Of a DNA stretch of 64,000 nt, positions 1 to 64,000 are shown piece after piece. Below the pieces are notes generated by a model, which did not search any database, was not told where the DNA came from, and saw nothing but the letters and a program-made list of their open reading frames with translations. Every line of letters begins with the position of its first letter. The first letter of the stretch is position 1. Both the position numbers and the translations under genes were made by a program. Source of the DNA: Alcaligenaceae bacterium (GTDB taxonomy: Bacteria > Pseudomonadota > Gammaproteobacteria > Burkholderiales > Burkholderiaceae_B); NCBI GenBank assembly GCA_013416395.1, contig JACCEP010000002.1, positions 682,001 through 746,000 on the forward strand, given 5' to 3'.

Positions 1-428
1 AACTTGCTGAACGCGGCACTGGGCGGCGTAAACGTTATCAGGCCTTTCAGGTACAACATGTAGTCGGTACCGGCATGATTGGGGTATTGCTGCTGGAAGC
101 GGTCTATGGCAGCAAGGGCCTGTTCGGGTTCGTCATCTTTCCAGTTGACGTAAGCCTGATCAATAAGTGCCTGCTGGGCGTAGCCCCCAAAGGGGTAGCG
201 CGCCTCAACGGCTTCCAGCCGGCTTCGGGCCTCTTTCCAGTTGCCTGCGCTCATGTTTTCACGGGCATCCTGGTACAGGCGTTCGGCACTCCAGCCTGCG
301 GTTGTGTCCTGTTCTGGCTTGATGGAACCGCAGCCCGTAACGAGCAAGACAGCGATGAGCCCGAGGACGGCGCAACATAGGCGCACGAAACCGGGATGGC
401 GGAACGTATATAGGTCGGTACGAGTCAC
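1..428 (-). CDS. bamD: Outer membrane protein assembly factor BamD (partial)
   Basis: This is the N-terminal part of BamD, the TPR lipoprotein that works with BamA to insert beta-barrel proteins into the outer membrane; the 3' end lies outside the window. The minus-strand translation starts at a GTG (428) preceded by AAGGA at good spacing. A hydrophobic stretch ending in LVTGCGS gives a lipobox. TPR-like helices follow, with the family-typical text YPFGGYAQQALIDQAY and LAAIDRFQQQYP. An in-frame GTG at 386 is a weaker alternative start. It diverges from rluD, as is usual for this pair in Burkholderiales. Confidence in the family is high; only the exact start is uncertain. Confidence 0.9.
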   Translation of the reverse strand, partial: MTRTDLYTFRHPGFVRLCCAVLGLIAVLLVTGCGSIKPEQDTTAGWSAERLYQDARENMSAGNWKEARSRLEAVEARYPFGGYAQQALIDQAYVNWKDDEPEQALAAIDRFQQQYPNHAGTDYMLYLKGLITFTPPSAAFSK

Positions 429-478
429 AAAAGCATCCTTGGTGTTAGCATTGCAGGCTGATTATATGATTTGTCGCC

Positions 479-1465
479 ATGCCTGACACAGATATCACTA
501 AAGAAAGTTATTTGCATGCTCCTGACGAGGCACAAACGCCTGGTGAGCCGCTGCATTTTCGTCTTCCAATAAGTGCCCGGGCCGAGCGGCTCGACAAGGT
601 GCTGGCCGTTCTTTTGCCCGAGCATTCACGCAGTCGCCTGCAAGGGTGGATCGAAGGCGGGCATGTGCTGGTAAACGACAGTCCGGGGCGTAACAAGCAA
701 CTGACCTACCCTGGTGATGTGCTACTAATCTGGCCGCAGCTGCCGCCCGAATCGCAGGCATTCATCCCTGAAGACATTGCGTTCGAGGTCGTGGCCCAGA
801 GCCCTGACTGGGTTGTGATCAACAAGCCTGCAGGGCTGGTGACACATCCTGGCGCAGGCAATTGGCACGGCACACTACTCAACGGTCTGCTGTTTCGGTT
901 TCCAGAGCTCGCCTGCGTGGCCCGGGCCGGCATCGTGCATAGGCTTGACAAAGACACTTCAGGTCTGCTCGTGGTGGCCCGGCACGAACGCGCGCAAACG
1001 CATCTGGTGCGGCAACTTCAGGCACGTAGTGTCAGCCGCCAGTACCTGGCTCTGGTTCATGGCCAGCTGTCAGGGGCGGGCACGGTCACGAGCGAAATAG
1101 GCCGCGATGCCAGAGTGCCTGTTCGTATGACGGTTGACAGGCCAGTCGCACCCAAAGCGGCCATTACGCATTATGTTGCGAACCGATCGGGAGTGCTCGG
1201 AGATGGCGTAATGGTTACCGAGGTGGCGTGTCGGCTCGAGACCGGCCGCACGCATCAGATTCGCGTGCACCTGGCCAGCATCCGCCATCCGCTTGTCGCC
1301 GATGTGTTGTATGGTGGGCGAGAGGCTGGTGGGGCGCACCGCCAACTGCTGCATGCACGGGCCCTGGCCTTTGATGATCCGTCCACGGGTCAGCGTATCA
1401 GCTTCGAGGCTGCGCTGGCCGATGATTTTCAGCATGTACTTGATGAGGTGTTATGGAAAGCCTGA
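479..1465 (+). CDS. rluD: 23S rRNA pseudouridine synthase RluD
   Basis: This 328-residue enzyme belongs to the RluA/RluD family, which converts uridines of helix 69 of 23S rRNA (1911/1915/1917 in E. coli) to pseudouridine. An S4 RNA-binding domain covers about residues 32-85. The catalytic motif HRLDKDTSG starts at residue 154, making Asp157 the nucleophile. A late GRTHQIRVHL segment is typical of the RluA branch. The ATG lies 51 bases from the bamD start on the opposite strand, so the two share a short divergent promoter region. pgeF follows 57 bases downstream, the bamD<>rluD-pgeF order known from many proteobacteria. The assignment to RluD rather than RluC rests on this neighbourhood. Confidence 0.93.
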   Translation: MPDTDITKESYLHAPDEAQTPGEPLHFRLPISARAERLDKVLAVLLPEHSRSRLQGWIEGGHVLVNDSPGRNKQLTYPGDVLLIWPQLPPESQAFIPEDIAFEVVAQSPDWVVINKPAGLVTHPGAGNWHGTLLNGLLFRFPELACVARAGIVHRLDKDTSGLLVVARHERAQTHLVRQLQARSVSRQYLALVHGQLSGAGTVTSEIGRDARVPVRMTVDRPVAPKAAITHYVANRSGVLGDGVMVTEVACRLETGRTHQIRVHLASIRHPLVADVLYGGREAGGAHRQLLHARALAFDDPSTGQRISFEAALADDFQHVLDEVLWKA

Positions 1466-1522
1466 CCACACCTGTGTGCAGACCTCGTCCGTCAAGACGT
1501 AGTTGGGCAAGGAGGCAATCTT

Positions 1523-2428
1523 TTGAAGCCTAAGGCTTGTTTGCAACAGGGCGATGATACGGCCATGCGGGCGGAAGTCGATGTTAAAGCCCAAGAGCTT
1601 GCCGTCGTATCTGGCCTGCCCTGGCGGGGCGTTCACTATTTCTGTACCACCCGGCAGGGCGGTGGCAGTGCCCATACCTGGGCGTCGCTAAACCTGGGGT
1701 TGCATACAGGTGATGACCCGAAGCAGGTCGCCTTCAATCGGCAAAAGCTTCGTAGCAAGCTGCCCGGTGAGCCTGTGTGGTTGCGACAAGTACATGGTAG
1801 CGATGTGTTCGATGCCGATCGTGGTGTGGTAATGACCGCCAGAGGCGGTGAGTTTGTCAGCGACCTACCGTCGGGCGAGCTTGACGCTCGCGATGCGTGT
1901 GACGCAAACGCCGGCATGCCCGAGGCGACGGTGCCTGAGGCCGATGCCGCGATTACCTTGCAGCCCGAAAACGTGTTGGCCATTATGACGGCCGACTGTC
2001 TGCCTGTTGTGCTGGCTAGTGCAGACGGCACAGCGCTGGGTGTGGCGCATGCCGGGTGGCGAGGGCTTGCACAGGGTGTGCTCGAAAACACGTTGGCTGC
2101 GTTGCGCCAGCGTCGGCCCGACGTAAACGTGTGGCGAGCCTGGGTTGGCCCCGGCATTAACCAGGCTCATTTTGAGGTGGGTGACGAGGTTTACCAGGCT
2201 TTTGTAGCGCACGATGCAGCAAGCGCACTTTATTTTGTCAGCAAAGATGATGGGCGCAAATGGCTGGCCGACTTGCCGTCCCTGGCGCGGCATAAGCTGG
2301 CGAAAGCGGGCGTCAGCCATATCGAGTTAAGTGGCGAGTGCACATATGCCAGGCCCGAGTTGTATTTTTCGTATCGCCGCGATGGGGTTACGGGTCGCCT
2401 GGCCACGTTGGCGTGGCTGTCTCAATGA
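1523..2428 (+). CDS. pgeF: Peptidoglycan editing factor PgeF (YfiH, laccase-domain family)
   Basis: This 301-residue protein belongs to the YfiH/PgeF (Cu-oxidase_4) family, which keeps wrong amino acids out of peptidoglycan precursors in E. coli; relatives also act as purine nucleoside phosphorylases. The family signatures TADCLPV and HAGWRG are clear and carry the metal-binding Cys and His. The TTG start is favoured because AAGGAGG lies seven bases upstream; the next ATG (1565) has no such site. The protein is longer than the usual 240-260 residues because of an acidic, Ala/Asp-rich insert at about residues 105-140, just before the metal-site motif. It follows rluD and is probably cotranscribed. 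Confidence 0.9.
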   Translation: MKPKACLQQGDDTAMRAEVDVKAQELAVVSGLPWRGVHYFCTTRQGGGSAHTWASLNLGLHTGDDPKQVAFNRQKLRSKLPGEPVWLRQVHGSDVFDADRGVVMTARGGEFVSDLPSGELDARDACDANAGMPEATVPEADAAITLQPENVLAIMTADCLPVVLASADGTALGVAHAGWRGLAQGVLENTLAALRQRRPDVNVWRAWVGPGINQAHFEVGDEVYQAFVAHDAASALYFVSKDDGRKWLADLPSLARHKLAKAGVSHIELSGECTYARPELYFSYRRDGVTGRLATLAWLSQ

Positions 2429-2473
2429 TGCGTTGATGCAGGCATTTTTTCTGAGGGTAGCGACTTACCCTGA

Positions 2474-2508
2474 TTGACAGTTTTTTGTTTGGTCGACAAG
2501 ATGAATCC
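2474..2508 (+). promoter_or_regulatory. Possible promoter of phaC
   Basis: A perfect TTGACA (2474-2479) is followed 17 bases later by a poor -10 hexamer (CAAGAT, 2497-2502). It lies 22 bases ahead of the phaC start. The -35 is good but the -10 matches at only three positions, so this is a weak prediction. Confidence 0.3.
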
Positions 2509-2529
2509 CACATGTAGGCTTTGTAACAG

Positions 2530-4173
2530 GTGTCTGAATTGAACGCTCCTTCGTCATCCAAATGGCCAGCTCCCGTCGCGATCGCGCCGGACCTTCTTGC
2601 AGAAATTCAGGCAGAGTTCTCGCGAGAGTGGCTGCGTATTGTTACGGCTGCCCAACATGGGCAACTTACCGCGCCCAAAGACCGCCGCTTTCGCAGCGAG
2701 GCGTGGTCTGCCAGTCCGGCGCACGCTTTTAATGCGCACGTTTATCTGCTGTCTGCCAAAGTGGTTGATCAGCTTGTCGATGCCGCCCAGGTTAGTGACG
2801 CCTTGCGCAATCGTCTGCGGTTTTCGACCATGCAGTGGGTTGAAGCCATGTCGCCAGCCAATTATTTTGCCACCAACCCTGATGCGCAACAGACGATGAT
2901 AGACAGCAAGGGCGAGTCGCTGCTAAAAGGCATGCGCAACCTGCTGCAAGACATACAAAAAGGCAGGATGACGCAAACGGACGAGTCTGGTTTCGAGCTC
3001 GGGAAAAATGTGGCAACCACCGAGGGTGCTGTCATTTACCAGAATGCGCTGTTCCAGCTTATTCAATATGCCCCGCTTACCGACAAGGTTCACCAGAAGC
3101 CGTTGCTGGTTGTGCCTCCGTGCATCAACAAGTTTTATATTCTTGATCTTCAGGCCAGCAATTCGTTTGTGCGGCACGCCGTGGCCGCCGGGTTTACCGT
3201 CATGCTGGTTTCGTGGCGCAATCCGCTTGAAGCCGATACAGACGGTATCGACAGCGCAACCTGGGCCGATTACCTACAAGACGGGGTACTTGAGGCGATC
3301 AAAGTTACTAGCACGGTTACCCGGCAAAAGCAGATCAATGCGCTGGGCTTTTGTGTGGGGGGTACGCTACTTGCATCTGCACTCGCGCTGGCACATGCGC
3401 AAGGCAATGATCCCGTAAGCTCACTCACCTTGCTCACCACGCTGCTCGATTTCGAAGAAACGGGCGTGTTAGACGTGTTTGTCGATGAGGCGCATGCGCA
3501 GACACGTGAGCAGCAACTGGGTGACGGCGGTCTGTTGTCGGCACGCGAGCTGGGCACAACCTTTTCGTTCTTGCGTCCTGGTGAGCTGGTCTGGAATTAC
3601 GTCGAAGGTAACTACCTCAAAGGTGAAATTCCTCGAGCGTTTGATCTGCTGTACTGGAACTCTGACGGTACCAACCTGCCAGGCCCGTTCTTTACCTGGT
3701 ATTTTCGCAATACCTACCTCGAAAACAATCTCAAGCACCCTGGCCGAGTCAAGGTGGATAGCTACCCGCTGGATCTGGGTTCTCTGACCATGCCCACATT
3801 TATTTACGGGTCACGTGAAGATCATATTGTGCCGTGGCATTCGGCATATGCCAGCACAAAATTGCTGCGCGGACCCATGCGATTTGTGTTGGGTGCGTCG
3901 GGCCATATCGCGGGTGTCATCAACCCGTCAGCCAGCGGTCGTCGCAGTTACTGGTCGAATGGCGTTGACTGTGCCTGTTCCGATATGCCTGCACAGCCAG
4001 ACGCCTGGCTGCAGGGGGCGCAAGAGCATTCGGGCAGTTGGTGGCCAGAGTGGCTTGAATGGCTGGCAGTGCAGTCGGGGCCGCAGGTAAAGGCGCGCAC
4101 ACGGTTGGGTAATGCCCGACATACGCCGATTGAAGAAGCGCCTGGGGCTTATGTAAAAACCCGGGCGGTGTAG
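2530..4173 (+). CDS. phaC: Class I polyhydroxyalkanoate synthase PhaC
   Basis: PhaC polymerises (R)-3-hydroxyacyl-CoA into polyhydroxyalkanoate at the granule surface. This 547-residue protein has an N-terminal PhaC_N domain and a C-terminal alpha/beta-hydrolase domain. The lipase-like box GFCVGG holds the catalytic Cys275. Asp431 (in SREDHIVPW) and His459 (in GHIAGVINP) complete the triad. The length and single-subunit form fit class I enzymes, which prefer short-chain monomers such as 3-hydroxybutyrate. A GTG start is used without an obvious strong ribosome binding site. phaB follows after 68 bases and phaR after that, so monomer supply, polymerisation and regulation are together; the thiolase gene phaA is not in the window. 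Confidence 0.95.
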   Translation: MSELNAPSSSKWPAPVAIAPDLLAEIQAEFSREWLRIVTAAQHGQLTAPKDRRFRSEAWSASPAHAFNAHVYLLSAKVVDQLVDAAQVSDALRNRLRFSTMQWVEAMSPANYFATNPDAQQTMIDSKGESLLKGMRNLLQDIQKGRMTQTDESGFELGKNVATTEGAVIYQNALFQLIQYAPLTDKVHQKPLLVVPPCINKFYILDLQASNSFVRHAVAAGFTVMLVSWRNPLEADTDGIDSATWADYLQDGVLEAIKVTSTVTRQKQINALGFCVGGTLLASALALAHAQGNDPVSSLTLLTTLLDFEETGVLDVFVDEAHAQTREQQLGDGGLLSARELGTTFSFLRPGELVWNYVEGNYLKGEIPRAFDLLYWNSDGTNLPGPFFTWYFRNTYLENNLKHPGRVKVDSYPLDLGSLTMPTFIYGSREDHIVPWHSAYASTKLLRGPMRFVLGASGHIAGVINPSASGRRSYWSNGVDCACSDMPAQPDAWLQGAQEHSGSWWPEWLEWLAVQSGPQVKARTRLGNARHTPIEEAPGAYVKTRAV

Positions 4174-4241
4174 TGCTAACGAGCACGTTCTGCATTGTTA
4201 CGGTGTGGCGACAGGCGTGATCGTAAAATAAGGAGATAAAA

Positions 4242-4979
4242 ATGACTGGCAAATTGGCTTATGTAACAGGTGGAATGGGGGGCATTGGCACCGCTATCTG
4301 CCAGACGCTCGCACAAGAGGGCTTTAATGTGGTGGCTGGCTGCGGCCCCAGCCGTGATTTTAAAAAGTGGCTTGATGAGCAAAGTGCTCTGGGCTACAAA
4401 TTTCATGCATCAGTGGGTAATGTGTCTGACTGGGACTCAACGCACGAGGCGTTCAACAAGATTCGTGACGAACTGGGGCCGGTTGATGTTCTGGTCAACA
4501 ACGCAGGCATCACGCGTGACGGGCTGTTTCGCAAAATGAGCCACGAAGACTGGCGCGCCGTAATTGATACCAACCTCAATAGCCTGTTCAATGTGACCAA
4601 GCAGGTCATTGAAGATATGTCCAGCCGCCAGTGGGGGCGTATTATTAATATCAGTTCGGTAAATGGTCAGAAAGGCCAGTTTGGCCAGGTCAATTACTCA
4701 ACCGCTAAAGCTGGTATCCACGGCTTTACCATGGCGCTGGCGCAAGAAGTTGCCAGCAAGGGGGTAACCGTTAACACCATTTCACCGGGGTATATTGGTA
4801 CCGACATGGTTCGAGCCATACGTCCTGACGTGCTTGAAAAAATTGTGGCGACCATTCCTGTAAAACGTTTGGGTACGCCCGAAGAAATCGGTTCTATGGT
4901 TGCATGGCTGGCGTCGGATGGTGCTGGCTTTGCGACGGGGGCTGATTTTTCATTAAATGGTGGCCTGCACATGGGCTAG
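4242..4979 (+). CDS. phaB: Acetoacetyl-CoA reductase PhaB
   Basis: PhaB is an NADPH-dependent short-chain dehydrogenase that reduces acetoacetyl-CoA to (R)-3-hydroxybutyryl-CoA for PhaC. The 245-residue protein has the N-terminal Rossmann motif TGGMGGIG, the NNAG motif, Ser in NISSVNGQKGQFGQVNYS, and the catalytic YSTAK pair (Tyr and Lys four apart). The NGQKGQFGQ segment is typical of PhaB rather than FabG. The ATG has an AAGGAG site at good spacing. Its place directly behind phaC confirms the role. Confidence 0.95.
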   Translation: MTGKLAYVTGGMGGIGTAICQTLAQEGFNVVAGCGPSRDFKKWLDEQSALGYKFHASVGNVSDWDSTHEAFNKIRDELGPVDVLVNNAGITRDGLFRKMSHEDWRAVIDTNLNSLFNVTKQVIEDMSSRQWGRIINISSVNGQKGQFGQVNYSTAKAGIHGFTMALAQEVASKGVTVNTISPGYIGTDMVRAIRPDVLEKIVATIPVKRLGTPEEIGSMVAWLASDGAGFATGADFSLNGGLHMG

Positions 4980-5023
4980 GTGTATTACCCGGCTTCAATG
5001 TTAGCTGCGCAGTACCGCGCAAA

Positions 5024-5079
5024 CCTCGTCCTTCGGGGCGAGGTCGGCCCAGGCAGGCAACTGCCGGGCTCAGGTTTTT
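5024..5079 (+). terminator. Two tetraloop hairpins after phaB, the second terminator-like
   Basis: Hairpin 1 (5024-5043) has an 8-pair stem closed by a UUCG loop. Hairpin 2 (5047-5069) is GC-rich with a GCAA loop and one bulged A, and five T residues follow at 5075-5079. Hairpin 2 plus the T-run looks like a rho-independent terminator for phaCB, or an attenuator ahead of phaR. Confidence 0.55.
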
Positions 5080-5158
5080 CCAAATCGTGGTGGAGGATCT
5101 CATGCCGTCAGGCCAGAGTTCTCCACCCTTCTGCTTTTACTTATGTTTGGCCAATGCT

Positions 5159-5728
5159 ATGACCCAATCTGAAGAACCCAGCACGCAACCCCGCCTGATC
5201 AAAAAATACCCTAACAGGCGCCTGTATGACACGCATACCAGCGCGTACATAACGCTAGTCGATGTCAAGCAACTCGTGCTCGATACTGCAGTATTTCAGG
5301 TGGTCGATGCGAAGTCGGGCGAAGACCTGACCCGAAGTATCTTGTTACAAATAATTCTCGATGAAGAGAGTGGTGGCATGCCTATGTTTTCTGCAACGGC
5401 ATTGTCGCAAATCATACGTTTTTATGGTCATGCCATGCAGGGGGTGATGGGCACCTACCTTGAAAAAAACATACAGGCTTTCATGGATATTCAGGATCGC
5501 ATGGCCGAGCAGTCAAAAGGAATGTACGGCAACCAGTTTGGCCCGGAGGCCTGGACGCAGTTTATGAACGTGCAGGCACCGATGCTGCAAAACATGATGA
5601 GCAATTACGTAGATCAGAGTAAAAATTTGTTTGTGCAAATGCAAGATCAAATGCAGGATCAAACGCGTTCTATGTTCTCGGCGTTTCCCTTTAAACCGCC
5701 AGTACCCCCTTCTGATAAAGATAAATAA
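5159..5728 (+). CDS. phaR: Polyhydroxyalkanoate synthesis repressor PhaR
   Basis: PhaR binds DNA and PHB granules and represses phasin (phaP) and its own gene until polymer accumulates. The N-terminal PHB/PHA accumulation regulator domain is unmistakable (LIKKYPNRRLYDTHTSAYIT), followed by two PHB_acc repeats and a Gln/Met-rich C-terminal helix with the MQDQMQDQ text. From 5159 the protein is 189 residues and its N-terminus resembles the family. An in-frame ATG at 5102 has a better ribosome site (GGAGGA, but only four bases away) and would add 19 hydrophobic residues. The gene follows phaC-phaB behind a terminator-like hairpin, so it may have separate expression. Confidence 0.9.
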   Translation: MTQSEEPSTQPRLIKKYPNRRLYDTHTSAYITLVDVKQLVLDTAVFQVVDAKSGEDLTRSILLQIILDEESGGMPMFSATALSQIIRFYGHAMQGVMGTYLEKNIQAFMDIQDRMAEQSKGMYGNQFGPEAWTQFMNVQAPMLQNMMSNYVDQSKNLFVQMQDQMQDQTRSMFSAFPFKPPVPPSDKDK

Positions 5729-5729
5729 A

Positions 5730-5769
5730 CCGGAATCGTACTCATTGCATCAACGAGTACGATAACCGG
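5730..5769 (+). terminator. Stem-loop downstream of phaR
   Basis: A nine-base perfect stem (5735-5743 with 5755-5763) is extended by CCGG/CCGG flanks (5730-5733 and 5766-5769) and has an 11-base loop. It begins just after the phaR stop. There is no T-run, so it may be an mRNA end-stabilising hairpin or a factor-dependent terminator. Confidence 0.45.
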
Positions 5770-5804
5770 CTGCATTCAGATTGCTGTAAGAGACCCTACC
5801 TCAT

Positions 5805-5823
5805 AATAATGAGAATTAATTCT
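5805..5823 (+). promoter_or_regulatory. Putative Fur box upstream of ftrA
   Basis: The segment AATAATGAGAATTAATTCT matches about 12 of 19 positions of the classical Fur consensus and contains a perfect 12-base palindrome (AGAATTAATTCT). It sits 19 bases before the chosen ftrA start in front of an iron-uptake operon, which makes Fur control likely. Known Bordetella ftrABCD is Fur-regulated; here it is inferred. Confidence 0.6.
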
Positions 5824-5841
5824 ATTGTGGGGTGTGCGGGT

Positions 5842-6378
5842 ATGTACAAGCATTTATCAATTCTGGTGCTGGGCACCGCGCTGGCCTTTCCGGCACTTGC
5901 CCTTGAATACCCTATTGGTGAGCCGTCTGAGCAGGGCGGGCTTGAAGTTGCCGCTGTCTACCTGCAACCGGTCGAAATGGATCCACCCGGCATGATGCGC
6001 GATGCCAAAGATTCAGACATTCACCTCGAAGCTGACATACACGCCCTGGCCGATAACCCCAACGGTTTGCCCGAAGGTGCATGGGCCCCGTATTTAAATG
6101 TTCGCTACACCCTTCAGAAGGTGGGCAGCGATAAGGTGTTGCAGGGTGATCTTATGCCTATGGTCGCTAACGACGGCCCGCATTATGGCGATAACGTCAA
6201 ACTAGAAGGCCCAGGCAAGTACAAGCTCAAGTTTGAGGTTGCTTCGCCTGAGGCAAATAAAATGAACCATTTTGGCCGTCATATTGACAAGGAGACCGGC
6301 GTAGAACCGTGGTTTAAACCTTTCACTGTTGACTATGAATTTGTGTTTGCAGGCACCGGCAAGAAAGGCGGTTATTGA
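5842..6378 (+). CDS. ftrA: Periplasmic iron-binding protein FtrA (P19/Tpd family)
   Basis: This is a P19/Tp34-type periplasmic protein that binds iron and copper and works with an Ftr1 permease. The 178-residue product has a signal peptide (about residues 1-21, cleaved after ALA) and an immunoglobulin-like body. Met and His residues likely to be metal ligands occur in EMDPPGMM, DIHLEADIHA, DGPHYGDN and HFGRHID. An upstream in-frame ATG (5809) lies inside the Fur box, so the start at 5842, directly before the signal peptide, is preferred. It is the first gene of a tight four-gene operon, matching Bordetella ftrABCD, which imports ferrous iron at low pH. Confidence 0.88.
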   Translation: MYKHLSILVLGTALAFPALALEYPIGEPSEQGGLEVAAVYLQPVEMDPPGMMRDAKDSDIHLEADIHALADNPNGLPEGAWAPYLNVRYTLQKVGSDKVLQGDLMPMVANDGPHYGDNVKLEGPGKYKLKFEVASPEANKMNHFGRHIDKETGVEPWFKPFTVDYEFVFAGTGKKGGY

Positions 6379-6719
6379 TGATGTCATGGGTACGTGGCCT
6401 GGTTGTGATCGTGCTGGGGGTCGCCACCGCAGTGGCGTCTGCCGCCGAGTTGCCAACCTTCACGCTGGTGTTCAAGCCAGATGGCAGTTTTGAGCCTCAA
6501 CGGCTCGAAGTGCCAGCGGGCAAGTTCAAAATTGAGCTGATCAACGAGAGTGACCAACCGGTTGAGTTCGAAAGCCTGCCCTTGCGCAAAGAAAAGGTAC
6601 TTGGGCCTGGTGTGCGTTCATTCGTGGTGATCACCATATCTCGTCCAGGCGAGTACCCATTCTTTGATGATTTTCATCAAGACGTCAAGGGCACGCTTGT
6701 TGTGCTGCCCAAACCCTAG
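6378..6719 (+). CDS. ftrB: Periplasmic cupredoxin-like protein FtrB
   Basis: A 113-residue exported cupredoxin-domain protein with a signal peptide ending near residue 23 and a beta-sandwich body ending in GEYPFFDDFHQDVKG. In the Bordetella/Brucella Ftr systems the cupredoxin partner is thought to oxidise ferrous iron before transport by FtrC. The start codon overlaps the ftrA stop (TGATGATG), so translation is coupled. The classical type 1 copper set is incomplete: the His of FHQD is visible but no Cys is present, so copper binding of an atypical kind, or none, is possible. Confidence 0.8.
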   Translation: MMSWVRGLVVIVLGVATAVASAAELPTFTLVFKPDGSFEPQRLEVPAGKFKIELINESDQPVEFESLPLRKEKVLGPGVRSFVVITISRPGEYPFFDDFHQDVKGTLVVLPKP

Positions 6720-6733
6720 CTGTACAGGTTGCT

Positions 6734-7582
6734 ATGGATCAGGTCGCATTTATCGTCTGGCGGGAAAGCGTAGAAGCCCTGCTGGTCGTTGGCATTCTTT
6801 ATACGTGGTTGCGGGCGAGTCCGCGAGGGCGCCGCGGGCTGCCGTGGCTGTGGGGCGGGGTATTTGCCGGTCTCGCGGTTGCGGGCATGCTTGCGCTGGT
6901 GTTGCTGGGCGTGGCTCAATGGCTGACCGACGAAGGGCAGGAGTGGTTTCAGGCCGGCATGGCGCTGGTCGCAGCCGTGCTGGTGGTGCAAATGGTGTAC
7001 TGGATGAAATGTCACGGTGCCAGCCTCAAGAAAACATTGCAGCATGGTGTTGATCACGAGATGGCGCGGGACAATTGGTGGGGTGTGTTTGCGCTTGTCG
7101 CCATTGCCGTAGCCCGCGAGGGCAGCGAAACCGTGGTGTTCCTTTATGGCACAGTGATGGCGGGCATAGCACGAGGCTCGGGCTGGGGCCTGGCCTTGGC
7201 AGGTGTGGTTGGTTTCCTGGCGGCATTGTTTTCCTTCTGGCTGTTGCAGCTTGGCGGCAAACTCATTACCTGGCGGCGCTTCTTTGCCTTTACCCAGGTG
7301 GTTCTGTTGTTGTTGGCAAGTTCGCTGTTAATTTCGGGCACCGATCACCTTATTTCGCTTGGGGTCATGCCCACGCTCATTGACCCCATATGGGACAGTT
7401 CGTGGCTGCTTGATACCACGGGGGGTATCGGCAAGGTGCTGGCCAGTTACGCGGGCTATCGTGCTTACCCGGCGTTGTCTCAAGTCGTGGTGTGGGTGCT
7501 CTACTGGCTGGTGGTCTGGTCTTTGCTCAGGCGAGCAGACCATGTCGCTACACGTACGAGGCTGGCCGCAAGGCTGGCTTGA
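6734..7582 (+). CDS. ftrC: High-affinity iron permease FtrC (FTR1 family)
   Basis: This 282-residue, seven-helix inner membrane protein belongs to the OFeT/FTR1 family. The two iron-passage motifs REXXE are present as RESVE (residues 10-14) and REGSE (residues 128-132). A histidine/lysine-rich cytoplasmic loop lies between them. The gene starts 14 bases after ftrB and ends four bases before ftrD. Within the operon it is the channel that moves iron delivered by FtrA/FtrB into the cytoplasm. Confidence 0.93.
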   Translation: MDQVAFIVWRESVEALLVVGILYTWLRASPRGRRGLPWLWGGVFAGLAVAGMLALVLLGVAQWLTDEGQEWFQAGMALVAAVLVVQMVYWMKCHGASLKKTLQHGVDHEMARDNWWGVFALVAIAVAREGSETVVFLYGTVMAGIARGSGWGLALAGVVGFLAALFSFWLLQLGGKLITWRRFFAFTQVVLLLLASSLLISGTDHLISLGVMPTLIDPIWDSSWLLDTTGGIGKVLASYAGYRAYPALSQVVVWVLYWLVVWSLLRRADHVATRTRLAARLA

Positions 7583-7586
7583 ATCC

Positions 7587-9005
7587 ATGACGACATCCAC
7601 ATTACGGGCGGGTGCACATCGGTTTGCCGATTTACTTCGCGACAATGCGCGCTGGTTGCGCAGGCTGCAATGGTGCATTGTCGCCGTCTACCTGACTTTG
7701 CTTGTTGTCCCTGCCCTGATGCCGTTGCCTGGGCGCACCGCCTCTGTTTTCAATAACCTGACCGTCTTTGCCCAGTTTGCATTCTGGGGCGTGTGGTGGC
7801 CTTTTGTGCTGGTGTCCATGCCTCTGCTTGGGCGATCCTGGTGTGGCTGGTTCTGTCCGGAAGGTATGTTGTCGGAGTGGGCTAGTGAGCATGGCAGGGG
7901 GCGGGCCATACCCAAATGGATGCGATGGGGTGGTTGGCCGTTTGTTGCCTTTGCACTGACAACGATTTATGGGCAGTTGGTCAGTGTGTATCAGTACCCT
8001 TTGGCGGTACTTGCGGTACTTGGCGGTTCTACGGCGGCCGCCATGGTCGTCGGCTGGCTGTATGGTCGTAACAAGCGCGTATGGTGCAAATACCTGTGCC
8101 CGGTTAATGGCGTGTTTCAGTTGCTGGCCAAGCTGGCACCCTGGCATTACAAGGTTGACGAAGACGCCTGGCGTAACCCTACGCGGCGCGTCGAGACGGT
8201 TAACTGTGCGCCATTGGTTGCCATGCGTCATATGAAAGGTGCGTCTGACTGCCATATGTGCGGGCGGTGTAGTGATTATCGTGGCGCAGTGCACCTTACT
8301 CCGCGTTCGCCTGAAGCCGAAATCGTTACCGTGGCGCCCGGCGACGTCTGGCAAACACGATTGATCGTGTTTGGCCTGATGGGACTAGCCGTTGGCGCGT
8401 TTTTGTGGAGTGCCAGCCCATGGTTTGTTGTGCTCAAGCAGGCTCAGGCTGTCTGGCTGGTTGAGCACGATATTTACTGGCCGCTGGCGCAAAATGCCCC
8501 TTGGTTTATTTTGACGCACTATCCCGAGGCGAACGATAGCTTTAGCTGGCTGGATGCCGAAGTGATTCTGCTGTTTATTTTTGGTGCGGCAGCCTGTATT
8601 GGCGGCTCGGCTTACGCCGGCCTGTGGGCGGCCAGTCGTTTTCTTCCCTCAGATGCGCCTGTCGTGCGTCCATCGGGCCCCTCTGGAAGCAGCGCCTCGG
8701 CCTCAAGTGCCACGCTTGACCGGCTGGCGCAAGGCCTGATACCTGCGGCCGGTGTGGGTGTGTTTCTGGGCTTGTCTGCCACCACGTTGACCCTGTTGCA
8801 GCACGAGGGCGTCTCGACGGCGTGGGCTTTTACAGCACGGTTTGCCCTGCTGGGTCTGGCCATGCTCTGGAGTCTTAGGCTGGTGTGGCGCGTTGCGGGC
8901 ACTTCCAGTGCGGGTATGGGTAATCGTTTATTGGCGTTGGCGCTGGTGGCGCTTGGCACGGTACCATTTTGTGCGGCCTGGTTTTTGTTTTTCGCTGTCT
9001 GGTAA
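7587..9005 (+). CDS. ftrD: Membrane polyferredoxin FtrD (NapH/CcoG-like)
   Basis: FtrD is a membrane protein with ferredoxin-type iron-sulfur motifs that supplies or accepts electrons for the Ftr iron system. The 472-residue product has about eight membrane helices. Cysteine motifs are CGWFCP (Cys86, Cys90), CKYLCP (Cys167, Cys171) and a CHMCGRC group (Cys222, 225, 228) with Cys207 nearby. The first two resemble NapH/NosR-type CxxxCP motifs. The start at 7587 leaves a four-base gap to ftrC; an ATG at 7542 would overlap ftrC by 41 bases. It is the last gene of the operon; the following gene is convergent. Confidence 0.85.
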   Translation: MTTSTLRAGAHRFADLLRDNARWLRRLQWCIVAVYLTLLVVPALMPLPGRTASVFNNLTVFAQFAFWGVWWPFVLVSMPLLGRSWCGWFCPEGMLSEWASEHGRGRAIPKWMRWGGWPFVAFALTTIYGQLVSVYQYPLAVLAVLGGSTAAAMVVGWLYGRNKRVWCKYLCPVNGVFQLLAKLAPWHYKVDEDAWRNPTRRVETVNCAPLVAMRHMKGASDCHMCGRCSDYRGAVHLTPRSPEAEIVTVAPGDVWQTRLIVFGLMGLAVGAFLWSASPWFVVLKQAQAVWLVEHDIYWPLAQNAPWFILTHYPEANDSFSWLDAEVILLFIFGAAACIGGSAYAGLWAASRFLPSDAPVVRPSGPSGSSASASSATLDRLAQGLIPAAGVGVFLGLSATTLTLLQHEGVSTAWAFTARFALLGLAMLWSLRLVWRVAGTSSAGMGNRLLALALVALGTVPFCAAWFLFFAVW

Positions 9006-9124
9006 TTCAGGTTTCTGGTGACAGGCGTCGGTGGCTGCACGATCAGTGTTCTCCATGTTCAAGCTGCTTGAATAAGAGATCTGGTGCAAACCGAGTTTGC
9101 CACTGAAATAGAATAATCAGTGTA

Positions 9125-9172
9125 TTTATGTGATCTGCATCGTCAGGCAGAGTGAGATTCAATTCACATAAA
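9125..9172. terminator. Inverted repeat between convergent ftrD and GNAT genes
   Basis: A nine-base inverted repeat (TTTATGTGA at 9125-9133, TCACATAAA at 9164-9172) brackets a 30-base loop. A second short palindrome, ACCCATTTAATGGGT, follows at 9187-9201 and overlaps the stop codon of the minus-strand gene. One or both may end transcription of the two convergent genes; neither has a strong T-run. Confidence 0.3.
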
Positions 9173-9191
9173 GACTGTATGCGTCACCCAT

Positions 9192-10319
9192 TTAATGGGT
9201 GTTTTTAAAGGGAGCGTGCTGTTTCAGCGTGTCAATATATTGGCCGACCGCCGCACCTTCTTGATCCAGAAAATCAGCAATGGCGCGGGCGTAGCGCGGA
9301 TCGGCGATCCAGTGCGCAGAACAGGTTCTAACAGGCATAAGGCCTCGCGAGAGTTTGTGTTCACCCTGAGCCCCCCCTTCGAAAACCGATAGCCCATGGC
9401 TGATACAGTACTCAATGCCTTGCATATAGCAAGTCTCGAAGTGCAGCCCGGGTATATAGGTCATGCTGCCCCAGTAGCGCCCGTACAAGTGTGTCTGGTC
9501 TCGCAGGTTCAGCGCAGCGGCAACCGGTGTGCCTTGACGATGGGCGAGCACAATAACCAGGTTTTCAGCCATATGGGCGCGTAAATGCTCAAAGAACGCC
9601 AGGTTCAGATAGGGTGGGTTGCCGTGTTCGAGGTAGGTTTGTTCATAGCAGCGGTAGAAGAATTTTAGGCTGTCATCATCAATCGCGTCGCCGTTAAGCC
9701 AGGTAAATGAGATACCCGCCTGTATGGATTTCTTGCGGTCCTGATTGATTTTTTTTCGCTTTTGTTGGCTCAGGCTAGCGAGAAATTGAGCAAAGTCTTG
9801 GTATCCCTCGTTAAACCAATGAAATTGCACGTTCTCTCTCACCATGAACCCCGCCTCTTCGAGCGCGGCCTGATCAAGTGGGTGTGGAAACAGCACATGT
9901 AGCGAGGAAATGCCGTTTTGCTCCGTGAGCTGGATGGCTTGGCGAGCCAGGGCTACGCGATCCTGGTGTGTGGCGGCAAGCAGGCGTGGGCCGGGCACCG
10001 GCGTAAACGGAACGGCGCACAGCAGTTTCGGGTAATAATCGAGGCCGTGCTGGGCAAAAGCCTGGGCCCATCCGTGATCGAACACGTATTCGCCGCGCGA
10101 GTGCGACTTCAGATACAGCGGTATAGCGCCGACCAGCGCGCCATCTCGACGCATCAGCAAGTAGTGTGGTGCCCAGCCCGTGGGCCCTGCAGCGCAACCG
10201 GTCTGGTAAAGTCCTTGCAAATACGCATATTGCACAAAGGGCTGGCTGCCCGCCAGACGATTCCAATCGGAGGCGTCAAGTTCATCAAGGCGGTGTACAA
10301 GACTGAAAGTGGTGGTCAA
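9192..10319 (-). CDS. GNAT-fold protein of the COG3146 (FemAB-like) family
   Basis: This 375-residue cytoplasmic protein matches the DUF482/COG3146 family, which has a duplicated GNAT fold related to FemAB peptidyltransferases. Family landmarks seen are the early WNRLAGSQPFVQYAYL, the Arg/Lys run QQKRKKINQDRK, the FFYRCYEQTYLEHGNPPYL segment, and the late FEGGAQGEHKLSRGL with HYMQGIEYCI-like text before it. The substrate is unknown for the family. It is a single gene, convergent with ftrD and divergent from the CobW-like gene (134 bases apart). Confidence 0.82.
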   Translation of the reverse strand: MTTTFSLVHRLDELDASDWNRLAGSQPFVQYAYLQGLYQTGCAAGPTGWAPHYLLMRRDGALVGAIPLYLKSHSRGEYVFDHGWAQAFAQHGLDYYPKLLCAVPFTPVPGPRLLAATHQDRVALARQAIQLTEQNGISSLHVLFPHPLDQAALEEAGFMVRENVQFHWFNEGYQDFAQFLASLSQQKRKKINQDRKKSIQAGISFTWLNGDAIDDDSLKFFYRCYEQTYLEHGNPPYLNLAFFEHLRAHMAENLVIVLAHRQGTPVAAALNLRDQTHLYGRYWGSMTYIPGLHFETCYMQGIEYCISHGLSVFEGGAQGEHKLSRGLMPVRTCSAHWIADPRYARAIADFLDQEGAAVGQYIDTLKQHAPFKNTH

Positions 10320-10453
10320 TGTAGTGAGGCTCGTTTGTTGCTCTGGTGTGCTTGGCCAAAAGGTATGGCTTGTCTAGATGATAGCGTTTATCGTCCTGAG
10401 GCTGTTGGCGTTCATGGCGGGTCAGCTAAGCTTGGGCATAACGCGGAGCAAAT

Positions 10454-11410
10454 ATGAGCAAACGAATTCCTGTCACTGTTATCGCAGGTGGCCAGGGTAG
10501 CGGCAAGACTGCCGTTTTAAATGGCTGGAATGCCATTTCGGGGCTGAGCAATGTTGTCGTGCTGTCGCACAGCCTGGTAGGTATGGATTATCAGCGTGCG
10601 TATCAGGTCAATGAAGGCATTTATATTCACGAAGCGGGCTGTCTGTGCTGCGCGGTGCGGGGCGATCTGGTTCAGACGCTGCAGCGTTTGTTCATGGACG
10701 CCCTGCATCGCAAAATACCGAAGTTCTCGCGCATTGTCATCGAGGCGTCGGCGGGCGCCGACCCGGCCACATTCAAATATCTCGTAGAGTATGAGCGTTT
10801 TTTGGCAGATCGTTATGTGTATGCCGGCTGCCTGACGCTTGTTGACGTGACGCAGCGTCTGCCCGACACGCACGCGACAAGTGCGCTTGTTGCAAGCGGT
10901 CTGAGCTTTGGTCGGATGATAAAGGCGGCTGATGCCAATACAACAGCGAATACCGATGACAACGAGCGTGGCGATAAAAGCATCTACGCCACCGTTAAGA
11001 AGCGTGCGCACGCCTCTGGCGTCGAGGTGACCAGGGCTGTAATCGGGGCCCCAAGTATGAGCGCAGGCAGCGACGCAGGGAGGGGGGCAAGTAGCGAAAA
11101 AAGTAGCAACACAAGCAGCGACACAAGTAGCGATGCAAGTAGCGATGCAAACAACGTGGCAAGTGAGGCATCAAACGAGATGGCAAACAATGGCACAAAC
11201 GTGGATGCAATTAAGGACGCCGGTGCCGCAGCCAATGTGGCGTTGGCGCAGATACGAAGTGCTGATGTGCTTTTGTTGACTCATGCCGATCGGGTATCGT
11301 CTTGCCAGCTTTCCCGGGTGCGTAGCCTTTTGCGATCGCTTAACCCGGGTGCTGTTTGCCATACAGTGCAAACTTTACCCGGCCTGGTCAGCTTGTTCGA
11401 AGAGGGCTGA
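10454..11410 (+). CDS. Short CobW/COG0523-type GTPase with low-complexity insert
   Basis: The 318-residue protein has the COG0523 nucleotide-binding motif GGQGSGKT (residues 12-19) and the metal-binding CLCC motif (Cys63, 65, 66). EASAGADPATF replaces the common ETTGLADP. The NKxD guanine motif is degenerate (THAD near residue 277). Between about residues 195 and 255 lies a Ser/Thr/Asn/Asp/Ala-rich tract encoded by degenerate 12-base repeats (around 11090-11160). The C-terminal CobW_C domain found in typical members (total 320-400 residues) is absent. The family inserts or chaperones metals such as zinc or cobalt; no target gene is adjacent, so the metal is unknown. Confidence 0.75.
   Translation: MSKRIPVTVIAGGQGSGKTAVLNGWNAISGLSNVVVLSHSLVGMDYQRAYQVNEGIYIHEAGCLCCAVRGDLVQTLQRLFMDALHRKIPKFSRIVIEASAGADPATFKYLVEYERFLADRYVYAGCLTLVDVTQRLPDTHATSALVASGLSFGRMIKAADANTTANTDDNERGDKSIYATVKKRAHASGVEVTRAVIGAPSMSAGSDAGRGASSEKSSNTSSDTSSDASSDANNVASEASNEMANNGTNVDAIKDAGAAANVALAQIRSADVLLLTHADRVSSCQLSRVRSLLRSLNPGAVCHTVQTLPGLVSLFEEG
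11090..11165 (+). repeat. Degenerate 12-base repeats inside the CobW-like gene
   Basis: Units of the form AAGTAGCGATGC recur with small changes at least five times in frame, encoding SS-D-T/A steps. The period keeps the frame, so copy-number change would alter the length of the disordered insert without breaking the gene. Confidence 0.7.
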
Positions 11411-11960
11411 TCGGTTGCGCAGCAAACCCTGCTTGTCGTCTGCCCGCAACTTTTGACAGAGTTTAGTTGCAATGCAAGCCCTGTAGTGGTGTAATGAACG
11501 TATTCTGCCACCAGGCTGGGGCGCGTGCTTTGTCACGTAGCCTATTGTTAATTAAGTTTTCAACTAAACGATACGCATTCTATGCGCCTGCTGGCCGGCC
11601 CTTCAAGATCTGCTCTGGGGCCTTTGCTATAAAAACCGTACAAACTATAAGCCAGCGCTTTTCCATACGTGGGTGCCCCGTATATTAACGGGTATGCTCA
11701 AGCGGAGCAAAAGCACATGGAAAACAAATATTTCGCAGTAGTACCTCGCTTTTAGTACGCACCGCGCGTGCTTCGGCCCCAAGCTAGTGTGTTGGCCGCG
11801 AGGTGGGTTATTTATAAAAATGGGAACAATGTCTCATATCCCGAATGCATCCGTCGTGCCTTGCGCCCACCCCAAACTGAGGGTAGATGGTCGCGCACAC
11901 GTCATGCGTGCAGCACCTGCTTTTTTTGAACTTGGCAACAGCAATGCCAACCAAAACAAA
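11411..11960. other. Intergenic stretch with no recognised gene
   Basis: About 550 bases between the CobW-like gene and the tRNA terminator. I see no convincing open frame, no SRP, RNase P or tmRNA signature, and only small hairpins (for example CCCGT/ACGGG near 11673-11690). An AT-rich stretch around 11545-11580 could hold a promoter, but none is convincing. Confidence 0.5.
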
Positions 11961-11990
11961 AATGGGCCGATCAAGTTTGATCGGCCCATT
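11961..11990 (-). terminator. Rho-independent terminator of the tRNA gene
   Basis: A perfect 30-base palindrome with 14-base arms (11961-11974 and 11977-11990) is followed on the minus strand by TTTTTGTTTT. It lies eight bases past the CCA end of the initiator tRNA. This is a strong, clean terminator. Confidence 0.9.
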
Positions 11991-11998
11991 CGAAAAGC

Positions 11999-12075
11999 TG
12001 GTTGCGGGGACAGGATTCGAACCTGTGACCTTCGGGTTATGAGCCCGACGAGCTGCCAGACTGCTCCACCCCGCG
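11999..12075 (-). tRNA. Initiator tRNA-fMet (CAT)
   Basis: The minus-strand 77-mer folds as a tRNA with anticodon CAT and an encoded CCA end. Initiator hallmarks are present: the first base C is unpaired with A at the end of the acceptor stem, and the anticodon stem carries three G-C pairs (TCGGG/CCCGA). The T arm reads GGTTCGAATCC. It stands alone, with its own promoter and terminator, diverging from scpB. Confidence 0.96.
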
Positions 12076-12089
12076 TCTGGAAGAGAGCA

Positions 12090-12118
12090 ATATTAACCCA
12101 TACATTATTTTTATGCAA
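12090..12118 (-). promoter_or_regulatory. Promoter of the initiator tRNA gene
   Basis: On the minus strand TTGCAT (12118-12113) and TAATAT (12095-12090) are 17 bases apart, a good sigma-70 arrangement. The expected start is about 12083, a few bases before the mature tRNA 5' end at 12075. Confidence 0.75.
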
Positions 12119-12141
12119 GCCGTGACGGGCTCCAGGCTTTA

Positions 12142-13077
12142 ATGACGACTGAAACAGAGATTATCCGTGTGCTGGAAACTGCACTTTTGTGCGCCGACCA
12201 GCCCATGCCTACGTCAGAATTACGCAAACTTTTTACGATCGAAGATTTTTCTGCTGACGAACTACGCGGTTATCTGGCAATATTGCAGCAACAATGGAAA
12301 GACAGAGGGCTTGAGCTGGTTGCACTGGCCACCGGTTGGCGGTTTCAGAGCCGCCCTGAAATGCAGCGGTATCTTGGGCGTCTGAACCCCGAGAAACCCC
12401 CAAAATATTCCAGGGCCGTGCTCGAAACCCTGGCCATTATCGCCTGGCGTCAGCCTGTAACGCGGGGTGACATCGAAGACATTCGCGGTGTTACGGTATC
12501 GACGCAAATCGTGCGTACGCTTGAAGATCGTGGCTGGATAGAAGTGCTGGGTCATCGTGATGCGCCGGGTCGTCCCGCATTGCTGGGCACGACCAGGCAG
12601 TTTCTTGATGATCTCGGCTTGAAAACGCTCGACGAGCTGCCTGAACTCGAATCGCAGAATGCGGTGGCGGTTCTGGCAGGGCTTGATCTTGAAGAGGTGC
12701 CCTCAGAGGTCTTGGTTGCCCAAGACGTTTCTCAGGGCGAAAGTTCGATCACAGACGAGCAAGGCGCCGAGGGCGGTGACGTCTCGGATGAAGCCAAAAT
12801 TGAAAGTACTGAAAATGCAGGCATACCCGGTGCCACGCAAATGGATGACGAAGCAGTCGACGCCACAAGCGTCCGACTGCCTGACGAGGCCGGCGATGAG
12901 GCTTCCACTGTTCAAGCTGATGACGCTGCCAGTACGGTAGCCGTCGACGCTTCAAAAATGCCCATAGATTTGCATGGGTGGCGCAACAACAGTGAAAACC
13001 TGGGTCAAAAGCCTGTAACGACAATGAATGATTCTGACGAAAACGATTCGCCAGAAAATAAGATACACACGGAGTAG
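12142..13077 (+). CDS. scpB: Segregation and condensation protein ScpB
   Basis: ScpB is the winged-helix (kleisin-binding) subunit of the SMC-ScpAB condensin. Residues 1-165 hold the two winged-helix domains with the family text [29 protein letters not shown] and the late GRPALLGTT. The product is 311 residues because of an acidic, Ala/Asp/Glu-rich tail (about 190-311) not needed for the fold and probably disordered. No scpA lies next to it here, although the gene pairs with rluB as in other Burkholderiales. rluB starts 10 bases downstream. Confidence 0.92.
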
Positions 13078-13087
13078 TTAGAAATCT

Positions 13088-15043
13088 ATGACTGACACAA
13101 ACGAACAACACGACCTGCCGTTTAGCGACGTCGCGTCCACGCCCGAAGTCGGCGGCGACGGGAAGCCTGCAGCGCCGCGTGGGCGTGGGCGCAAGCTGCG
13201 CACACCCTTTCGCAGACGTAGGGGAGATGCCCAGGGCGAAGCGGCACCTGCAGCAGATGGCGTGGCAGCGCAGTCGGAATCTCCCTCCGTGCAGTCAGCT
13301 GAGGCAGCACCCGCAGCGGCGGCGACCAAGCCTGCTCGCGCGCCAAGACGTCGCAAGCCTACCCCTGATAAAGCCAAAGCGGCTGAGTCGGTAACCCCGT
13401 CGGCCACCCAGCCAGAGGCTGCTGAGGCGGCTGCGCAAGCGGGCGCAGCGAGCGATCGAGGCCGAAAGCGCGGAGGCCGACGCCCCGAGGGCGTTGCAGC
13501 CGACAAGCCGGGCAAGCGACAGCCACGGCGCACCGATCATGCCGAAAACGAAAAAGAAACTGAACAGGCGCTGGCTTATCTGCAAGATGTTCAGATGACA
13601 CAACGTTTGGGCAAATATCTGGGCAGTGATGCGCTCATGCCCAAGCTGCACAAGGTGTTGGCCGAAGCCGGTGTCGGTTCGCGCCGCGAGATGGAAGAGT
13701 TGATCATTGCAGGCCGTGTGTCGGTAAATGGTGAACCTGCCCACATTGGTCAACGGGTCGGGCCCAAAGATTTAGTGCGGGTCAACGGAAAACCCGTTGC
13801 TCGCCCCAATGCCAAAAAGCCTCCCCGTGTCATCCTTTATCACAAGCCTGCTGGAGAAATCGTCAGCCATGATGACCCAGAAGGTCGGGCTACGGTCTTT
13901 GCTCGCCTGCCCAAGATCAAGATCGGCAAATGGCTTTCGGTCGGGCGTCTTGACCTGAACACCGAGGGCTTGCTCATTCTGACGACATCGGGAGATCTGG
14001 CTAACCGCCTGATGCACCCACGTTATGGCGCTGAGCGTGAATACGCTGTACGTGTTCTGGGCGAGCTTGGCCCCGAACAGCAGGCCAGCCTGCTTAAAGG
14101 CATACAGCTTGAAGATGGCGTTGCCCAGTTTGGTTCCCTGGAGTTTCTTGGGGGTGAGGGCAGCAATCGTTGGCATCGTGTCACCTTGAATGAGGGGCGT
14201 AACCGTGAAGTGCGCCGCATGTTCGAGGCGGCAGGGGTTACGGTAAGCCGTCTGATACGCACGCGTTTTGGCGAGGTCGTATTGCCAAGCAATCTGCGCC
14301 GTGGTCGCTGGGAAGAGCTTGATCCTACGCTGGTTACAGCACTCATGTTGCAGCTTGGCCTATTGCGTGATGACGATGACGAAGAAGGCGCAGGTCATCG
14401 CGAGCGCCAGCCTCTGTCACACGACAGCGCCTTGCCTCCGGGTTATGGCACGCTGGAGCGCAACGGCACAAACGGTGCCAAAGTCAGTCGCCGAGGAACG
14501 CTTTCCGGTGGAAGAAAAATGGCGGGTACTCCAAACGAAGCCTACCCATCTGATCCATATGGAACAGGCATGATGTTTAGTGGTGGTCTGCCAAATGGGC
14601 ACCCTGATGCATCAGCCAAGTCTGCACGTCCAAAAAGCGGTGCACGTGGCAAGCCTCGCGGACCCAAGGGTGCTCAGGGAGGCCAAGGCGCTCAAGGTGG
14701 TCAGGGTGGTCAAGGTGGTCAAGGTGGTCAGGGCGCGCGTGGTGCTCGTGGAGCACGTGGGCCTGCCGAGCGCGGGCCACAAGAAGCGGGTGCTTCTGAG
14801 CATCGGCGTCGCGGGCCAGGCGCGCGTACCGCGAAAGGGCCGGGCACCAACAAGCCGGGGGCAGCCGGTGCAGCGGGTGCAGGCAACGCGACAGGTGCTC
14901 GCAAGCCTAGCAAGCCGCGTTCCGCTAACGCGTCGGCACGGCCGCCGCGTGCAGCCGGTGGAGCGCGTGGCGACGATTGGCAACCACGCAGCGCCACGGC
15001 GCACGAGTCTCATCTGGGCAAGCTGGGTAGCCGCAAGCGCTAA
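13088..15043 (+). CDS. rluB: 23S rRNA pseudouridine synthase RluB with long disordered tails
   Basis: RluB modifies U2605 of 23S rRNA in E. coli. The core (about residues 178-420) has an S4 domain ([20 protein letters not shown]) and the RsuA-family catalytic segment [13 protein letters not shown], whose Asp is the nucleophile. The product is 651 residues, about twice the E. coli length. The N-terminal 170 residues are Ala/Arg/Pro-rich, and the C-terminal 200 residues are Gly/Ala/Arg-rich with a run of Gly-x-y triplets (about 517-560). Such basic tails are common in Burkholderiales and probably bind RNA. The gene ends at a strong terminator. Confidence 0.92.
14674..14760 (+). repeat. Nine-base repeats encoding a Gly-x-y tract in rluB
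   Basis: Units like GGTGGTCAA/GGTGGTCAG are repeated in tandem, encoding GGQ and then GAR triplets, about 12 collagen-like steps in all. The period preserves the reading frame. Confidence 0.75.
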
Positions 15044-15060
15044 CCAGGCCTGATCAAAAA

Positions 15061-15095
15061 AAGGGCTGCGCATCTTGTATGCGCAGCCCTTTTTG
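15061..15095 (+). terminator. Rho-independent terminator after rluB
   Basis: A 13-base stem (15061-15073 with 15079-15091) around GGGCTGCGCAT with a five-base loop is followed by TTTT. It lies 18 bases after the rluB stop. Confidence 0.92.
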
Positions 15096-15397
15096 TTAGA
15101 TGCCTCCGACATGAGCTGCCAGCCCAAAAGTTAGGCACGGTTCATATCTCTGAGGTAGCTTGCTGGGCGCAGTCCCTACTTCTGAAGTATCTTTCATTGC
15201 AAGGTATGAAAATGACTTCAAGCTCAGGTTGGTGCTGTAGTCCCTATCCTCTAGCCACGCTCCGGTTGGTGTTGAGGCTTTTATCCTCCAACAAAACTCC
15301 GATTGGTGTTATGGCCCCCATCCTACAATCGTCCGGGCTTCAAGAGGCTGTCCAAAGAGCATGGATGCGCTCCTGGAGCCTCACTCTTATTAGCGCT
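15092..15397. other. Intergenic stretch between rluB and nosX
   Basis: Roughly 300 bases between convergent genes, with no convincing frame. Its only structure is a set of degenerate 37-base tandem repeats (listed separately) and two weaker, possibly related units starting near 15150 and 15182. Confidence 0.5.
15223..15333. repeat. Three degenerate 37-base tandem repeats
   Basis: Units begin at 15223, 15260 and 15297, exactly 37 bases apart. All share CTCNG-TTGGTG-T at their start and ATCCT at positions 24-28. Neighbouring copies agree at about 24 of 37 positions. There are no spacers between units, so this is not a CRISPR array. Confidence 0.65.
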
Positions 15398-16468
15398 TTA
15401 CGCTTTAACCAGTATCTGCCCATCTGGCAGAATCAGCCAGGCACGTATACCCAGCTGCTTCACCACTTTTTCAACCCGGGATACGGGCATCGCTGAGAAC
15501 GCAGTAGACAGTGCGTCTGCCGTCGTCGCGCGCGGGGCAAGCACAGAAACGCTTTGATATAGCCTGGGGCTTTCGCCGGTTTTGGGATCGAACAAATGCG
15601 TATGTGCGCCCGAGTCGTCGAGCCAGGTGCCATAGCCCCCTGATGTTGATAATGCGTCATTCGTCAGCAAAACTGTTTCAAGCAGTTTGTCTGGCGATTG
15701 CGGGTCTTTCAGCCCCGCACGCCATGCCGGCGCATTCTGGTTTTTATTTAGCCCCCGGATTTCACCCATGTCGACCAGGGCGCGATCCAGTCCGGCATTG
15801 CGAAGCAAATCAGTCACGCGGTCGGTGATATAACCTTGTGCAATGCCGTTGAACGTTACCTTCATGCCAGGCTGCAACTGGATCTGTGTGTCGGTCACGT
15901 TAATGGCTGAAACATTGACGCGTTGCAGAGCCTGTTGTACAGCTTCTTCGGATGGGCCGGCTGACGACGTGCCATGCTCGGCGAAATGGTTGGCGTATAA
16001 CTCCCACAGCGTTTGCACGGTCGGGTCGAAGGCGCCATCGGTGAGTGCGGCGTAGTGCACTGCGTCGTTCATTAACATCAGAAAATCGGTATCGGCGTTG
16101 TGCAATGCGCCGTCCCGGTTCAGGCGGCTCAGGGCGCTGTCATGCTGATACAAGCTAAATGTTTTTTCCAGGCGGCGCAGCTCTGCTATTGAGCGCGTCA
16201 CCATATCCTGGGCAAAGGCTGCGTCCGGGTGGATAATGCGCAGCTCAGCGTCCGCACCGAGTGCAATGCCGCGCCACACGGTTGTGTCGGCAGATGCACC
16301 GGTGCCACGCCAGATAACAATATCAGGCGAAACTTCGCTTGCCTTCCACGAACTAGTTTCTGGCGCACCGGCCAGTGTGCGTCGCGTCAGGCCGGGCACC
16401 ATTCCCAGAGCTGTGCAGGTGGCCGCAATGCCTATGAAGCGGCGGCGGAGTGGTCGTAGTGGTTTCAT
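15398..16468 (-). CDS. nosX: NosX, FAD:protein FMN transferase (ApbE family) of the nos cluster
   Basis: ApbE-type enzymes attach FMN covalently to a Thr in target proteins; in nos clusters NosX flavinylates NosR. The 356-residue product starts with a Tat-like signal (RRRFIGIAA). Family motifs include FSLYQHDSALSRLNRDG, GAFDPTVQ, TFNGIAQGYITDRV, DMGEIRG and the late STSGGYGTW and HLFDPKTGESP. The start at 16468 is chosen because it precedes the signal peptide; the frame stays open further upstream into nosL. It is the last gene of nosRZDFYLX, 28 bases after nosL. Confidence 0.9.
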   Translation of the reverse strand: MKPLRPLRRRFIGIAATCTALGMVPGLTRRTLAGAPETSSWKASEVSPDIVIWRGTGASADTTVWRGIALGADAELRIIHPDAAFAQDMVTRSIAELRRLEKTFSLYQHDSALSRLNRDGALHNADTDFLMLMNDAVHYAALTDGAFDPTVQTLWELYANHFAEHGTSSAGPSEEAVQQALQRVNVSAINVTDTQIQLQPGMKVTFNGIAQGYITDRVTDLLRNAGLDRALVDMGEIRGLNKNQNAPAWRAGLKDPQSPDKLLETVLLTNDALSTSGGYGTWLDDSGAHTHLFDPKTGESPRLYQSVSVLAPRATTADALSTAFSAMPVSRVEKVVKQLGIRAWLILPDGQILVKA

Positions 16469-16496
16469 AATTGTGTTCTTCAGGTGTCTGTAGTGG

Positions 16497-17012
16497 TTAC
16501 TGCCGCCACACGTATTCTTCGGGCACGTCTGCGTAGGCGACGACCTGCCCCCCATGTTTTGCAGCAAATGAGTCCGCTTCCGCTTTGTCACCAAAGGGTA
16601 CGGCATCCTCTGCACCCATGCCTCCGACATAATCACTATCGATAACGTACCAGGCTTCTTGTGCGGCGATCCAGGCGCCCGTGTCGGGCTGATCCCAGCT
16701 TTTGCTCTTGCCCATGTCATTAACATAGATGCCGGTAATGGCCTTGGGTTCTTCGGGCAAAAGGGTGTATGCGAAAACCTGTTTGATGGCTGTGAACCAG
16801 ACTGGCTGCGATCTGCCTTCAATAAATATCTGGCCCTTGGGGCCTGCGTGCTCCACCAGGTTCATGCTGCAATAATGGCCAACGGCGTCGAGCGAAATTT
16901 CTTGCGGCAGGGGTGCCGGAACCCGCTCTTTCGGCGTGCACGCCGCCATGGTCAGCAGGCTGACCAGCAGCAGGCAAGCCATGGTAGTACGTGATGTGAT
17001 CGGAAACCTCAT
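16497..17012 (-). CDS. nosL: NosL copper chaperone lipoprotein
   Basis: NosL is a periplasmic-side lipoprotein that delivers Cu(I) for nitrous oxide reductase maturation. The 171-residue product has a lipobox TMAAC with Cys25 as the lipidated residue, and the Cu-binding CSM (Cys48, Met50) in GHYCSMNLVEH. The start overlaps the nosY stop by four bases (ATGA), indicating coupled translation. Later text VPFGDKAEADSFAAKHGG is typical of NosL. Confidence 0.92.
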   Translation of the reverse strand: MRFPITSRTTMACLLLVSLLTMAACTPKERVPAPLPQEISLDAVGHYCSMNLVEHAGPKGQIFIEGRSQPVWFTAIKQVFAYTLLPEEPKAITGIYVNDMGKSKSWDQPDTGAWIAAQEAWYVIDSDYVGGMGAEDAVPFGDKAEADSFAAKHGGQVVAYADVPEEYVWRQ

Positions 17013-17839
17013 AATTGACGACGCTTGAAAAACAGGCTGGCAAGAGAAAAGGGTACGGCAACCCACAGTAACTGCACGATAATGAGCGTTCGCATGCTGA
17101 GCCCCGCCTGGTCGCTAAGGCCAGCCATGCCGGAGAACATCGAAATATTTTCGTAGCCTGTCAGATTGAGCAGGCGGTATACGTCTGAAGGGTTGAGCAA
17201 CAACAACATATTTAACTGGCTGGCACCCATAAAGCGGCCCTGGTCAGCGACCAGCGCGCCCAGCAATGCCATGTCATAGATGACGACAAAAAACAGCCAG
17301 ACGCCAAGGGCAATGCCGGCAGCAGTCGTACGCTCGCGCACGCATGCACTGATGACATAACCCATGGCCAGAAAGCTTGCTCCAAGCAGTATGCTGGCGG
17401 CAATGAGCGACACAAACGGGGCCCAGGCTGCCAGGTTCAGCTCTCCGTGCACCAGTTGCAAGGCCAGGCCGGCCGTGCCATAGCCAATAATTGTGGCCAG
17501 TGACAAAATACACAAATGGCCTATGAATTTGCCTATGAGAACATGGCGGCGCGCAACCGGGTAGGTAAGCAGCAGTGACATGGTGCCGCGTTCGATTTCG
17601 CCAACAATGGCGTCATAGGCCAGCAACAACGCCAGCAGCGGAACCAGAAATATAGACAGGCTAGAAAGGCTGACCACGGTAACCGTAAGTGGGTCGACTT
17701 TGACTGCGCCCGTGGGCGTACTGCCCAGAAAACCGAGCGAAAGCGCAAGCATGGCCAGCAATAGTGTCGTGGCGAGAATCCAGCGATTGCGCACCCCATC
17801 GCGAAACTCTTTACCAGCGATGATAAAGATGGCGCTCAT
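17009..17839 (-). CDS. nosY: NosY, permease of the NosDFY transporter
   Basis: NosY is the six-helix membrane subunit of the NosDFY ABC complex needed to assemble the copper centre of NosZ. The 276-residue sequence begins IFIIAGKEFRDGVRNRWI, typical of ABC-2 permeases of this cluster, and contains GEIERGTMSLLLTYPVARRHVLIGK. It overlaps nosF by four bases at its start and nosL by four at its end. Confidence 0.93.
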   Translation of the reverse strand: MSAIFIIAGKEFRDGVRNRWILATTLLLAMLALSLGFLGSTPTGAVKVDPLTVTVVSLSSLSIFLVPLLALLLAYDAIVGEIERGTMSLLLTYPVARRHVLIGKFIGHLCILSLATIIGYGTAGLALQLVHGELNLAAWAPFVSLIAASILLGASFLAMGYVISACVRERTTAAGIALGVWLFFVVIYDMALLGALVADQGRFMGASQLNMLLLLNPSDVYRLLNLTGYENISMFSGMAGLSDQAGLSMRTLIIVQLLWVAVPFSLASLFFKRRQL

Positions 17840-18747
17840 GCGTCCTCCCGTTCCAGAATATGGGCATACATGTCATCCAGGCTGGGGGCCCTGACCTCAA
17901 TGTCCTCAAAAGCCAGACCTTGCGTGGTCAGACTGCCAAGGCTGCACAGCGCGGCGACTTTTTCCTGCTCATCACAGGCAAGTTCATAGCTTGTGCTTCC
18001 GGCGGAAGTCCAGCCGTCAGGCAACAACCCGGCGGACGCGCCCGGTGGCAGCGTGACCCGGATATGTGTCGGCAGGTTGGAGCTGCGGCGCAATGCCGAC
18101 ATGGATCCGTCAGCGACCTTGCTGCCATTTTTCATGACAATGACGCGGTCTGTATTGCCTTCCAATTCGGTCAATACGTGTGTACTCAGCAATACCGTTG
18201 CACCGCTGTCGCGCAGTTCGCGCACGATTTCATAAAACATCAGGCGCGATGCCGGGTCCAGCCCGGTGGTTGGTTCGTCGAACAGCAGTACTTTGGGCTT
18301 GCCCAACATGGCCTGCGCCAGAGCCAGTCGTTGGCGCATGCCTTTGGAATAGCCACCCACCCGCCTTTTGGCGGCTCGTGCAATACCCACGCGCGACAGC
18401 AACCGCTCATTGTCGTCGCAGGGTAGCCCCTTCAATTTTGCGAAAAATGCCAATGTTTCGACACCCGTCAGTGATGGGTACAATGCGACGGTTTCGGGCA
18501 GATAGCCGACTTCACGGCGCACCGTTACAACGCTTGGGCCTGACGCTTCGCAGCCCAGCAGTTTTACGGTGCCTGCAGTTGGGCGGATCAGGCCGAGTAC
18601 CAGTTTTATCAGTGTGCTTTTGCCGGCGCCATTGTGGCCAGCCAGTGCAACGCACTCACCCGGTTCGAGCGCGAGCGTCACGTCGTTGACGGCGCGAACC
18701 GAGCCATAGACTTTGCTGACACCCGACAGCGAGACGTGTGCTGTCAT
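17836..18747 (-). CDS. nosF: NosF, ATPase of the NosDFY transporter
   Basis: This 303-residue ABC ATPase energises NosDFY. Walker A is GHNGAGKST, the signature region reads GGYSKGMRQRLALA, and Walker B is VLLFDEPTTGLDP. An H-loop STHVLTE follows. A C-terminal extension after about residue 215 is normal for NosF. Start and stop overlap neighbours by four bases each, so nosD-F-Y-L form a coupled unit. Confidence 0.95.
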   Translation of the reverse strand: MTAHVSLSGVSKVYGSVRAVNDVTLALEPGECVALAGHNGAGKSTLIKLVLGLIRPTAGTVKLLGCEASGPSVVTVRREVGYLPETVALYPSLTGVETLAFFAKLKGLPCDDNERLLSRVGIARAAKRRVGGYSKGMRQRLALAQAMLGKPKVLLFDEPTTGLDPASRLMFYEIVRELRDSGATVLLSTHVLTELEGNTDRVIVMKNGSKVADGSMSALRRSSNLPTHIRVTLPPGASAGLLPDGWTSAGSTSYELACDEQEKVAALCSLGSLTTQGLAFEDIEVRAPSLDDMYAHILEREDA

Positions 18748-20060
18748 GATGAGTCCTTAATATGTAATCTGAGTGCAGGCGCGTCGGGCGCCTGCATAAG
18801 TGGCGCGCTATCGATAACACCGCCAGGCAGAATGGCCGGAAATTGCGTCTGAGCCCATCGCACCAGCGAGACGGCCGGGCTGTTCAACAGTAGTTGTGCT
18901 GAGGGTGCGCGCCAGACGACTTGATCAATAATATCGTTGGGTCGGTACGCTGTGTCGGCCACCCCGTCGCCGTCCAGATCAAACGCCGAGTTGTCACTCC
19001 AGTAATTGCCACGACCTTCGTCGGACCAGTCCATGTGGCGTGTTCCCACATATTTGACCTGGTTGCGGTTGCCTACGAAGGCGTTGCCGGTAATGGTGTT
19101 GCCGGTTGAGCCGGCCGTAAAATGCACGCCTATGCCGCAGCCTTCAAAATGATTGTTCTGGATGCGGTTATTGTTGGCGTTGTAGATAAACACACATTTC
19201 TGGCTGCCGATCACGGCATTTCCAGTGATGATGGACTGATTGGCGTAATTGAACATGAGCCCCTGCTCGCGGTCATTGATGGACGCGTTGCCTGTGGCCT
19301 CAATGTACTTCGAGTACATGATGGCATAGCCGATGTCATTGCCTTCTGACACATTATTCACAACCTGGCTGTTATCAGCATTCATGTAATGCACGCCATA
19401 GCGCAGGTTTGAAAAATGGTTGTCTTCAAAGCGGTTGTTCTTGCTGGTGTTTACAAATATGCCGTCGCGCCCGTAAGAAATGTGGTTGCCCACAACGTGC
19501 GTGCCCGGCGAATTCCAGAGCGTGACCCCATTGCCGCGCTCGGCCATGCGCAGATCTTTGTTGCCAACAATGCGGTTGTTGCGAACCAGCGCGTCGGTGG
19601 GCCCCCACACATACACGCCAACCGAGTTGTCGAGCACGTCGTTGTTTTCGATTAGTGCCTTGTTGGCGGTTCTGTCCAGAAAAATACCGGCATCCATGTC
19701 TGGAAGACTCAATCCCGACAAGGTGACGGTGACATTGCGTAGGGTGACGCGCTCGCCTTTTATCCAGACAGTACGCCCGTTTCGTGTCCCTGCAATGACG
19801 GCCTGGCGGCTTTCAGGGCCTTCCAGCGTCAGTGGCTTGGACACCACGATGTTACCGGCGTAGTTGCCCGGGGCCAGACGCAAGACATCACCCGGTTCAG
19901 CCGCATCGATAACAACCTGCAGGTCGTCACCGGCGGCCACTGTATAAGTGGCCGCCAGCAAACCGCCGGCCGGTCCTGCGCAGAGCAGGAGGGCGGCCAG
20001 CGTCATGCCGGCTTTCGCCGCCAGATGGCTTGTAGATCTGGTTGGCTGCGGCATGGTCAT
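18744..20060 (-). CDS. nosD: NosD periplasmic copper-processing protein
   Basis: NosD is a periplasmic right-handed beta-helix protein that binds NosF-NosY and hands copper from NosL to NosZ. The 438-residue product has an N-terminal signal region, then CASH/NosD repeats visible as recurring asparagine-ladder text (NNRIVGN, NRFEDNHFSN, NNRIQNNHFEG, GNTITGNAFVGNRNQ). Its start codon directly abuts the nosZ stop. A second in-frame ATG is two codons later. Confidence 0.93.
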   Translation of the reverse strand: MTMPQPTRSTSHLAAKAGMTLAALLLCAGPAGGLLAATYTVAAGDDLQVVIDAAEPGDVLRLAPGNYAGNIVVSKPLTLEGPESRQAVIAGTRNGRTVWIKGERVTLRNVTVTLSGLSLPDMDAGIFLDRTANKALIENNDVLDNSVGVYVWGPTDALVRNNRIVGNKDLRMAERGNGVTLWNSPGTHVVGNHISYGRDGIFVNTSKNNRFEDNHFSNLRYGVHYMNADNSQVVNNVSEGNDIGYAIMYSKYIEATGNASINDREQGLMFNYANQSIITGNAVIGSQKCVFIYNANNNRIQNNHFEGCGIGVHFTAGSTGNTITGNAFVGNRNQVKYVGTRHMDWSDEGRGNYWSDNSAFDLDGDGVADTAYRPNDIIDQVVWRAPSAQLLLNSPAVSLVRWAQTQFPAILPGGVIDSAPLMQAPDAPALRLHIKDSS

Positions 20061-21971
20061 TTAAGCCGATTTCTTGGGCTTGACGATCATTTGGCCGGAC
20101 ATCTCCATGTGCAGCGCGTGGCAGAACCACTGGCAGTAGTACCAGTGCACGCCGGGGCGGCCAGCGGTAAATGTGACCGACGACGTTGCCTGAGGCCCAA
20201 CTTCCATGGCAATGCCATGGCCTCCAAGCGTAAAGCCATGTGTAAGGTCTTCGATGACTTCCATATTGGTTACGATGACCGTCACCTCGTCGCCTTCATT
20301 GACTTCGAACTGCGCCAGGCTAAATTGCGGCGCCACGGCAACCATGTAAACGCGTACTTTATTGCCGTCGCGAATCACGTCGGCCGCGCCTTCCAGGGTG
20401 ACACCGTCTTTCTCGGCCTGTTTGCGGGCGTCTTCCCACATAGGGTCGTCGCGGTTCCAGACACTGAGTGGCTGCACTTTTGATGCGTGGACCAGGCACA
20501 TGTCATGCGGTTCGGCAAAGCTGGGGCCGTCATGAACCAGGATCATCTCATCACCCGAGATGTCGATAAGCTGGTCGTTCTCAGGTTTTAGCGGGCCTAC
20601 GTTCAGGAAACGGTCTTTTGAAAATTTGTTTAGCGAAACCAGCCATTTGCCATCGGCTTCTTTGGTCTCGCCCATGGTGGTGTGGTTGTGTCCGGGCTGA
20701 TAATGCACATCCAGCTTCTGGATAATGGGGTCGACATCTTCGCCTTTGAACTGACGGCGGGCTTTGTCAATGTTCCACTTCACCATCTGGCTGTCGATGA
20801 ACAATGTTGTGTAGGCATTGCCACGCCCATCGAAGGCCGTGTGCAGAGGGCCAAGACCCAGTTGAGGTTCAGCCACCACGCAATCACGCGGCTTGATTTT
20901 GTCGTCAAACAAATCGTCCAGCGTGCGCACGTCCAGCACGGTAACGGTGGGGGAAAGCTTGCCGTTGAGTACGAGGTGAATGCCGTCAGGTGCGGCGTTG
21001 CAGCCATGCGGCGAGTTGGGTACCGGGATGTAGCGGGTGTACTTGGAGCCGTGGCGGCCATCGACGACCTTGACGCCGTTTATCTCTTTGTAGTCGCCTT
21101 TCTCGATAGCTTCTTCAATGCGTTTAATGTTGAACACCACGCACCAGTCTTGCTCGTTGGCCGACATCTCTGCCAGCGTCAGGCCTTTTTCCGAGTTGTA
21201 GCAAGTGGCGAACGAATACTTGCCCTGATAATCGGCATCACCATTGTCCAGGTTGCCATCAACCATGACCTGCCAGGCAATTTTCATGGTGTCGCCGTCA
21301 ATGGCGGTATAGATGGCAAAGAAGTTTTCTTTCGGGTTGTCAAGAACCGTGCCGTCATTGTTCATGGGGGCGATGTGTTCGCCGTTGGCAAACACGTAGC
21401 CGGTGCGCGGATAGCGCTGCGGGCGCAGGCCGTGCACGCCGTGAACGTTAGGCAATTCAATAATCTTGTCGGTTTTCATCACATCGCAGCGGATACGCGC
21501 GACACGATTATTTGCCTTGTCGTTGATAAAGATATAGCGGCCGTCGTAGGTCTGATCGGTAAACGACATGTGCGGGTGGTGCGCATCGCCGTTCATGAAC
21601 AGACCGCCCTGGTCTTTCAGATACTCACGTGTCTCAGGTATTAGCCCTTCGGTCAGAATCTTCTTGCTCTCGTTGGTCTGACCCCAGCCGGTTGCACTGC
21701 AGCGATTGAAAATGGGTATGCGTACCAATTCGCGCATGGAGGGCAGGCCCAATACGCGCAGCTCACCCGATTGTCCGCTGGAGTTGAACGCATAGTATTC
21801 GTCCAGTTCACCGGGGCCGACGTGGCCAGACTGGCCTTTTGTTTTTGAATCTTTGGCGAAGGCGGTCGACATTTGCGCTCCGCCTGCAAACCCCGCAGCC
21901 CCTGTGAGGGCTGCAGTGCCAAGAAAGCCGCGCCGGGATATCCCGGATTTGGCGTTTTTCTGGTCAGACAT
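20061..21971 (-). CDS. nosZ: Nitrous oxide reductase NosZ (clade I)
   Basis: NosZ reduces N2O to N2 in the periplasm with CuA and CuZ centres. The 636-residue protein starts with a Tat signal ([13 protein letters not shown]), the mark of clade I enzymes, followed by a beta-propeller. The CuA ligands are at the C-terminus in [12 protein letters not shown]: Cys613, Trp615 (carbonyl), Cys617, His621 and Met624. CuZ histidines occur in HHPHMSF, HGVHG and PGHNHTT segments. An AAGGAG site precedes the ATG. It lies 118 bases after nosR. Confidence 0.97.
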
Positions 21972-22089
21972 GATTAACTCCTTGAGTCATGGGGCGTCTG
22001 GCATACGGAATTTGCTTGTATGTCAGCGCGATTGAAATGCCGACCGCCTGTGAGACGGTAGTGGCAAATGGTTATTGTTAGGTTGGTCA

Positions 22090-24456
22090 TCAGGCTGTCG
22101 GCGCATCGTCGGCGATAGCACGGGGGCGTACGCCGGGCTGGCGCCTGGGCTCTGCCTCACCGTCATTGCCGGGGGTGTAGCGCGCCACGGTTTCTTCCAG
22201 CTTCGCACTTCCCGGCGCAGGACGATTGCGCTGTCGTCGTGCATTTTTCTGGATCAAGTGCGGGCATTTGGTGTTGTGGTGGTACAGCATCTGGCAGTGC
22301 AGGCACTGAATGCATTCGTTCGGGTTAATGTCGCCTTCAGGGTTAATGGCCTGAACCGGGCATTCGTTGCTGCAACGCTGACATGGGTTGCCGCAATCGT
22401 TGTAGCGCTTGAGCCAGTTGAAAATGCGCAGACGTGCAGGGATGGCCAAGGCTGCGCCCAGTGGGCACAGGTAGCGGCAAAAAAAGCGCTCTATAAACAG
22501 GCCTGCAACAAGCAGCAGCACGGCAAACAGCACAAATGGCCAGTAGCGCATGAACTTCAGAATAATGGCCGTCTTGAAGGGTTCCACCTCGGACAGGCGC
22601 TCGGCCAGAGCCAGGTCGTAGAACGCCACGCCAAACAACATAATAAAAACGATGTACTTTAGGGCAGACAGGCGTGTGTTTACGCCATGTGGCACTGTGA
22701 TCTGCTTGATGCCCAGCTTTTTGGCGATGCGGTTTGTCAGCTCCTGCAGCGAGCCAAATGGGCAAAGCCAACCGCAAAACGCACCACGGTTCCAGAAAAT
22801 CAGGGAAATGGCGGTGGCGCACCAGAGAATGAACACCACCGGGTCCATCAGAAAATATTCCCAACGAAAATCTGTCTGTACGGCGTTGAAAAATGTCAGT
22901 ACGTTGACCACCGAAAGTTGTGCCTGGCTGTACCAGCCCAGCCAAACCAGTGAAAATGTCAGAAATACCAGTCTGAACCGATCATAGAAAACTGGGCGAC
23001 GCGCAAGCTGGTCCTGGAAAAAGAAAACACACATCAGTATCAGCAATGCGATAGACACGACGACAATCTGACCCGTTTTGGCTTTCCAGATCTGCTTCCA
23101 CAGCGTTGAACTGGCCTCAGGGTCATAACCGGCGTCGTCTGCTGCGCCCGTCGCGGCAGCTGCTGCGCTCTGGGGGCCTGGCTGGGTTGCGCGGGCCGCC
23201 GTTGCGGCCGCAAGCTGGGCAGCGGCTGCCGCCGCTTCCGGGTCAGGCATGGAGTACGCAGCGGGCAAGGCATAGTCAAGGTCGAAGGTGACAAAGGCCT
23301 TCTCTTTGACACTGATAACCCGTTGAACCATGAGTTGCAGGCGCCAGGGTTCGGCGGCGCTGAAAACGGCATCATCAGGGGTTACGTACAGCGCGATCTC
23401 GGTAAGTCGAGGTGCGCCGGAGGCAGCCAGCGTGGCCAGCCGCTGATGATTTCTATCGGTAAAGCGGAAGCTGTGTTCGTGCTGGATGACTTCGATGCGA
23501 TCGAAGATACCGCCTCGCACGTATCCAGAACCTTTGAATGAGTAGGGCCCGTTGCCCGCCACCAGAATGGCCTGCTGACCGGGCTTCAGACGATCGCGCA
23601 GGCGTTCCCAGGCGACATTGCCCAGCAAGCTGCGTCCGATGGACGGGGAACTGACCAAAGCGGTGTATAGATCAATGAACTGGTCGTCCGGTTCGCCCGG
23701 CTCGGGGTGATCAATGGCATTCTGGCGGCCGGTGTCTGCAAACTGTTTGTTGACGTCGGCAACAGTCAGGTGCAGATTGGCGACCGCGCCTTCAGCAAGC
23801 AGCGTGCTCCAGTCTTTGATGTCCGTCACGGATGGGTCAACAATACGGGGGATAGGTGCTGGCCCGGCTGTTGCAGCGCCTGAGGCGGTATCGTCGGTCA
23901 CTTTTGCGTAGGCGCGGGCGACCGCGATCGATGAGCGGGTAATGCTGTCGCCGATCACCATTAGCGTTACCGTCGCGCCGCTCACAATGTCCACGGGTGT
24001 GGGTGCGCCGGGGCGGGGGGGCGACTCGAGAAAATTCAAGCCCACGTAGCCCTGAATAAAGTGCTCCACCTTGGATTCGGGTATGCCGATGAGGACGATG
24101 GGTTCGTGGTGTTCTACCAGCCGCGCGCCGACAATCTTGCCATTGTTGTCGATGGCCACCAGCGTATCAATGGGCTTGCTTGAGTAGCCTCGCGTGTTGA
24201 CGATGTCGGTCGTCAGGTACACATAGCCAAGCTGCTTGTCACCGGCGTAGGCACGAGCGACAGGCGGCTTGCCCTCGACCGGGCCCAGGCGGTCGGCACC
24301 AGGAAAAATGTCTGGCGTCGTCATTTGCTTCAGAAACACCGGCAGCTTCTGTGCCTGAGCAGAGTGCGCCGGAAGCAGAATACAGAACAGGCTCAGTAAC
24401 AATAAAAAAACTACATGCGCCGCATGCCTGGTTACTGCGAAAGGGAAGCTGGGCAT
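22090..24456 (-). CDS. nosR: NosR, membrane flavo-iron-sulfur protein for N2O reduction
   Basis: NosR supports NosZ expression and electron supply. The 788-residue protein has a signal segment, a periplasmic FMN-binding domain with the flavinylation motif SGATVT (residues 159-164, Thr162 the expected acceptor), several membrane helices after about residue 450, and cytoplasmic CxxxCP motifs (CGWLCP, CRYLCP). Two C-terminal 4Fe-4S motifs follow (CGNPCQRCSNECP and CIQCLHCQ...CP). An Ala-rich linker (about 405-435) separates the periplasmic and membrane parts. nosX encodes the matching flavin transferase. Two FNR-like sites lie upstream. Confidence 0.95.
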   Translation of the reverse strand: MPSFPFAVTRHAAHVVFLLLLSLFCILLPAHSAQAQKLPVFLKQMTTPDIFPGADRLGPVEGKPPVARAYAGDKQLGYVYLTTDIVNTRGYSSKPIDTLVAIDNNGKIVGARLVEHHEPIVLIGIPESKVEHFIQGYVGLNFLESPPRPGAPTPVDIVSGATVTLMVIGDSITRSSIAVARAYAKVTDDTASGAATAGPAPIPRIVDPSVTDIKDWSTLLAEGAVANLHLTVADVNKQFADTGRQNAIDHPEPGEPDDQFIDLYTALVSSPSIGRSLLGNVAWERLRDRLKPGQQAILVAGNGPYSFKGSGYVRGGIFDRIEVIQHEHSFRFTDRNHQRLATLAASGAPRLTEIALYVTPDDAVFSAAEPWRLQLMVQRVISVKEKAFVTFDLDYALPAAYSMPDPEAAAAAAQLAAATAARATQPGPQSAAAAATGAADDAGYDPEASSTLWKQIWKAKTGQIVVVSIALLILMCVFFFQDQLARRPVFYDRFRLVFLTFSLVWLGWYSQAQLSVVNVLTFFNAVQTDFRWEYFLMDPVVFILWCATAISLIFWNRGAFCGWLCPFGSLQELTNRIAKKLGIKQITVPHGVNTRLSALKYIVFIMLFGVAFYDLALAERLSEVEPFKTAIILKFMRYWPFVLFAVLLLVAGLFIERFFCRYLCPLGAALAIPARLRIFNWLKRYNDCGNPCQRCSNECPVQAINPEGDINPNECIQCLHCQMLYHHNTKCPHLIQKNARRQRNRPAPGSAKLEETVARYTPGNDGEAEPRRQPGVRPRAIADDAPTA

Positions 24457-24519
24457 TCAATAACTCTATTGGTGTCTTGTGAGTCGTTGAATGCTAGTTG
24501 GTGTCAACTTGGATGGGGA

Positions 24520-24533
24520 TTGATCTAGCGCAA
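24520..24533 (+). promoter_or_regulatory. FNR/Dnr-type site 1 in the nosR-P450 intergenic region
   Basis: TTGATCTAGCGCAA matches TTGAT-N4-ATCAA at 8 of 10 positions. Its centre is about 70 bases ahead of the nosR start, which would suit a class II position for a nosR promoter. Confidence 0.6.
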
Positions 24534-24570
24534 GCCGCAGCGGTGAGAGTAAGCGTGGTTTCAGGCTTGT

Positions 24571-24584
24571 TTGCGATATATCAA
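24571..24584 (-). promoter_or_regulatory. FNR/Dnr-type site 2 in the nosR-P450 intergenic region
   Basis: On the minus strand this reads TTGATATATCGCAA: the same TTGAT and CGCAA arms as site 1, but in opposite orientation, with centres 51 bases apart. It could serve nosR or the divergent P450 gene. Confidence 0.55.
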
Positions 24585-24748
24585 GCTTTGGTCACGCGGC
24601 GGGTCCGAATTGATGCCCATCAAGTACCTAGGGTCAACCCTGAGATATAACTCAGAGATGTCTCAGCGGCAGGCTGGGCCCTACCTGGCCCCTTCACTCT
24701 CTGGCATGCCTTCACCCATTAATACAACCCCCATATCAGGAAACGCTC

Positions 24749-25900
24749 ATGCTGTGCGACCAACCCGATGACGACTGGAATCCACGCGCCGAAGCGGTGC
24801 AACAAGACCAGATCTCTGCCTATGATGAAATGCGTGGGCGGTGCCCGGTTGCGCACAGCGCCTACATGGGCTGGTCAGTATTCAGGCATGACGATGTCAA
24901 GCAGGTGCTAAATGATCACGACACATTCAGCAGTCGGGTTTCACGCCATGTATCCGTGCCCAACGGCATGGATCCGCCCGAGCACGACGTGTTTCGTCGG
25001 GTCATCGAGCCCTGTTTCAGTGAGGCCCAGCTTCAGCGGTTTGCGCCTTCCTGCCGTCGCGTGGCAGCGGATCTGGTTGACACGCTGCCGCGGTCTCAGC
25101 AGGTCGAGTTCATGGGTACGTTTGCCCGTCAATTTGCGGTCAATGTGCAGTGTGACTATCTTGGGTGGCCCGAATCCCTGCACGCTCCCTTGTTAAACTG
25201 GCTGCAGCGCAACCAGGCCGCCACCCTGGCCGGTGATCGCAAACTACTGTCAGCGCTGGCAGATGAATTTGACGGGTACATCCGAACACTGCTTGACGAG
25301 CGTCGCGAGGCTGGCGATACAGAGACTGGCGATATCACTTCTTATCTTGCTCACGCGCAGGTTCAAGACAGAAAATTAACCAATGAAGAAATCGTCAGCA
25401 TTCTGCGCAATTGGACGGCGGGCGAGCTGGGTACGATTGCGGCCTGTGCCGGTATAATCGCTCATTATCTTGCGAGCCATCCTGAACTTCCCGATTTGCT
25501 GCGCTGCCAACCCCAGCATATCCCCGCCGCCATCGACGAGATCTTGCGTATGCATGCGCCGCTTGTTGCTAACCGCCGCATCGCGACACGTGCGGTCGAA
25601 CTGGGTGGTCGCCATATCCAGGCTGGCGACCGCATCACCCTCTTGTGGGCCTCGGCCAACCGCGATGAACAGGTGTTTGGTGATCCAGATGAGTTCCGTC
25701 TTGATCGTGATCCAGCGCATAACCTGTTGTATGGGGCTGGTATTCATGTCTGCCCGGGAGCGGGCCTGGCTCGCATGGAGCTGGGCATTCTGCTCGAAGA
25801 GCTGCTCGCCGGCACAAAACAATTGGCGTTGGCGGGTGAGCCGGTACGCGCGGTGTTTCCGGCCAGTGGGTTCTCGTCACTGCCCATGCGCATCAACTAA
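24749..25900 (+). CDS. Cytochrome P450
   Basis: A 383-residue soluble bacterial P450. The heme-binding loop YGAGIHVCPGAGLAR carries Cys335, the K-helix ExxR is EILR, and the I-helix segment TAGELGTIA has Glu and Thr at the oxygen-activation positions. The start is supported by AGGAAA eight bases upstream. No ferredoxin or ferredoxin reductase gene is adjacent, so its redox partners and substrate are unknown. It diverges from nosR over about 290 bases that hold two FNR-like sites, so shared low-oxygen control is possible though odd for an oxygen-using enzyme. Confidence 0.88.
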   Translation: MLCDQPDDDWNPRAEAVQQDQISAYDEMRGRCPVAHSAYMGWSVFRHDDVKQVLNDHDTFSSRVSRHVSVPNGMDPPEHDVFRRVIEPCFSEAQLQRFAPSCRRVAADLVDTLPRSQQVEFMGTFARQFAVNVQCDYLGWPESLHAPLLNWLQRNQAATLAGDRKLLSALADEFDGYIRTLLDERREAGDTETGDITSYLAHAQVQDRKLTNEEIVSILRNWTAGELGTIAACAGIIAHYLASHPELPDLLRCQPQHIPAAIDEILRMHAPLVANRRIATRAVELGGRHIQAGDRITLLWASANRDEQVFGDPDEFRLDRDPAHNLLYGAGIHVCPGAGLARMELGILLEELLAGTKQLALAGEPVRAVFPASGFSSLPMRIN

Positions 25901-26016
25901 AGGCACGGCCGCTGCCTGTGCTGCGGTTTCTGCTTGTATAAAAGCAGGTGTAAAGGCCGTTTACTGTTGCTTTTTGCCCGTAAGGTCTAGACATAACAGG
26001 AAAATTTCCGAATCTC
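25901..26016. other. Intergenic stretch after P450
   Basis: No gene is seen. A weak hairpin (CTGCTT/AAGCAG, 25930-25947) without a T-run follows the P450 gene. The rest of the gap up to rimP is covered by the promoter and leader listed next. Confidence 0.4.
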
Positions 26017-26025
26017 TGTTAGAAT
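26017..26025 (+). promoter_or_regulatory. Extended -10 promoter of the rimP-nusA-infB operon leader
   Basis: TGTTAGAAT fits the extended -10 form TGnTATAAT. No good -35 lies at the right distance. It is the best promoter candidate ahead of rimP and would give a leader of about 210 bases. Confidence 0.45.
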
Positions 26026-26031
26026 ATAGGG

Positions 26032-26237
26032 CTTTACAGCTATATTGTTTTTGTTTGGGTGCAACCTAGGCTAACAATCGTAGCGGCACATTTTCGAATG
26101 CGTCAGGGTAATTTTCGTACTGATTGGGTTAAGGCGCAGCAGCTGGCTATTCCAAGCCGCCAGGCGGCTTGCACACGCCCGATCAGTGCTCCGTGATGCG
26201 ATAATAGTGGGCTGGGGCATACAGCCCACTTTTTTTT
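26032..26237 (+). ncRNA. Putative rimP leader RNA ending in an attenuator
   Basis: The region holds a hairpin AAGCCGC/GCGGCTT (about 26154-26170) and ends in a strong terminator hairpin whose T-run stops eight bases before the rimP start. A terminator placed there would block the whole operon unless antitermination occurs, so it is read as an attenuator or a short stand-alone RNA. Comparable rimP leaders are described in gammaproteobacteria; homology here is not shown. Confidence 0.45.
26206..26237 (+). terminator. Strong terminator just ahead of rimP
   Basis: A perfect nine-base stem (AGTGGGCTG, 26206-26214, with 26222-26230) and seven-base loop are followed by seven more T residues. It meets all features of a rho-independent terminator yet lies inside the operon leader. 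Confidence 0.85.
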
Positions 26238-26244
26238 GGATTTT

Positions 26245-26733
26245 ATGGCAGATATATTTGCTTTGACACAAGAGGCACTGGCCGGCATCGATATCGAGCT
26301 GGTTGACGTCGAGCGCGCGCCCCTGGGGTTGCTGCTTGTGACGATTGATCGCCCCGAAGGTGTGCGCATAGAAGACTGCGAGCTTGTTTCACGGCAGCTG
26401 TCGCGTGTGTTCGAGGTGGAAAACATCGATTATCAGCGTCTTGAAGTTGGCTCTCCGGGTACTGATCGTCCTCTGAAACGTCTGGCAGACTTTTTCCGGT
26501 TTGATGGCGAGCATGTTGAAGTCAAGCTGCGTGAGCCTATAGATAATCGCAAGGTGTTTAAGGGCATATTGCGCGCACCCGAAGAGCAGGGTGCCGATGC
26601 TCCGGCCACCCCCGAATTCGAGCTTGAGCTCGACGCGAAGTCAGGCCAAGAAAGTGTGCTTAATTTCACCTTCGAAGATGTCGATCGTGCCAAACTAGAT
26701 CCCATTCTTGATTTCAAGGGTAAGAAGCGATGA
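26245..26733 (+). CDS. rimP: Ribosome maturation factor RimP
   Basis: RimP helps assemble the 30S subunit. The 162-residue protein has the N-terminal KH-like domain ([31 protein letters not shown]) and the [17 protein letters not shown] segment typical of the family, then an SH3-like domain with an acidic insert (about 112-140). The ATG follows a TTGGA-like weak site right after the attenuator T-run. The stop overlaps the nusA start (ATGA). Confidence 0.94.
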
Positions 26734-28214
26734 GTCGCGAAATTCTTTTACTGGTTGACGCCTTAGCGCGTGAAAAAAACGTGGAGCCCGAAGTTGTTTT
26801 CGGTGCGCTTGAGAGCGCCCTCGCTTCTGCGATGAAAAAGCGCTTCACGGATGACGCCGATATACGGGTAACCATAGACCGCGCGACGGGTGAGCACGAA
26901 GGCTATCGCCGCTGGCTTGTTGTTCCTGACGAAGAGGGTTTGCAAGAGCCTGACCGTCAAGAAATGTGTTCCGACGCCCAAGAAATTGTGCCTGGTATTG
27001 AAGTCGGTGAATACATCGAAGAGTCGCTCGAGCCTGAAGAGTTCGGTCGTATCGGCGCTCAGGCGGCCAAGCAGGCTATTTTGCAAAGAATTCGCGATGC
27101 CGAGCGCGAGCAGGTACTCAACGACTTCCTTGAACGTGGCGAAAATATCGTTTCCGGCAGCGTCAAGCGCATGGATAAAGGCGATGCCATTATCGAAACC
27201 GGCAAAATTGAAGCCAGGCTGCCGCGCAGCGAGATGATCCCTAAAGAAAACATCCGCGTCGGCGATCGTATCCGCGCCTGGGTGCTTAAGGTTGATCATG
27301 CTGCGCGTGGCCAGCAGGTTATTTTGTCACGTACCGCGCCCGAGTTCATCCGCCAGCTCTTCGAAAACGAAGTGCCCGAAATGGAACAAGGCCTGCTTGA
27401 TATCAAAGCGGCAGCGCGTGATCCGGGCGTTCGCGCCAAGATTGCCGTGGTGGCTTATGACAAACGCATCGACCCTATCGGCACCTGCGTCGGTATGCGT
27501 GGTTCGCGCGTCACGGCAGTGCGTAATGAGCTTGGTGGCGAGCAGGTCGATATCGTGCTGTGGGCAGATGACCCCGCCGAATTCGTCATTGGCGCACTTG
27601 CACCGGCCAATGTTGAGTCCATCGTCGTCGACGAAGACAAACACGCCATGGATGTCGTGGTCGACGCCGAAAACCTGCCCAAGGCCATTGGTGCCCGTGG
27701 GCAAAACGTGCGCCTGGCCTCAGAGCTTACCGGTTGGCAGATCAACATCATGACGCCCGAAGAAAGCCAGAGTCGCCAGGATGAAGAACGCACGGTATTA
27801 CGTCAAACCTTTATTAGCAGGCTCGATGTCGATGAAGAAGTCGCCGATATCCTTATCGACGAGGGCTTTACCGGGCTTGAAGAGATCGCCTACGTGCCGC
27901 TCCAGGAGCTGCTCGAAATCGAAGCCTTCGACGAAGATACGATCAACGAGCTGCGTACCCGCGCACGCAACGCCTTGCTCACCGAAGCCATTGCCCAGGA
28001 AGAGCGGGTACAGACCGTCGCCAAAGATTTGCGCGAGGTCGAGGGCCTGACGCCAGAGTTCATTGCAAAGCTGGCTGAAAATAAAGTCCTTACCCTTGAT
28101 GATTTGGCCGAGCTGGCCGCCGACGAGCTGGTCGAAATGATCGGTGTCTCAGAAGAAGAAGCTGGTCAAATTATCATTCGCGCCCGGGCCCATTGGTTTG
28201 ACGACGAGGCCTGA
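26730..28214 (+). CDS. nusA: Transcription termination/antitermination factor NusA
   Basis: NusA binds RNA polymerase and RNA and modulates pausing, termination and antitermination. The 494-residue length equals the E. coli form. In order: NTD (1-130), S1 domain (about 135-200), KH1 and KH2 (about 210-345, with [14 protein letters not shown] and [13 protein letters not shown]), and two C-terminal acidic repeats ([22 protein letters not shown] and [20 protein letters not shown]). It overlaps rimP and precedes infB by 68 bases. Confidence 0.97.
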
Positions 28215-28282
28215 CGCATATGCAACATATGAGTCAGGGTGTGTTTATTGAATAAGAGCTGTAGAAAGCAAGAGAGAGTCGA

Positions 28283-31200
28283 ATGCCGAGTAACACCGTC
28301 GCCCAGTTCGCTGATGAACTGAAAATGCCCGCCAACGCGCTGCTTGAGCAGCTGCGTGGGGCAGGCATTGAACTGAAGTCGGTCGACGATGTCGTCACCG
28401 ACGCGGACAAGGCGAAACTGCTTGAGTCGTTGCGCCGTTCCCACGGCGGCAGCGAGGGCAAGAAGATTACGCTTACACGCCGCCAAACCTCCGAAATCAG
28501 GCAGGCGGACGGCTCCGGCCGCTCGCGCACGATTCAGGTCGAAGTGCGCAAAAAGCGCGTATTCGTCAAGCGTGATCCAGCCGAGCTTGTTGCAGAGGCC
28601 GCTGCTGACCAAGACGAAGTCGTTGCGCAACCAGCCACGTCCGAATCTTCGTCCGCAACTGTTCCCGCGTCTGCCGAGTCTGTGGCACCTGTCGCATCGG
28701 TATCTGACGCACCCGTCTCTGCTGACAACGTGGTTGAGCCTACATCCGTTGATGCGGCTGTCAGCGATGCGCCTAAAGCAGAGGAGCCTGTGCAGGCGTC
28801 TGAGCCTACAGCTTCCGAAAGCAAGCCTGAGCCTGTCGCCACCCAGCCATCTGAGCCCGTCGTCGTTACACCGTCGGTTGCCGAAGGGTCCGTCCCGGCG
28901 ACCGATCAGGCCGAGCCAGTTGCCAACGCTGACAGCGCGTCCGCCGAAAGCACCTCCGGTTCGACACCAGAAGTCGCAACGGCGTCTGCACCGTCGCCTG
29001 TGGCTGAAGATAAGCCAGCCCAGCAAGCAAAGCCGGTTGTGGCCGATTCGTCTGCCGCCCATACACCTGACAAAGACAATAAAGTGTCGCAAGACAAGCC
29101 CGCTACAGAATCTGCCAGTGCCGCCAAGCCTGCTGCAGCAAACCCGCGCAAGCAGAACGCTCGCAGAGCCGGTCCACCCGTCAGTGCTGCGTCAGCCGCT
29201 GATCCAGATCGCGAGCGCGCACGTCGCGCTGCCGAGGCTGAGGCAGCGGCACTACGCGAAATGCTCCATCGCCCACGCAAGGTGCTAAAAGCGCCTGAGC
29301 CAGAGGCCGGTGGTATTTCGGGTACGTTGCATAAACCTGCCGGTGCCAAGGGCGCCAAGAAAGACACCAAAACCACTGACGTTAAAAAAACCATCAAGGC
29401 AACCGAAGTTGCCTCGTCCTGGAACGACAGTGGGCGCAAGAAAGCACCTGCTAAGGTTGACGCACCTCCCGCAGCACCTAGTCGAGACGGCTGGCGTGCG
29501 GGCGCTGGCAAGGCCGGCAAAGGTGCCAAGGGCAAGGGTGCACGCGGTCGAGGTCGCAACGCGCAGGTCGAGCGCAAAGAAATTCAGCCGGTCGAACTCA
29601 TCGTGCGCGAAGTTCACGTGCCCGAAACCATTACTGTGGCCGATCTGGCCCACAAAATGGCGGTTAAGGCTTCCGAGGTCATCAAGCATCTTATGAAGCT
29701 TGGGCAAATGGTTACCATTAACCAGGTGCTCGACCAGGAAACGGCCATGATTTTGGTCGAAGAATTAGGGCACACTGCCATTGCGGCCAAGCTTGACGAC
29801 CCTGAAGCCTTCCTCGACACTGTCGAAGGGCCCGAGGCCGAATCCCTGCCGAGAGCGCCGGTGGTTACCGTTATGGGTCACGTTGATCACGGTAAAACCT
29901 CGTTGCTTGACTTTATACGTCGTACCAAAGTGGCAACCGGTGAAGCCGGCGGCATTACCCAGCACATCGGCGCCTACAACGTCAAAACCGAACGTGGCAT
30001 GGTTACGTTTCTTGACACCCCGGGTCACGAGGCCTTTACGGCCATGCGTGCGCGTGGTGCTAAGGCAACCGACATAGTCATTCTGGTGGTGGCATCCGAC
30101 GACGGCGTCATGCCGCAAACCAAAGAAGCTATCCATCACGCCAAGGCTGCCAACGTGCCTATGGTCGTGGCAATTACCAAAATCGACAAGCCCGAGGGTA
30201 ACCCCGAGCGCGTCAAGCAAGAACTGGTCGCTGAACAAGTCGTGCCAGAAGAATACGGCGGTGACGTGCCATTTATCGGCGTGTCCGCCAAAACCGGGCA
30301 GGGCATTGATGATTTGCTCGAAAACGTATTGCTTCAGGCTGAAATCCTCGAGCTCAAGGCACCTATCGACGCACCTGCAAAGGGTATTGTCATCGAGGCA
30401 CGTCTTGACAAGGGACGTGGCCCGGTAGCAACCGTATTGGTGCAAAGCGGTACGCTGAATCGTGGCGACGCCTTGCTCGCTGGTGCCAGCTACGGTCGTG
30501 TCCGCGCCATGCTCAACGAGCTGGGCAAGCCCGTCAACAGTGCGGGCCCGTCCATGCCGGTCGAAATTCAGGGTCTTACCGAAGTGCCAGCGGCGGGGGA
30601 CGAAGTCATCGTTATGTCCGATGATCGTAAAGCACGCGAAATCGCGCTTTTCCGCCAGGGCAAGTTCCGTGATGTCAAGCTGGCACGCCAGCAGGCAGCC
30701 AAACTCGAGTCCATGTTTGATAACCTGGGCGACGGCATGCAAACCCTTGCGCTCATCGTCAAAACTGACGTGCAGGGCTCGCAGGAGGCACTGGTTAGTT
30801 CGCTGGTCAAGCTGTCTACTGACGAAGTGCGCGTGCAGGTCGTTCATGCTGCGGTCGGTGGCATCTCCGAAAGCGACGTCAACCTGGCCATTGCTTCCAA
30901 CGCCGTTGTCATCGGGTTTAATGTACGTGCAGAACTAAGCGCCAGAAAATTGGCCGAGCATAACGGCGTCGATCTCCGTTACTACAACATCATTTACGAT
31001 GCGGTTGACGAAGTACGTAATGCCCTGTCAGGCATGCTGGCACCCGAAAAGCGCGAAGAAGTCATTGGTACGGCCGAGATCCGCGAGGTCTACAGCGTTT
31101 CCCGTATCGGCAATATCGCTGGTTGCATGGTTACCGATGGCTTTGTGCGTCGTGACGCGCAACTGCGCTTGTTGCGTAACCACGTTGTGCAGTGGACGGG

Positions 31201-31351
31201 TTCGCTCGAGTCGCTGCGCCGCTTCAAGGATGACGTCAAAGAGGTCAAGTCTGGCTTCGACTGTGGTCTTACCCTTAAAGGCAACAACGACATTCAGGTG
31301 GGTGACCAGCTCGAATTCTTCGAAATCAAAGAGATTGCCCGGACGCTATAA
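28283..31351 (+). CDS. infB: Translation initiation factor IF-2
   Basis: IF-2 is the GTPase that brings fMet-tRNA to the 30S subunit. The 1022-residue form has an N-terminal IF2_N domain (residues 1-50), a long Ala/Ser/Pro/Glu-rich linker (about 90-420), a second IF2_N domain (about 445-500), then the G domain with GHVDHGKTS near residue 535, DTPGHEAF, and NKxD as TKID, followed by domains II-IV. The long linker is usual for Burkholderiales. An AAGAGAG site precedes the ATG. Confidence 0.97.
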
Positions 31352-31354
31352 ATC

Positions 31355-31762
31355 ATGGGTAAACATAAATCCAGGCCCACTACGGGCCGCAACACCCGGC
31401 TGGCTGACCAGATCCAGAAGGATCTGGCCATTCTCATCCAACGCGAGCTAGATGTCTCGCGTGCGGGGCTTATTACGCTGACAGGTGTAGACCTGTCAGC
31501 CGACTACGCCCATGCGAAGGTATATTTCAGCGTCATGGGCGCCGAGCCCGAGGCCGCTACAGCCGCGCTTACCGAGAAAGCCGGATGGCTGCACTCGTTG
31601 TTGTTCAAGCTGCTGCACATTCATACGGTTCCCACGCTGCGATTCATTCACGATGACCAGCTTGCTCGTGGTCTTGCACTGTCGCAACTGATCGATCGGG
31701 CCAATCGCCCCGACGAGCCCTTCAAGCCCTCGGTTCCCGAGGACCCCGACGAACAGCCGTAA
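31355..31762 (+). CDS. rbfA: 30S ribosome-binding factor RbfA
   Basis: RbfA is a cold-shock protein that matures 16S rRNA in the 30S subunit. The 135-residue product has a single KH-type domain with the family text [24 protein letters not shown]-like start and [12 protein letters not shown], ending near [13 protein letters not shown]. It starts three bases after infB, so it is cotranscribed and probably coupled. The C-terminal tail is acidic and Pro-rich. Confidence 0.94.
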
Positions 31763-31795
31763 GGGCTGTCGTTTATATCAAGGACGTTTAAAACG

Positions 31796-32551
31796 ATGGC
31801 TTCCCGACGCGGGCAGATGCTCGACGGTGTCCTGTTGCTGGACAAACCTGTAGGCCTGTCCAGCAATCACGCCCTTCAGCGCGCCAAACGCGCGCTGGAT
31901 GCACGCAAAGCAGGACACACAGGTACGCTCGATCCCTTTGCGACCGGGCTGCTGGTGTGCTGTCTTGGCCGTGCCACCAAAATCTCAAGCAAGATGCTTG
32001 AGGCTGATAAAACCTACGTGGCAACCGTGCAACTGGGCGAAGAAACCGACAGCGGCGATCTTACCGGCAATGTCGTGGCGACCACGCCTCCAGAGGCCAT
32101 AAACGTCAACGCCGAAACTTTCGAGGCGGCATTGGCGGCTTTCCGGGGTGAGATCGAGCAGATCCCGCCCATGTATTCTGCGCTCAAGCGAGATGGCAAG
32201 CCTTTGTATGAGTATGCGCGCCAGGGCATAGAACTTGAACGCGAGCCGAGAAAAATTTCTATTCACCGGCTCGACCTGCTGCGGTTTGAGGGTCTCGAGG
32301 CAGACATAGTCGTCGAGTGCAGCAAGGGCACATACATACGCACGCTCGCCCAAGACATTGGCCGAGCGCTGGGTTGTCATGCTCACCTCAAGGCATTGCG
32401 ACGTACCACCGTAGGGCCTTTTCGCCTCGATGATGCCGTCGCTCTGGAGGCCCTGCAGGCCATGCCCGACCCCAAAACCGTACTGATACCGCTGGACGCC
32501 TTGCCTGCAGGCCTGGCCCCCGCTTCTACCAAACAAGAGGAACCTTTATGA
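31796..32551 (+). CDS. truB: tRNA pseudouridine(55) synthase TruB
   Basis: TruB makes pseudouridine 55 in the T-loop of tRNAs. The 251-residue sequence contains [17 protein letters not shown] and the catalytic [14 protein letters not shown], whose Asp is the nucleophile; later motifs are [19 protein letters not shown] and [15 protein letters not shown]. The C-terminal PUA-like tail is short compared with E. coli (314 residues). The stop overlaps the typA start by four bases. Confidence 0.95.
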
Positions 32552-34365
32552 ATCGCGCATTGCGTAATGTGGCCATTATTGCCCACGTCGATCACGGCAA
32601 GACTACGCTTGTCGACCAGCTTCTGCGTCAGTCCGGCACTTTCCGCGACAACCAGCACATTTCTGAACGTGTTATGGACTCAGGCGATATCGAACGTGAG
32701 CGCGGTATTACCATTCTGTCGAAGAACTGTGCGGTCCAATACGAAGGCACGCATATCAACATCATCGACACCCCGGGGCACGCTGACTTCGGTGGTGAAG
32801 TCGAGCGAGTGCTGTCCATGGTTGACGGCGTTGTGCTGCTGGTTGATGCCGTAGAAGGGCCTATGCCGCAAACGCGTTTCGTGACACGCAAAGCACTGGC
32901 GCTGGGCCTCAAGCCCATCGTGGTGGTCAATAAAATTGACCGTCCGGGTGCACGCCCTGATTTCGTCGTCAATGCAACCTTTGATCTTTTCGACAAGCTT
33001 GGTGCAACCGAAGAACAGCTTGATTTTCCGGTTATCTATGCATCCGGCCTGGCTGGTTACGCCGGGCTGACCGATACTGTGCGCGAAGGCAACATGCGCC
33101 CTCTGTTCGACACCATTCTCAACTACGTACCCCAACGCGAAGATGATCCCGATGGTCCTCTGCAGATGCAGATTATTTCGCTTGATTACAGCTCGTACGT
33201 GGGCAAGATCGGTATTGGCCGTATTAATCGTGGCCGTCTCAGCCCTGGGCAAGATGTGGTGGGGCAGTTTGGTCCTGAAGCCAAGCCCTTTAAGGGCCGG
33301 GTCAACCAGGTGCTTAAGTTTCAAGGCCTCGAGCGTGTTCAGGTTGACGAAGCTTTGGCCGGCGATATTGTGCTGATTAATGGCTTGGAAGAAATCGGCA
33401 TTGGCTGCACGCTGATGGATCCAAACCACCCCGAAGCGCTGCCTATGCTGCGCATTGACGAACCTACCCTGTCCATGAACTTCATGGTCAATACATCGCC
33501 ACTGGCAGGTCGTGAGGGCAAGTACGTAACCAGCCGTCAACTGCGCGACCGTCTTGATCGCGAGCTCAAATCTAACGTGGCGCTACGTGTTAAAGACACA
33601 GACGATGACAAGGTGTTTGAAGTCAGCGGACGCGGCGAACTCCATCTGACGATTCTGATTGAAAACATGCGTCGCGAAGGCTACGAGCTGGCTGTTTCCC
33701 GCCCACGCGTTGTCTACAAAGAAGAAAATGGTGTCAAGCTTGAGCCTTACGAGCTGCTCACGGTAGACGTCGAAGACGGGCACCAGGGTGGTGTCATGGA
33801 AGAACTCGGCCGACGCAAGGGCGATCTGCTCGATATGGCTGCTGATGGTCGTGGGCGTACCCGTCTCGAGTACCGTATTCCTGCGCGTGGTCTTATCGGT
33901 TTTCAGGGTGAGTTCATGACGCTTACCCGCGGCACGGGGCTTATGAGTCACGTTTTCGACGATTACGCTCCTGTACGCGAAGGCGGCCTCGGCGAGCGTC
34001 GTAATGGCGTACTCATCAGCCAGGATAACGGCACGGCAGTGGCTTATGCATTATGGAAACTGCAAGAACGTGGCCGTATGTTTGTGTCACCGCAAGACCC
34101 TGTGTATGAAGGCATGATTATCGGTATCCATAGTCGTGAAAATGACTTGGTGGTTAACCCCATCAAAGAAAAGAAGCTGACGAACGTGCGCTCATCGGGT
34201 AAAGATGAGCACATTGACTTGGTCACACCTATACAGCTTACTTTGGAGTATGCCGTTGAGTTCATTTCAGATGATGAGCTGGTCGAAGTAACGCCCAAGT
34301 CTATGCGTCTGCGCAAGCGCTATCTGCAAGAGCATGAGCGTCGCCGCGCATCTCGCGAAGATTAG
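32548..34365 (+). CDS. typA: Ribosome-associated GTPase TypA/BipA
   Basis: TypA is an EF-G-like GTPase that acts on ribosomes under stress and in late 50S assembly. The 605-residue protein shows G1 [10 protein letters not shown]2/G3 with RERGITI and [11 protein letters not shown], and G4 NKID, followed by EF-G-like domains and the family-specific C-terminal domain ([10 protein letters not shown] near the end). It overlaps truB and is the last gene of the rimP operon, ending at a large structured terminator. Confidence 0.96.
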
Positions 34366-34416
34366 TAACATCGAGTTGTAGCAGGGCAGGCTGTTGCAAA
34401 ACGCCTGTCGTAGAAC

Positions 34417-34508
34417 AAAAAGCCATCCCGTGGCTATTGAGCGGTACCTGAGAGCTTGGATTGGTATCCGGCTTTTATGGTGCAGCTCACCACGGGATGG
34501 CTTTTTTA
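34417..34508. terminator. Bidirectional terminator between typA and the Slam-like gene
   Basis: A perfect 16-base stem (34417-34432 with 34490-34505) encloses a 57-base loop. T-runs flank it on both strands, so it can end both convergent transcripts. The loop contains its own hairpin (about 34453-34473), making this longer and more structured than a usual terminator. Confidence 0.8.
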
Positions 34509-34511
34509 GTA

Positions 34512-35948
34512 TTAAAAATACTTGTTTGCCTCGATAAATACCCGGCTCTTTTCAAGTGCAAACAATATGTCATTGCTGCGTACACGCTGGTGCGACCAGA
34601 TTAGCCTGGGCGTTAGCCCGCTATGATTGATGCGCTGATGCCAAAGCGACAGTGATATGCCGTGCAGCGTATCGCGTCTGCGCAAGCCCTGGCTGAACAA
34701 GGTCGGGCCGTCATACAGGCGGGTACCGGTAGTTGCAATAACAGCTGTACCTAGACCAGAAGGCCAGCGTCTTTCCCACTGTGCCCGCAAGCTGGCCTGA
34801 TGGAATCTGTCATTGCTGTCGCGTGTGCCTGTTTTGGCATAATACTCATGGCCAATCTGCCAGTAGTGGCCGGCGCCCAGCTGGTAGGCTAATGACAGGC
34901 CGGCCAGATAACTAGCGTGGTCAAGATGTTGACGCTCGCGATGACGCTGGTGACCATATTCTGCAGTTGCGCGTGTCTGCCATCGAGATGACCATGCCTC
35001 ATGCCATTGCACTTGTGCCCCTACGCTGTGCGCATAGGCGTGGCCCCCAAACCACCGATATTGTATGAAAGGGCTCAAGCTCAGCGATTTGCCCTGCCTG
35101 GCCACGCCTATGCCAGGAGCAAATCGGGTGGTGAAATAGCTATAACGTGAATGACGGGCGTATTGTCTACCTTCGGTAGTAATGCCTAGTGCGTAAAACG
35201 CGCCATGCGGCAACAGCCATTTTTTGTCGAGTGCTACCTGGTAACCCAAACCTCGATCCTGCAGTGGTGCGTCGAAGGTCCAGTTGCCCGCCCGCCGGAC
35301 TGTAGGCGCATTGTTGATGTTGTCTTCAGTTAGCAATTGCACTGCGGCATGAAACTGCCATTGCTCACGCTCCTGCAAACGCTGGTGCAGGCGGGCGTAC
35401 CGCTCCCGCAGCGCGCTCTCTAGTTCGGCGTTTTGCAGAAGATCCAGCTGTTCTGTTGCCGCCCTGTGTTGGTAGTTGTCGGCAAGGGTTTCGGCAAGCT
35501 GCATGCGTACGCCGTGCGCGTCGGGCACCTGAGCCAAAAGCTGAGCGTAATGCTGTACAGCGGTATTATGGCGACCTTGAAGGCGGGCCTGAATGGCTCT
35601 CGCGTACTCAAGCAAAACCGGGTCAGGGCTGGCAGATTTCTCGTACACAGGCAAAAGCACCACGATACCGGCCGTGTTGTCAGAGCGCATGGCAGACACC
35701 ATGGCGCGTCGCAACAGGTCTGGGTTTGCCAGCAGCGTCGCCTCGTCCACCTCTAGGACTGCGGTATCAATGTTGTGTGTAAGCCTTGCGGGTGCATCGT
35801 GTTCGAATCGGTATAGTGAGTTCGTTGAAGATAATTCTTCTGGCCAGGCAATGACTGGCGCCGGTAGTGGTTTGTCGTTGGCACGGGCGTGTGCTGTTAA
35901 CACTGCCAGGCATGCCATGGCCGCAAACTGGATAGCGAGGTTTTTCAT
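34512..35948 (-). CDS. Slam-type outer membrane lipoprotein exporter (DUF560)
   Basis: Slam proteins flip substrate lipoproteins such as TbpB or HpuA to the cell surface. The 478-residue product starts with a signal peptide (MKNLAIQF... ending near ARA), then a TPR-like helical part (about 80-190, with QGRHNTAVQHYAQLLAQVPDA-like repeats), then a DUF560 beta-barrel of about 290 residues ending in VFIEANKYF with an aromatic terminal residue. The start at 35948 is chosen for the signal peptide; another ATG is at 35966. It lies 52 bases downstream of the TonB receptor, the last gene of the cluster. Confidence 0.82.
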   Translation of the reverse strand: MKNLAIQFAAMACLAVLTAHARANDKPLPAPVIAWPEELSSTNSLYRFEHDAPARLTHNIDTAVLEVDEATLLANPDLLRRAMVSAMRSDNTAGIVVLLPVYEKSASPDPVLLEYARAIQARLQGRHNTAVQHYAQLLAQVPDAHGVRMQLAETLADNYQHRAATEQLDLLQNAELESALRERYARLHQRLQEREQWQFHAAVQLLTEDNINNAPTVRRAGNWTFDAPLQDRGLGYQVALDKKWLLPHGAFYALGITTEGRQYARHSRYSYFTTRFAPGIGVARQGKSLSLSPFIQYRWFGGHAYAHSVGAQVQWHEAWSSRWQTRATAEYGHQRHRERQHLDHASYLAGLSLAYQLGAGHYWQIGHEYYAKTGTRDSNDRFHQASLRAQWERRWPSGLGTAVIATTGTRLYDGPTLFSQGLRRRDTLHGISLSLWHQRINHSGLTPRLIWSHQRVRSNDILFALEKSRVFIEANKYF

Positions 35949-36000
35949 GTACGTTGGGCAGAGCATGGTGTCACTGTGTATTGGTTGTACGCCCCGCCCA

Positions 36001-38535
36001 TCAATACTTGATCTCCAGATTGAGGGTGTAATTGCGACCGGGTGCGGCAAGCGCCAGATAGTTGCTGCCCAGCACGCTGTTGCCGATAGGTTCGAACGTC
36101 GCCTGACGCGCCGACTCCCAGGTTACATAGCGGTAGTTGAAAAGGTTGTACACCCCCATGCGTAGCGTGACGTAGTTATTGAACCGGTAATGGCCGCTCA
36201 CGTCGGTTACCAGCCACTTGGGCGTCAGGATTGCCGTCTTGCGATCTCCAATATATTTCATGCCACCGGTTACCGACTCTTGGGTTAGCTCTGCGGGTTT
36301 TTTGGGGCCTGAATAGGTCGTTTTGATGGCCACCCCCCAGCCCTCGTTGGGTGCGATGTATTCTAGGCCGTAGACCACGCGCAGAGGCTGGAGCATGTCG
36401 AGGGCATAGCTGCTGGCGCTCTGGAAGTTGGGGTTGCGGGGCGAGACGCCGTCCTGTCGGACATGGCTGAGGGCCAGCATGGCCTGGAGCCCGTCTGGCA
36501 TACGCTGCCATATCTGGTGCAGATCAAGTTGGGTTTTTAGAGTAAAACCTTTTGTCTTTACCGACTGAAGGTTGTAATACATGATGTGGCCTTCAGGGTA
36601 GCCAAGCTCAGGCTTGGGTAGGCCAGTATCGATCAGGTGCTTGTAGTTGGCAAAAAAATAGCCGGCAGATGCCGTGCCGTAACGACTATCGGCATTGATG
36701 CCGAATTCATGGGTATGCGATTTTTCTGCTTTGAGCCAGGGCTGGGGTAAGCGCTCACCTCTTCGGTTAAACGACGGCCCAAGCATTTCGCCCGGCGTGG
36801 GTACGCGAAACCCACTGCTCGCCTTGTAGGCCAGGTCAATAGTATTGCTGAGCTTGTACACCAGCCCAAGATCCCACGAGTAATTGGTATAGGGCGTGTT
36901 CTGCAAGCCGGTTTTTCCTGACCAAACTGTGCTGCTCTGCATCGTGTCAAAGATGTTGTGCGCGGCACTGAAGGCATGACGGTCGTAACGACCACCCAGG
37001 CCGAGCGTCCATCTGTTGCCAAGTTCGACCGTGTCGTGAAATGCCAAGTAAAAATGGCGCCCTTTGATGGGACTGCCCTGGTATTGCTGCGTATAACTTG
37101 AAAAATGCTGCTTGATCACGCCATCTGCTGCATCGAGTTCGCTGTACGCGTGTTGGCTGATGTCGTAATCTGAAATGCGTGTTTTGCTGTGATCCACGCC
37201 GGCATTCAGGCGCAGTGTGTGTGGCTGGCCTAGTTGAAATGATTTGTTTGACACAACATCAATACGCGTAAGCATCTGCGTATAGTTTGTGCTTAGATGG
37301 TGGGTTCGGCTGCCTGTTTTGCCCAGAGTGCTTACGCAATTGGGGTCAGCGAGCGGGTAGGGCGAACAATTAAGGCTGCGAACGGCGCTATTAAGCCTAA
37401 TATGTTGCTTGTCTACACGCAGATGCAGGTTGTCTGCCCAGCTTTGCGCATCATGTGGAGTAAATCTGTATTCGGCACCCAGGCGTCGGTACGTATGCTG
37501 GTCTCGGTAGTATCTTGATGGCGTGTACTGAAACTCCGCCAGGTTGCCTGAGGGCCGGTAAATGCTGTCTTGTTCCATATTGGACCAGTAGTTGCGCCCG
37601 AACATGTCGCGTATGTCATAGTGTTGCACCGTCTGTTCAACAATTAGCCCGGCATAGTGTTGGGGCGCAACGTGGTAGCCAGCCCGGGAAAGCCACGAAT
37701 CGCTTTTGTATTTCATGGGGTTGGGTACTTTTCGATCGGGCCCCGAAATGTCTTTGGCCGAGAGCGTCTCAGACACCTGACCGTTGCCATCAAGGCGGTA
37801 CCTTTGGATTTCGCCACCCCCGTGGTGATAAATATCTTTGTGCGACCGTATTTCGTGGCCTTGTCTAAGGGTGCGTTGTATAAGGCCTTCAAACGGACCT
37901 GAGCGCCCACCTGCGCCCAGCGTTTGAGCCGTACGCCCGTCTTTTTCGCTGTAGGTGGTTTTGCTGGTAATGCCCCAGTTTCGTGCGCCATGAATAAAAT
38001 CATCGACCTCTTTGGTCTGCATGATGACAGCGCCCCCCAGCGCACCACTGCCGGCGAGCACCGAGCTGGAACCCTGAGACAGCACAACCGATTTCAGGTT
38101 TTCGAACTCGACCTCGTTCTGGGCGCCGCTGCTGCGCCCTTGGCCCGCGCCCAACATACCAAAACCTTGCCGTTGAAAGGTCTGCGCCTGCGCCATACCG
38201 TCTACGGTTACTGCCACCCGGTCTCTGTCAACGCCACGCATAGAAAAGCCACTTGATGTGCCACGCCCGCCTGATTCGTTGACGGCGATGCCCGGGTCGT
38301 AACGCAACAGATCGCGTATGCCGACAACTTGATCGTGAGCGATATCTTCATGCGTTTTCTGGGTTTTGCCCAGGCCGGTAACATCGTCGCCTTGCATGGC
38401 TTCACCTTGAACGGTAACGGTGTCCAGGGTTTGGATGCTTTTGCTTTTGTCGGCTGCAACGGCTAGCAATGGTGTGCCGGCAAGTGCGAGCAGGGCGAGC
38501 GAGGACCGGGTTGGGGACAGGCGAGGATGAGCCAT
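36001..38535 (-). CDS. TonB-dependent receptor, TbpA/LbpA/HpuB-like
   Basis: This 844-residue outer membrane receptor has a signal peptide (about 1-28), a plug domain with TonB-box-like LDTVTVQGE and GIAVNESGGRGTSSGFSMRGVDRDRVAVTVDG, and a 22-strand-type barrel. The segment GFRVPTPGEMLG and the C-terminal APGRNYTLNLEIKY strongly resemble the transferrin/lactoferrin/haemoglobin receptor branch rather than siderophore receptors. The barrel ends in aromatic Tyr. A lipoprotein gene lies upstream and a Slam gene downstream. The ligand cannot be read from sequence; it may be a host or environmental iron or haem protein. Confidence 0.85.
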   Translation of the reverse strand: MAHPRLSPTRSSLALLALAGTPLLAVAADKSKSIQTLDTVTVQGEAMQGDDVTGLGKTQKTHEDIAHDQVVGIRDLLRYDPGIAVNESGGRGTSSGFSMRGVDRDRVAVTVDGMAQAQTFQRQGFGMLGAGQGRSSGAQNEVEFENLKSVVLSQGSSSVLAGSGALGGAVIMQTKEVDDFIHGARNWGITSKTTYSEKDGRTAQTLGAGGRSGPFEGLIQRTLRQGHEIRSHKDIYHHGGGEIQRYRLDGNGQVSETLSAKDISGPDRKVPNPMKYKSDSWLSRAGYHVAPQHYAGLIVEQTVQHYDIRDMFGRNYWSNMEQDSIYRPSGNLAEFQYTPSRYYRDQHTYRRLGAEYRFTPHDAQSWADNLHLRVDKQHIRLNSAVRSLNCSPYPLADPNCVSTLGKTGSRTHHLSTNYTQMLTRIDVVSNKSFQLGQPHTLRLNAGVDHSKTRISDYDISQHAYSELDAADGVIKQHFSSYTQQYQGSPIKGRHFYLAFHDTVELGNRWTLGLGGRYDRHAFSAAHNIFDTMQSSTVWSGKTGLQNTPYTNYSWDLGLVYKLSNTIDLAYKASSGFRVPTPGEMLGPSFNRRGERLPQPWLKAEKSHTHEFGINADSRYGTASAGYFFANYKHLIDTGLPKPELGYPEGHIMYYNLQSVKTKGFTLKTQLDLHQIWQRMPDGLQAMLALSHVRQDGVSPRNPNFQSASSYALDMLQPLRVVYGLEYIAPNEGWGVAIKTTYSGPKKPAELTQESVTGGMKYIGDRKTAILTPKWLVTDVSGHYRFNNYVTLRMGVYNLFNYRYVTWESARQATFEPIGNSVLGSNYLALAAPGRNYTLNLEIKY

Positions 38536-38620
38536 GGTTGTATAAAGTATCTGAAAGAATTAATTCGTTACATTGGGTGTGATAGCTGCGCTAACCACGA
38601 TGTGTTCTTCAGTAAGCGAT

Positions 38621-40339
38621 TTAGGGGGTATGAGCAGCGGGCGGCACAATAATTTGTTGTTTGGCGCCAAACACGCCGCCGAAACTTTGGTCGTTATTGA
38701 CAAAATGCCCGGCCAGTTCGTTGGCGTGAGGCCCGAAGAATGCCCCTGAAACAGTGCTGCTGCCGGTGATTTTGGCGTCGGGCGAGATGCCAATTGCCTG
38801 CGGGTCGGCGGTAAGCCCACCTTTCATACTGGCAGTGCCTTCGAAGCGGTTGCCGACGATGGTGGCGGTGACATCGATTGCGTCAGCGCCCGATCGCCCT
38901 TGCAGGTTTCCAGAAAGTGTTCTGCTGGCAAAGTCTGCGGTGAATCGGGCTTCGTTCTCACTGCTGCGGGCGACATAAGCCTGGCCTTGTGGGGCTCGAC
39001 CAAATGCCATCCACCGGCCCTTGTAGCTGGCGGTTCCGGTAACTGGTACCTGATCGCGGGCCGTAAGATGGCCATGGGCGAAATAAAGCAGCGTAATGTC
39101 GTCGGCGTTGCCCGCCGTGCTGCTAAGCAGGCCTGTTTGCATAAACTGAAACCTGGGTTCAATGCAGCAGACTTCACCGTCTTGCGCAGCGACCTGTGTA
39201 AGGTCGAAGACTTCTCCCTTAAACTTGAGTGTTTTAATGTCGCCTGAGAACGGAATTGTATGAAGACCCTGGATTACGTTGGTGGCGGGCGCGTGTTCGG
39301 AGCCATCTGCCTGCAGCACGCTGGCATACGTGGTGGGTTCACCCTGAACAATATCGTTGGCTGTGGTTTGTCTGGCAGCAAATACCGCAACGGCGCGGCG
39401 TTGCTGCCCTTCGAGATGGCCGCCAAGTTCTGCGGCATTTGGGCCAAAAAAACTGCCGGACACTGAGGCCGATTCCTGGATGCTGCTGTAACTTTCGGGT
39501 GTGGCCGTGCCGCTAAAGCCAGCCCCGGAAATATCGGCTGTAATGGTGTAGCCCTGGCGCCGCTCACCATTATTTCCATGTAATGTGCCGCGCATTTTTC
39601 GGTCGGAAAAGTCTACGGTAAAGTTTGCATGGCTGGCATTGAGCAGGTTGCCGTTGTAGCCGTTGTTGGTGTCGTTGTACAGGGTTTCGAGAGCGCGCTC
39701 CCAGTAGCCGTCGTAGCTGGCCGTGCCCGATACAGGCATGGCCTCGGGGGGTTCTGACCCTTTGTAGAAAAGGTTGACCAGTGTTTTGTCGTAGCTGCCC
39801 TCACCGGCGATTTCTACAGCGCCGACTTTGGTGTACCTGAACGCCGCTACTTTGAGCAGGCTGCGATCATGTTCGATAAGTGTGTAATGACTGTCAGTAT
39901 TGCCGCTTACATATTCGCTGTAGTCGGCTGCGTTGGGGCGCGACTTCCACTCGTGGGGGTCAAGGCTTATGAGTGTGGCCTGAGCCGTATCACTGCCCGA
40001 TAGCGGGTAAGCATAGTACGCCAGGGTGTCAAAGCTTGGCGTTGTATCAATGGTGGCCCGCGACAGGTCGACGTGCTGGGCATCAAGGCTGGTGAGCACG
40101 ATAAAGGGCTCTGCCGCAGAAAACCCGTACACGTGCTGCTCAGGCGCCGGGCGCGTGAGGTCTTCAACAACCTTGTCTATTTCTTTGGGGCGATTTAGCT
40201 CCCACGTGTTGACTTCGATGGGAGGGGCTACTGGCTGGGTTTCGAAACTGCCACCAGTGGCGCACGCGGTGCAGAACACGACCGCGGACGAGCTTAGTGC
40301 AAGCCTGCAAGCAGATAATGGCATTGAATAACGGCTCAT
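38621..40339 (-). CDS. TbpB-like surface lipoprotein (two-lobed, Slam substrate candidate)
   Basis: The 572-residue product has a lipoprotein signal with CTAC ending at Cys26. It carries two copies of the TbpB barrel-domain ending: SGSFFGPNAAELGGHLEG (middle) and SGAFFGPHANELAGHFVN followed by SFGGVFGAKQ (C-terminal), each preceded by a calyx strand motif (MRGTLHGNNGER; LSGNLQGRSG). This two-lobed plan matches TbpB-type co-receptors. It is first in the cluster, 85 bases ahead of the receptor. Position -3 of the lipobox is Cys, which is unusual. Ligand unknown. Confidence 0.8.
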   Translation of the reverse strand: MSRYSMPLSACRLALSSSAVVFCTACATGGSFETQPVAPPIEVNTWELNRPKEIDKVVEDLTRPAPEQHVYGFSAAEPFIVLTSLDAQHVDLSRATIDTTPSFDTLAYYAYPLSGSDTAQATLISLDPHEWKSRPNAADYSEYVSGNTDSHYTLIEHDRSLLKVAAFRYTKVGAVEIAGEGSYDKTLVNLFYKGSEPPEAMPVSGTASYDGYWERALETLYNDTNNGYNGNLLNASHANFTVDFSDRKMRGTLHGNNGERRQGYTITADISGAGFSGTATPESYSSIQESASVSGSFFGPNAAELGGHLEGQQRRAVAVFAARQTTANDIVQGEPTTYASVLQADGSEHAPATNVIQGLHTIPFSGDIKTLKFKGEVFDLTQVAAQDGEVCCIEPRFQFMQTGLLSSTAGNADDITLLYFAHGHLTARDQVPVTGTASYKGRWMAFGRAPQGQAYVARSSENEARFTADFASRTLSGNLQGRSGADAIDVTATIVGNRFEGTASMKGGLTADPQAIGISPDAKITGSSTVSGAFFGPHANELAGHFVNNDQSFGGVFGAKQQIIVPPAAHTP

Positions 40340-40373
40340 TAAGATATTCAGTAAGTTGCAAGATATGCAATTT

Positions 40374-40397
40374 TAATGATATCGATAGTGATTCTTA
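40374..40397 (-). promoter_or_regulatory. Possible Fur box upstream of the TbpB-like gene
   Basis: Three adjacent hexamers GATATC, GATAGT and GATTCT (40378-40395) resemble the repeated NATAAT units recognised by Fur. It lies about 40 bases ahead of the lipoprotein start in an AT-rich gap, where an iron-controlled promoter is expected. Confidence 0.4.
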
Positions 40398-40503
40398 ATA
40401 ACCGTTGTCAATTCTACTTACAGGTTTCTGGCGTTCAAGCGCACACCAGCCAAGGGCAGAACGCGCGTGAGCAGGCGGTGTGCCCCCGGCAGCAAGATGC
40501 GGG

Positions 40504-41298
40504 TTACTGGAGTATGAAGGGCCGTCCTGTGACCGGTGTCGTGGCAACTGCCAGATCTTGCTCAGCCATGATGCCCGCTTCCCAGCCTTTACGGCCCGCC
40601 TCAATGGCCAATTTAAAGGCCTCAGCCATGAGGACCGGGTTATGGGAACGCGAGACGGCCGAATTCAACAGCACGGCATCAAAGCCTAGCTCCATGGCCT
40701 GGGCTGCATCCATGGGCGACCCGATGCCAGCATCGATGACGAGAGGTACATCGGGCAAGCGGTTGCGCAGGGTTTGCAGGGCGTACGGGTTTATAAGCCC
40801 TTGGCCCGATCCTATGGGGGCTCCCCATGGCATCAGAATGCGGCAACCTACATCGAGCAGGCGCTGACACGTGACCAGGTCATCGGTGCAGTAGGGAAAT
40901 ACCTCAAACCCTTCTTTTACGAGTTCTTCGGCGGCGCGCACCAGCTCGAATGGGTCTGGCTGCAGCGTGTACTCGTCACCAATCACCTCAAGCTTGAGCC
41001 ATGTCGTGTCGAACAGCTCTCGAGCCATATGGGCAAGCGCGATGGCTTCATTGGCGGTATGGCAGCCGGCAGTGTTGGGCAGCAAGTGGGCACCGCTTTG
41101 CTTGATCAGCCCATAGAAAGACTGGCCTCCCGCCTGTGTCGACACACCCTGTTGCGCCATCTGACGCTTGAGCGATACGGTAACGACCTGAGAGCCCGAT
41201 GCTTTGATGGCTTGTTCGAGAACCAATGGGGAAGGGTAGCCTGCGGTACCCAGAAAAAAACGGCTTTCCAGCTCGATGCCGGCAATAGACCACGGCAT
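40504..41298 (-). CDS. thiG: Thiazole synthase ThiG
   Basis: ThiG builds the thiazole phosphate of thiamine from DXP, glycine imine and ThiS-thiocarboxylate. The 264-residue TIM-barrel protein has the Schiff-base Lys102 in WLKLEVIGDEYTLQPDP, with LPNTAGCHTANEAI before it and PVIDAGIG-like and MELGFDAVLLNSAV after it, where the phosphate is bound. It follows thiS by five bases. DXP for the reaction is made by Dxs, also in this window. Confidence 0.95.
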   Translation of the reverse strand: MPWSIAGIELESRFFLGTAGYPSPLVLEQAIKASGSQVVTVSLKRQMAQQGVSTQAGGQSFYGLIKQSGAHLLPNTAGCHTANEAIALAHMARELFDTTWLKLEVIGDEYTLQPDPFELVRAAEELVKEGFEVFPYCTDDLVTCQRLLDVGCRILMPWGAPIGSGQGLINPYALQTLRNRLPDVPLVIDAGIGSPMDAAQAMELGFDAVLLNSAVSRSHNPVLMAEAFKLAIEAGRKGWEAGIMAEQDLAVATTPVTGRPFILQ

Positions 41299-41303
41299 GA
41301 TGG

Positions 41304-41525
41304 CTAGCCTCCGGTGATGGGTTCAAAAGTTGTGATGGCGTCTTGGTCGTTTAGTGCATGGTCTGCACGGGCCTGCCGTGCGACATGCTTGCCATTGACG
41401 GCGGTGGCTATGGGCGCGTCGGCATTGTCGACGTCTGGCACCAGGGCACGCAAGGCGTCGGCCAGGCTTACGCCCGCAGAAACCGTGTGTGGTTGGCCAT
41501 TGAGTGTGATATTAATGGTGCTCAC
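41304..41525 (-). CDS. thiS: Sulfur carrier protein ThiS
   Basis: ThiS is a small ubiquitin-fold protein that carries sulfur as a C-terminal thiocarboxylate. The 73-residue product ends in the obligatory Gly-Gly (FEPITGG), which is activated by ThiF. It sits between thiO and thiG with gaps of three and five bases. The activating enzyme gene is not in the window. Confidence 0.94.
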   Translation of the reverse strand: MSTINITLNGQPHTVSAGVSLADALRALVPDVDNADAPIATAVNGKHVARQARADHALNDQDAITTFEPITGG

Positions 41526-41528
41526 TGA

Positions 41529-42599
41529 TTATGCTCGAAGTGATGAATCGTGTTCAGAAAAATGTGCCAGCGCATCATCGACCACGGCGGGCGCAATAAG
41601 CCAGCCGTGTCGGAATAGGCCGTTGATACGCGTGAGGCCAGCTTCGTGTTCGATGCGAGGCAGGTTGTCGACCAACGCTGGCCGCAAGTTGGTTTCAGTA
41701 TGGACCAGACGCGCCTCCGCCAGAGCAGGGATCACGCTATGGGCCGCTGCCAGTAATTCTACCGTGCTGCGCAGTGATACGGGGGATCGATCCTCGCTTT
41801 CTATTTCAGTTGCGCCCACCACGACCATATCGCCCCGTCTTGGGACCATGTATACGCAGTGGCGGGGGTGCATCAGCCTTACTGGCCTGTTTAGCTGCAC
41901 GCCCGGTGCATGGAGCCAGAAAATCTCGCCGCGCACACCTCGGACATTTTGGCACGCCACAGCGTTATCCGGCTGATAGCCTGAGGCAGGCCTGGCACCC
42001 GTGCCACGCACATCGAATACATGATCAAACTGCCAGGTCTGTGCACCGGTACCCAGCTGGCCCGGTGCGATGTCGGTAATGGTGGTGCCCCAGTGCCAGT
42101 CGGCGTTGGCTGCGGCCAGGTAAAGGCCTTCCATGGCTTCAATGGTATTTAGATGGCCTTCGTTGGGCAGTAGCCAGGCCAGCGAGGGGCCGTGTATGTC
42201 TGGTTCAAGCTCCGCCAGCTTGGCCGTGGTTAGTGTCTGTGGCTTGTGCGCTTCAGGGGCTTTGCTGTTGAGCAGGCTGATGGTGCGCTGTGCCGCACCA
42301 CTGTCATGCCGGTGGGCCAGCATCAGGCTGCCTTTGGTTGACAGTGAGACGTCGATTGGTAGGCTGGGTATGATTTGTGACCAGCGTTCTATGGAGCGAA
42401 GGCCATACTGAAATACATTAAGGTCGGCGCATTCGAGTTCTGCCGTGGGGCTGAGCATGCCTGCCGCAGTCCAGCCCGCTGCGCCGCGAGCAGTGGCACT
42501 GTTGGCAGGGTCAAATACGCTGACTTGGTGGCCTTGTTGGGTAAGAATGAGCGTGAGTAGCCGGCCCAGAAGCCCAGCCCCGGCGATGCCGATTTTCAT
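41529..42599 (-). CDS. thiO: Glycine oxidase ThiO
   Basis: ThiO is an FAD enzyme that oxidises glycine to the imine used by ThiG; its presence means glycine, not tyrosine (ThiH), is the donor. The 356-residue protein starts with the dinucleotide-binding GAGLLGRLL and has GAAGWTAAGMLSPTAE early, typical of glycine oxidases. The start at 42599 is chosen because it places the FAD motif at the N-terminus and AGGT lies upstream; a GTG at 42641 would add 14 residues. It is the first gene of thiOSG. Confidence 0.92.
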   Translation of the reverse strand: MKIGIAGAGLLGRLLTLILTQQGHQVSVFDPANSATARGAAGWTAAGMLSPTAELECADLNVFQYGLRSIERWSQIIPSLPIDVSLSTKGSLMLAHRHDSGAAQRTISLLNSKAPEAHKPQTLTTAKLAELEPDIHGPSLAWLLPNEGHLNTIEAMEGLYLAAANADWHWGTTITDIAPGQLGTGAQTWQFDHVFDVRGTGARPASGYQPDNAVACQNVRGVRGEIFWLHAPGVQLNRPVRLMHPRHCVYMVPRRGDMVVVGATEIESEDRSPVSLRSTVELLAAAHSVIPALAEARLVHTETNLRPALVDNLPRIEHEAGLTRINGLFRHGWLIAPAVVDDALAHFSEHDSSLRA

Positions 42600-42940
42600 T
42601 GATGTATTACCTGATGTGATTGGGGACGACGGTTGAATCACGTCGAAACGCGCCCAGCCGAAGTTGGCAAGTATGCCTGCAGAATTTATGCCTGGGGTAC
42701 GAATTAGTCAAATAGACGCCAATTTGCAGGCAATGGCCCTGAAGCCAGTGCGGTCTTATGTAGTGCCGTGCTTGACGTGGCGTGACCGGTAAAGGCGTCG
42801 AGCACAGGCACACCATGGCCTTGTGTACGGCCCGATCTGCGCTGCCAGCTCTCTAGGCATGGATGGCTGGTTTTCCTTGTACTGTGCATAGACAACGTCG
42901 CACACTATTTTGCCTTTTGAACCGCAAGCGCAGGCCGGGG
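42600..42940. other. Intergenic stretch upstream of thiO
   Basis: About 340 bases. No THI-box (TPP riboswitch) core was found on the minus strand. An interrupted inverted repeat (GCCTGCA-g-AATT at 42675-42686, AATT-TGCAGGC at 42721-42731) could pair in the thiO leader. No gene is supported. Confidence 0.4.
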
Positions 42941-43621
42941 CTATTCGGGCAGGGCCGGAGCGATGTCTCGCTGTTGTGCGAACTCTGTGCAGAAGGCTTC
43001 TATTTTGTGCATGGCGACATCAACATCGTCGGTGATGGTGAGCAGATCGAGGTCGTTGGGGCCGATAAGCTTGAGGCTGAGCAAGTGCTCGCGCACCCAT
43101 TGAATAAGGCCGGCCCAGAACTCGGTGCCGATCAAAATAATGGGCGCAGGCGGTACCTTGCGCGTTTGTACCAGCGTCATGACCTCAAACAATTCGTCTA
43201 AGGTACCGAAACCGCCAGGCAGGGCGATGTAGGCCGCGCTGTGCATGAAGAAAGTGGCTTTGCGCGAATAAAAATAGTCAAAATTGAGGCTGTGGGTTTG
43301 AAAACGATTATTGCTGCTCTCGCGTGGCAGCTTTATATTGAGCCCAACGCTATTGCCACCCGCTTCATAAGCCCCCTTGTTGACGGCCTCCATGATGCCT
43401 GGGCCGCCACCGGCAATAACCGTTAGACCAATGCCAGCCAAACGACGGCCTATTTCTTCGCTGAGTGCATAATAGGGGGAATCTGGAGGGAGCCGCGCGC
43501 TGCCAAACACACTGACGGCCCAGCCGATTTCTTTAAGTGTTTCGGCAGCCTGTGTCATTTCTGACATAATCCCCGGGATCTGCTGCGATGCCGGCGTTTG
43601 GAAAATTTTACTTATTGTCAT
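42941..43621 (-). CDS. LOG-family (TIGR00730) nucleotide phosphoribohydrolase
   Basis: This 226-residue protein belongs to the LOG family, which cleaves ribose 5-phosphate from cytokinin or purine nucleotides. The conserved motif PGGFGTLDE and upstream GGGPGIMEAVNKGAYEAGG identify it. Its ATG at 43621 overlaps the polA ATG on the other strand by two bases, with AAGG eight bases upstream. An inner ATG (43567) with GGGGA upstream would remove 18 residues and the overlap. Role is probably nucleotide salvage or repair. Confidence 0.88.
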   Translation of the reverse strand: MTISKIFQTPASQQIPGIMSEMTQAAETLKEIGWAVSVFGSARLPPDSPYYALSEEIGRRLAGIGLTVIAGGGPGIMEAVNKGAYEAGGNSVGLNIKLPRESSNNRFQTHSLNFDYFYSRKATFFMHSAAYIALPGGFGTLDELFEVMTLVQTRKVPPAPIILIGTEFWAGLIQWVREHLLSLKLIGPNDLDLLTITDDVDVAMHKIEAFCTEFAQQRDIAPALPE

Positions 43622-46340
43622 GAAAAAAACCTTGTTACTTGTTGATGGTTCCAGTTATCTGTACAGAGCCTTTCACGCCATGCCAGACCTGCGCAATGCG
43701 AAAGGCGAACCTACTGGCGCCCTCTATGGTGTCATCTCTATGTTACGGAGACTGGTTCAGGATTACAAGGCAGATTACGCGGCTTGCATTTTCGATGCAA
43801 AAGGCAAAACGTTTCGCGACGATATCTACCCGCAGTACAAAGAGAACCGGCCGTCCATGCCTGAAGAGCTGGCAGCGCAAATTGAGCCCATACACAAGGC
43901 TGTCGCGGCCATGGGCTGGCCCGTCCTGACTGTACCCGGCGTCGAGGCCGATGACATTATCGGCACGCTGGCGTGCCGCGCTGCCGCTGAGGGCGTACAC
44001 ACTATTATTTCGACGGGTGACAAAGACATCGCGCAATTGGTTAATGAGCATGTCGAGCTGGTTAACACCATGAGCGGCGAGCGGCAAGACATCGAGGGCG
44101 TGAAGCTCAAGTTTGGGGTTTCGCCTTCGCAGATCGTAGACTATCTTATGTTAGTGGGCGATACCGTTGACAATGTGCCCGGGGTGGACAAAGTTGGGCC
44201 CAAAACGGCTGCAAAATGGCTGGGGCAGTTTGGTGACCTTAATACGCTGGTCGAGCAGGCCGACACCATCAAGGGTGTGGCAGGTCAAAATTTGCGCGCT
44301 GCCATTTCCAACTTTCCCATGACGCGCGATCTGATCACGATCAAAACCGATTGTGATATTCCAGGGCTGGCAGATGGGCTTGAATCATTGGTGCCCACAG
44401 AGGTTGACAGGCAGCAGTTGATTCAGCTTTTTGAAGAGTATGGTTTTCGTACGTGGTTGCGCGAGCTCTCCGGTGACCCGGAACGGGTGCCCGAACAAGA
44501 TGCCAGGGCTCCCGTGCAGGCGCCTGAGGCGCCTGAAGAACTGCGCTATGAAACGGTGCTTGATACCGAGGCGCTTGAGCGCTGGGTGTCGCGCCTGGGC
44601 GAAGGCAAACTTGTTGCGCTTGATACCGAAACCACGTCGCTCGATCCCATGTGCGCACGTCTGGTTGGGCTGTCTTTGTCGGTCGAGCCGGGTGAGGCGT
44701 GCTACATACCCGTGGCACATCGCGGGCCTGATCAGGTTACACAGTTATCCAAGCAGATGGTGCTTGAGCGTTTAAAAGACTGGCTTGAAGACGATGCAGC
44801 ACCCAAGTTGCTGCACAACGCCAAATACGATGCACATGTGTTTCTCAATGAAGACATCAAGCTGGCGGGCGTTGTAGAAGACACCATGCTGCAGGCGTAT
44901 GTGCTTGAGTCGCATCGACGCGTCAACATGCAAGAGCTTGCCGAACGCTGGCTCGGGCGCATAGGCACACCCTATGAGGCCTTGTGCGGCAAGGGCGCCA
45001 AACAAATTTGCTTTGATGAGGTCGAGGTCGAAAAAGCGTCGTTTTATGCGTGCGAAGACGCCGACTTCACCATGCAGCTTCATCGCGTCTTACGCCCCAA
45101 AGTAGCGGCTGAGCCGGGGCTTGAATCGACCTATCTGCTCGAAATCAAAGCGTCCGCAGTGCTTACCACCATCGAGTACAACGGTGTGCGTATCGATGCC
45201 GAACTGCTGGTCAAGCAAAGCCAGGAGATCGGCAAACAACTGCACGACCTCGAACAGAAAGCCTATGAGCTGGCAGGCCAGCCGTTCAACTTGAACTCAC
45301 CCAAGCAGCTGGGCGAAATTCTTTTTCAGCGCATGGAGCTACCCGTCGTGCGCAAAACGGCAAGTGGCGCCCCCTCTACCGATGAAGACGTGCTCAGCAA
45401 GCTGGCGCGTGATTACCCACTGCCCGCATTGCTGTTGGAGTACCGTGGGTTGGCAAAGCTTAAGTCCACCTACACCGACAAGCTCCCAAAAATGATTAAC
45501 CCGACAACGGGCAGGGTGCACACACGTTATGCACAGGCGGCGGTGATTACCGGACGGCTGGCCTCTTCAGACCCAAATCTGCAAAACATCCCCGTACGCA
45601 CGCCCGAAGGTCGTCGTGTGCGCGCGGCTTTTGTGGCACGTCCAGGTGGCAGCATAATATCGGCTGACTATTCGCAGATTGAGCTGCGTGTCATGGCCCA
45701 TGTTTCGGGTGATAAAAACTTGCGGCAGGCGTTCGAGCGGGGTGATGACATTCACCGCGCCACGGCGTCAGAAGTGTTTGGTGTTACGCAAGCAGAGGTT
45801 TCGTCGGAGCAGCGGCGCGCCGCCAAAGCCATTAACTTTGGTCTTATCTATGGCATGGGCGAGTTTGGTCTGGCGGCCAATCTGGGTATTACCCGTGACG
45901 CGGCCCGGGCCTATATCGACCGGTATTTTGCACGTTATCCGGGGGTTGCGTCCTACATGGAGCAGACCAAGGCCAAGGCGCATGATCAGGGGTATGTCGA
46001 AACTGTGTTCGGGCGGCGGCTGTGGCTGCCCGAAATGCGGGGTGCCAAAGGGCCGCGTCAAAAAGCGGCAGAACGCGCCGCCATTAACGCCCCCATGCAG
46101 GGTACGGCGGCTGACCTCATCAAAATGGCCATGATCGCCGTGCAAGAGTGGATAACAGCGCAAAAGCTGCAGGCTCTGCTTATTATGCAAGTGCATGACG
46201 AATTGGTACTTGATGTACCGGCCAACGAGGTTGATATCGTGACGGAGCAGCTGCCGGGCCTTATGTGTAATGTTGCTCAGTTGGCCGTCCCACTCGTGGC
46301 CGAGGTTGGTGTCGGGCCTGACTGGGAACAGGCCCACTAA
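43620..46340 (+). CDS. polA: DNA polymerase I
   Basis: A full-length 906-residue Pol I for repair and Okazaki fragment processing. The 5' nuclease covers about 1-290 (VDGSSYLYRAFHA start). The 3'-5' exonuclease (about 325-515) keeps its catalytic Asp335 and Glu337 in LDTETTS plus the YDAHV and DADFT aspartates, so proofreading should be active. The polymerase domain has motif A Asp683 (ADYSQIELR), motif B KAINFGLIYG, and motif C with Asp860-Glu861 (QVHDELVLD). The ATG overlaps the divergent LOG gene start. Confidence 0.97.
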   Translation: MKKTLLLVDGSSYLYRAFHAMPDLRNAKGEPTGALYGVISMLRRLVQDYKADYAACIFDAKGKTFRDDIYPQYKENRPSMPEELAAQIEPIHKAVAAMGWPVLTVPGVEADDIIGTLACRAAAEGVHTIISTGDKDIAQLVNEHVELVNTMSGERQDIEGVKLKFGVSPSQIVDYLMLVGDTVDNVPGVDKVGPKTAAKWLGQFGDLNTLVEQADTIKGVAGQNLRAAISNFPMTRDLITIKTDCDIPGLADGLESLVPTEVDRQQLIQLFEEYGFRTWLRELSGDPERVPEQDARAPVQAPEAPEELRYETVLDTEALERWVSRLGEGKLVALDTETTSLDPMCARLVGLSLSVEPGEACYIPVAHRGPDQVTQLSKQMVLERLKDWLEDDAAPKLLHNAKYDAHVFLNEDIKLAGVVEDTMLQAYVLESHRRVNMQELAERWLGRIGTPYEALCGKGAKQICFDEVEVEKASFYACEDADFTMQLHRVLRPKVAAEPGLESTYLLEIKASAVLTTIEYNGVRIDAELLVKQSQEIGKQLHDLEQKAYELAGQPFNLNSPKQLGEILFQRMELPVVRKTASGAPSTDEDVLSKLARDYPLPALLLEYRGLAKLKSTYTDKLPKMINPTTGRVHTRYAQAAVITGRLASSDPNLQNIPVRTPEGRRVRAAFVARPGGSIISADYSQIELRVMAHVSGDKNLRQAFERGDDIHRATASEVFGVTQAEVSSEQRRAAKAINFGLIYGMGEFGLAANLGITRDAARAYIDRYFARYPGVASYMEQTKAKAHDQGYVETVFGRRLWLPEMRGAKGPRQKAAERAAINAPMQGTAADLIKMAMIAVQEWITAQKLQALLIMQVHDELVLDVPANEVDIVTEQLPGLMCNVAQLAVPLVAEVGVGPDWEQAH

Positions 46341-46379
46341 GCCGCATCTGCCCCATGTCTGTTTTTATTGGAAACTGAA

Positions 46380-47180
46380 ATGACCTCTCCATCGATTTCG
46401 TCGATTACCTCGAGCACCGACACCACGGTGCATACCACTGCCGACGGCCTGCGTCATGGCATGGTCGACATTGCCTGCGACAATGGCCCTATCCAGGGGT
46501 ATTACGCCGTGCCCGAAGGGCAAACGAATCCCCCGTTGGTGCTCGTCATACAAGAGATTTTCGGCGTGCATGACCACATCAAAGATGTTTGCCGACGCCT
46601 GGCCCATGAGGGCTATATGGCGGTGGCACCCGAGCTATATCAACGCCAGGGCGATGCCAGCAAGTATGGCAACATCCAGGCCCTTATCCGTGATGTTGTG
46701 GCCAAAGTCCCTGACGAACAAGTACTGGCTGATCTTGATGCAGCTGTCCGTTGGGCTGAAAGCCACGGTGCCGATACGGCTCGGCTGGTGGCCACCGGGT
46801 TTTGCTGGGGCGGCCGCCTGGTTTGGTTGTATGCCGCGCATAACCCCACCTGCAATGCGGCCGTCGCCTGGTATGGTCGGCTTGCCCGAGGCCATGGTCC
46901 TTTGCAGACTCGCAACCCCATTGATGTGGCGACAACGCTGCACGCGCCGGTACTGGGTTTGTATGGCGGTAAAGATGACGGCATCCCGCTTGATGAGGTA
47001 AAGAGCATGGAGTCAGCCCTTGAGCAAGGCGGGCCTGCTTCGCAGATGTCGCAGATAGTGGTCTACCCCGAAGCCAGCCATGCTTTTTTTGCGGATTACC
47101 GGCCAAGTTATCGGGCCGACGATGCCCATGATGCCTGGGGCAAAATGCTGGCCTGGTTTGAACGTTATCTGGTTGAGTAG
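46380..47180 (+). CDS. Dienelactone hydrolase family protein
   Basis: A 266-residue alpha/beta hydrolase of the DLH (carboxymethylenebutenolidase) family. The triad is visible: Cys in GFCWGGRLVW, Asp in YGGKDDGIPL and His in EASHAFFADY. No aromatic degradation genes are nearby, so a general esterase or lactonase role is as likely as chlorocatechol metabolism. The ATG at 46380 with GGAAA upstream is preferred over a TTG 12 bases earlier. It lies 39 bases after polA. Confidence 0.88.
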   Translation: MTSPSISSITSSTDTTVHTTADGLRHGMVDIACDNGPIQGYYAVPEGQTNPPLVLVIQEIFGVHDHIKDVCRRLAHEGYMAVAPELYQRQGDASKYGNIQALIRDVVAKVPDEQVLADLDAAVRWAESHGADTARLVATGFCWGGRLVWLYAAHNPTCNAAVAWYGRLARGHGPLQTRNPIDVATTLHAPVLGLYGGKDDGIPLDEVKSMESALEQGGPASQMSQIVVYPEASHAFFADYRPSYRADDAHDAWGKMLAWFERYLVE

Positions 47181-47229
47181 CGCCCAGACTCGAAGTAAGG
47201 CCTACCTGATATAGGCTTTAGCGCTAGCA

Positions 47230-47316
47230 GGCCTGCCGATTACTTGTGCGAACTGGCAGGCCATTGCGGCATCGCAATGGGCGGCACGCCTCAAAGCTTT
47301 TGTGCGTTGTGCCGCC
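47230..47316. repeat. Three consecutive hairpins between convergent genes
   Basis: Hairpin A: GGCCTGCC/GGCAGGCC (47230-47237, 47255-47262). Hairpin B: CCATTGCG/CGCAATGG with loop GCAT (47261-47280). Hairpin C: GGCGGCAC/GTGCCGCC (47280-47287, 47309-47316). All are perfect 8-base stems, nearly end to end. They may terminate the convergent transcripts or be a REP-like element. Confidence 0.65.
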
Positions 47317-47351
47317 TGCCATGTTTACGCTTTAGCAGGCAACGTGCAAAC

Positions 47352-49025
47352 TCATTCGTTTGAAGCAGCCTCTTCGGTTTCTCGTAACCGGTTTGGCAGC
47401 AGTTCGTCATGCTTGGCCAAAATGGGGTAGGCCGTTGCATCGACGAGACACGAATTAATCGCTTTTACGTCGCGAAGTACATCCAGGTAAAACGAGCCTA
47501 TCTCGGCCTGATCAAGCTTGCCTGCCTTGATGTCTTGCAGATGTTGCTCAGCAGCACTTGTTTCAAGCTCGCGAAAATAGTCTTTTTCGTAAGCCAGAAA
47601 ACGCGCGCTTTTTATATCTTCGGCAACAAACAGTGCGGCGGCCTGGCGCTGGTTGCGGATAAGCCTGTCGAGCGTTTCGGTGAGCTGCTCAATTTGAGCG
47701 GGAGTCAGCATCCAGCCTTTTTTTCTTAAGGTTGCAGTATGCCCCAGCAAGCCATTGGTGATGATGTTTGATGCGTGCGCCATGCTGGTTGAAAAGGCCA
47801 GAATTTCGCTGAGCCTGCGATGGTCGTCTGTGTTCATAGACTCTTGGTCTAGAGTGGCAAGATAAGTCGTGATGTGCCTGTCGAGAATGTTGACGGCATT
47901 GTTTACATAGCGTGCATGCGCAATGCGATGACGATTATCGCGGCGAAAGTCGGCGCGGGCCATGGCCAGCAGGCTTTGCACCAAATCAGCCACGCGCAGT
48001 GCCTCGCGTGCCGCATTGCCCAGCGCAATGCCAGGCACTTCATGAGCCGACTCATCAAGGTATTCGGGGCGCGACGGGTCGTTGGGGTCGGTGCGTTTGG
48101 GGAACATGCGGCGCAGCAGCTTGGCGTAAGAAGGCAGCAGCGGCAAGAACACCAGCGATACAACAATGTTGAAAAGCGTATGAAAGTTTGCCACAGCACG
48201 AGCCGGGCTATCGGTGATGTAGCTCATGGCAAGTGGCAGCCACGGTAACAGCACGAGAGCCAGCAGGCAGCCTGCTATACGGGTGCCCAGGTTACCCATG
48301 GGCAGTCGTTTTGAAGCAGGGTCGTCACCGCCGGTTTCGAGTATGGGGTTGATGGCCGTACCAAGGTTGGCGCCGAGCACCAGCGCAATAGCCAGCGGGG
48401 GTTCAACCATGCCATGACCTGCCAGTGACATGATCATGACGACTACGGCAACACTTGAGTGAGATGCCCAGGCGAGGATGGCCGACAAGAGCAGAGCCAG
48501 TATGGGTTGATCGGCCAGTGAGTGGAGCAGCGTACCCAGCATTTGTGAGTCTTGCAGCGGCGAAAACATCAATACGAGTTCATGCAGCGCGAGCAGGAGC
48601 AGGCCCAGGCCAATAAATACCCGACCCAGGTCGCGGCGGCGGCTGGGTTGGTTGCGCCGGAATAGCCAGACACCGATCAGAATGAGTACCGGTGCAATCT
48701 CGGTAAAATTGAACGAAAGTAGTTGCACGATAAGCGTCGTGCCCACGTTGGCGCCCAGCATGGCGGCCAGGCCAGGCGTCAGTGCCAGAAGGCCGCCGGC
48801 GGCGAAGCTGCTGATCATCAGGCCTGTTGCCGTACTGCTCTGGATGGCGGCGGTAATGGCCATGCCCGTGAAAAATGAGCGTGTGCGTGTGCTGAGAGCA
48901 CGCCCCATCCAGACGCGCAATGCAGAGCCAAAGGCCCTCTGCACACCACTCTGGACCATGTGTACGCCCCACAGCAATAGTGCGATGAAGCCACCAAAAT
49001 TAAGAAGGGCGAAGAGTTCTTTCAT
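47352..49025 (-). CDS. Na+/phosphate cotransporter (NptA/YjbB type) with PhoU-like domain
   Basis: This 557-residue inner membrane protein has two Na/Pi repeats marked by QSSTATGLM and GANVGTT in the first, and SHSSVAVVV and GANLGTAINP in the second. The C-terminal third (about 345-557) is a PhoU-like helical domain in the cytoplasm. Such proteins move phosphate with sodium; the YjbB relative in E. coli exports it. The start at 49025 places the first helix at the N-terminus. Confidence 0.9.
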   Translation of the reverse strand: MKELFALLNFGGFIALLLWGVHMVQSGVQRAFGSALRVWMGRALSTRTRSFFTGMAITAAIQSSTATGLMISSFAAGGLLALTPGLAAMLGANVGTTLIVQLLSFNFTEIAPVLILIGVWLFRRNQPSRRRDLGRVFIGLGLLLLALHELVLMFSPLQDSQMLGTLLHSLADQPILALLLSAILAWASHSSVAVVVMIMSLAGHGMVEPPLAIALVLGANLGTAINPILETGGDDPASKRLPMGNLGTRIAGCLLALVLLPWLPLAMSYITDSPARAVANFHTLFNIVVSLVFLPLLPSYAKLLRRMFPKRTDPNDPSRPEYLDESAHEVPGIALGNAAREALRVADLVQSLLAMARADFRRDNRHRIAHARYVNNAVNILDRHITTYLATLDQESMNTDDHRRLSEILAFSTSMAHASNIITNGLLGHTATLRKKGWMLTPAQIEQLTETLDRLIRNQRQAAALFVAEDIKSARFLAYEKDYFRELETSAAEQHLQDIKAGKLDQAEIGSFYLDVLRDVKAINSCLVDATAYPILAKHDELLPNRLRETEEAASNE

Positions 49026-49190
49026 TGCGAGATAATAAACCACCCCTTACACGCAAGGTTGCTCGTAAGGGGGTATCGTAAGTTAATACATACCGTGCAT
49101 TCAGCGAAGCCTACGACTTATGGGAGCGCGGGAAGCGATGAACTGCATCCGCGGCGGGATGCGGACACTGGAATGTACTGAGGGGTGGGG

Positions 49191-49225
49191 GCGGGCCAGC
49201 AAACCACCAGGCTCGTCTGGCCCGC
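49191..49225. terminator. Stem-loop downstream of htpX
   Basis: A nine-base stem GCGGGCCAG/CTGGCCCGC (49191-49199, 49217-49225) lies just after the htpX stop on the minus strand. A T-run is missing, so termination is uncertain. Confidence 0.4.
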
Positions 49226-49239
49226 GTCGGCATGTGGTG

Positions 49240-50121
49240 TTAGACGCTTTGCGCTACCTGCAGCGCATGTATGCGAGCGGGTATGGGAGGGTGGGTATTG
49301 AACAGCGCAGCAATGGCCGACCCGCCAGAAATGCCCGAGGCTTCAAATGACTTGGGAAGGTCGCCGGATTCTAGCCCGCCCAACCGGGCCAGCGCATGGA
49401 TCATGGGCTCGCGTGACCCGAGCAGATGTGCTGAGCCAGCATCGGCTCTATACTCGCGCTGACGTGAAAACCACGCGACAATAATTGATGCAAGCACACC
49501 GAAGAGCAGCTCGCAGGCAATAACGGTAATGTAGTAGCCCATGCCAACCCCGCGCTCGGTCTTGAAAATGGCCCGGTCAACAAAGTAGCCTACCACTCGG
49601 GCAAAGAACACGACAAAGGTGTTGACCACGCCCTGAATGAGGGTAAGCGTAATCATGTCGCCGTTGGCAACGTGCGCCACTTCGTGGCCCAGTACCGCAG
49701 AAACCTCTGCCTCGGTCATGCTTTCGAGCAGGCCGGTAGACACGGCGACCAATGCATTGTTGCGGTTGGCGCCGGTGGCAAAGGCGTTGGGTGCACCTTC
49801 ATAGATGGCCACTTCGGGGCGACCAATACCGGCGCGGTCGGCCAGTTGATGCACGGTGTCGACCAGCCATGCCTCGCGGGCATTGGCCGGGTGCTGCGGA
49901 TCAATGACACGTGCGCCGGTAGACCGCTTGGCCATCCATTTGCTGATCAGCAAAGAAATAATTGAGCCGGCAAAGCCCAATATGATTGAAAACACCAGCA
50001 ACTGATTGAGGTCGAGGCCGTTGGCGGTGAGAAACCGGCCAACGCCCAGGATATTCATGGATGCGCTGAGCACCACCAGGACGGCAATGTTGGTTAGCAG
50101 GAACAGTGCAATGCGTTTCAT
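49240..50121 (-). CDS. htpX: Membrane zinc metalloprotease HtpX
   Basis: HtpX degrades misfolded membrane proteins together with FtsH. The 293-residue protein has two N-terminal membrane helices, the zinc motif HEVAH in [12 protein letters not shown], two further hydrophobic segments, and the third ligand region [20 protein letters not shown]. Length is normal for the family. It diverges from the EamA transporter gene. Confidence 0.95.
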
Positions 50122-50300
50122 ATGGGTAGGTTTCTAAAGTAAGGGCTTGTATCTAAGGTGTTGGTTAATAGCAGACGCGAGTAACGCGCCTTGTTGTTAT
50201 ATGGGGGCGGGGGTGCAATTTTAAAGCAATGATGCAGGTTAAGGTCGTTCAAAAGAGTATAGTAACGGCTTCATTCTGATTTCCGATCTGGTTGGTCGAC

Positions 50301-51527
50301 ATGCAGTCGTTGTGGATGTTACTGGCAAGTGCCATGTTCGCGGGCATGGGGGCCTGTGTAAAAGTTGCCGCTGATGCCGGGGCGTCGTTGCCGCACGTCA
50401 TTCTGTTTCGCGGAATCCCCTCTGTCTTGCTTATTCTGTTCTGGACGGCATCCACACGCCGCAGTCTGGTTCCGTCAAGCTGGCGACTACATCTCTGGCG
50501 TAACGTAGCGGGCATCACTTCGATGTGGATGGGGTTTTTTGCCATCTCCCATCTCCCTCTGTCTACTGCCATCAGTCTTAACTATACGGCGCCACTGTTT
50601 ATTGCAGGCTGGATGCTGGTGTGGGGCGGTTCGCAGCGTGATCCGGTGCGTATTCTTGCAGTCACCTTGGGTTTTTTCGGCGTGCTCGCCGTACTGCGGC
50701 CCAGTGTAGAACGGGACAATTTCCTGGCGGCCCTGACTGGCTTGGGGGCCGGTGCTCTCGGTGCCATGGCCATGATGCAGATCCGAGAACTGGGTCGCGT
50801 TGGCGAACCGATATGGCGTACCGTCTTTATTTTTTCGTGTTGTGTCTGCATCACGGGCGCCTCGGGTGTGGCCATTGAGGGCTGGCAACCCTTAAGCCTG
50901 TTCGGCTGGCTGGCGCTCGTAGGGGTTGGCGTGCTGGGGCTGGTGGGGCAACTGGCCATGACGCGCGCATTTGGCCTGGGTTCGGCCCTGCTCACTGCCG
51001 CATTGCAGTACACCACGATTATATTTGCTGCAGTGTTGGGCATTATCTTTTGGGGAACATACCCAGATATCATTGCATGGGCTGGCATGGCCCTTATTAT
51101 TGCTTCGGGCTTGTTGTCAATTTGGCGCACGTATAGTGAAGACCGGATCATACGCAGCGAAACCATTGTGCAAAGCCGCGGCAAAACACAGCAACGGCTA
51201 AAACCAGGGCACGAAGCCAACAAAGAGCAGGCTGCGCCTGCACAGCCAGTGTCTGACCCAATGCAAGAGCCGCTGGCATCGCGGGAACCGCCCGTGCCGC
51301 AGCCGGAAGCCGGCAGCCAGAAAGCCGAACTACCCACAGTGGCCGGACCAGCCCCGGCCTCTCCCACATGGATCGACGTGCACCACACAGATGATGCCGT
51401 GTCCGCCAGCGTTGTCGGAACCCAAGCGGAGCACAGCTTTTTCGACGGAGTCGAGGGCAAGCAATCAAAACACGTGACGGCATCGGGCGGGCAAGCTAGC
51501 GGTTTGGCCGCTGAAAAATCACCTTAA
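50301..51527 (+). CDS. EamA/DMT-superfamily transporter with a long C-terminal tail
   Basis: The first 290 residues hold ten membrane helices in two EamA repeats (with text PLSTAISLNYTAPLF and ALLTAALQYTTIIFAA). This is the RhaT/YdcZ-like drug/metabolite exporter group; substrate unknown. The remaining roughly 115 residues are a hydrophilic, Pro/Ala/Glu-rich tail that is not part of the family. The ATG at 50301 is preferred over a TTG nine bases upstream. Confidence 0.85.
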   Translation: MQSLWMLLASAMFAGMGACVKVAADAGASLPHVILFRGIPSVLLILFWTASTRRSLVPSSWRLHLWRNVAGITSMWMGFFAISHLPLSTAISLNYTAPLFIAGWMLVWGGSQRDPVRILAVTLGFFGVLAVLRPSVERDNFLAALTGLGAGALGAMAMMQIRELGRVGEPIWRTVFIFSCCVCITGASGVAIEGWQPLSLFGWLALVGVGVLGLVGQLAMTRAFGLGSALLTAALQYTTIIFAAVLGIIFWGTYPDIIAWAGMALIIASGLLSIWRTYSEDRIIRSETIVQSRGKTQQRLKPGHEANKEQAAPAQPVSDPMQEPLASREPPVPQPEAGSQKAELPTVAGPAPASPTWIDVHHTDDAVSASVVGTQAEHSFFDGVEGKQSKHVTASGGQASGLAAEKSP

Positions 51528-51695
51528 CCGGCGGTTTTATCGTGGTTTTTTCGAAAGGATTAGGCGTGGCCAAGCCTATTGCCAGCCACGGCCGACACAG
51601 TGTTACGATGGCCGGCGTCTGCATCTCGTACAATTCGGTCAGCATATATAAAAGCGCAGCGGTTTGCCGTGCGCTTACTTTTCCGGATTCTATCC

Positions 51696-51971
51696 ATGAA
51701 TGACACCACACCGGCGCCCCTGGAGGGGGCCGAAGACAATGAGGCGGCGCTGCCGCAAGATTTTGAAACGGCACTCGCCCAGCTTGAGGCGCTTGTCGCG
51801 CAGATGGAAAATGGCAGCCTGCCGCTGGAGCAGTCTCTGGCCGCCTATGAAAAAGGCGTAGCGTTAACGCGCATCTGCCAGCGTCGGCTTGATCAGGCCG
51901 AACAGCAGGTAAAAGTGCTGCAAGAAAATCTCCTCCAGCCGTTTTCGGGCTCAGCAGGCGACGAAGGCTAG
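51696..51971 (+). CDS. xseB: Exodeoxyribonuclease VII small subunit XseB
   Basis: XseB is the small helical subunit of exonuclease VII. The 91-residue product shows the family core [18 protein letters not shown] and [29 protein letters not shown]. ispA starts two bases after its stop, the typical xseB-ispA-dxs arrangement. The large subunit gene is not here. Confidence 0.94.
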
Positions 51972-51973
51972 GC

Positions 51974-52888
51974 ATGGGGCGTCAATCTATTGATTTTCCG
52001 GGCTGGCTCGACGACCGCATTCAGCATATCGAAACTGTACTTGACCAGTTTTTGCCGCCTGCGTCAGCGGTGCCTGCGCAGCTGCATCAAGCCATGCGTT
52101 ACGCGGTGCTGGGGGGCGGCAAGCGTGTGCGGGCTGCTCTTGTGTATGCGGCAGGCGAGGCTTCGCTTCAGTCGGGTACGGCGGCATCCGCTCAGGCCAT
52201 CGCTCTGGACCATGCTGCTGCGGCGGTGGAGCTGGTTCATGCATACTCATTGGTGCATGACGATCTGCCTTGCATGGACGATGACGCCCTGAGGCGCGGG
52301 CGCCCTACGGTTCATGTGCAGTTTGACGAAGCTACTGCCATGCTTGCAGGCGATGCGCTTCAGCCACTGGCTTTCGAGCTGGTCGGTCTTATGCCGATTG
52401 CGCCTGCGCTCATTGTTCAGGCTACCCAGTTGCTGGCGCGCTCCGCCGGCAGCCTGGGCATGGTTGGTGGGCAAGCCATCGATTGCAGCAGTGTTGGGCA
52501 GGCTTTGTCGGTCGAGCAGTTGCGTCAAATGCACAGCATGAAAACGGGTGCCATGCTCGAAGCCAGCGTGTTGTTGGGAGGCATTGTGGCAGGCGCCGGG
52601 TCTGCGGCACGCCAGGGGCTCGAAACGTACGCGTCGGCGGTAGGTCTTGCTTTCCAGATCGTGGATGACATTCTCGACGTCACTGCCGATACCGCTACAC
52701 TGGGTAAAACGGCGGGCAAGGATGCCGCCGGCAATAAACCTACTTATGTATCCATTCTGGGGCTTGAGGGCTCCCGAGAACTGCTCAAGTCACTGCACGA
52801 GCAAGCCCATGCCGCGTTGATGCCCCTGGGGCCTGCAGCAGGGCGTCTGGCCTGTATTGCAGACTATATCGTAGGGCGCGACCGCTGA
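51974..52888 (+). CDS. ispA: Farnesyl diphosphate synthase IspA
   Basis: IspA condenses isopentenyl and dimethylallyl/geranyl diphosphates into farnesyl diphosphate. The 304-residue sequence has GGGKRVRAALVYA, the first Asp-rich motif in HDDLPCMDDD, and the second in IVDDILD. It is coupled to xseB and precedes dxs by 74 bases, so precursor supply and prenyl chain building are together. Confidence 0.95.
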   Translation: MGRQSIDFPGWLDDRIQHIETVLDQFLPPASAVPAQLHQAMRYAVLGGGKRVRAALVYAAGEASLQSGTAASAQAIALDHAAAAVELVHAYSLVHDDLPCMDDDALRRGRPTVHVQFDEATAMLAGDALQPLAFELVGLMPIAPALIVQATQLLARSAGSLGMVGGQAIDCSSVGQALSVEQLRQMHSMKTGAMLEASVLLGGIVAGAGSAARQGLETYASAVGLAFQIVDDILDVTADTATLGKTAGKDAAGNKPTYVSILGLEGSRELLKSLHEQAHAALMPLGPAAGRLACIADYIVGRDR

Positions 52889-52962
52889 CCCTGTTTCAAC
52901 GCGCCGCGCTTGCTGTTATCGTGAAGGCTTCGCGACGCCCTTGACCATTGACAACTATCTGT

Positions 52963-54819
52963 ATGACTAACGTCTCGCTCGAAACCATTAACTCGCCAGC
53001 CGATCTGCGTACGCTCGATCGTGACGAGCTCAAAGAAATTGCCGTGCAATTGCGTGAGTTCGTCCTGAATTCGGTTTCGAAAACGGGCGGCCATTTGTCG
53101 TCCAACCTGGGAACTGTGGAGCTCACTATTGCGCTTCACAGTGTGTTTGATACGCCGCATGACCGCATTGTATGGGACGTGGGGCATCAGTCGTATCCTC
53201 ACAAAATACTTACTGGCCGTCGTGAACGCATGTCGACGTTACGCCAGAAAGACGGTATTTCAGGCTTTCCGCGGCGCTGTGAGTCTGAGTACGATGCATT
53301 TGGCACCGCGCATTCATCCACCTCCATTTCCGCCGTGCTTGGCATGGCGGTGGCGTCGCGCAATACCGGCACCCATCGCCAGCACATCGCTGTCATCGGC
53401 GATGGAGCCATGACGGCGGGTATGGCCTTCGAAGCACTCAACAATGCTGGCGTCACGCCGGGCATCAACATGTTGGTGGTGCTAAATGACAATGACATGT
53501 CGATCTCGCCGCCTGTGGGGGCGCTGAACCGATATCTGGCCAGGTTGCTTTCAGGCCAGTTTTACGCAAAGGCCAAAAATGTGGGGCGCGCGGTTCTGTC
53601 ACATGTGCCGCCTATGCTCGAGCTTGCCCGTCGCTTCGAGGGGCATGCCAAGGGGCTCGTGTCGCCTGCCACGCTCTTCGAAGAGCTGGGGTTTAATTAC
53701 GTCGGGCCTATTGATGGCCATGACCTCGACGCCTTGGTTCCCACGCTAGAAAACCTCAAGGCGCTGGGCGGTCTTCAGTTTTTGCATGTGGTAACCCGCA
53801 AAGGTCAGGGCTACAAACTGGCTGAGGCTGACCCGGTGCTATACCATGGTCCGGGCAAGTTTGACCCAAGTGTCGGTATTCAGAAGTCGACCAAACCTGG
53901 GCGGGTCACGTTTACGCAAGTGTTTGGGCGCTGGCTTTGCGACATGGCAGCCACCGATGAGCGGCTGGTAGGCATTACGCCCGCCATGCGTGAGGGTAGC
54001 GGCATGGTTGAGTTTGAACAGACGTTTCCAAAACGATACTTTGATGTCGGTATCGCCGAGCAGCATGCCATCACTTTCGCAGCCGGCCTGGCCTGTGAGG
54101 GTCAGAAGCCGGTGGTGGCCATCTACTCGACGTTTCTGCAGCGGGGCTACGACCAGCTTATTCACGATGTGGCGCTGCAAAACCTGGATGTCACCTTTGC
54201 GCTCGATCGTGCGGGCATTGTGGGTGCCGACGGCGCGACACATGCCGGCAACTATGACATCGCCTACCTGCGCTGCATTCCGAACATGGTGGTGGCAACG
54301 CCTTCCGACGAAAACGAAACCCGGTTATTGTTAAGTACGTGCTACCGTCATCCGGGCCCGGCCTCCGTGCGGTACCCGCGCGGTGCGGGCGTGGGTGCCG
54401 ACGTGCAGCCCGGCCTGGAAGGCGTTGAGGTTGGTAAAGCCGTGTTGCGGCGTGAGGGCAAGGGCATAGCCATTCTGGCATTTGGCACCTTGCTCGCGCC
54501 GGCACTTGAGGCCGGCGAGCGCCTGGATGCCACAGTGGTCGACATGCGTTTCGTCAAGCCGCTTGATGAGCAACTGCTGTCTCAGCTTGTCCATACACAC
54601 CAGCAGTTTGTTACGGTCGAAGAGGCTGCCATCATGGGTAGTGGTGGCAGTGCTGTGCTTGAGTATTTCAGTGCACAGGGGCTGGCCCTGCCGGTGCTAA
54701 TGCTGGGCTTGCCAGACCTTTTTGTCGATCATGGCGACCAGGCAACCATACTGGCAGAGCTCGGTCTTGATGCCGATGGCATTGAGCGCGCCATTCGCGC
54801 GCGGTTTCATTCGTCATGA
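52963..54819 (+). CDS. dxs: 1-deoxy-D-xylulose-5-phosphate synthase Dxs
   Basis: Dxs is the thiamine-diphosphate enzyme that makes DXP from pyruvate and glyceraldehyde 3-phosphate for isoprenoids, thiamine and vitamin B6. The 618-residue protein has the ThDP motif [18 protein letters not shown] and the transketolase-like central region ([15 protein letters not shown]) with the catalytic Glu. The ATG at 52963 is chosen over an upstream in-frame ATG at 52948. It also links to thiG and pdxA, whose pathways use DXP. Confidence 0.96.
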
Positions 54820-54962
54820 TTCTTTTTTCTGCAGACGATAAACTATTGCGATGATCCCATGAAGGGGTATGAGGTTATGCGGTGCAGTCGTACCGCCTAA
54901 TTTACTGTTTTCAAATTTAAAGCGGCGAGCAGTTTTGCCAGCACGCCATATAGGTTGTTGTT

Positions 54963-55790
54963 ATGAATATTCTGATTGACTCCGCCGTTGCCATGCCCGA
55001 TGTGCAAAGCAGTGTCGATGTGCGTCATATTGCCATTGAGCGTGTGGGGGTCCGTGGTGTGCGCCATCCCATGCTTATTGCGGCTGCAGGTGAAACACAG
55101 CCTACGGTGGCAAACTGGGAAATGACCGTCGCATTGCCGGCCTCTGAAAAAGGCACGCACATGTCGCGGTTTGTTGCGCTGCTCGAGCAATACCGCAGGC
55201 AAGCCATGACGCCGGTCTTGTTCTGCGATATGGCACAGGCCATGCTGCCTTTGCTCAACGCAGAAAAAGGCGACATCTCCGCGTCCTTCGCGTATTTTGT
55301 CAACAAGATTGCCCCCGTGTCGGGGGTTGCCAGCCTCATGGATTACGAAGTGACCTGGACGGCCAAGGCTCAGGTGGCACAGGGCGCCGAGCAAGTAGCG
55401 CCCGGGTCGGTAGAATTTGAGCTGTCAGTGCTGGTGCCGGTCACCAGTTTGTGCCCATGCTCCAAGGCCATCTCAGACTACGGCGCGCATAATCAGCGTT
55501 CGCACGTAACCGTCAGCGCCATGTTTGATGACCCCGCCCATGTTGATCTTGACGGGCTTATCAAGTCGGTTGAAAAACAGGCATCGTGCGAGCTGTGGGG
55601 CCTGCTCAAACGCACCGACGAAAAATACGTCACCGAGCGTGCCTACGAAAACCCCAAATTTGTCGAAGACCTGGTGCGCGATGTGGCCGGTCAGCTCAAA
55701 CAAATGGCGGGGGTGCAACGTTTTCGTGTGGTCGCCGAAAATTTCGAATCCATTCATAACCACTCCGCCTATGCGGTGGTAGAAGGTTAG
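54963..55790 (+). CDS. folE2: GTP cyclohydrolase I type IB (FolE2)
   Basis: FolE2 makes 7,8-dihydroneopterin triphosphate from GTP for folate (and queuosine precursors). It is unrelated in sequence to FolE and tolerates zinc shortage. The 275-residue product has the active-site stretch [20 protein letters not shown] with Cys164, Cys166, His176 and His181. No Zur-type operator was evident in the 143-base upstream gap. It is a single gene after dxs. Confidence 0.93.
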
Positions 55791-55884
55791 TCGACGATCA
55801 AGCCTGATGCGGCAGGCCACCCTGAGTGGGCTGCGGCGCGGGCATTTCGGGTGGCAGCCGATACACAGGCATATCACGGCCTGC

Positions 55885-55914
55885 TTGCGGGCAGCACCGT
55901 AAAAATGCTAATAT
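55885..55914 (+). promoter_or_regulatory. Promoter of the rpsF operon
   Basis: TTGCGG (55885-55890) and TAATAT (55909-55914) are 18 bases apart, about 104 bases ahead of rpsF. This is a reasonable sigma-70 promoter for the ribosomal operon. Confidence 0.55.
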
Positions 55915-56017
55915 CAATGGTTTCCTGCTCGACTTGCGCCTGGCGTTTTGCCAAGTGTGGGCGGGCTGCCCCTTGCAGCACAACCGTGTCGCAAGATATC
56001 CACAAGGAGTGTAGTTT

Positions 56018-56410
56018 ATGCGCCACTACGAAGTAGTGTTTATTGTGCATCCCGATCAAAGCGAGCAAGTGCCCGCCATGATCGAGCGCTATCAAGCCGC
56101 CGTCACCAGCAATGGTGGCCAGATCCATCGCCTCGAAGATTGGGGCCGTCGTCAACTGGCTTACCCAATTCAAAAACTGGTCAAAGCCCACTATGTATGC
56201 ATGAACATCGAATGCGGCCAGCCCGTACTTGATGAGCTCGAGCATTCTTTCCGTTACAACGATGCAATTTTGCGTCACCTCATCAGCAAAACATCAAAGG
56301 CCCACGTTGAGCCTTCGATCATGATGAAGTCGGTAGAGCGCGAAGAAGCCCGCAAGGCAAGTGCCGAAACGACAACAACACCTGCAGCAGCAACAACCAG
56401 CGAGTCATAA
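56018..56410 (+). CDS. rpsF: 30S ribosomal protein S6
   Basis: S6 binds S18 on the 30S platform. The 130-residue product starts [18 protein letters not shown] and includes [21 protein letters not shown], followed by a short Ala/Thr-rich tail. AAGGAG precedes the ATG. It is the first gene of rpsF-priB-rpsR-rplI. Confidence 0.97.
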
Positions 56411-56432
56411 TGCGCAAGGCTCCGAGCCAACT

Positions 56433-56750
56433 GTGAACCAGCTGCAAATAACTGCTACGGCGCTTGAGGTCAAGCCGCTTCGGTATACGCCGGCGGGCCT
56501 GCCGGCAGTTGAAATGTTGCTAGAACACGAGTCAGAGGTTCTTGAGGCCGGCCATACTCGCCGGATCGAATTGGTACTTTCGGCTGTGGCACTCGGAGAC
56601 ATCGCATTACTGCTGTCTGACACGCCCTTGGGGGCATCTTTGAGCATTGAGGGCTTTTTAGCTCCGGCGCGCAAAGGCTCCAACAAAGTGGTGTTGCATA
56701 TACAGCAGGCAGACAGGGTTTTTGCCGGCGGCGCAAGCGCTGTTGTTTAG
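56433..56750 (+). CDS. priB: Primosomal replication protein PriB
   Basis: PriB is a small single-stranded DNA binding OB-fold protein of the PriA restart primosome. The 105-residue product, from a GTG start, has the text [21 protein letters not shown] and [17 protein letters not shown]. It sits in its usual place between rpsF and rpsR. The upstream ribosome site is weak, so translation may be coupled to rpsF. Confidence 0.9.
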
Positions 56751-56844
56751 TAAAGATTCATGACATATCAGGGCGCAGGCTTAATATCAGTCAGCGCATT
56801 AAAAATTTGGCTCAGGCAAGGCCTGGGCGTTAAAGAGGCACATT

Positions 56845-57117
56845 ATGGCTTTCTTCAAAAAAACCAAAGAGAAACGCAAGTTCGGGCAGCAGAACCCTCT
56901 GTTCAAGCGCCGTAAATTCTGCCGCTTCACCGCGGCCAATGTTGGCGAAATCGATTACAAAGATCTCGACACACTGCGCGATTTCATCCAGGAAAACGGC
57001 AAGATCATTCCTGCCCGCCTAACTGGTACCAAGGCGCATTACCAGCGTCAGCTCGACACTGCCATCAAGCGTTCGCGCTTCCTGGCGTTGTTGCCTTACA
57101 CCGATAACCATAAATAA
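56845..57117 (+). CDS. rpsR: 30S ribosomal protein S18
   Basis: S18 partners S6 on the 30S subunit. The 90-residue sequence has the family core [23 protein letters not shown] and ends in [15 protein letters not shown] good AGAGG site precedes the ATG. rplI follows after 16 bases. Confidence 0.97.
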
Positions 57118-57133
57118 TCCGGGGCCTATCGTC

Positions 57134-57589
57134 ATGCAAATTATTCTGCTCGAAAAAGTCACAAATCTGGGTAACCTCGGTGAGGTCGTGCGTGTTCGCA
57201 ATGGTTATGCCCGTAACTACCTGATCCCCAAGAAAATCGCCCGTCGTGCTACCGATGTGGCCCTGAAAGAGTTCGAGGCCCGTCGTGCCGAACTTGAAAA
57301 GCTTCAGGCTGAAAAACTGGCTGCTGCTCAGGCAGTCGCTGGCCGTCTTGAAGGCAAAACCTTCACCGTTGCGCAAAAAGCGGGTGTTGATGGTCGTCTG
57401 TTTGGTTCGGTTACCAGCATGGACATCGTCGAAGCGCTGCGTAAAGAAGGCTTTGATACTGTCGAAAAATCACAGGTCCGCCTGCCTGACGGCCCCTTGA
57501 AAGCTGTTGGCGAATACACTGTGCATCTTGTGCTGCACGCTGACGTAGACAGCGATATCAGTGTGGTTGTACAGGGCGAAATGGTCTAA
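57134..57589 (+). CDS. rplI: 50S ribosomal protein L9
   Basis: L9 spans the 50S surface near the L1 stalk. The 151-residue sequence has [19 protein letters not shown] and [13 protein letters not shown], a long central helix rich in Glu/Lys, and a C-terminal domain. It ends the ribosomal operon; a terminator follows 60 bases later. Confidence 0.97.
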
Positions 57590-57649
57590 AAGCCGACTGC
57601 CTCGCGTGGTACATTCTTCAATGGATGTATTTCGCGCCCAGTGGCTCTG

Positions 57650-57679
57650 AAAGCCGGCGCAAGCCGGCTTTTTTATTTT
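57650..57679 (+). terminator. Terminator between rplI and dnaB
   Basis: A nine-base stem AAAGCCGGC/GCCGGCTTT with a GCAA loop (57650-57671) is followed by a T-rich run. It ends the rpsF operon shortly before dnaB. Confidence 0.9.
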
Positions 57680-57705
57680 TACCCAGGCAGTACCGGAGTC
57701 TTCAC

Positions 57706-59088
57706 TTGGACACCATGCAAAAAACTATCGATCCGCAGCTTGATTATCTGCGTGTGCCTCCCCACTCGGTTGAGGCAGAACAGTCAGTGCTGGGCGGGCT
57801 GCTGCTGGATAATGCCGCCTTTGATCGCATTACCGACGTACTTGGCGATGACGATTTTTACCGATTTGACCACAAGATAATCTGGCAGCATATTGCACGC
57901 CTTATCAGCCTGGCGCGGCCGGCCGATGTGGTAACAGTGAACGAGTCACTTGCCAGCGCCGGCAAGTCTGAAGAGGTGGGCGGGCTGGCTTATCTTAATG
58001 CATTGGCCCACAACACACCGTCAGCGGCAAACATCCGGCGCTACGCCGAAATTGTGCGTGAACGCTCCATGCTGCGCAAGCTGGTCAGCGTGGCCGACGA
58101 GATCTCGGCAGCAGCCTTCAACCCGCAAGGAAAAGAAGCCAGGCAACTGCTCGATGAAGCCGAGTCTCGTGTGTTTCAAATTTCTCAAGAGGGTGCCAGA
58201 GGCACCACGGGTTTTCAGGATATTCAGCCGCTGCTCAGTCAGGTGGTGGAGCGTATTGACGAGCTTTACCATCGTGAAGGCGACTCTGACATCACGGGTG
58301 TGCCGACGGGTTTCAGCGACCTTGACCGAATGACTTCCGGCTTGCAGCCCGGCGATCTTGTCATCGTGGCTGGCCGGCCTTCCATGGGGAAAACGTCATT
58401 TTCAATGAATATCGGCGAGCACGTTGCGATTGAGCAAGGGCTGCCCGTGGCGGTGTTTTCCATGGAAATGGGCGCAGTGCAACTGGCCATGCGTATGGTG
58501 GGTTCTGTAGGCATGCTGGATCAGCATCGCATGCGTACCGGCAAGCTCACGGCTGATGACTGGCCACGCCTTACCCATGCCGTACAGCAGGTGCAAGAGG
58601 CACAAATATACATTGATGAAACACCCGCACTTACGTCTATGGAAGTGCGGGCCAGGTCCCGTAGGTTGGCGCGTCAGTGTGGCCAGCTGGGCCTCATTAT
58701 TATTGACTATATGCAGCTGATGTCGGGCAATTCGGGAGGTGAAAACCGGGCTACCGAAATTTCAGAGATCAGTCGGTCGCTCAAAAGCCTGGCCAAAGAA
58801 CTTAACTGCCCGCTCATCGCGCTATCGCAGCTTAATCGCAGCCTGGAGCAACGACCCAACAAGCGCCCCGTCATGAGTGACTTGCGTGAATCAGGCGCTA
58901 TCGAACAGGACGCCGACCTGATTCTTTTTATCTATCGCGACGAGGTGTATAACCCCGATTCTCCTGATAAAGGCACGGCCGAGATTATTATCGGCAAGCA
59001 GCGTAACGGCCCTATCGGCAGCGTGAGACTTACCTTCCAGGGTGCCAGCACCCGTTTCCTGAACTTTACTCAGGGCGGTATGCGTTAG
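57706..59088 (+). CDS. dnaB: Replicative DNA helicase DnaB
   Basis: DnaB is the hexameric helicase of the replication fork. The product of about 460 residues has the N-terminal domain (VPPHSVEAEQSVLGGLLLDN) and a RecA-type domain with Walker A GRPSMGKTSFSMN and IIIDYMQLMSG. A TTG at 57706 has GGAG seven bases upstream; an ATG three codons later (57715) lacks good spacing. The start thus lies only about 30 bases past the rplI terminator, leaving little room for a promoter. Confidence 0.95.
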   Translation: MDTMQKTIDPQLDYLRVPPHSVEAEQSVLGGLLLDNAAFDRITDVLGDDDFYRFDHKIIWQHIARLISLARPADVVTVNESLASAGKSEEVGGLAYLNALAHNTPSAANIRRYAEIVRERSMLRKLVSVADEISAAAFNPQGKEARQLLDEAESRVFQISQEGARGTTGFQDIQPLLSQVVERIDELYHREGDSDITGVPTGFSDLDRMTSGLQPGDLVIVAGRPSMGKTSFSMNIGEHVAIEQGLPVAVFSMEMGAVQLAMRMVGSVGMLDQHRMRTGKLTADDWPRLTHAVQQVQEAQIYIDETPALTSMEVRARSRRLARQCGQLGLIIIDYMQLMSGNSGGENRATEISEISRSLKSLAKELNCPLIALSQLNRSLEQRPNKRPVMSDLRESGAIEQDADLILFIYRDEVYNPDSPDKGTAEIIIGKQRNGPIGSVRLTFQGASTRFLNFTQGGMR

Positions 59089-59101
59089 CGCAGGGTTGCG
59101 C

Positions 59102-60112
59102 TTAATGCCCCTGCGTGGGGCGTGTCATCGCCAAGGCAAGGTCATATGCCGCCCGCAATGAGGCCGGGTCGGCAATGCCGCGTCCGGCGATGTCAAAAGC
59201 CGTGCCATGGTCAACGCTGGTGCGTACAAACGGCAGGCCTACCGTTACATTAACGCCCTGATCCAGCCCCATATACTTAACGGGGATAAGGCCCTGGTCG
59301 TGGTATTGCGCTACGACGATGTCAAACTCGCCTTGCCGGGCACGCATGAAAACGGTATCACCGGGCCAGGGCCCGCTGGCATCTATACCCTCTGTGCGGG
59401 CTTTTTCAATGGCCGGTGCGATGATGTCGAGGTCTTCGCGACCGAAACGCCCCTCTTCGCCAGCATGCGGGTTCAAGCCTGCGACAGCGACACGCGGTTT
59501 GTTTATGCCGGCCTGGCGACAGGCCTGCCAGGCCAGGCGGATGGTGTTCAGTTCGGCTTCAGGGGTAACCAATCGGGTGACCTCGCTGAGTGGTACATGT
59601 ATGGTGACCAGAATAACGCGCAACTCAAGGTTGGCGAGCATCATGGCGTAATGTTCGGTATGGGTGCGTTCGGCCAGTATTTCTGTATGACCGGGGTAAT
59701 CGACGCCGCCTGCCTGCATGGTTTTTTTGTTCAATGGCGCAGTGACGATGGCTCGCAGCTTACCCGCCATGGCATCGTCAATGGCATGGCAAAGATATTC
59801 ATAGGCACCCCGTCCGGCAAGCGGGTTAGGCTGGCCGGGCGTGACTCCTTCTGGCAAGGCCTGCCAGCGATTTAATACATTGATTACGCCTGAACGCTGG
59901 CTGGCCATGCGGGGCTCATTAACGATTTCTACGTGTAACGCCGCCGCCAGGCCCAGTTGCTCAATAGTGGCGGTGAGCACACCGGCATCGCCATACACCA
60001 GCGCCGGTTCAGGCAGGCCGGCCGCAAAAAGCTTGACAATGATTTCAGGGCCGATGCCAGCCGCATCGCCCATGGTAAAGCCTACAGGAAGCGGCGAGCT
60101 GTTGTCGTGCAT
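59102..60112 (-). CDS. pdxA: 4-hydroxythreonine-4-phosphate dehydrogenase PdxA
   Basis: PdxA oxidises 4-phosphohydroxy-threonine in vitamin B6 synthesis, joining with DXP in the next step. The 336-residue protein shows GDAAGIGPEIIVK, TAPLNKKTMQAGGVDYPGHTE-type text and QYHDQGLIPVK, with metal-binding histidines in the latter and in GHTE. The start at 60112 is chosen because the family begins just before GDAAGIGPE. It lies 16 bases after the PhoH-like gene on the same strand. Confidence 0.93.
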   Translation of the reverse strand: MHDNSSPLPVGFTMGDAAGIGPEIIVKLFAAGLPEPALVYGDAGVLTATIEQLGLAAALHVEIVNEPRMASQRSGVINVLNRWQALPEGVTPGQPNPLAGRGAYEYLCHAIDDAMAGKLRAIVTAPLNKKTMQAGGVDYPGHTEILAERTHTEHYAMMLANLELRVILVTIHVPLSEVTRLVTPEAELNTIRLAWQACRQAGINKPRVAVAGLNPHAGEEGRFGREDLDIIAPAIEKARTEGIDASGPWPGDTVFMRARQGEFDIVVAQYHDQGLIPVKYMGLDQGVNVTVGLPFVRTSVDHGTAFDIAGRGIADPASLRAAYDLALAMTRPTQGH

Positions 60113-60128
60113 GGTTTTGCCCGGGCTG

Positions 60129-61781
60129 CTATAGCGCCTCGCTGGCGTAGTCGGCCAGTCGAGATCTTTCGCCGCGCTGCAAGGTAATGTGCCCGGAATG
60201 CGGCCAACCCTTGAACCGGTCAACCACGTAAGTAAGCCCTGAGCTGCCCTCGGTGAGATAGGGGGTATCGATCTGGGCAATATTGCCCAGACAGACAATT
60301 TTTGTGCCTGGGCCAGCGCGGGTGACCAAGGTTTTCATTTGTTTTGGCGTAAGGTTCTGCGCCTCATCGATAATGAGAAACTTGTTGAGAAAGGTACGGC
60401 CACGCATAAAGTTAAGAGACTTTACCTTGATGCGGGAGCGTATTACCTCCATGGTCGAATTTTTGGATAAGTCGCCGGGGTTATCACCCGAACCCGGGCC
60501 CGAGCCTAAGTGCAATACCTCGAGATTGTCTTCGAGCGCACCCATCCAGGGAAGCATTTTTTCTTCTTCAGTACCGGGCAGAAAGCCAATGTCATCGCCT
60601 ACCGGCACGGTTGCGCGAGTGATGATAATTTCGTTGTAGCGTTTGGTTTCAAGGGTTTGCGTCAGGCCAGCCGCCAGCGCCAGCAAGGTTTTACCTGTGC
60701 CTGCCTGGCCCAGCAGCGACACGAAATCGCAGTCGGGGTTCATGAGCAGGTTCAGGGCAAAGTTTTGTTCACGGTTGCGTGCAGTAATGCCCCACACGTT
60801 GTTCTTGCCGTGACTGTAATCGCGCAGGGTGGCGAGTACGGCGCTTTTGCCGGTAACCTCCTTAACCTGCGCCTGCATGGACATTTCGCCCTCGAAGTAC
60901 ACGAACTCATTGACGATGAATTCAGAGCACAGTGGCCCCTTGACCCGATAATACGTTGTACCGCCTTGCTGCCATGACTCTACGTCTTTTCCATGACGTG
61001 ACCAGAAGTTGTCAGGCAAAGGCATGACGCCGTCATACAAAAGATCGGAGTCGTCAAGAACGTGATCGTTAAGGTAGTCTTCAGCCAGCAGCCCCAGTGA
61101 CCTGGCCTTAAGGCGCATGTTGATATCTTTGGATACCAGCACAACCTTGCGACGTGGATATTGGTCTTTCAGGGCATGGACCACCATCAGAATGCCGTTG
61201 TCGGCCTTGCCCATGGGCAGTTCGATGGGCAATTTGGAATGCAGTGCCTTGGTTTGGAGTCGCAGGTTGCCCAGGGCTTCGGGGTTGCCGATGGCGTCAA
61301 GGTTTACACCATTATCAAGATCGGTAACGCCCTGGATGAGGCCGTCGAGGGCCCGACTGACCTGGCGTGCGTTGCGCGCTACCTCGGACATGCCCTTTTT
61401 TTGATGATCAAGCTCTTCAAGCACGATCATGGGCAAAAAGATGTCGTGCTCTTCGAACTTGAACAGGCAGTTGGAATCGTGCAGCAACACATTGGTGTCG
61501 AGTACAAACAGTTTGCGTTTTGCTTGGGCGAGCCGCGTTTTTTTGGCGGTGCGGCTACTTGCTTTGACTACCGTCGTGACAGGCGCAGGCGCAACTGGCT
61601 CGGAGGCTGCCGGGGGCAATGGGGGCTGTTGTCGAGCTCGCGCGGGTGGCGTGGGCGGTGCTGTTTTGGTGATCTGGCTATCGTTGCCTGCGGTTTGTAC
61701 ATCGGGTTGGGCCGGCGTGATCTGGACGGAGTCGGCTGAAAGCGTGTCTCCCATGCGGGTAGGCAACTGTGGCAGCGGCAT
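60129..61781 (-). CDS. PIN domain-PhoH ATPase fusion protein (YlaK-like)
   Basis: This 550-residue protein joins an N-terminal PIN-like nuclease domain (about 90-230, LFVLDTNVLLHD and EELDHQKKG) to a PhoH-type P-loop ATPase (about 310-550) with Walker A GQAGTGKTLLALA and Walker B FLIIDEAQNL. The first 85 residues are Pro/Ala/Thr-rich. PIN-PhoH proteins of mycobacteria act as RNA helicase-ribonucleases, so RNA decay is a plausible role. An alternative start is the ATG at 61754. pdxA follows. Confidence 0.88.
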   Translation of the reverse strand: MPLPQLPTRMGDTLSADSVQITPAQPDVQTAGNDSQITKTAPPTPPARARQQPPLPPAASEPVAPAPVTTVVKASSRTAKKTRLAQAKRKLFVLDTNVLLHDSNCLFKFEEHDIFLPMIVLEELDHQKKGMSEVARNARQVSRALDGLIQGVTDLDNGVNLDAIGNPEALGNLRLQTKALHSKLPIELPMGKADNGILMVVHALKDQYPRRKVVLVSKDINMRLKARSLGLLAEDYLNDHVLDDSDLLYDGVMPLPDNFWSRHGKDVESWQQGGTTYYRVKGPLCSEFIVNEFVYFEGEMSMQAQVKEVTGKSAVLATLRDYSHGKNNVWGITARNREQNFALNLLMNPDCDFVSLLGQAGTGKTLLALAAGLTQTLETKRYNEIIITRATVPVGDDIGFLPGTEEEKMLPWMGALEDNLEVLHLGSGPGSGDNPGDLSKNSTMEVIRSRIKVKSLNFMRGRTFLNKFLIIDEAQNLTPKQMKTLVTRAGPGTKIVCLGNIAQIDTPYLTEGSSGLTYVVDRFKGWPHSGHITLQRGERSRLADYASEAL

Positions 61782-61818
61782 CGGGTGTGGGCTCCTGGCA
61801 GTGTGGGTAAGGTGTGTG

Positions 61819-62286
61819 TCAGATGCTGTCGCGAACAGTTTGCAGCACTTCGTCGACGTGTCCGGGCACGCGTACGCCGCGCCATTCGCGCAGCAGAACC
61901 CCGTGCGAGTCGATGAGGAAGGTGCTTCGCTCTATGCCGCGTACCTGTTTGCCGTACATGTTTTTTAGCTTCATGACGCCAAACAGTTCGCACAGGGCTT
62001 CACTGTCGTCAGAGATAAGCGGAAATGGCAGGTCTTGCTTGTCAGTAAAACCTGTATGCGACTTGAGCGAGTCACGCGATACGCCAATAATATGGCAACC
62101 TGTGTCTACGAACTCTTGATAACGGTCGCGAAAATCTTGTGCCTGGGTGGTGCAGCCCGGTGTATTGTCTTTTGGGTAAAAGTACAACACGGCAAGATGC
62201 CCACGCAACCCTTCGAGGCTGATGTCGCCGTGGGTGCTGACAGCCTTGAAAGGCGGGATGGCTTTGCCAAGGGTAATCTGGCTCAT
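61819..62286 (-). CDS. bcp: Thiol peroxidase Bcp (PrxQ family)
   Basis: Bcp is a peroxiredoxin that reduces hydrogen and organic peroxides. The 155-residue product has the peroxidatic Cys in TPGCTTQAQDF. The second Cys five residues later, found in many Bcp proteins, is Gln here, so any resolving Cys must be elsewhere (candidates in DTGCHII and ALCELFG). The start overlaps the upstream gene stop by four bases (ATGA). Confidence 0.92.
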   Translation of the reverse strand: MSQITLGKAIPPFKAVSTHGDISLEGLRGHLAVLYFYPKDNTPGCTTQAQDFRDRYQEFVDTGCHIIGVSRDSLKSHTGFTDKQDLPFPLISDDSEALCELFGVMKLKNMYGKQVRGIERSTFLIDSHGVLLREWRGVRVPGHVDEVLQTVRDSI

Positions 62287-62729
62287 ACGGCCTCCTGGTG
62301 GGTTATCAGGGCGACCACAACGCGTCGGCCTTCGGACATTAAAATATTATAGGTACGCGCTGCCGCCTGTGTGGTCATGGCTTCAATACCTATACCCATC
62401 TGCAAAAGTGGCCCCGTAACATGCGCTGGCAGCAACTGCTGCTTTTCTCCGGTACCAATAATTAGCACTTCGGCAGCATCGTCGGGCAAAACGTTTGACG
62501 TGCCGTCAAGAAATGCCATGGGGTCGGCCTTGGCATTGGGCACGCCCGCGATATCACGCAAGGTCGAGGTTGTGATGTCGTCGACGTTGCTTACTGGCCA
62601 GTCATGTATCTCGCCCTCGGGCGCAAAATATACCGGATGCCGGTAGGCAACCTCGTTGATTTCGACGTAACCCGAACCATAGGCGGTAATTGTATTGAGC
62701 GCAGGATTGGCTTCGCTTCGTAATTCCAC
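62283..62729 (-). CDS. Mth938-like domain (DUF498) protein
   Basis: A 148-residue protein of the Mth938/NDUFAF3-like family, whose bacterial role is unclear. The typical GSGYVEINEVAYRHPVYFAP start and GTGEKQQLLP and AARTYNILMSEGRRVVVAL motifs are present. A GTG start is used with AGGAG six bases upstream. It is coupled to bcp, a common pairing in betaproteobacteria. Confidence 0.88.
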   Translation of the reverse strand: MELRSEANPALNTITAYGSGYVEINEVAYRHPVYFAPEGEIHDWPVSNVDDITTSTLRDIAGVPNAKADPMAFLDGTSNVLPDDAAEVLIIGTGEKQQLLPAHVTGPLLQMGIGIEAMTTQAAARTYNILMSEGRRVVVALITHQEAV

Positions 62730-62868
62730 GTAAAACTCCTATAGTCAGTTCGATCATAGCGCAAACATCATGACACCAAGTCGATTCCGCGTTTTTTTAG
62801 GATGGATTAAACTTGTCGATTGTGCCTGAATTTGCCCTTTAACTTTATTGCCGTCTCCAAGGAATATC

Positions 62869-64000
62869 ATGACCTCGTTTCCGCGCATAGAACGTTTGCC
62901 GCCCTATGTATTCAATATAACCGGTGAATTAAAAATGGCGGCCCGAAGACGTGGCGAAGATATTATCGATATGTCTATGGGCAACCCTGATAGCCCGACG
63001 CCTCAGCATATCGTCGATAAGCTCATTGAGGCGGCGTCACGCCCCAATACGCATGGTTATTCTGTGTCTAAAGGCATTCCGCGTCTGCGCAAGGCAATTT
63101 CAGGGTGGTACGAAAGACGTTACGGCGTTCACATTGACCCAGACACCGAAGCCATTGTTACCATTGGCTCCAAAGAAGGCCTGGCCCACCTTATGCTGGC
63201 CACGCTCGATCGCGGCGATACCGTGCTGGTGCCTAACCCCAGCTATCCCATCCATATTTACGGTGCCGTCATAGCGGGCGCAAATATTCGCTCCGTGCCC
63301 ATGACACCTGGCATCGATTTTTTCGAAGAAATCGAGCGGGCAGTGCGTGAATGCATACCCAAGCCCAAAATGATGATTCTGGGTTTTCCCAGCAACCCCA
63401 CTGCGCAGTGCGTTGATCTGTCGTTTTTCGAGCGCATTGTTGCGTTGGCGCGCGAGCACAATATTTTGGTGGTCCACGATTTGGCCTACGCCGATATCAC
63501 CTTTGACGGCTATGTGGCACCATCCATCATGCAGGTCGAAGGTGCACGCGACGTGGCGGTCGAGTTTTTTACCATGAGCAAAAGCTATAGCATGGCCGGC
63601 TGGCGCGTGGGCTTTATGGTGGGCAATGCCGAGCTCGTCAATGCCCTGGCTCGCATCAAAAGCTACCATGATTACGGCATGTTCACGCCTATACAGGTGG
63701 CTTCCATTGCAGCGCTCGAAGGCCCGCAAGACTGTGTCAACGAGGTTGTCGAACTATACCGTCGCCGCCGCGACGTGCTGGCCAAAGGCTTGCATGAAGC
63801 CGGCTGGATGGTCGACATCCCCAAAGCATCCATGTACATCTGGGCAAAAATCCCCGAGGCATACGAGCAATTGGGTTCGCTCGAATTTTCCAAGCGATTG
63901 CTGGCCGATGCCAAGGTGGCTGTGTCTCCGGGGATCGGGTTTGGCGAATACGGTGACAATTATGTCCGGTTCGCCCTTATTGAAAACGAACAGCGCACAC
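62869..64000 (+). CDS. alaC: Class I/II PLP aminotransferase, AlaC-type (partial)
   Basis: 377 residues of a PLP-dependent aminotransferase run off the right end. The PLP lysine lies in [10 protein letters not shown], and the cofactor-binding segments [16 protein letters not shown] and [11 protein letters not shown] are present. The sequence resembles the AlaC/YfdZ group that makes alanine from pyruvate; in Burkholderiales this gene usually precedes hom and thrC. AAGGA precedes the ATG. The C-terminus is missing, so the exact subfamily is less certain. Confidence 0.9.

Follow-up and report, generated by a model that had tools for sequence, protein, structure and literature searches.

The TbpB-TbpA systems of Neisseria, Haemophilus, Moraxella and Actinobacillus are iron-controlled and combine a two-lobed surface lipoprotein with a TbpA-family receptor, whose plug carries an iron motif, and a partner Slam exporter. 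In the solved TbpB it is the N-lobe that contacts transferrin (PMC6965322), and in barrel proteins of the TbpB kind the key binding residues have been placed on the loops and the handle (PMC7857515). The plug motif of TbpA, EIEYE, has been reported to be required for the use of transferrin iron, and deletion of the helix of loop 3 disables the receptor (PMC6965322). The LbpB-LbpA pair belongs to the same family and follows the same plan, and haemophilin (HphA) and HpuAB likewise join a Slam-linked barrel protein to a TonB receptor, the ligand in these cases being haem. With regard to avian hosts, acquisition of iron from ovotransferrin via specific receptors was described for Avibacterium (Haemophilus) paragallinarum in 1992 (work cited in PMC9853020), and the TbpA and TbpB of this species were reportedly the subject of a study of 2009. 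A review of 2023 asks why transferrin receptors for avian hosts are known from Pasteurellaceae only (PMC9853020).

The operon and its chromosomal setting

The locus described here occupies 40339-34512 on the minus strand of the window, by which is meant the whole 64,000-nucleotide stretch of DNA that was analysed, and consists of three co-directional genes, which encode a lipoprotein of the TbpB type, a TonB receptor of the TbpA family and a Slam exporter (Table 1). A sequence-only reading had proposed these three products behind a possible Fur box, and all of these assignments have held. The lipoprotein, read there as two-lobed and TbpB-like, contains two TbpB_B_D barrels (Pfam, E 7e-50), scores 151.8 bits against the NCBIfam model slam_lipo (cut-off 80) and has TbpB as its best solved relatives in a sequence search of the PDB. 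Its lipobox cysteine, Cys26 (VFCTAC), is invariant across an 11-row alignment. Structure prediction gave an AlphaFold model of middling confidence (mean pLDDT 65.9, the start of the N-lobe handle being of low confidence), for which the best PDB match found by Foldseek was also TbpB (E 7e-25, TM 0.50). Neither of the Pfam handle families, TbpB_A and TbpB_C, is matched by this protein.

Table 1. Features of the tbpB-tbpA-slam operon and its borders, with positions in the window
Feature	Position	Strand	Basis
Fur-like site, 44 bp upstream of lipoprotein start	40384..40402	-	14/19 to Fur consensus
TbpB-type two-lobed surface lipoprotein (predicted display), 572 aa	38621..40339	-	TbpB_B_D x2, slam_lipo; sequence and fold searches of the PDB (TbpB)
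Lipoprotein signal peptide up to lipobox Cys26 (VFCTAC)	40262..40339	-	motif, alignment
Anchor peptide and N-lobe handle, residues 27-199, clade-specific	39743..40261	-	no TbpB_A match; hhalign of core
N-lobe beta barrel, residues 200-325	39365..39742	-	TbpB_B_D; hhalign >=99 with both sides
C-lobe handle, residues 326-429	39053..39364	-	no TbpB_C match; hhalign 98 clade I, 83 other side
C-lobe beta barrel, residues 430-562	38654..39052	-	TbpB_B_D; hhalign
TbpA-family TonB-dependent receptor, 844 aa	36001..38535	-	TIGR01776 686 bits; sequence and fold searches of the PDB (TbpA)
EVEFE in the plug (residues 141-145), corresponding to the iron motif EIEYE	38101..38115	-	motif comparison
Slam (T11SS outer-membrane protein), 478 aa	34512..35948	-	SlipAM and TPR_Slam
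Inverted repeat (perfect, 17 bp) separating slam from bipA	34417..34506		fold -46.5 kcal/mol, z -6.4
thiG, slot border outside system	40504..41298	-	synteny with G001, G003, G004
bipA/typA, slot border outside system	32548..34365	+	synteny with G001-G004

The receptor, assigned by the earlier reading to the transferrin/haemoglobin branch, scores 686.4 bits against TIGR01776, the model of transferrin and lactoferrin receptors (cut-off 468.8); two receptors from the other side of the tree described below score 1247 and 1311. Against the haem/haemoglobin model TIGR01785 it scores 206.3, under the cut-off of 316.85. Its best solved relatives by sequence are TbpA, and TbpA is also the best PDB match that Foldseek returns for its AlphaFold model (E 3e-54, TM 0.72), which is again of middling confidence (mean pLDDT 64.5). 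In the plug motif Phe replaces Tyr (EVEFE versus EIEYE). The motif in the form [ED]xE[YF]E[ND] was found in 30 of 31 receptors tested, including 13/13 of clade I (see below), and in none of five other TonB receptors, three of which come from the other Slam modules of the host genome; a lone long receptor (G1411) lacks it. Slam itself matches SlipAM/DUF560 (PF04575; E 2.5e-69, 234 bits) and, in its N-terminal TPR domain, TPR_Slam (PF24575; 107 bits); a sequence search of the PDB with this protein returned TPR repeats only and no solved relative of Slam itself. The product of the neighbouring gene, its candidate cargo, is the slam_lipo match described above, and Slam is predicted to display this lipoprotein at the surface.

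Scored against the Fur consensus, the site upstream of the lipoprotein gene ranks among the top two of the 64 kb, and when the upstream stretch was shuffled base by base, 2/500 shuffles reached its score. A site is kept at a like place in both of the other Allopusillimonas genomes that hold the operon (A. ginsengisoli, 15/19, 44 bp from the start, 1/500 shuffles; A. soli, 14/19, 50 bp from the start, 0/500). For relatives outside the genus the corresponding numbers of shuffles per 500 were 3 in Volucribacter, 4 in Psychrobacter I-STPA6b, 7 in P. pygoscelis, 24 in G755, 31 in G1154, 97 in Avibacterium and 270 in G017, the best sites of I-STPA6b and P. pygoscelis lying 206-226 bp upstream. A sigma-70-like promoter match at 40398-40370 (9/12) overlaps the Fur-like site in the window, the number of such matches being not above chance. 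The conserved site suggests that the operon is probably iron-controlled, and the inverted repeat between slam and bipA has the form of a probable two-way terminator. Three outcomes had been named in advance as refuting the earlier reading, namely a lipoprotein outside the TbpB-like families, an exporter outside DUF560 and a lack of iron control, and none of these came up.

Within the host genome (5.08 Mb, 45 contigs) the operon lies in a slot between bipA and thiG, which also houses it in A. soli KCTC 22455 (G003) and A. ginsengisoli SBSA (G004), so that it is present, with the window genome (G000), in three of the five Allopusillimonas genomes examined and absent from two. In one of these two, the sister genome G001, the same slot contains a 106-residue slam remnant (46% identity, E 1e-24), from which it appears that the operon was lost there; in the other (G002) the slot contains an unrelated TonB receptor. 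The surroundings had been described as ordinary, with PHB and N2O genes, and phaC and nosZ are indeed found elsewhere in the window, together with a gene product whose domains suggest a NosR-like protein. A separate haemophilin-type T11SS module (HphA_N+HphA_C) is present elsewhere in the host genome. A recent foreign island was considered and rejected: the three genes are close to their flanks in GC and GC3, the sole tRNA of the window is at 12 kb, a search of 34300-40600 for long direct repeats found none (the longest family being 30 nt at 73%), and the only plasmid records matched were two of Neisseria gonorrhoeae and one of Prevotella, each below 60% identity. A viral-contig scan confirmed nothing.

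The operon is real, and its three intact genes are under purifying selection. In a comparison of the window with A. ginsengisoli, the operon genes have dN/dS values of 0.14-0.20 and the flanks of 0.02-0.03. The dS values of tbpB (0.26) and tbpA (0.31) are well below those of thiG (0.69) and bipA (0.78), which is a sign of exchange between species.

Clade I and its N-lobe handle

At E<=1e-60 the receptor family was found in 5/268 genomes of the family to which the window belongs and in 53/140 genomes of the family of Avibacterium, at 1e-80 in 7/399 genomes of the window's order and 7/398 of a sample of the phylum, and at 1e-100 in 4/348 genomes of the family of Psychrobacter and 20/83 of family f44 (that of G115), which we take to be Neisseriaceae; in several genomes these counts refer to a part of the first-look candidates. 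Fifteen loci were found when named genomes were scanned for two short patterns. In a tree of 33 receptors, 14 form a clade (clade I) with support of 100/99. Its members are the receptors of three Allopusillimonas, P. pygoscelis (L053) and Psychrobacter I-STPA6b, of G1154 from f44, of Avibacterium gallinarum and three genomes 95.7-96.9% identical to it, of G755, of Volucribacter psittacicida with G797, and of G017, which is from the window's family and 60.5% identical to Volucribacter. The other side comprises 16 TbpA/LbpA-type receptors. Its four named holders (two Haemophilus, Moraxella oculi and Bisgaardia) have mammal hosts, and it is on this basis that it may be labelled the mammal side. 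The tree is completed by L121 and L122, which make up a small third branch, and by the lone long row G1411.

The same clade I was recovered for the lipoproteins (12 rows, 100/100) and for Slam (12 rows, 100/99) in trees that leave out L116 and L117. Split or broken copies (L049 of Avibacterium endocarditidis, L051, L054 and L056) were left out before counts were made, and H. seminalis L052, near-identical to L048, was dropped from later trees. Forcing Allopusillimonas to the other side was rejected (p-AU 6.4e-5), the group having been picked after the tree was seen. On the evidence of these trees, the three genes of the operon all belong to a single clade, well supported and separate from the TbpA/LbpA-type set. 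Within this clade Allopusillimonas is the first branch, as drawn, and identity to the named members outside the genus is 37-42% for the receptor and 30-34% for the lipoprotein. The order tbpB-tbpA-slam is found in 14/14 clade I loci. Among the 16 loci of the other side three have this order, two have slam first and three a divergent slam, with no slam inside the fetched stretch in the remaining eight.

Members of the two sides also differ in the surface loops of the receptor, for which our own numbering is used. The loop 2 region has 80-84 residues in clade I (106 in Psychrobacter) versus 109-190 on the other side, and loop 3, the site of the TbpA helix finger, has 53 residues in the window, 53-75 across clade I and 62-177 on the other side. 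One pair of loop cysteines is present in 12/13 clade I rows (two in G755) versus two or three pairs on the other side. The tip of loop 3 (residues 312-334) is modelled with pLDDT below 50 and without any helix of at least four residues. The large missing piece of the receptor is within loop 2; loop 3 is shorter, and may or may not have kept a helix finger.

The lipoproteins of the two sides differ as well. TbpB_A exceeds its cut-off in 0/11 clade I lipoproteins versus 5/5 of the other side, and TbpB_C in 0/11 versus 4/5, these counts covering 11 of the 14 clade I lipoproteins (L043, L116 and L117 left out). In a search of 11 genomes, nine of them clade I holders, TbpB_A was nowhere over its cut-off, with one match at E 0.06. 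The handle of the N-lobe was compared by hhalign using a core of window residues 70-199, that is, with the anchor peptide left out, a longer stretch having given a probability of 89.7 from its first ~50 residues, which are the anchor peptide. The core of the three Allopusillimonas rows matched that of the other nine clade I rows with a probability of 96.9 (E 1.4e-10, 124 columns), the two Psychrobacter rows alone with 95.6 and the seven non-Psychrobacter rows with 95.9. When the partner was a set of 12 rows from the other side, the probability was 3.4 for Allopusillimonas, 0.7 for the nine other clade I rows and 7.5 for the Psychrobacter rows alone. Column-shuffled controls gave at most 6.5 (50 draws), and positive controls, in which the other side was split at random three against nine, gave at least 97.6 in 20/20 cases. 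When the handle was cut without a joint alignment the values were 97.6, 96.9 and 95.9 within clade I versus 2.4-5.6. Matches of single rows to Allopusillimonas were uneven, with P. pygoscelis at 95.8, G1154 at 85.3, I-STPA6b at 85.2 and G755 at 77.0, and Avibacterium, G685, Volucribacter, G797 and G017 at only 2-6; on average the N-lobe handle of Allopusillimonas is 21% identical to those of the rest of clade I.

By profile, then, clade I owns an N-lobe handle domain that Allopusillimonas shares as a group match, and no homology of this domain to the solved TbpB handle was detected. Between the two sides the barrels do match, with probabilities of at least 99, and it is thus the ligand-facing part that sets clade I apart. 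The C-lobe handle is intermediate: that of Allopusillimonas is nearer to the other clade I rows than to the other side (Table 1), and within clade I it is uneven, the two Psychrobacter rows giving 5.9 versus the other seven non-Allopusillimonas rows and 31.8 versus Allopusillimonas.

Compared with the classical TbpB-TbpA systems, the operon in the window follows the known TbpBA-Slam plan but has slam directly downstream, and what is new, on these profiles, is its clade-specific ligand-facing domain. The locus of P. pygoscelis has the same gene order, belongs to the same clade and gives a single match in the N-lobe handle, differing in its longer loops 2 and 3 and in sequence (39-42% identity for the receptor, 32-33% for the lipoprotein). 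The ovotransferrin receptor of Avibacterium paragallinarum, which has no named row here, was compared via Avibacterium gallinarum, whose receptor and lipoprotein likewise fall in clade I, with their genes in the same order, but are 37-38% and 29-30% identical to those of the window, with a handle that lacks a single match.

The ligand and the alternatives

P. pygoscelis is described from a penguin in the title of its description. Avibacterium gallinarum and A. endocarditidis are reported from poultry, a human report being also listed for the former, and Volucribacter is given as one of the dominant groups of the upper tracts of budgerigars, beside Pasteurellaceae, Neisseriaceae and Alcaligenaceae. 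The link to birds is made by the three named species of the tree (A. gallinarum, V. psittacicida and P. pygoscelis) together with the broken copy of A. endocarditidis, and draws nothing from G017, G685, G687, G682, G755, G797, G1154 or I-STPA6b. From each of four Avibacterium-like genomes (G316, G682, G685 and G687) a single match was obtained at E<=1e-60, in every case of clade I (6/9 candidates scored in G685), and the known ovotransferrin receptor of A. paragallinarum would therefore most likely belong to clade I.

From these bird sources and the ovotransferrin receptors of Avibacterium we infer a ligand of the ovotransferrin kind for Allopusillimonas also. The reading that we favour, with a probability of roughly 0.56, is that the operon serves piracy of Fe3+ of the TbpBA type from a non-mammalian transferrin, most likely an avian or sauropsid one (ovotransferrin). 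Iron starvation would lead Fur to release the operon, and Slam would carry the lipoprotein to the cell surface. There the N-lobe would catch iron-loaded transferrin and pass it to the receptor, which would pull out Fe3+, hold it briefly at the plug motif and import it via TonB. Families, motifs, gene order, selection and the conserved Fur-like site all agree with the earlier proposal of a single iron-protein capture system. That proposal also foresaw a new ligand, which stands in so far as the N-lobe handle differs from those of 12 TbpB/LbpB-type lipoproteins; the handle is common to bird bacteria, however, which makes a non-mammalian transferrin, and not a new class of protein, the likeliest ligand. 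The step to ovotransferrin is the weakest of the argument, in view of the soil source, the position as first branch and an Avibacterium handle without a single match.

The same machine might instead take its iron from another transferrin-like protein of soil, from a worm, an insect or an amphibian, or from an iron protein of bacteria or algae. Farm soil is given as the source of A. soli KCTC 22455 (PMC12783916), and as the first branch of clade I, as drawn, Allopusillimonas could have its own ligand, which would fit a handle of such low identity to which several clade I rows give no single match. Taken as a group, the rest of clade I nevertheless belongs to the same domain family in this handle, the purifying selection gives no sign of a switch of ligand, and subcluster 1A of the T11SS, to which the Slam of the window may or may not belong, is reported to be almost exclusively animal-associated (PMC8406197). 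A soil ligand appears rather unlikely.

It is improbable that the operon is a relic of a host-living ancestor, now unimportant in soil. The slam remnant of G001, the other TonB receptor that G002 has in this slot, the two genus members without the operon and dN/dS values above those of the flanks are what might be expected of a relic, but three intact genes under purifying selection with a conserved Fur-like site are not, nor is tbpBA that, from its dS, is still exchanged between species. Capture of haem or haemoglobin, as in HpuAB or haemophilin, is likewise improbable. The lipoprotein has a weak match, under the cut-off, to the HpuA model, and haemophilin has related barrels in the fold search; yet the receptor is under the cut-off of TIGR01785 and well over that of TIGR01776, it has the plug Fe3+ motif that the five other TonB receptors lack, and the genome already has a haemophilin module elsewhere. 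The haem-protein ligand that the sequence-only reading had left as a choice was dropped on these grounds. A lactoferrin receptor of the LbpBA type would be covered by TIGR01776, which spans both kinds, but can be set aside as very improbable, since the receptor of the LbpB-like row L027 falls in the other clade, the acidic C-lobe insert of that row is absent from the window lipoprotein and lactoferrin is given as mammalian (PMC9853020).

If transferrin piracy is the correct reading, gear for taking iron from a host is present in a genus known from soil. The terms "Alcaligen" and "Betaproteobacteria" are absent from the main texts of the Slam/T11SS surveys of 2017 and 2021 and of a cargo survey of 2025, and the papers found on Allopusillimonas have nothing on iron in their titles or the starts of their abstracts. 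A literature search that covered titles, the starts of abstracts and the passages cited here found no paper on clade I. This clade would place an avian-type receptor in a Psychrobacter from a penguin, with relatives in one f44 genome and in two genera of the family of the window, and since it thus extends beyond Pasteurellaceae, the question of avian receptors becomes testable gene by gene. A wider suggestion, possible but tentative, is that clade I is a lineage of receptors for sauropsid transferrin, as old as the split between receptors for bird or reptile and for mammal transferrin, whose three-gene cassette moved through Pasteurellaceae, Moraxellaceae, f44 and the family of the window. The soil-known Allopusillimonas would then be linked to birds or reptiles, or live on egg, carcass or guano matter, as a thief of ovotransferrin iron. 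The N-lobe handle of clade I, unjoined by profile to that of the solved TbpB type, offers a natural contrast for the choice of transferrin.

Slam modules elsewhere in the genome

The genome that carries the tbpB-tbpA-slam operon has five matches to SlipAM, the Slam barrel family, in total, and further modules of the Slam-type export system (T11SS) were located in it outside the operon (table below). The cargo protein of one of these, at L135, carries the haemophilin domains HphA_N and HphA_C and appears to be non-lipidated. An FHBP_C domain was found in the cargo protein of the module at L136, and that of L031 matches half a TbpB_B_D barrel with a score under the cut-off. A gene for an FTR1-type iron permease was also observed in the window at 6671-7582, approximately 27 kb away from the operon.

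Slam modules and remnant (coordinates within each fetched locus)
Locus	Source	Position	Strand	Content
L135	own genome, C9:47000-61000	1214-7661		second T11SS module, with a gene resembling a sigma factor and one for an STN-type TonB receptor (both names assigned by eye), HphA_N/HphA_C protein, Slam
L136	own genome, C1:36000-51000	7152-13661	-	TonB receptor, small secreted-looking protein, Slam
L031	own genome, C42:42000-58000	6569-12794	-	TonB receptor, small secreted-looking protein, Slam
L144	G1411	5813-12493		long-branch TbpA-family receptor, TbpB-type protein, Slam
L041	G001	4319-4636		slam remnant in bipA-thiG slot

Divergent members of the receptor tree

The short TbpA-family receptors of L121 (G1189; open frame of 848 aa) and L122 (G1183; 842 aa) form a third branch in the receptor tree, and each adjoins a gene for a protein with a single TbpB barrel only (419 and 478 aa respectively). 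In genome G1411 the TbpB-type protein, which has two barrels and a TbpB_C domain, is encoded divergently from the receptor gene with Slam downstream. When the TbpA-family receptors were checked for the plug motif [ED]xE[YF]E[ND], it was not found in that of G1411.

Lost and broken copies

The species represented by G001, another member of Allopusillimonas, has lost the operon, since a remnant of slam persists in its bipA-thiG slot. Split or broken copies of the receptor or lipoprotein were seen at four loci (L049, L054, L056 and L051), from Avibacterium endocarditidis, Aggregatibacter and a Conchiformibius MAG.
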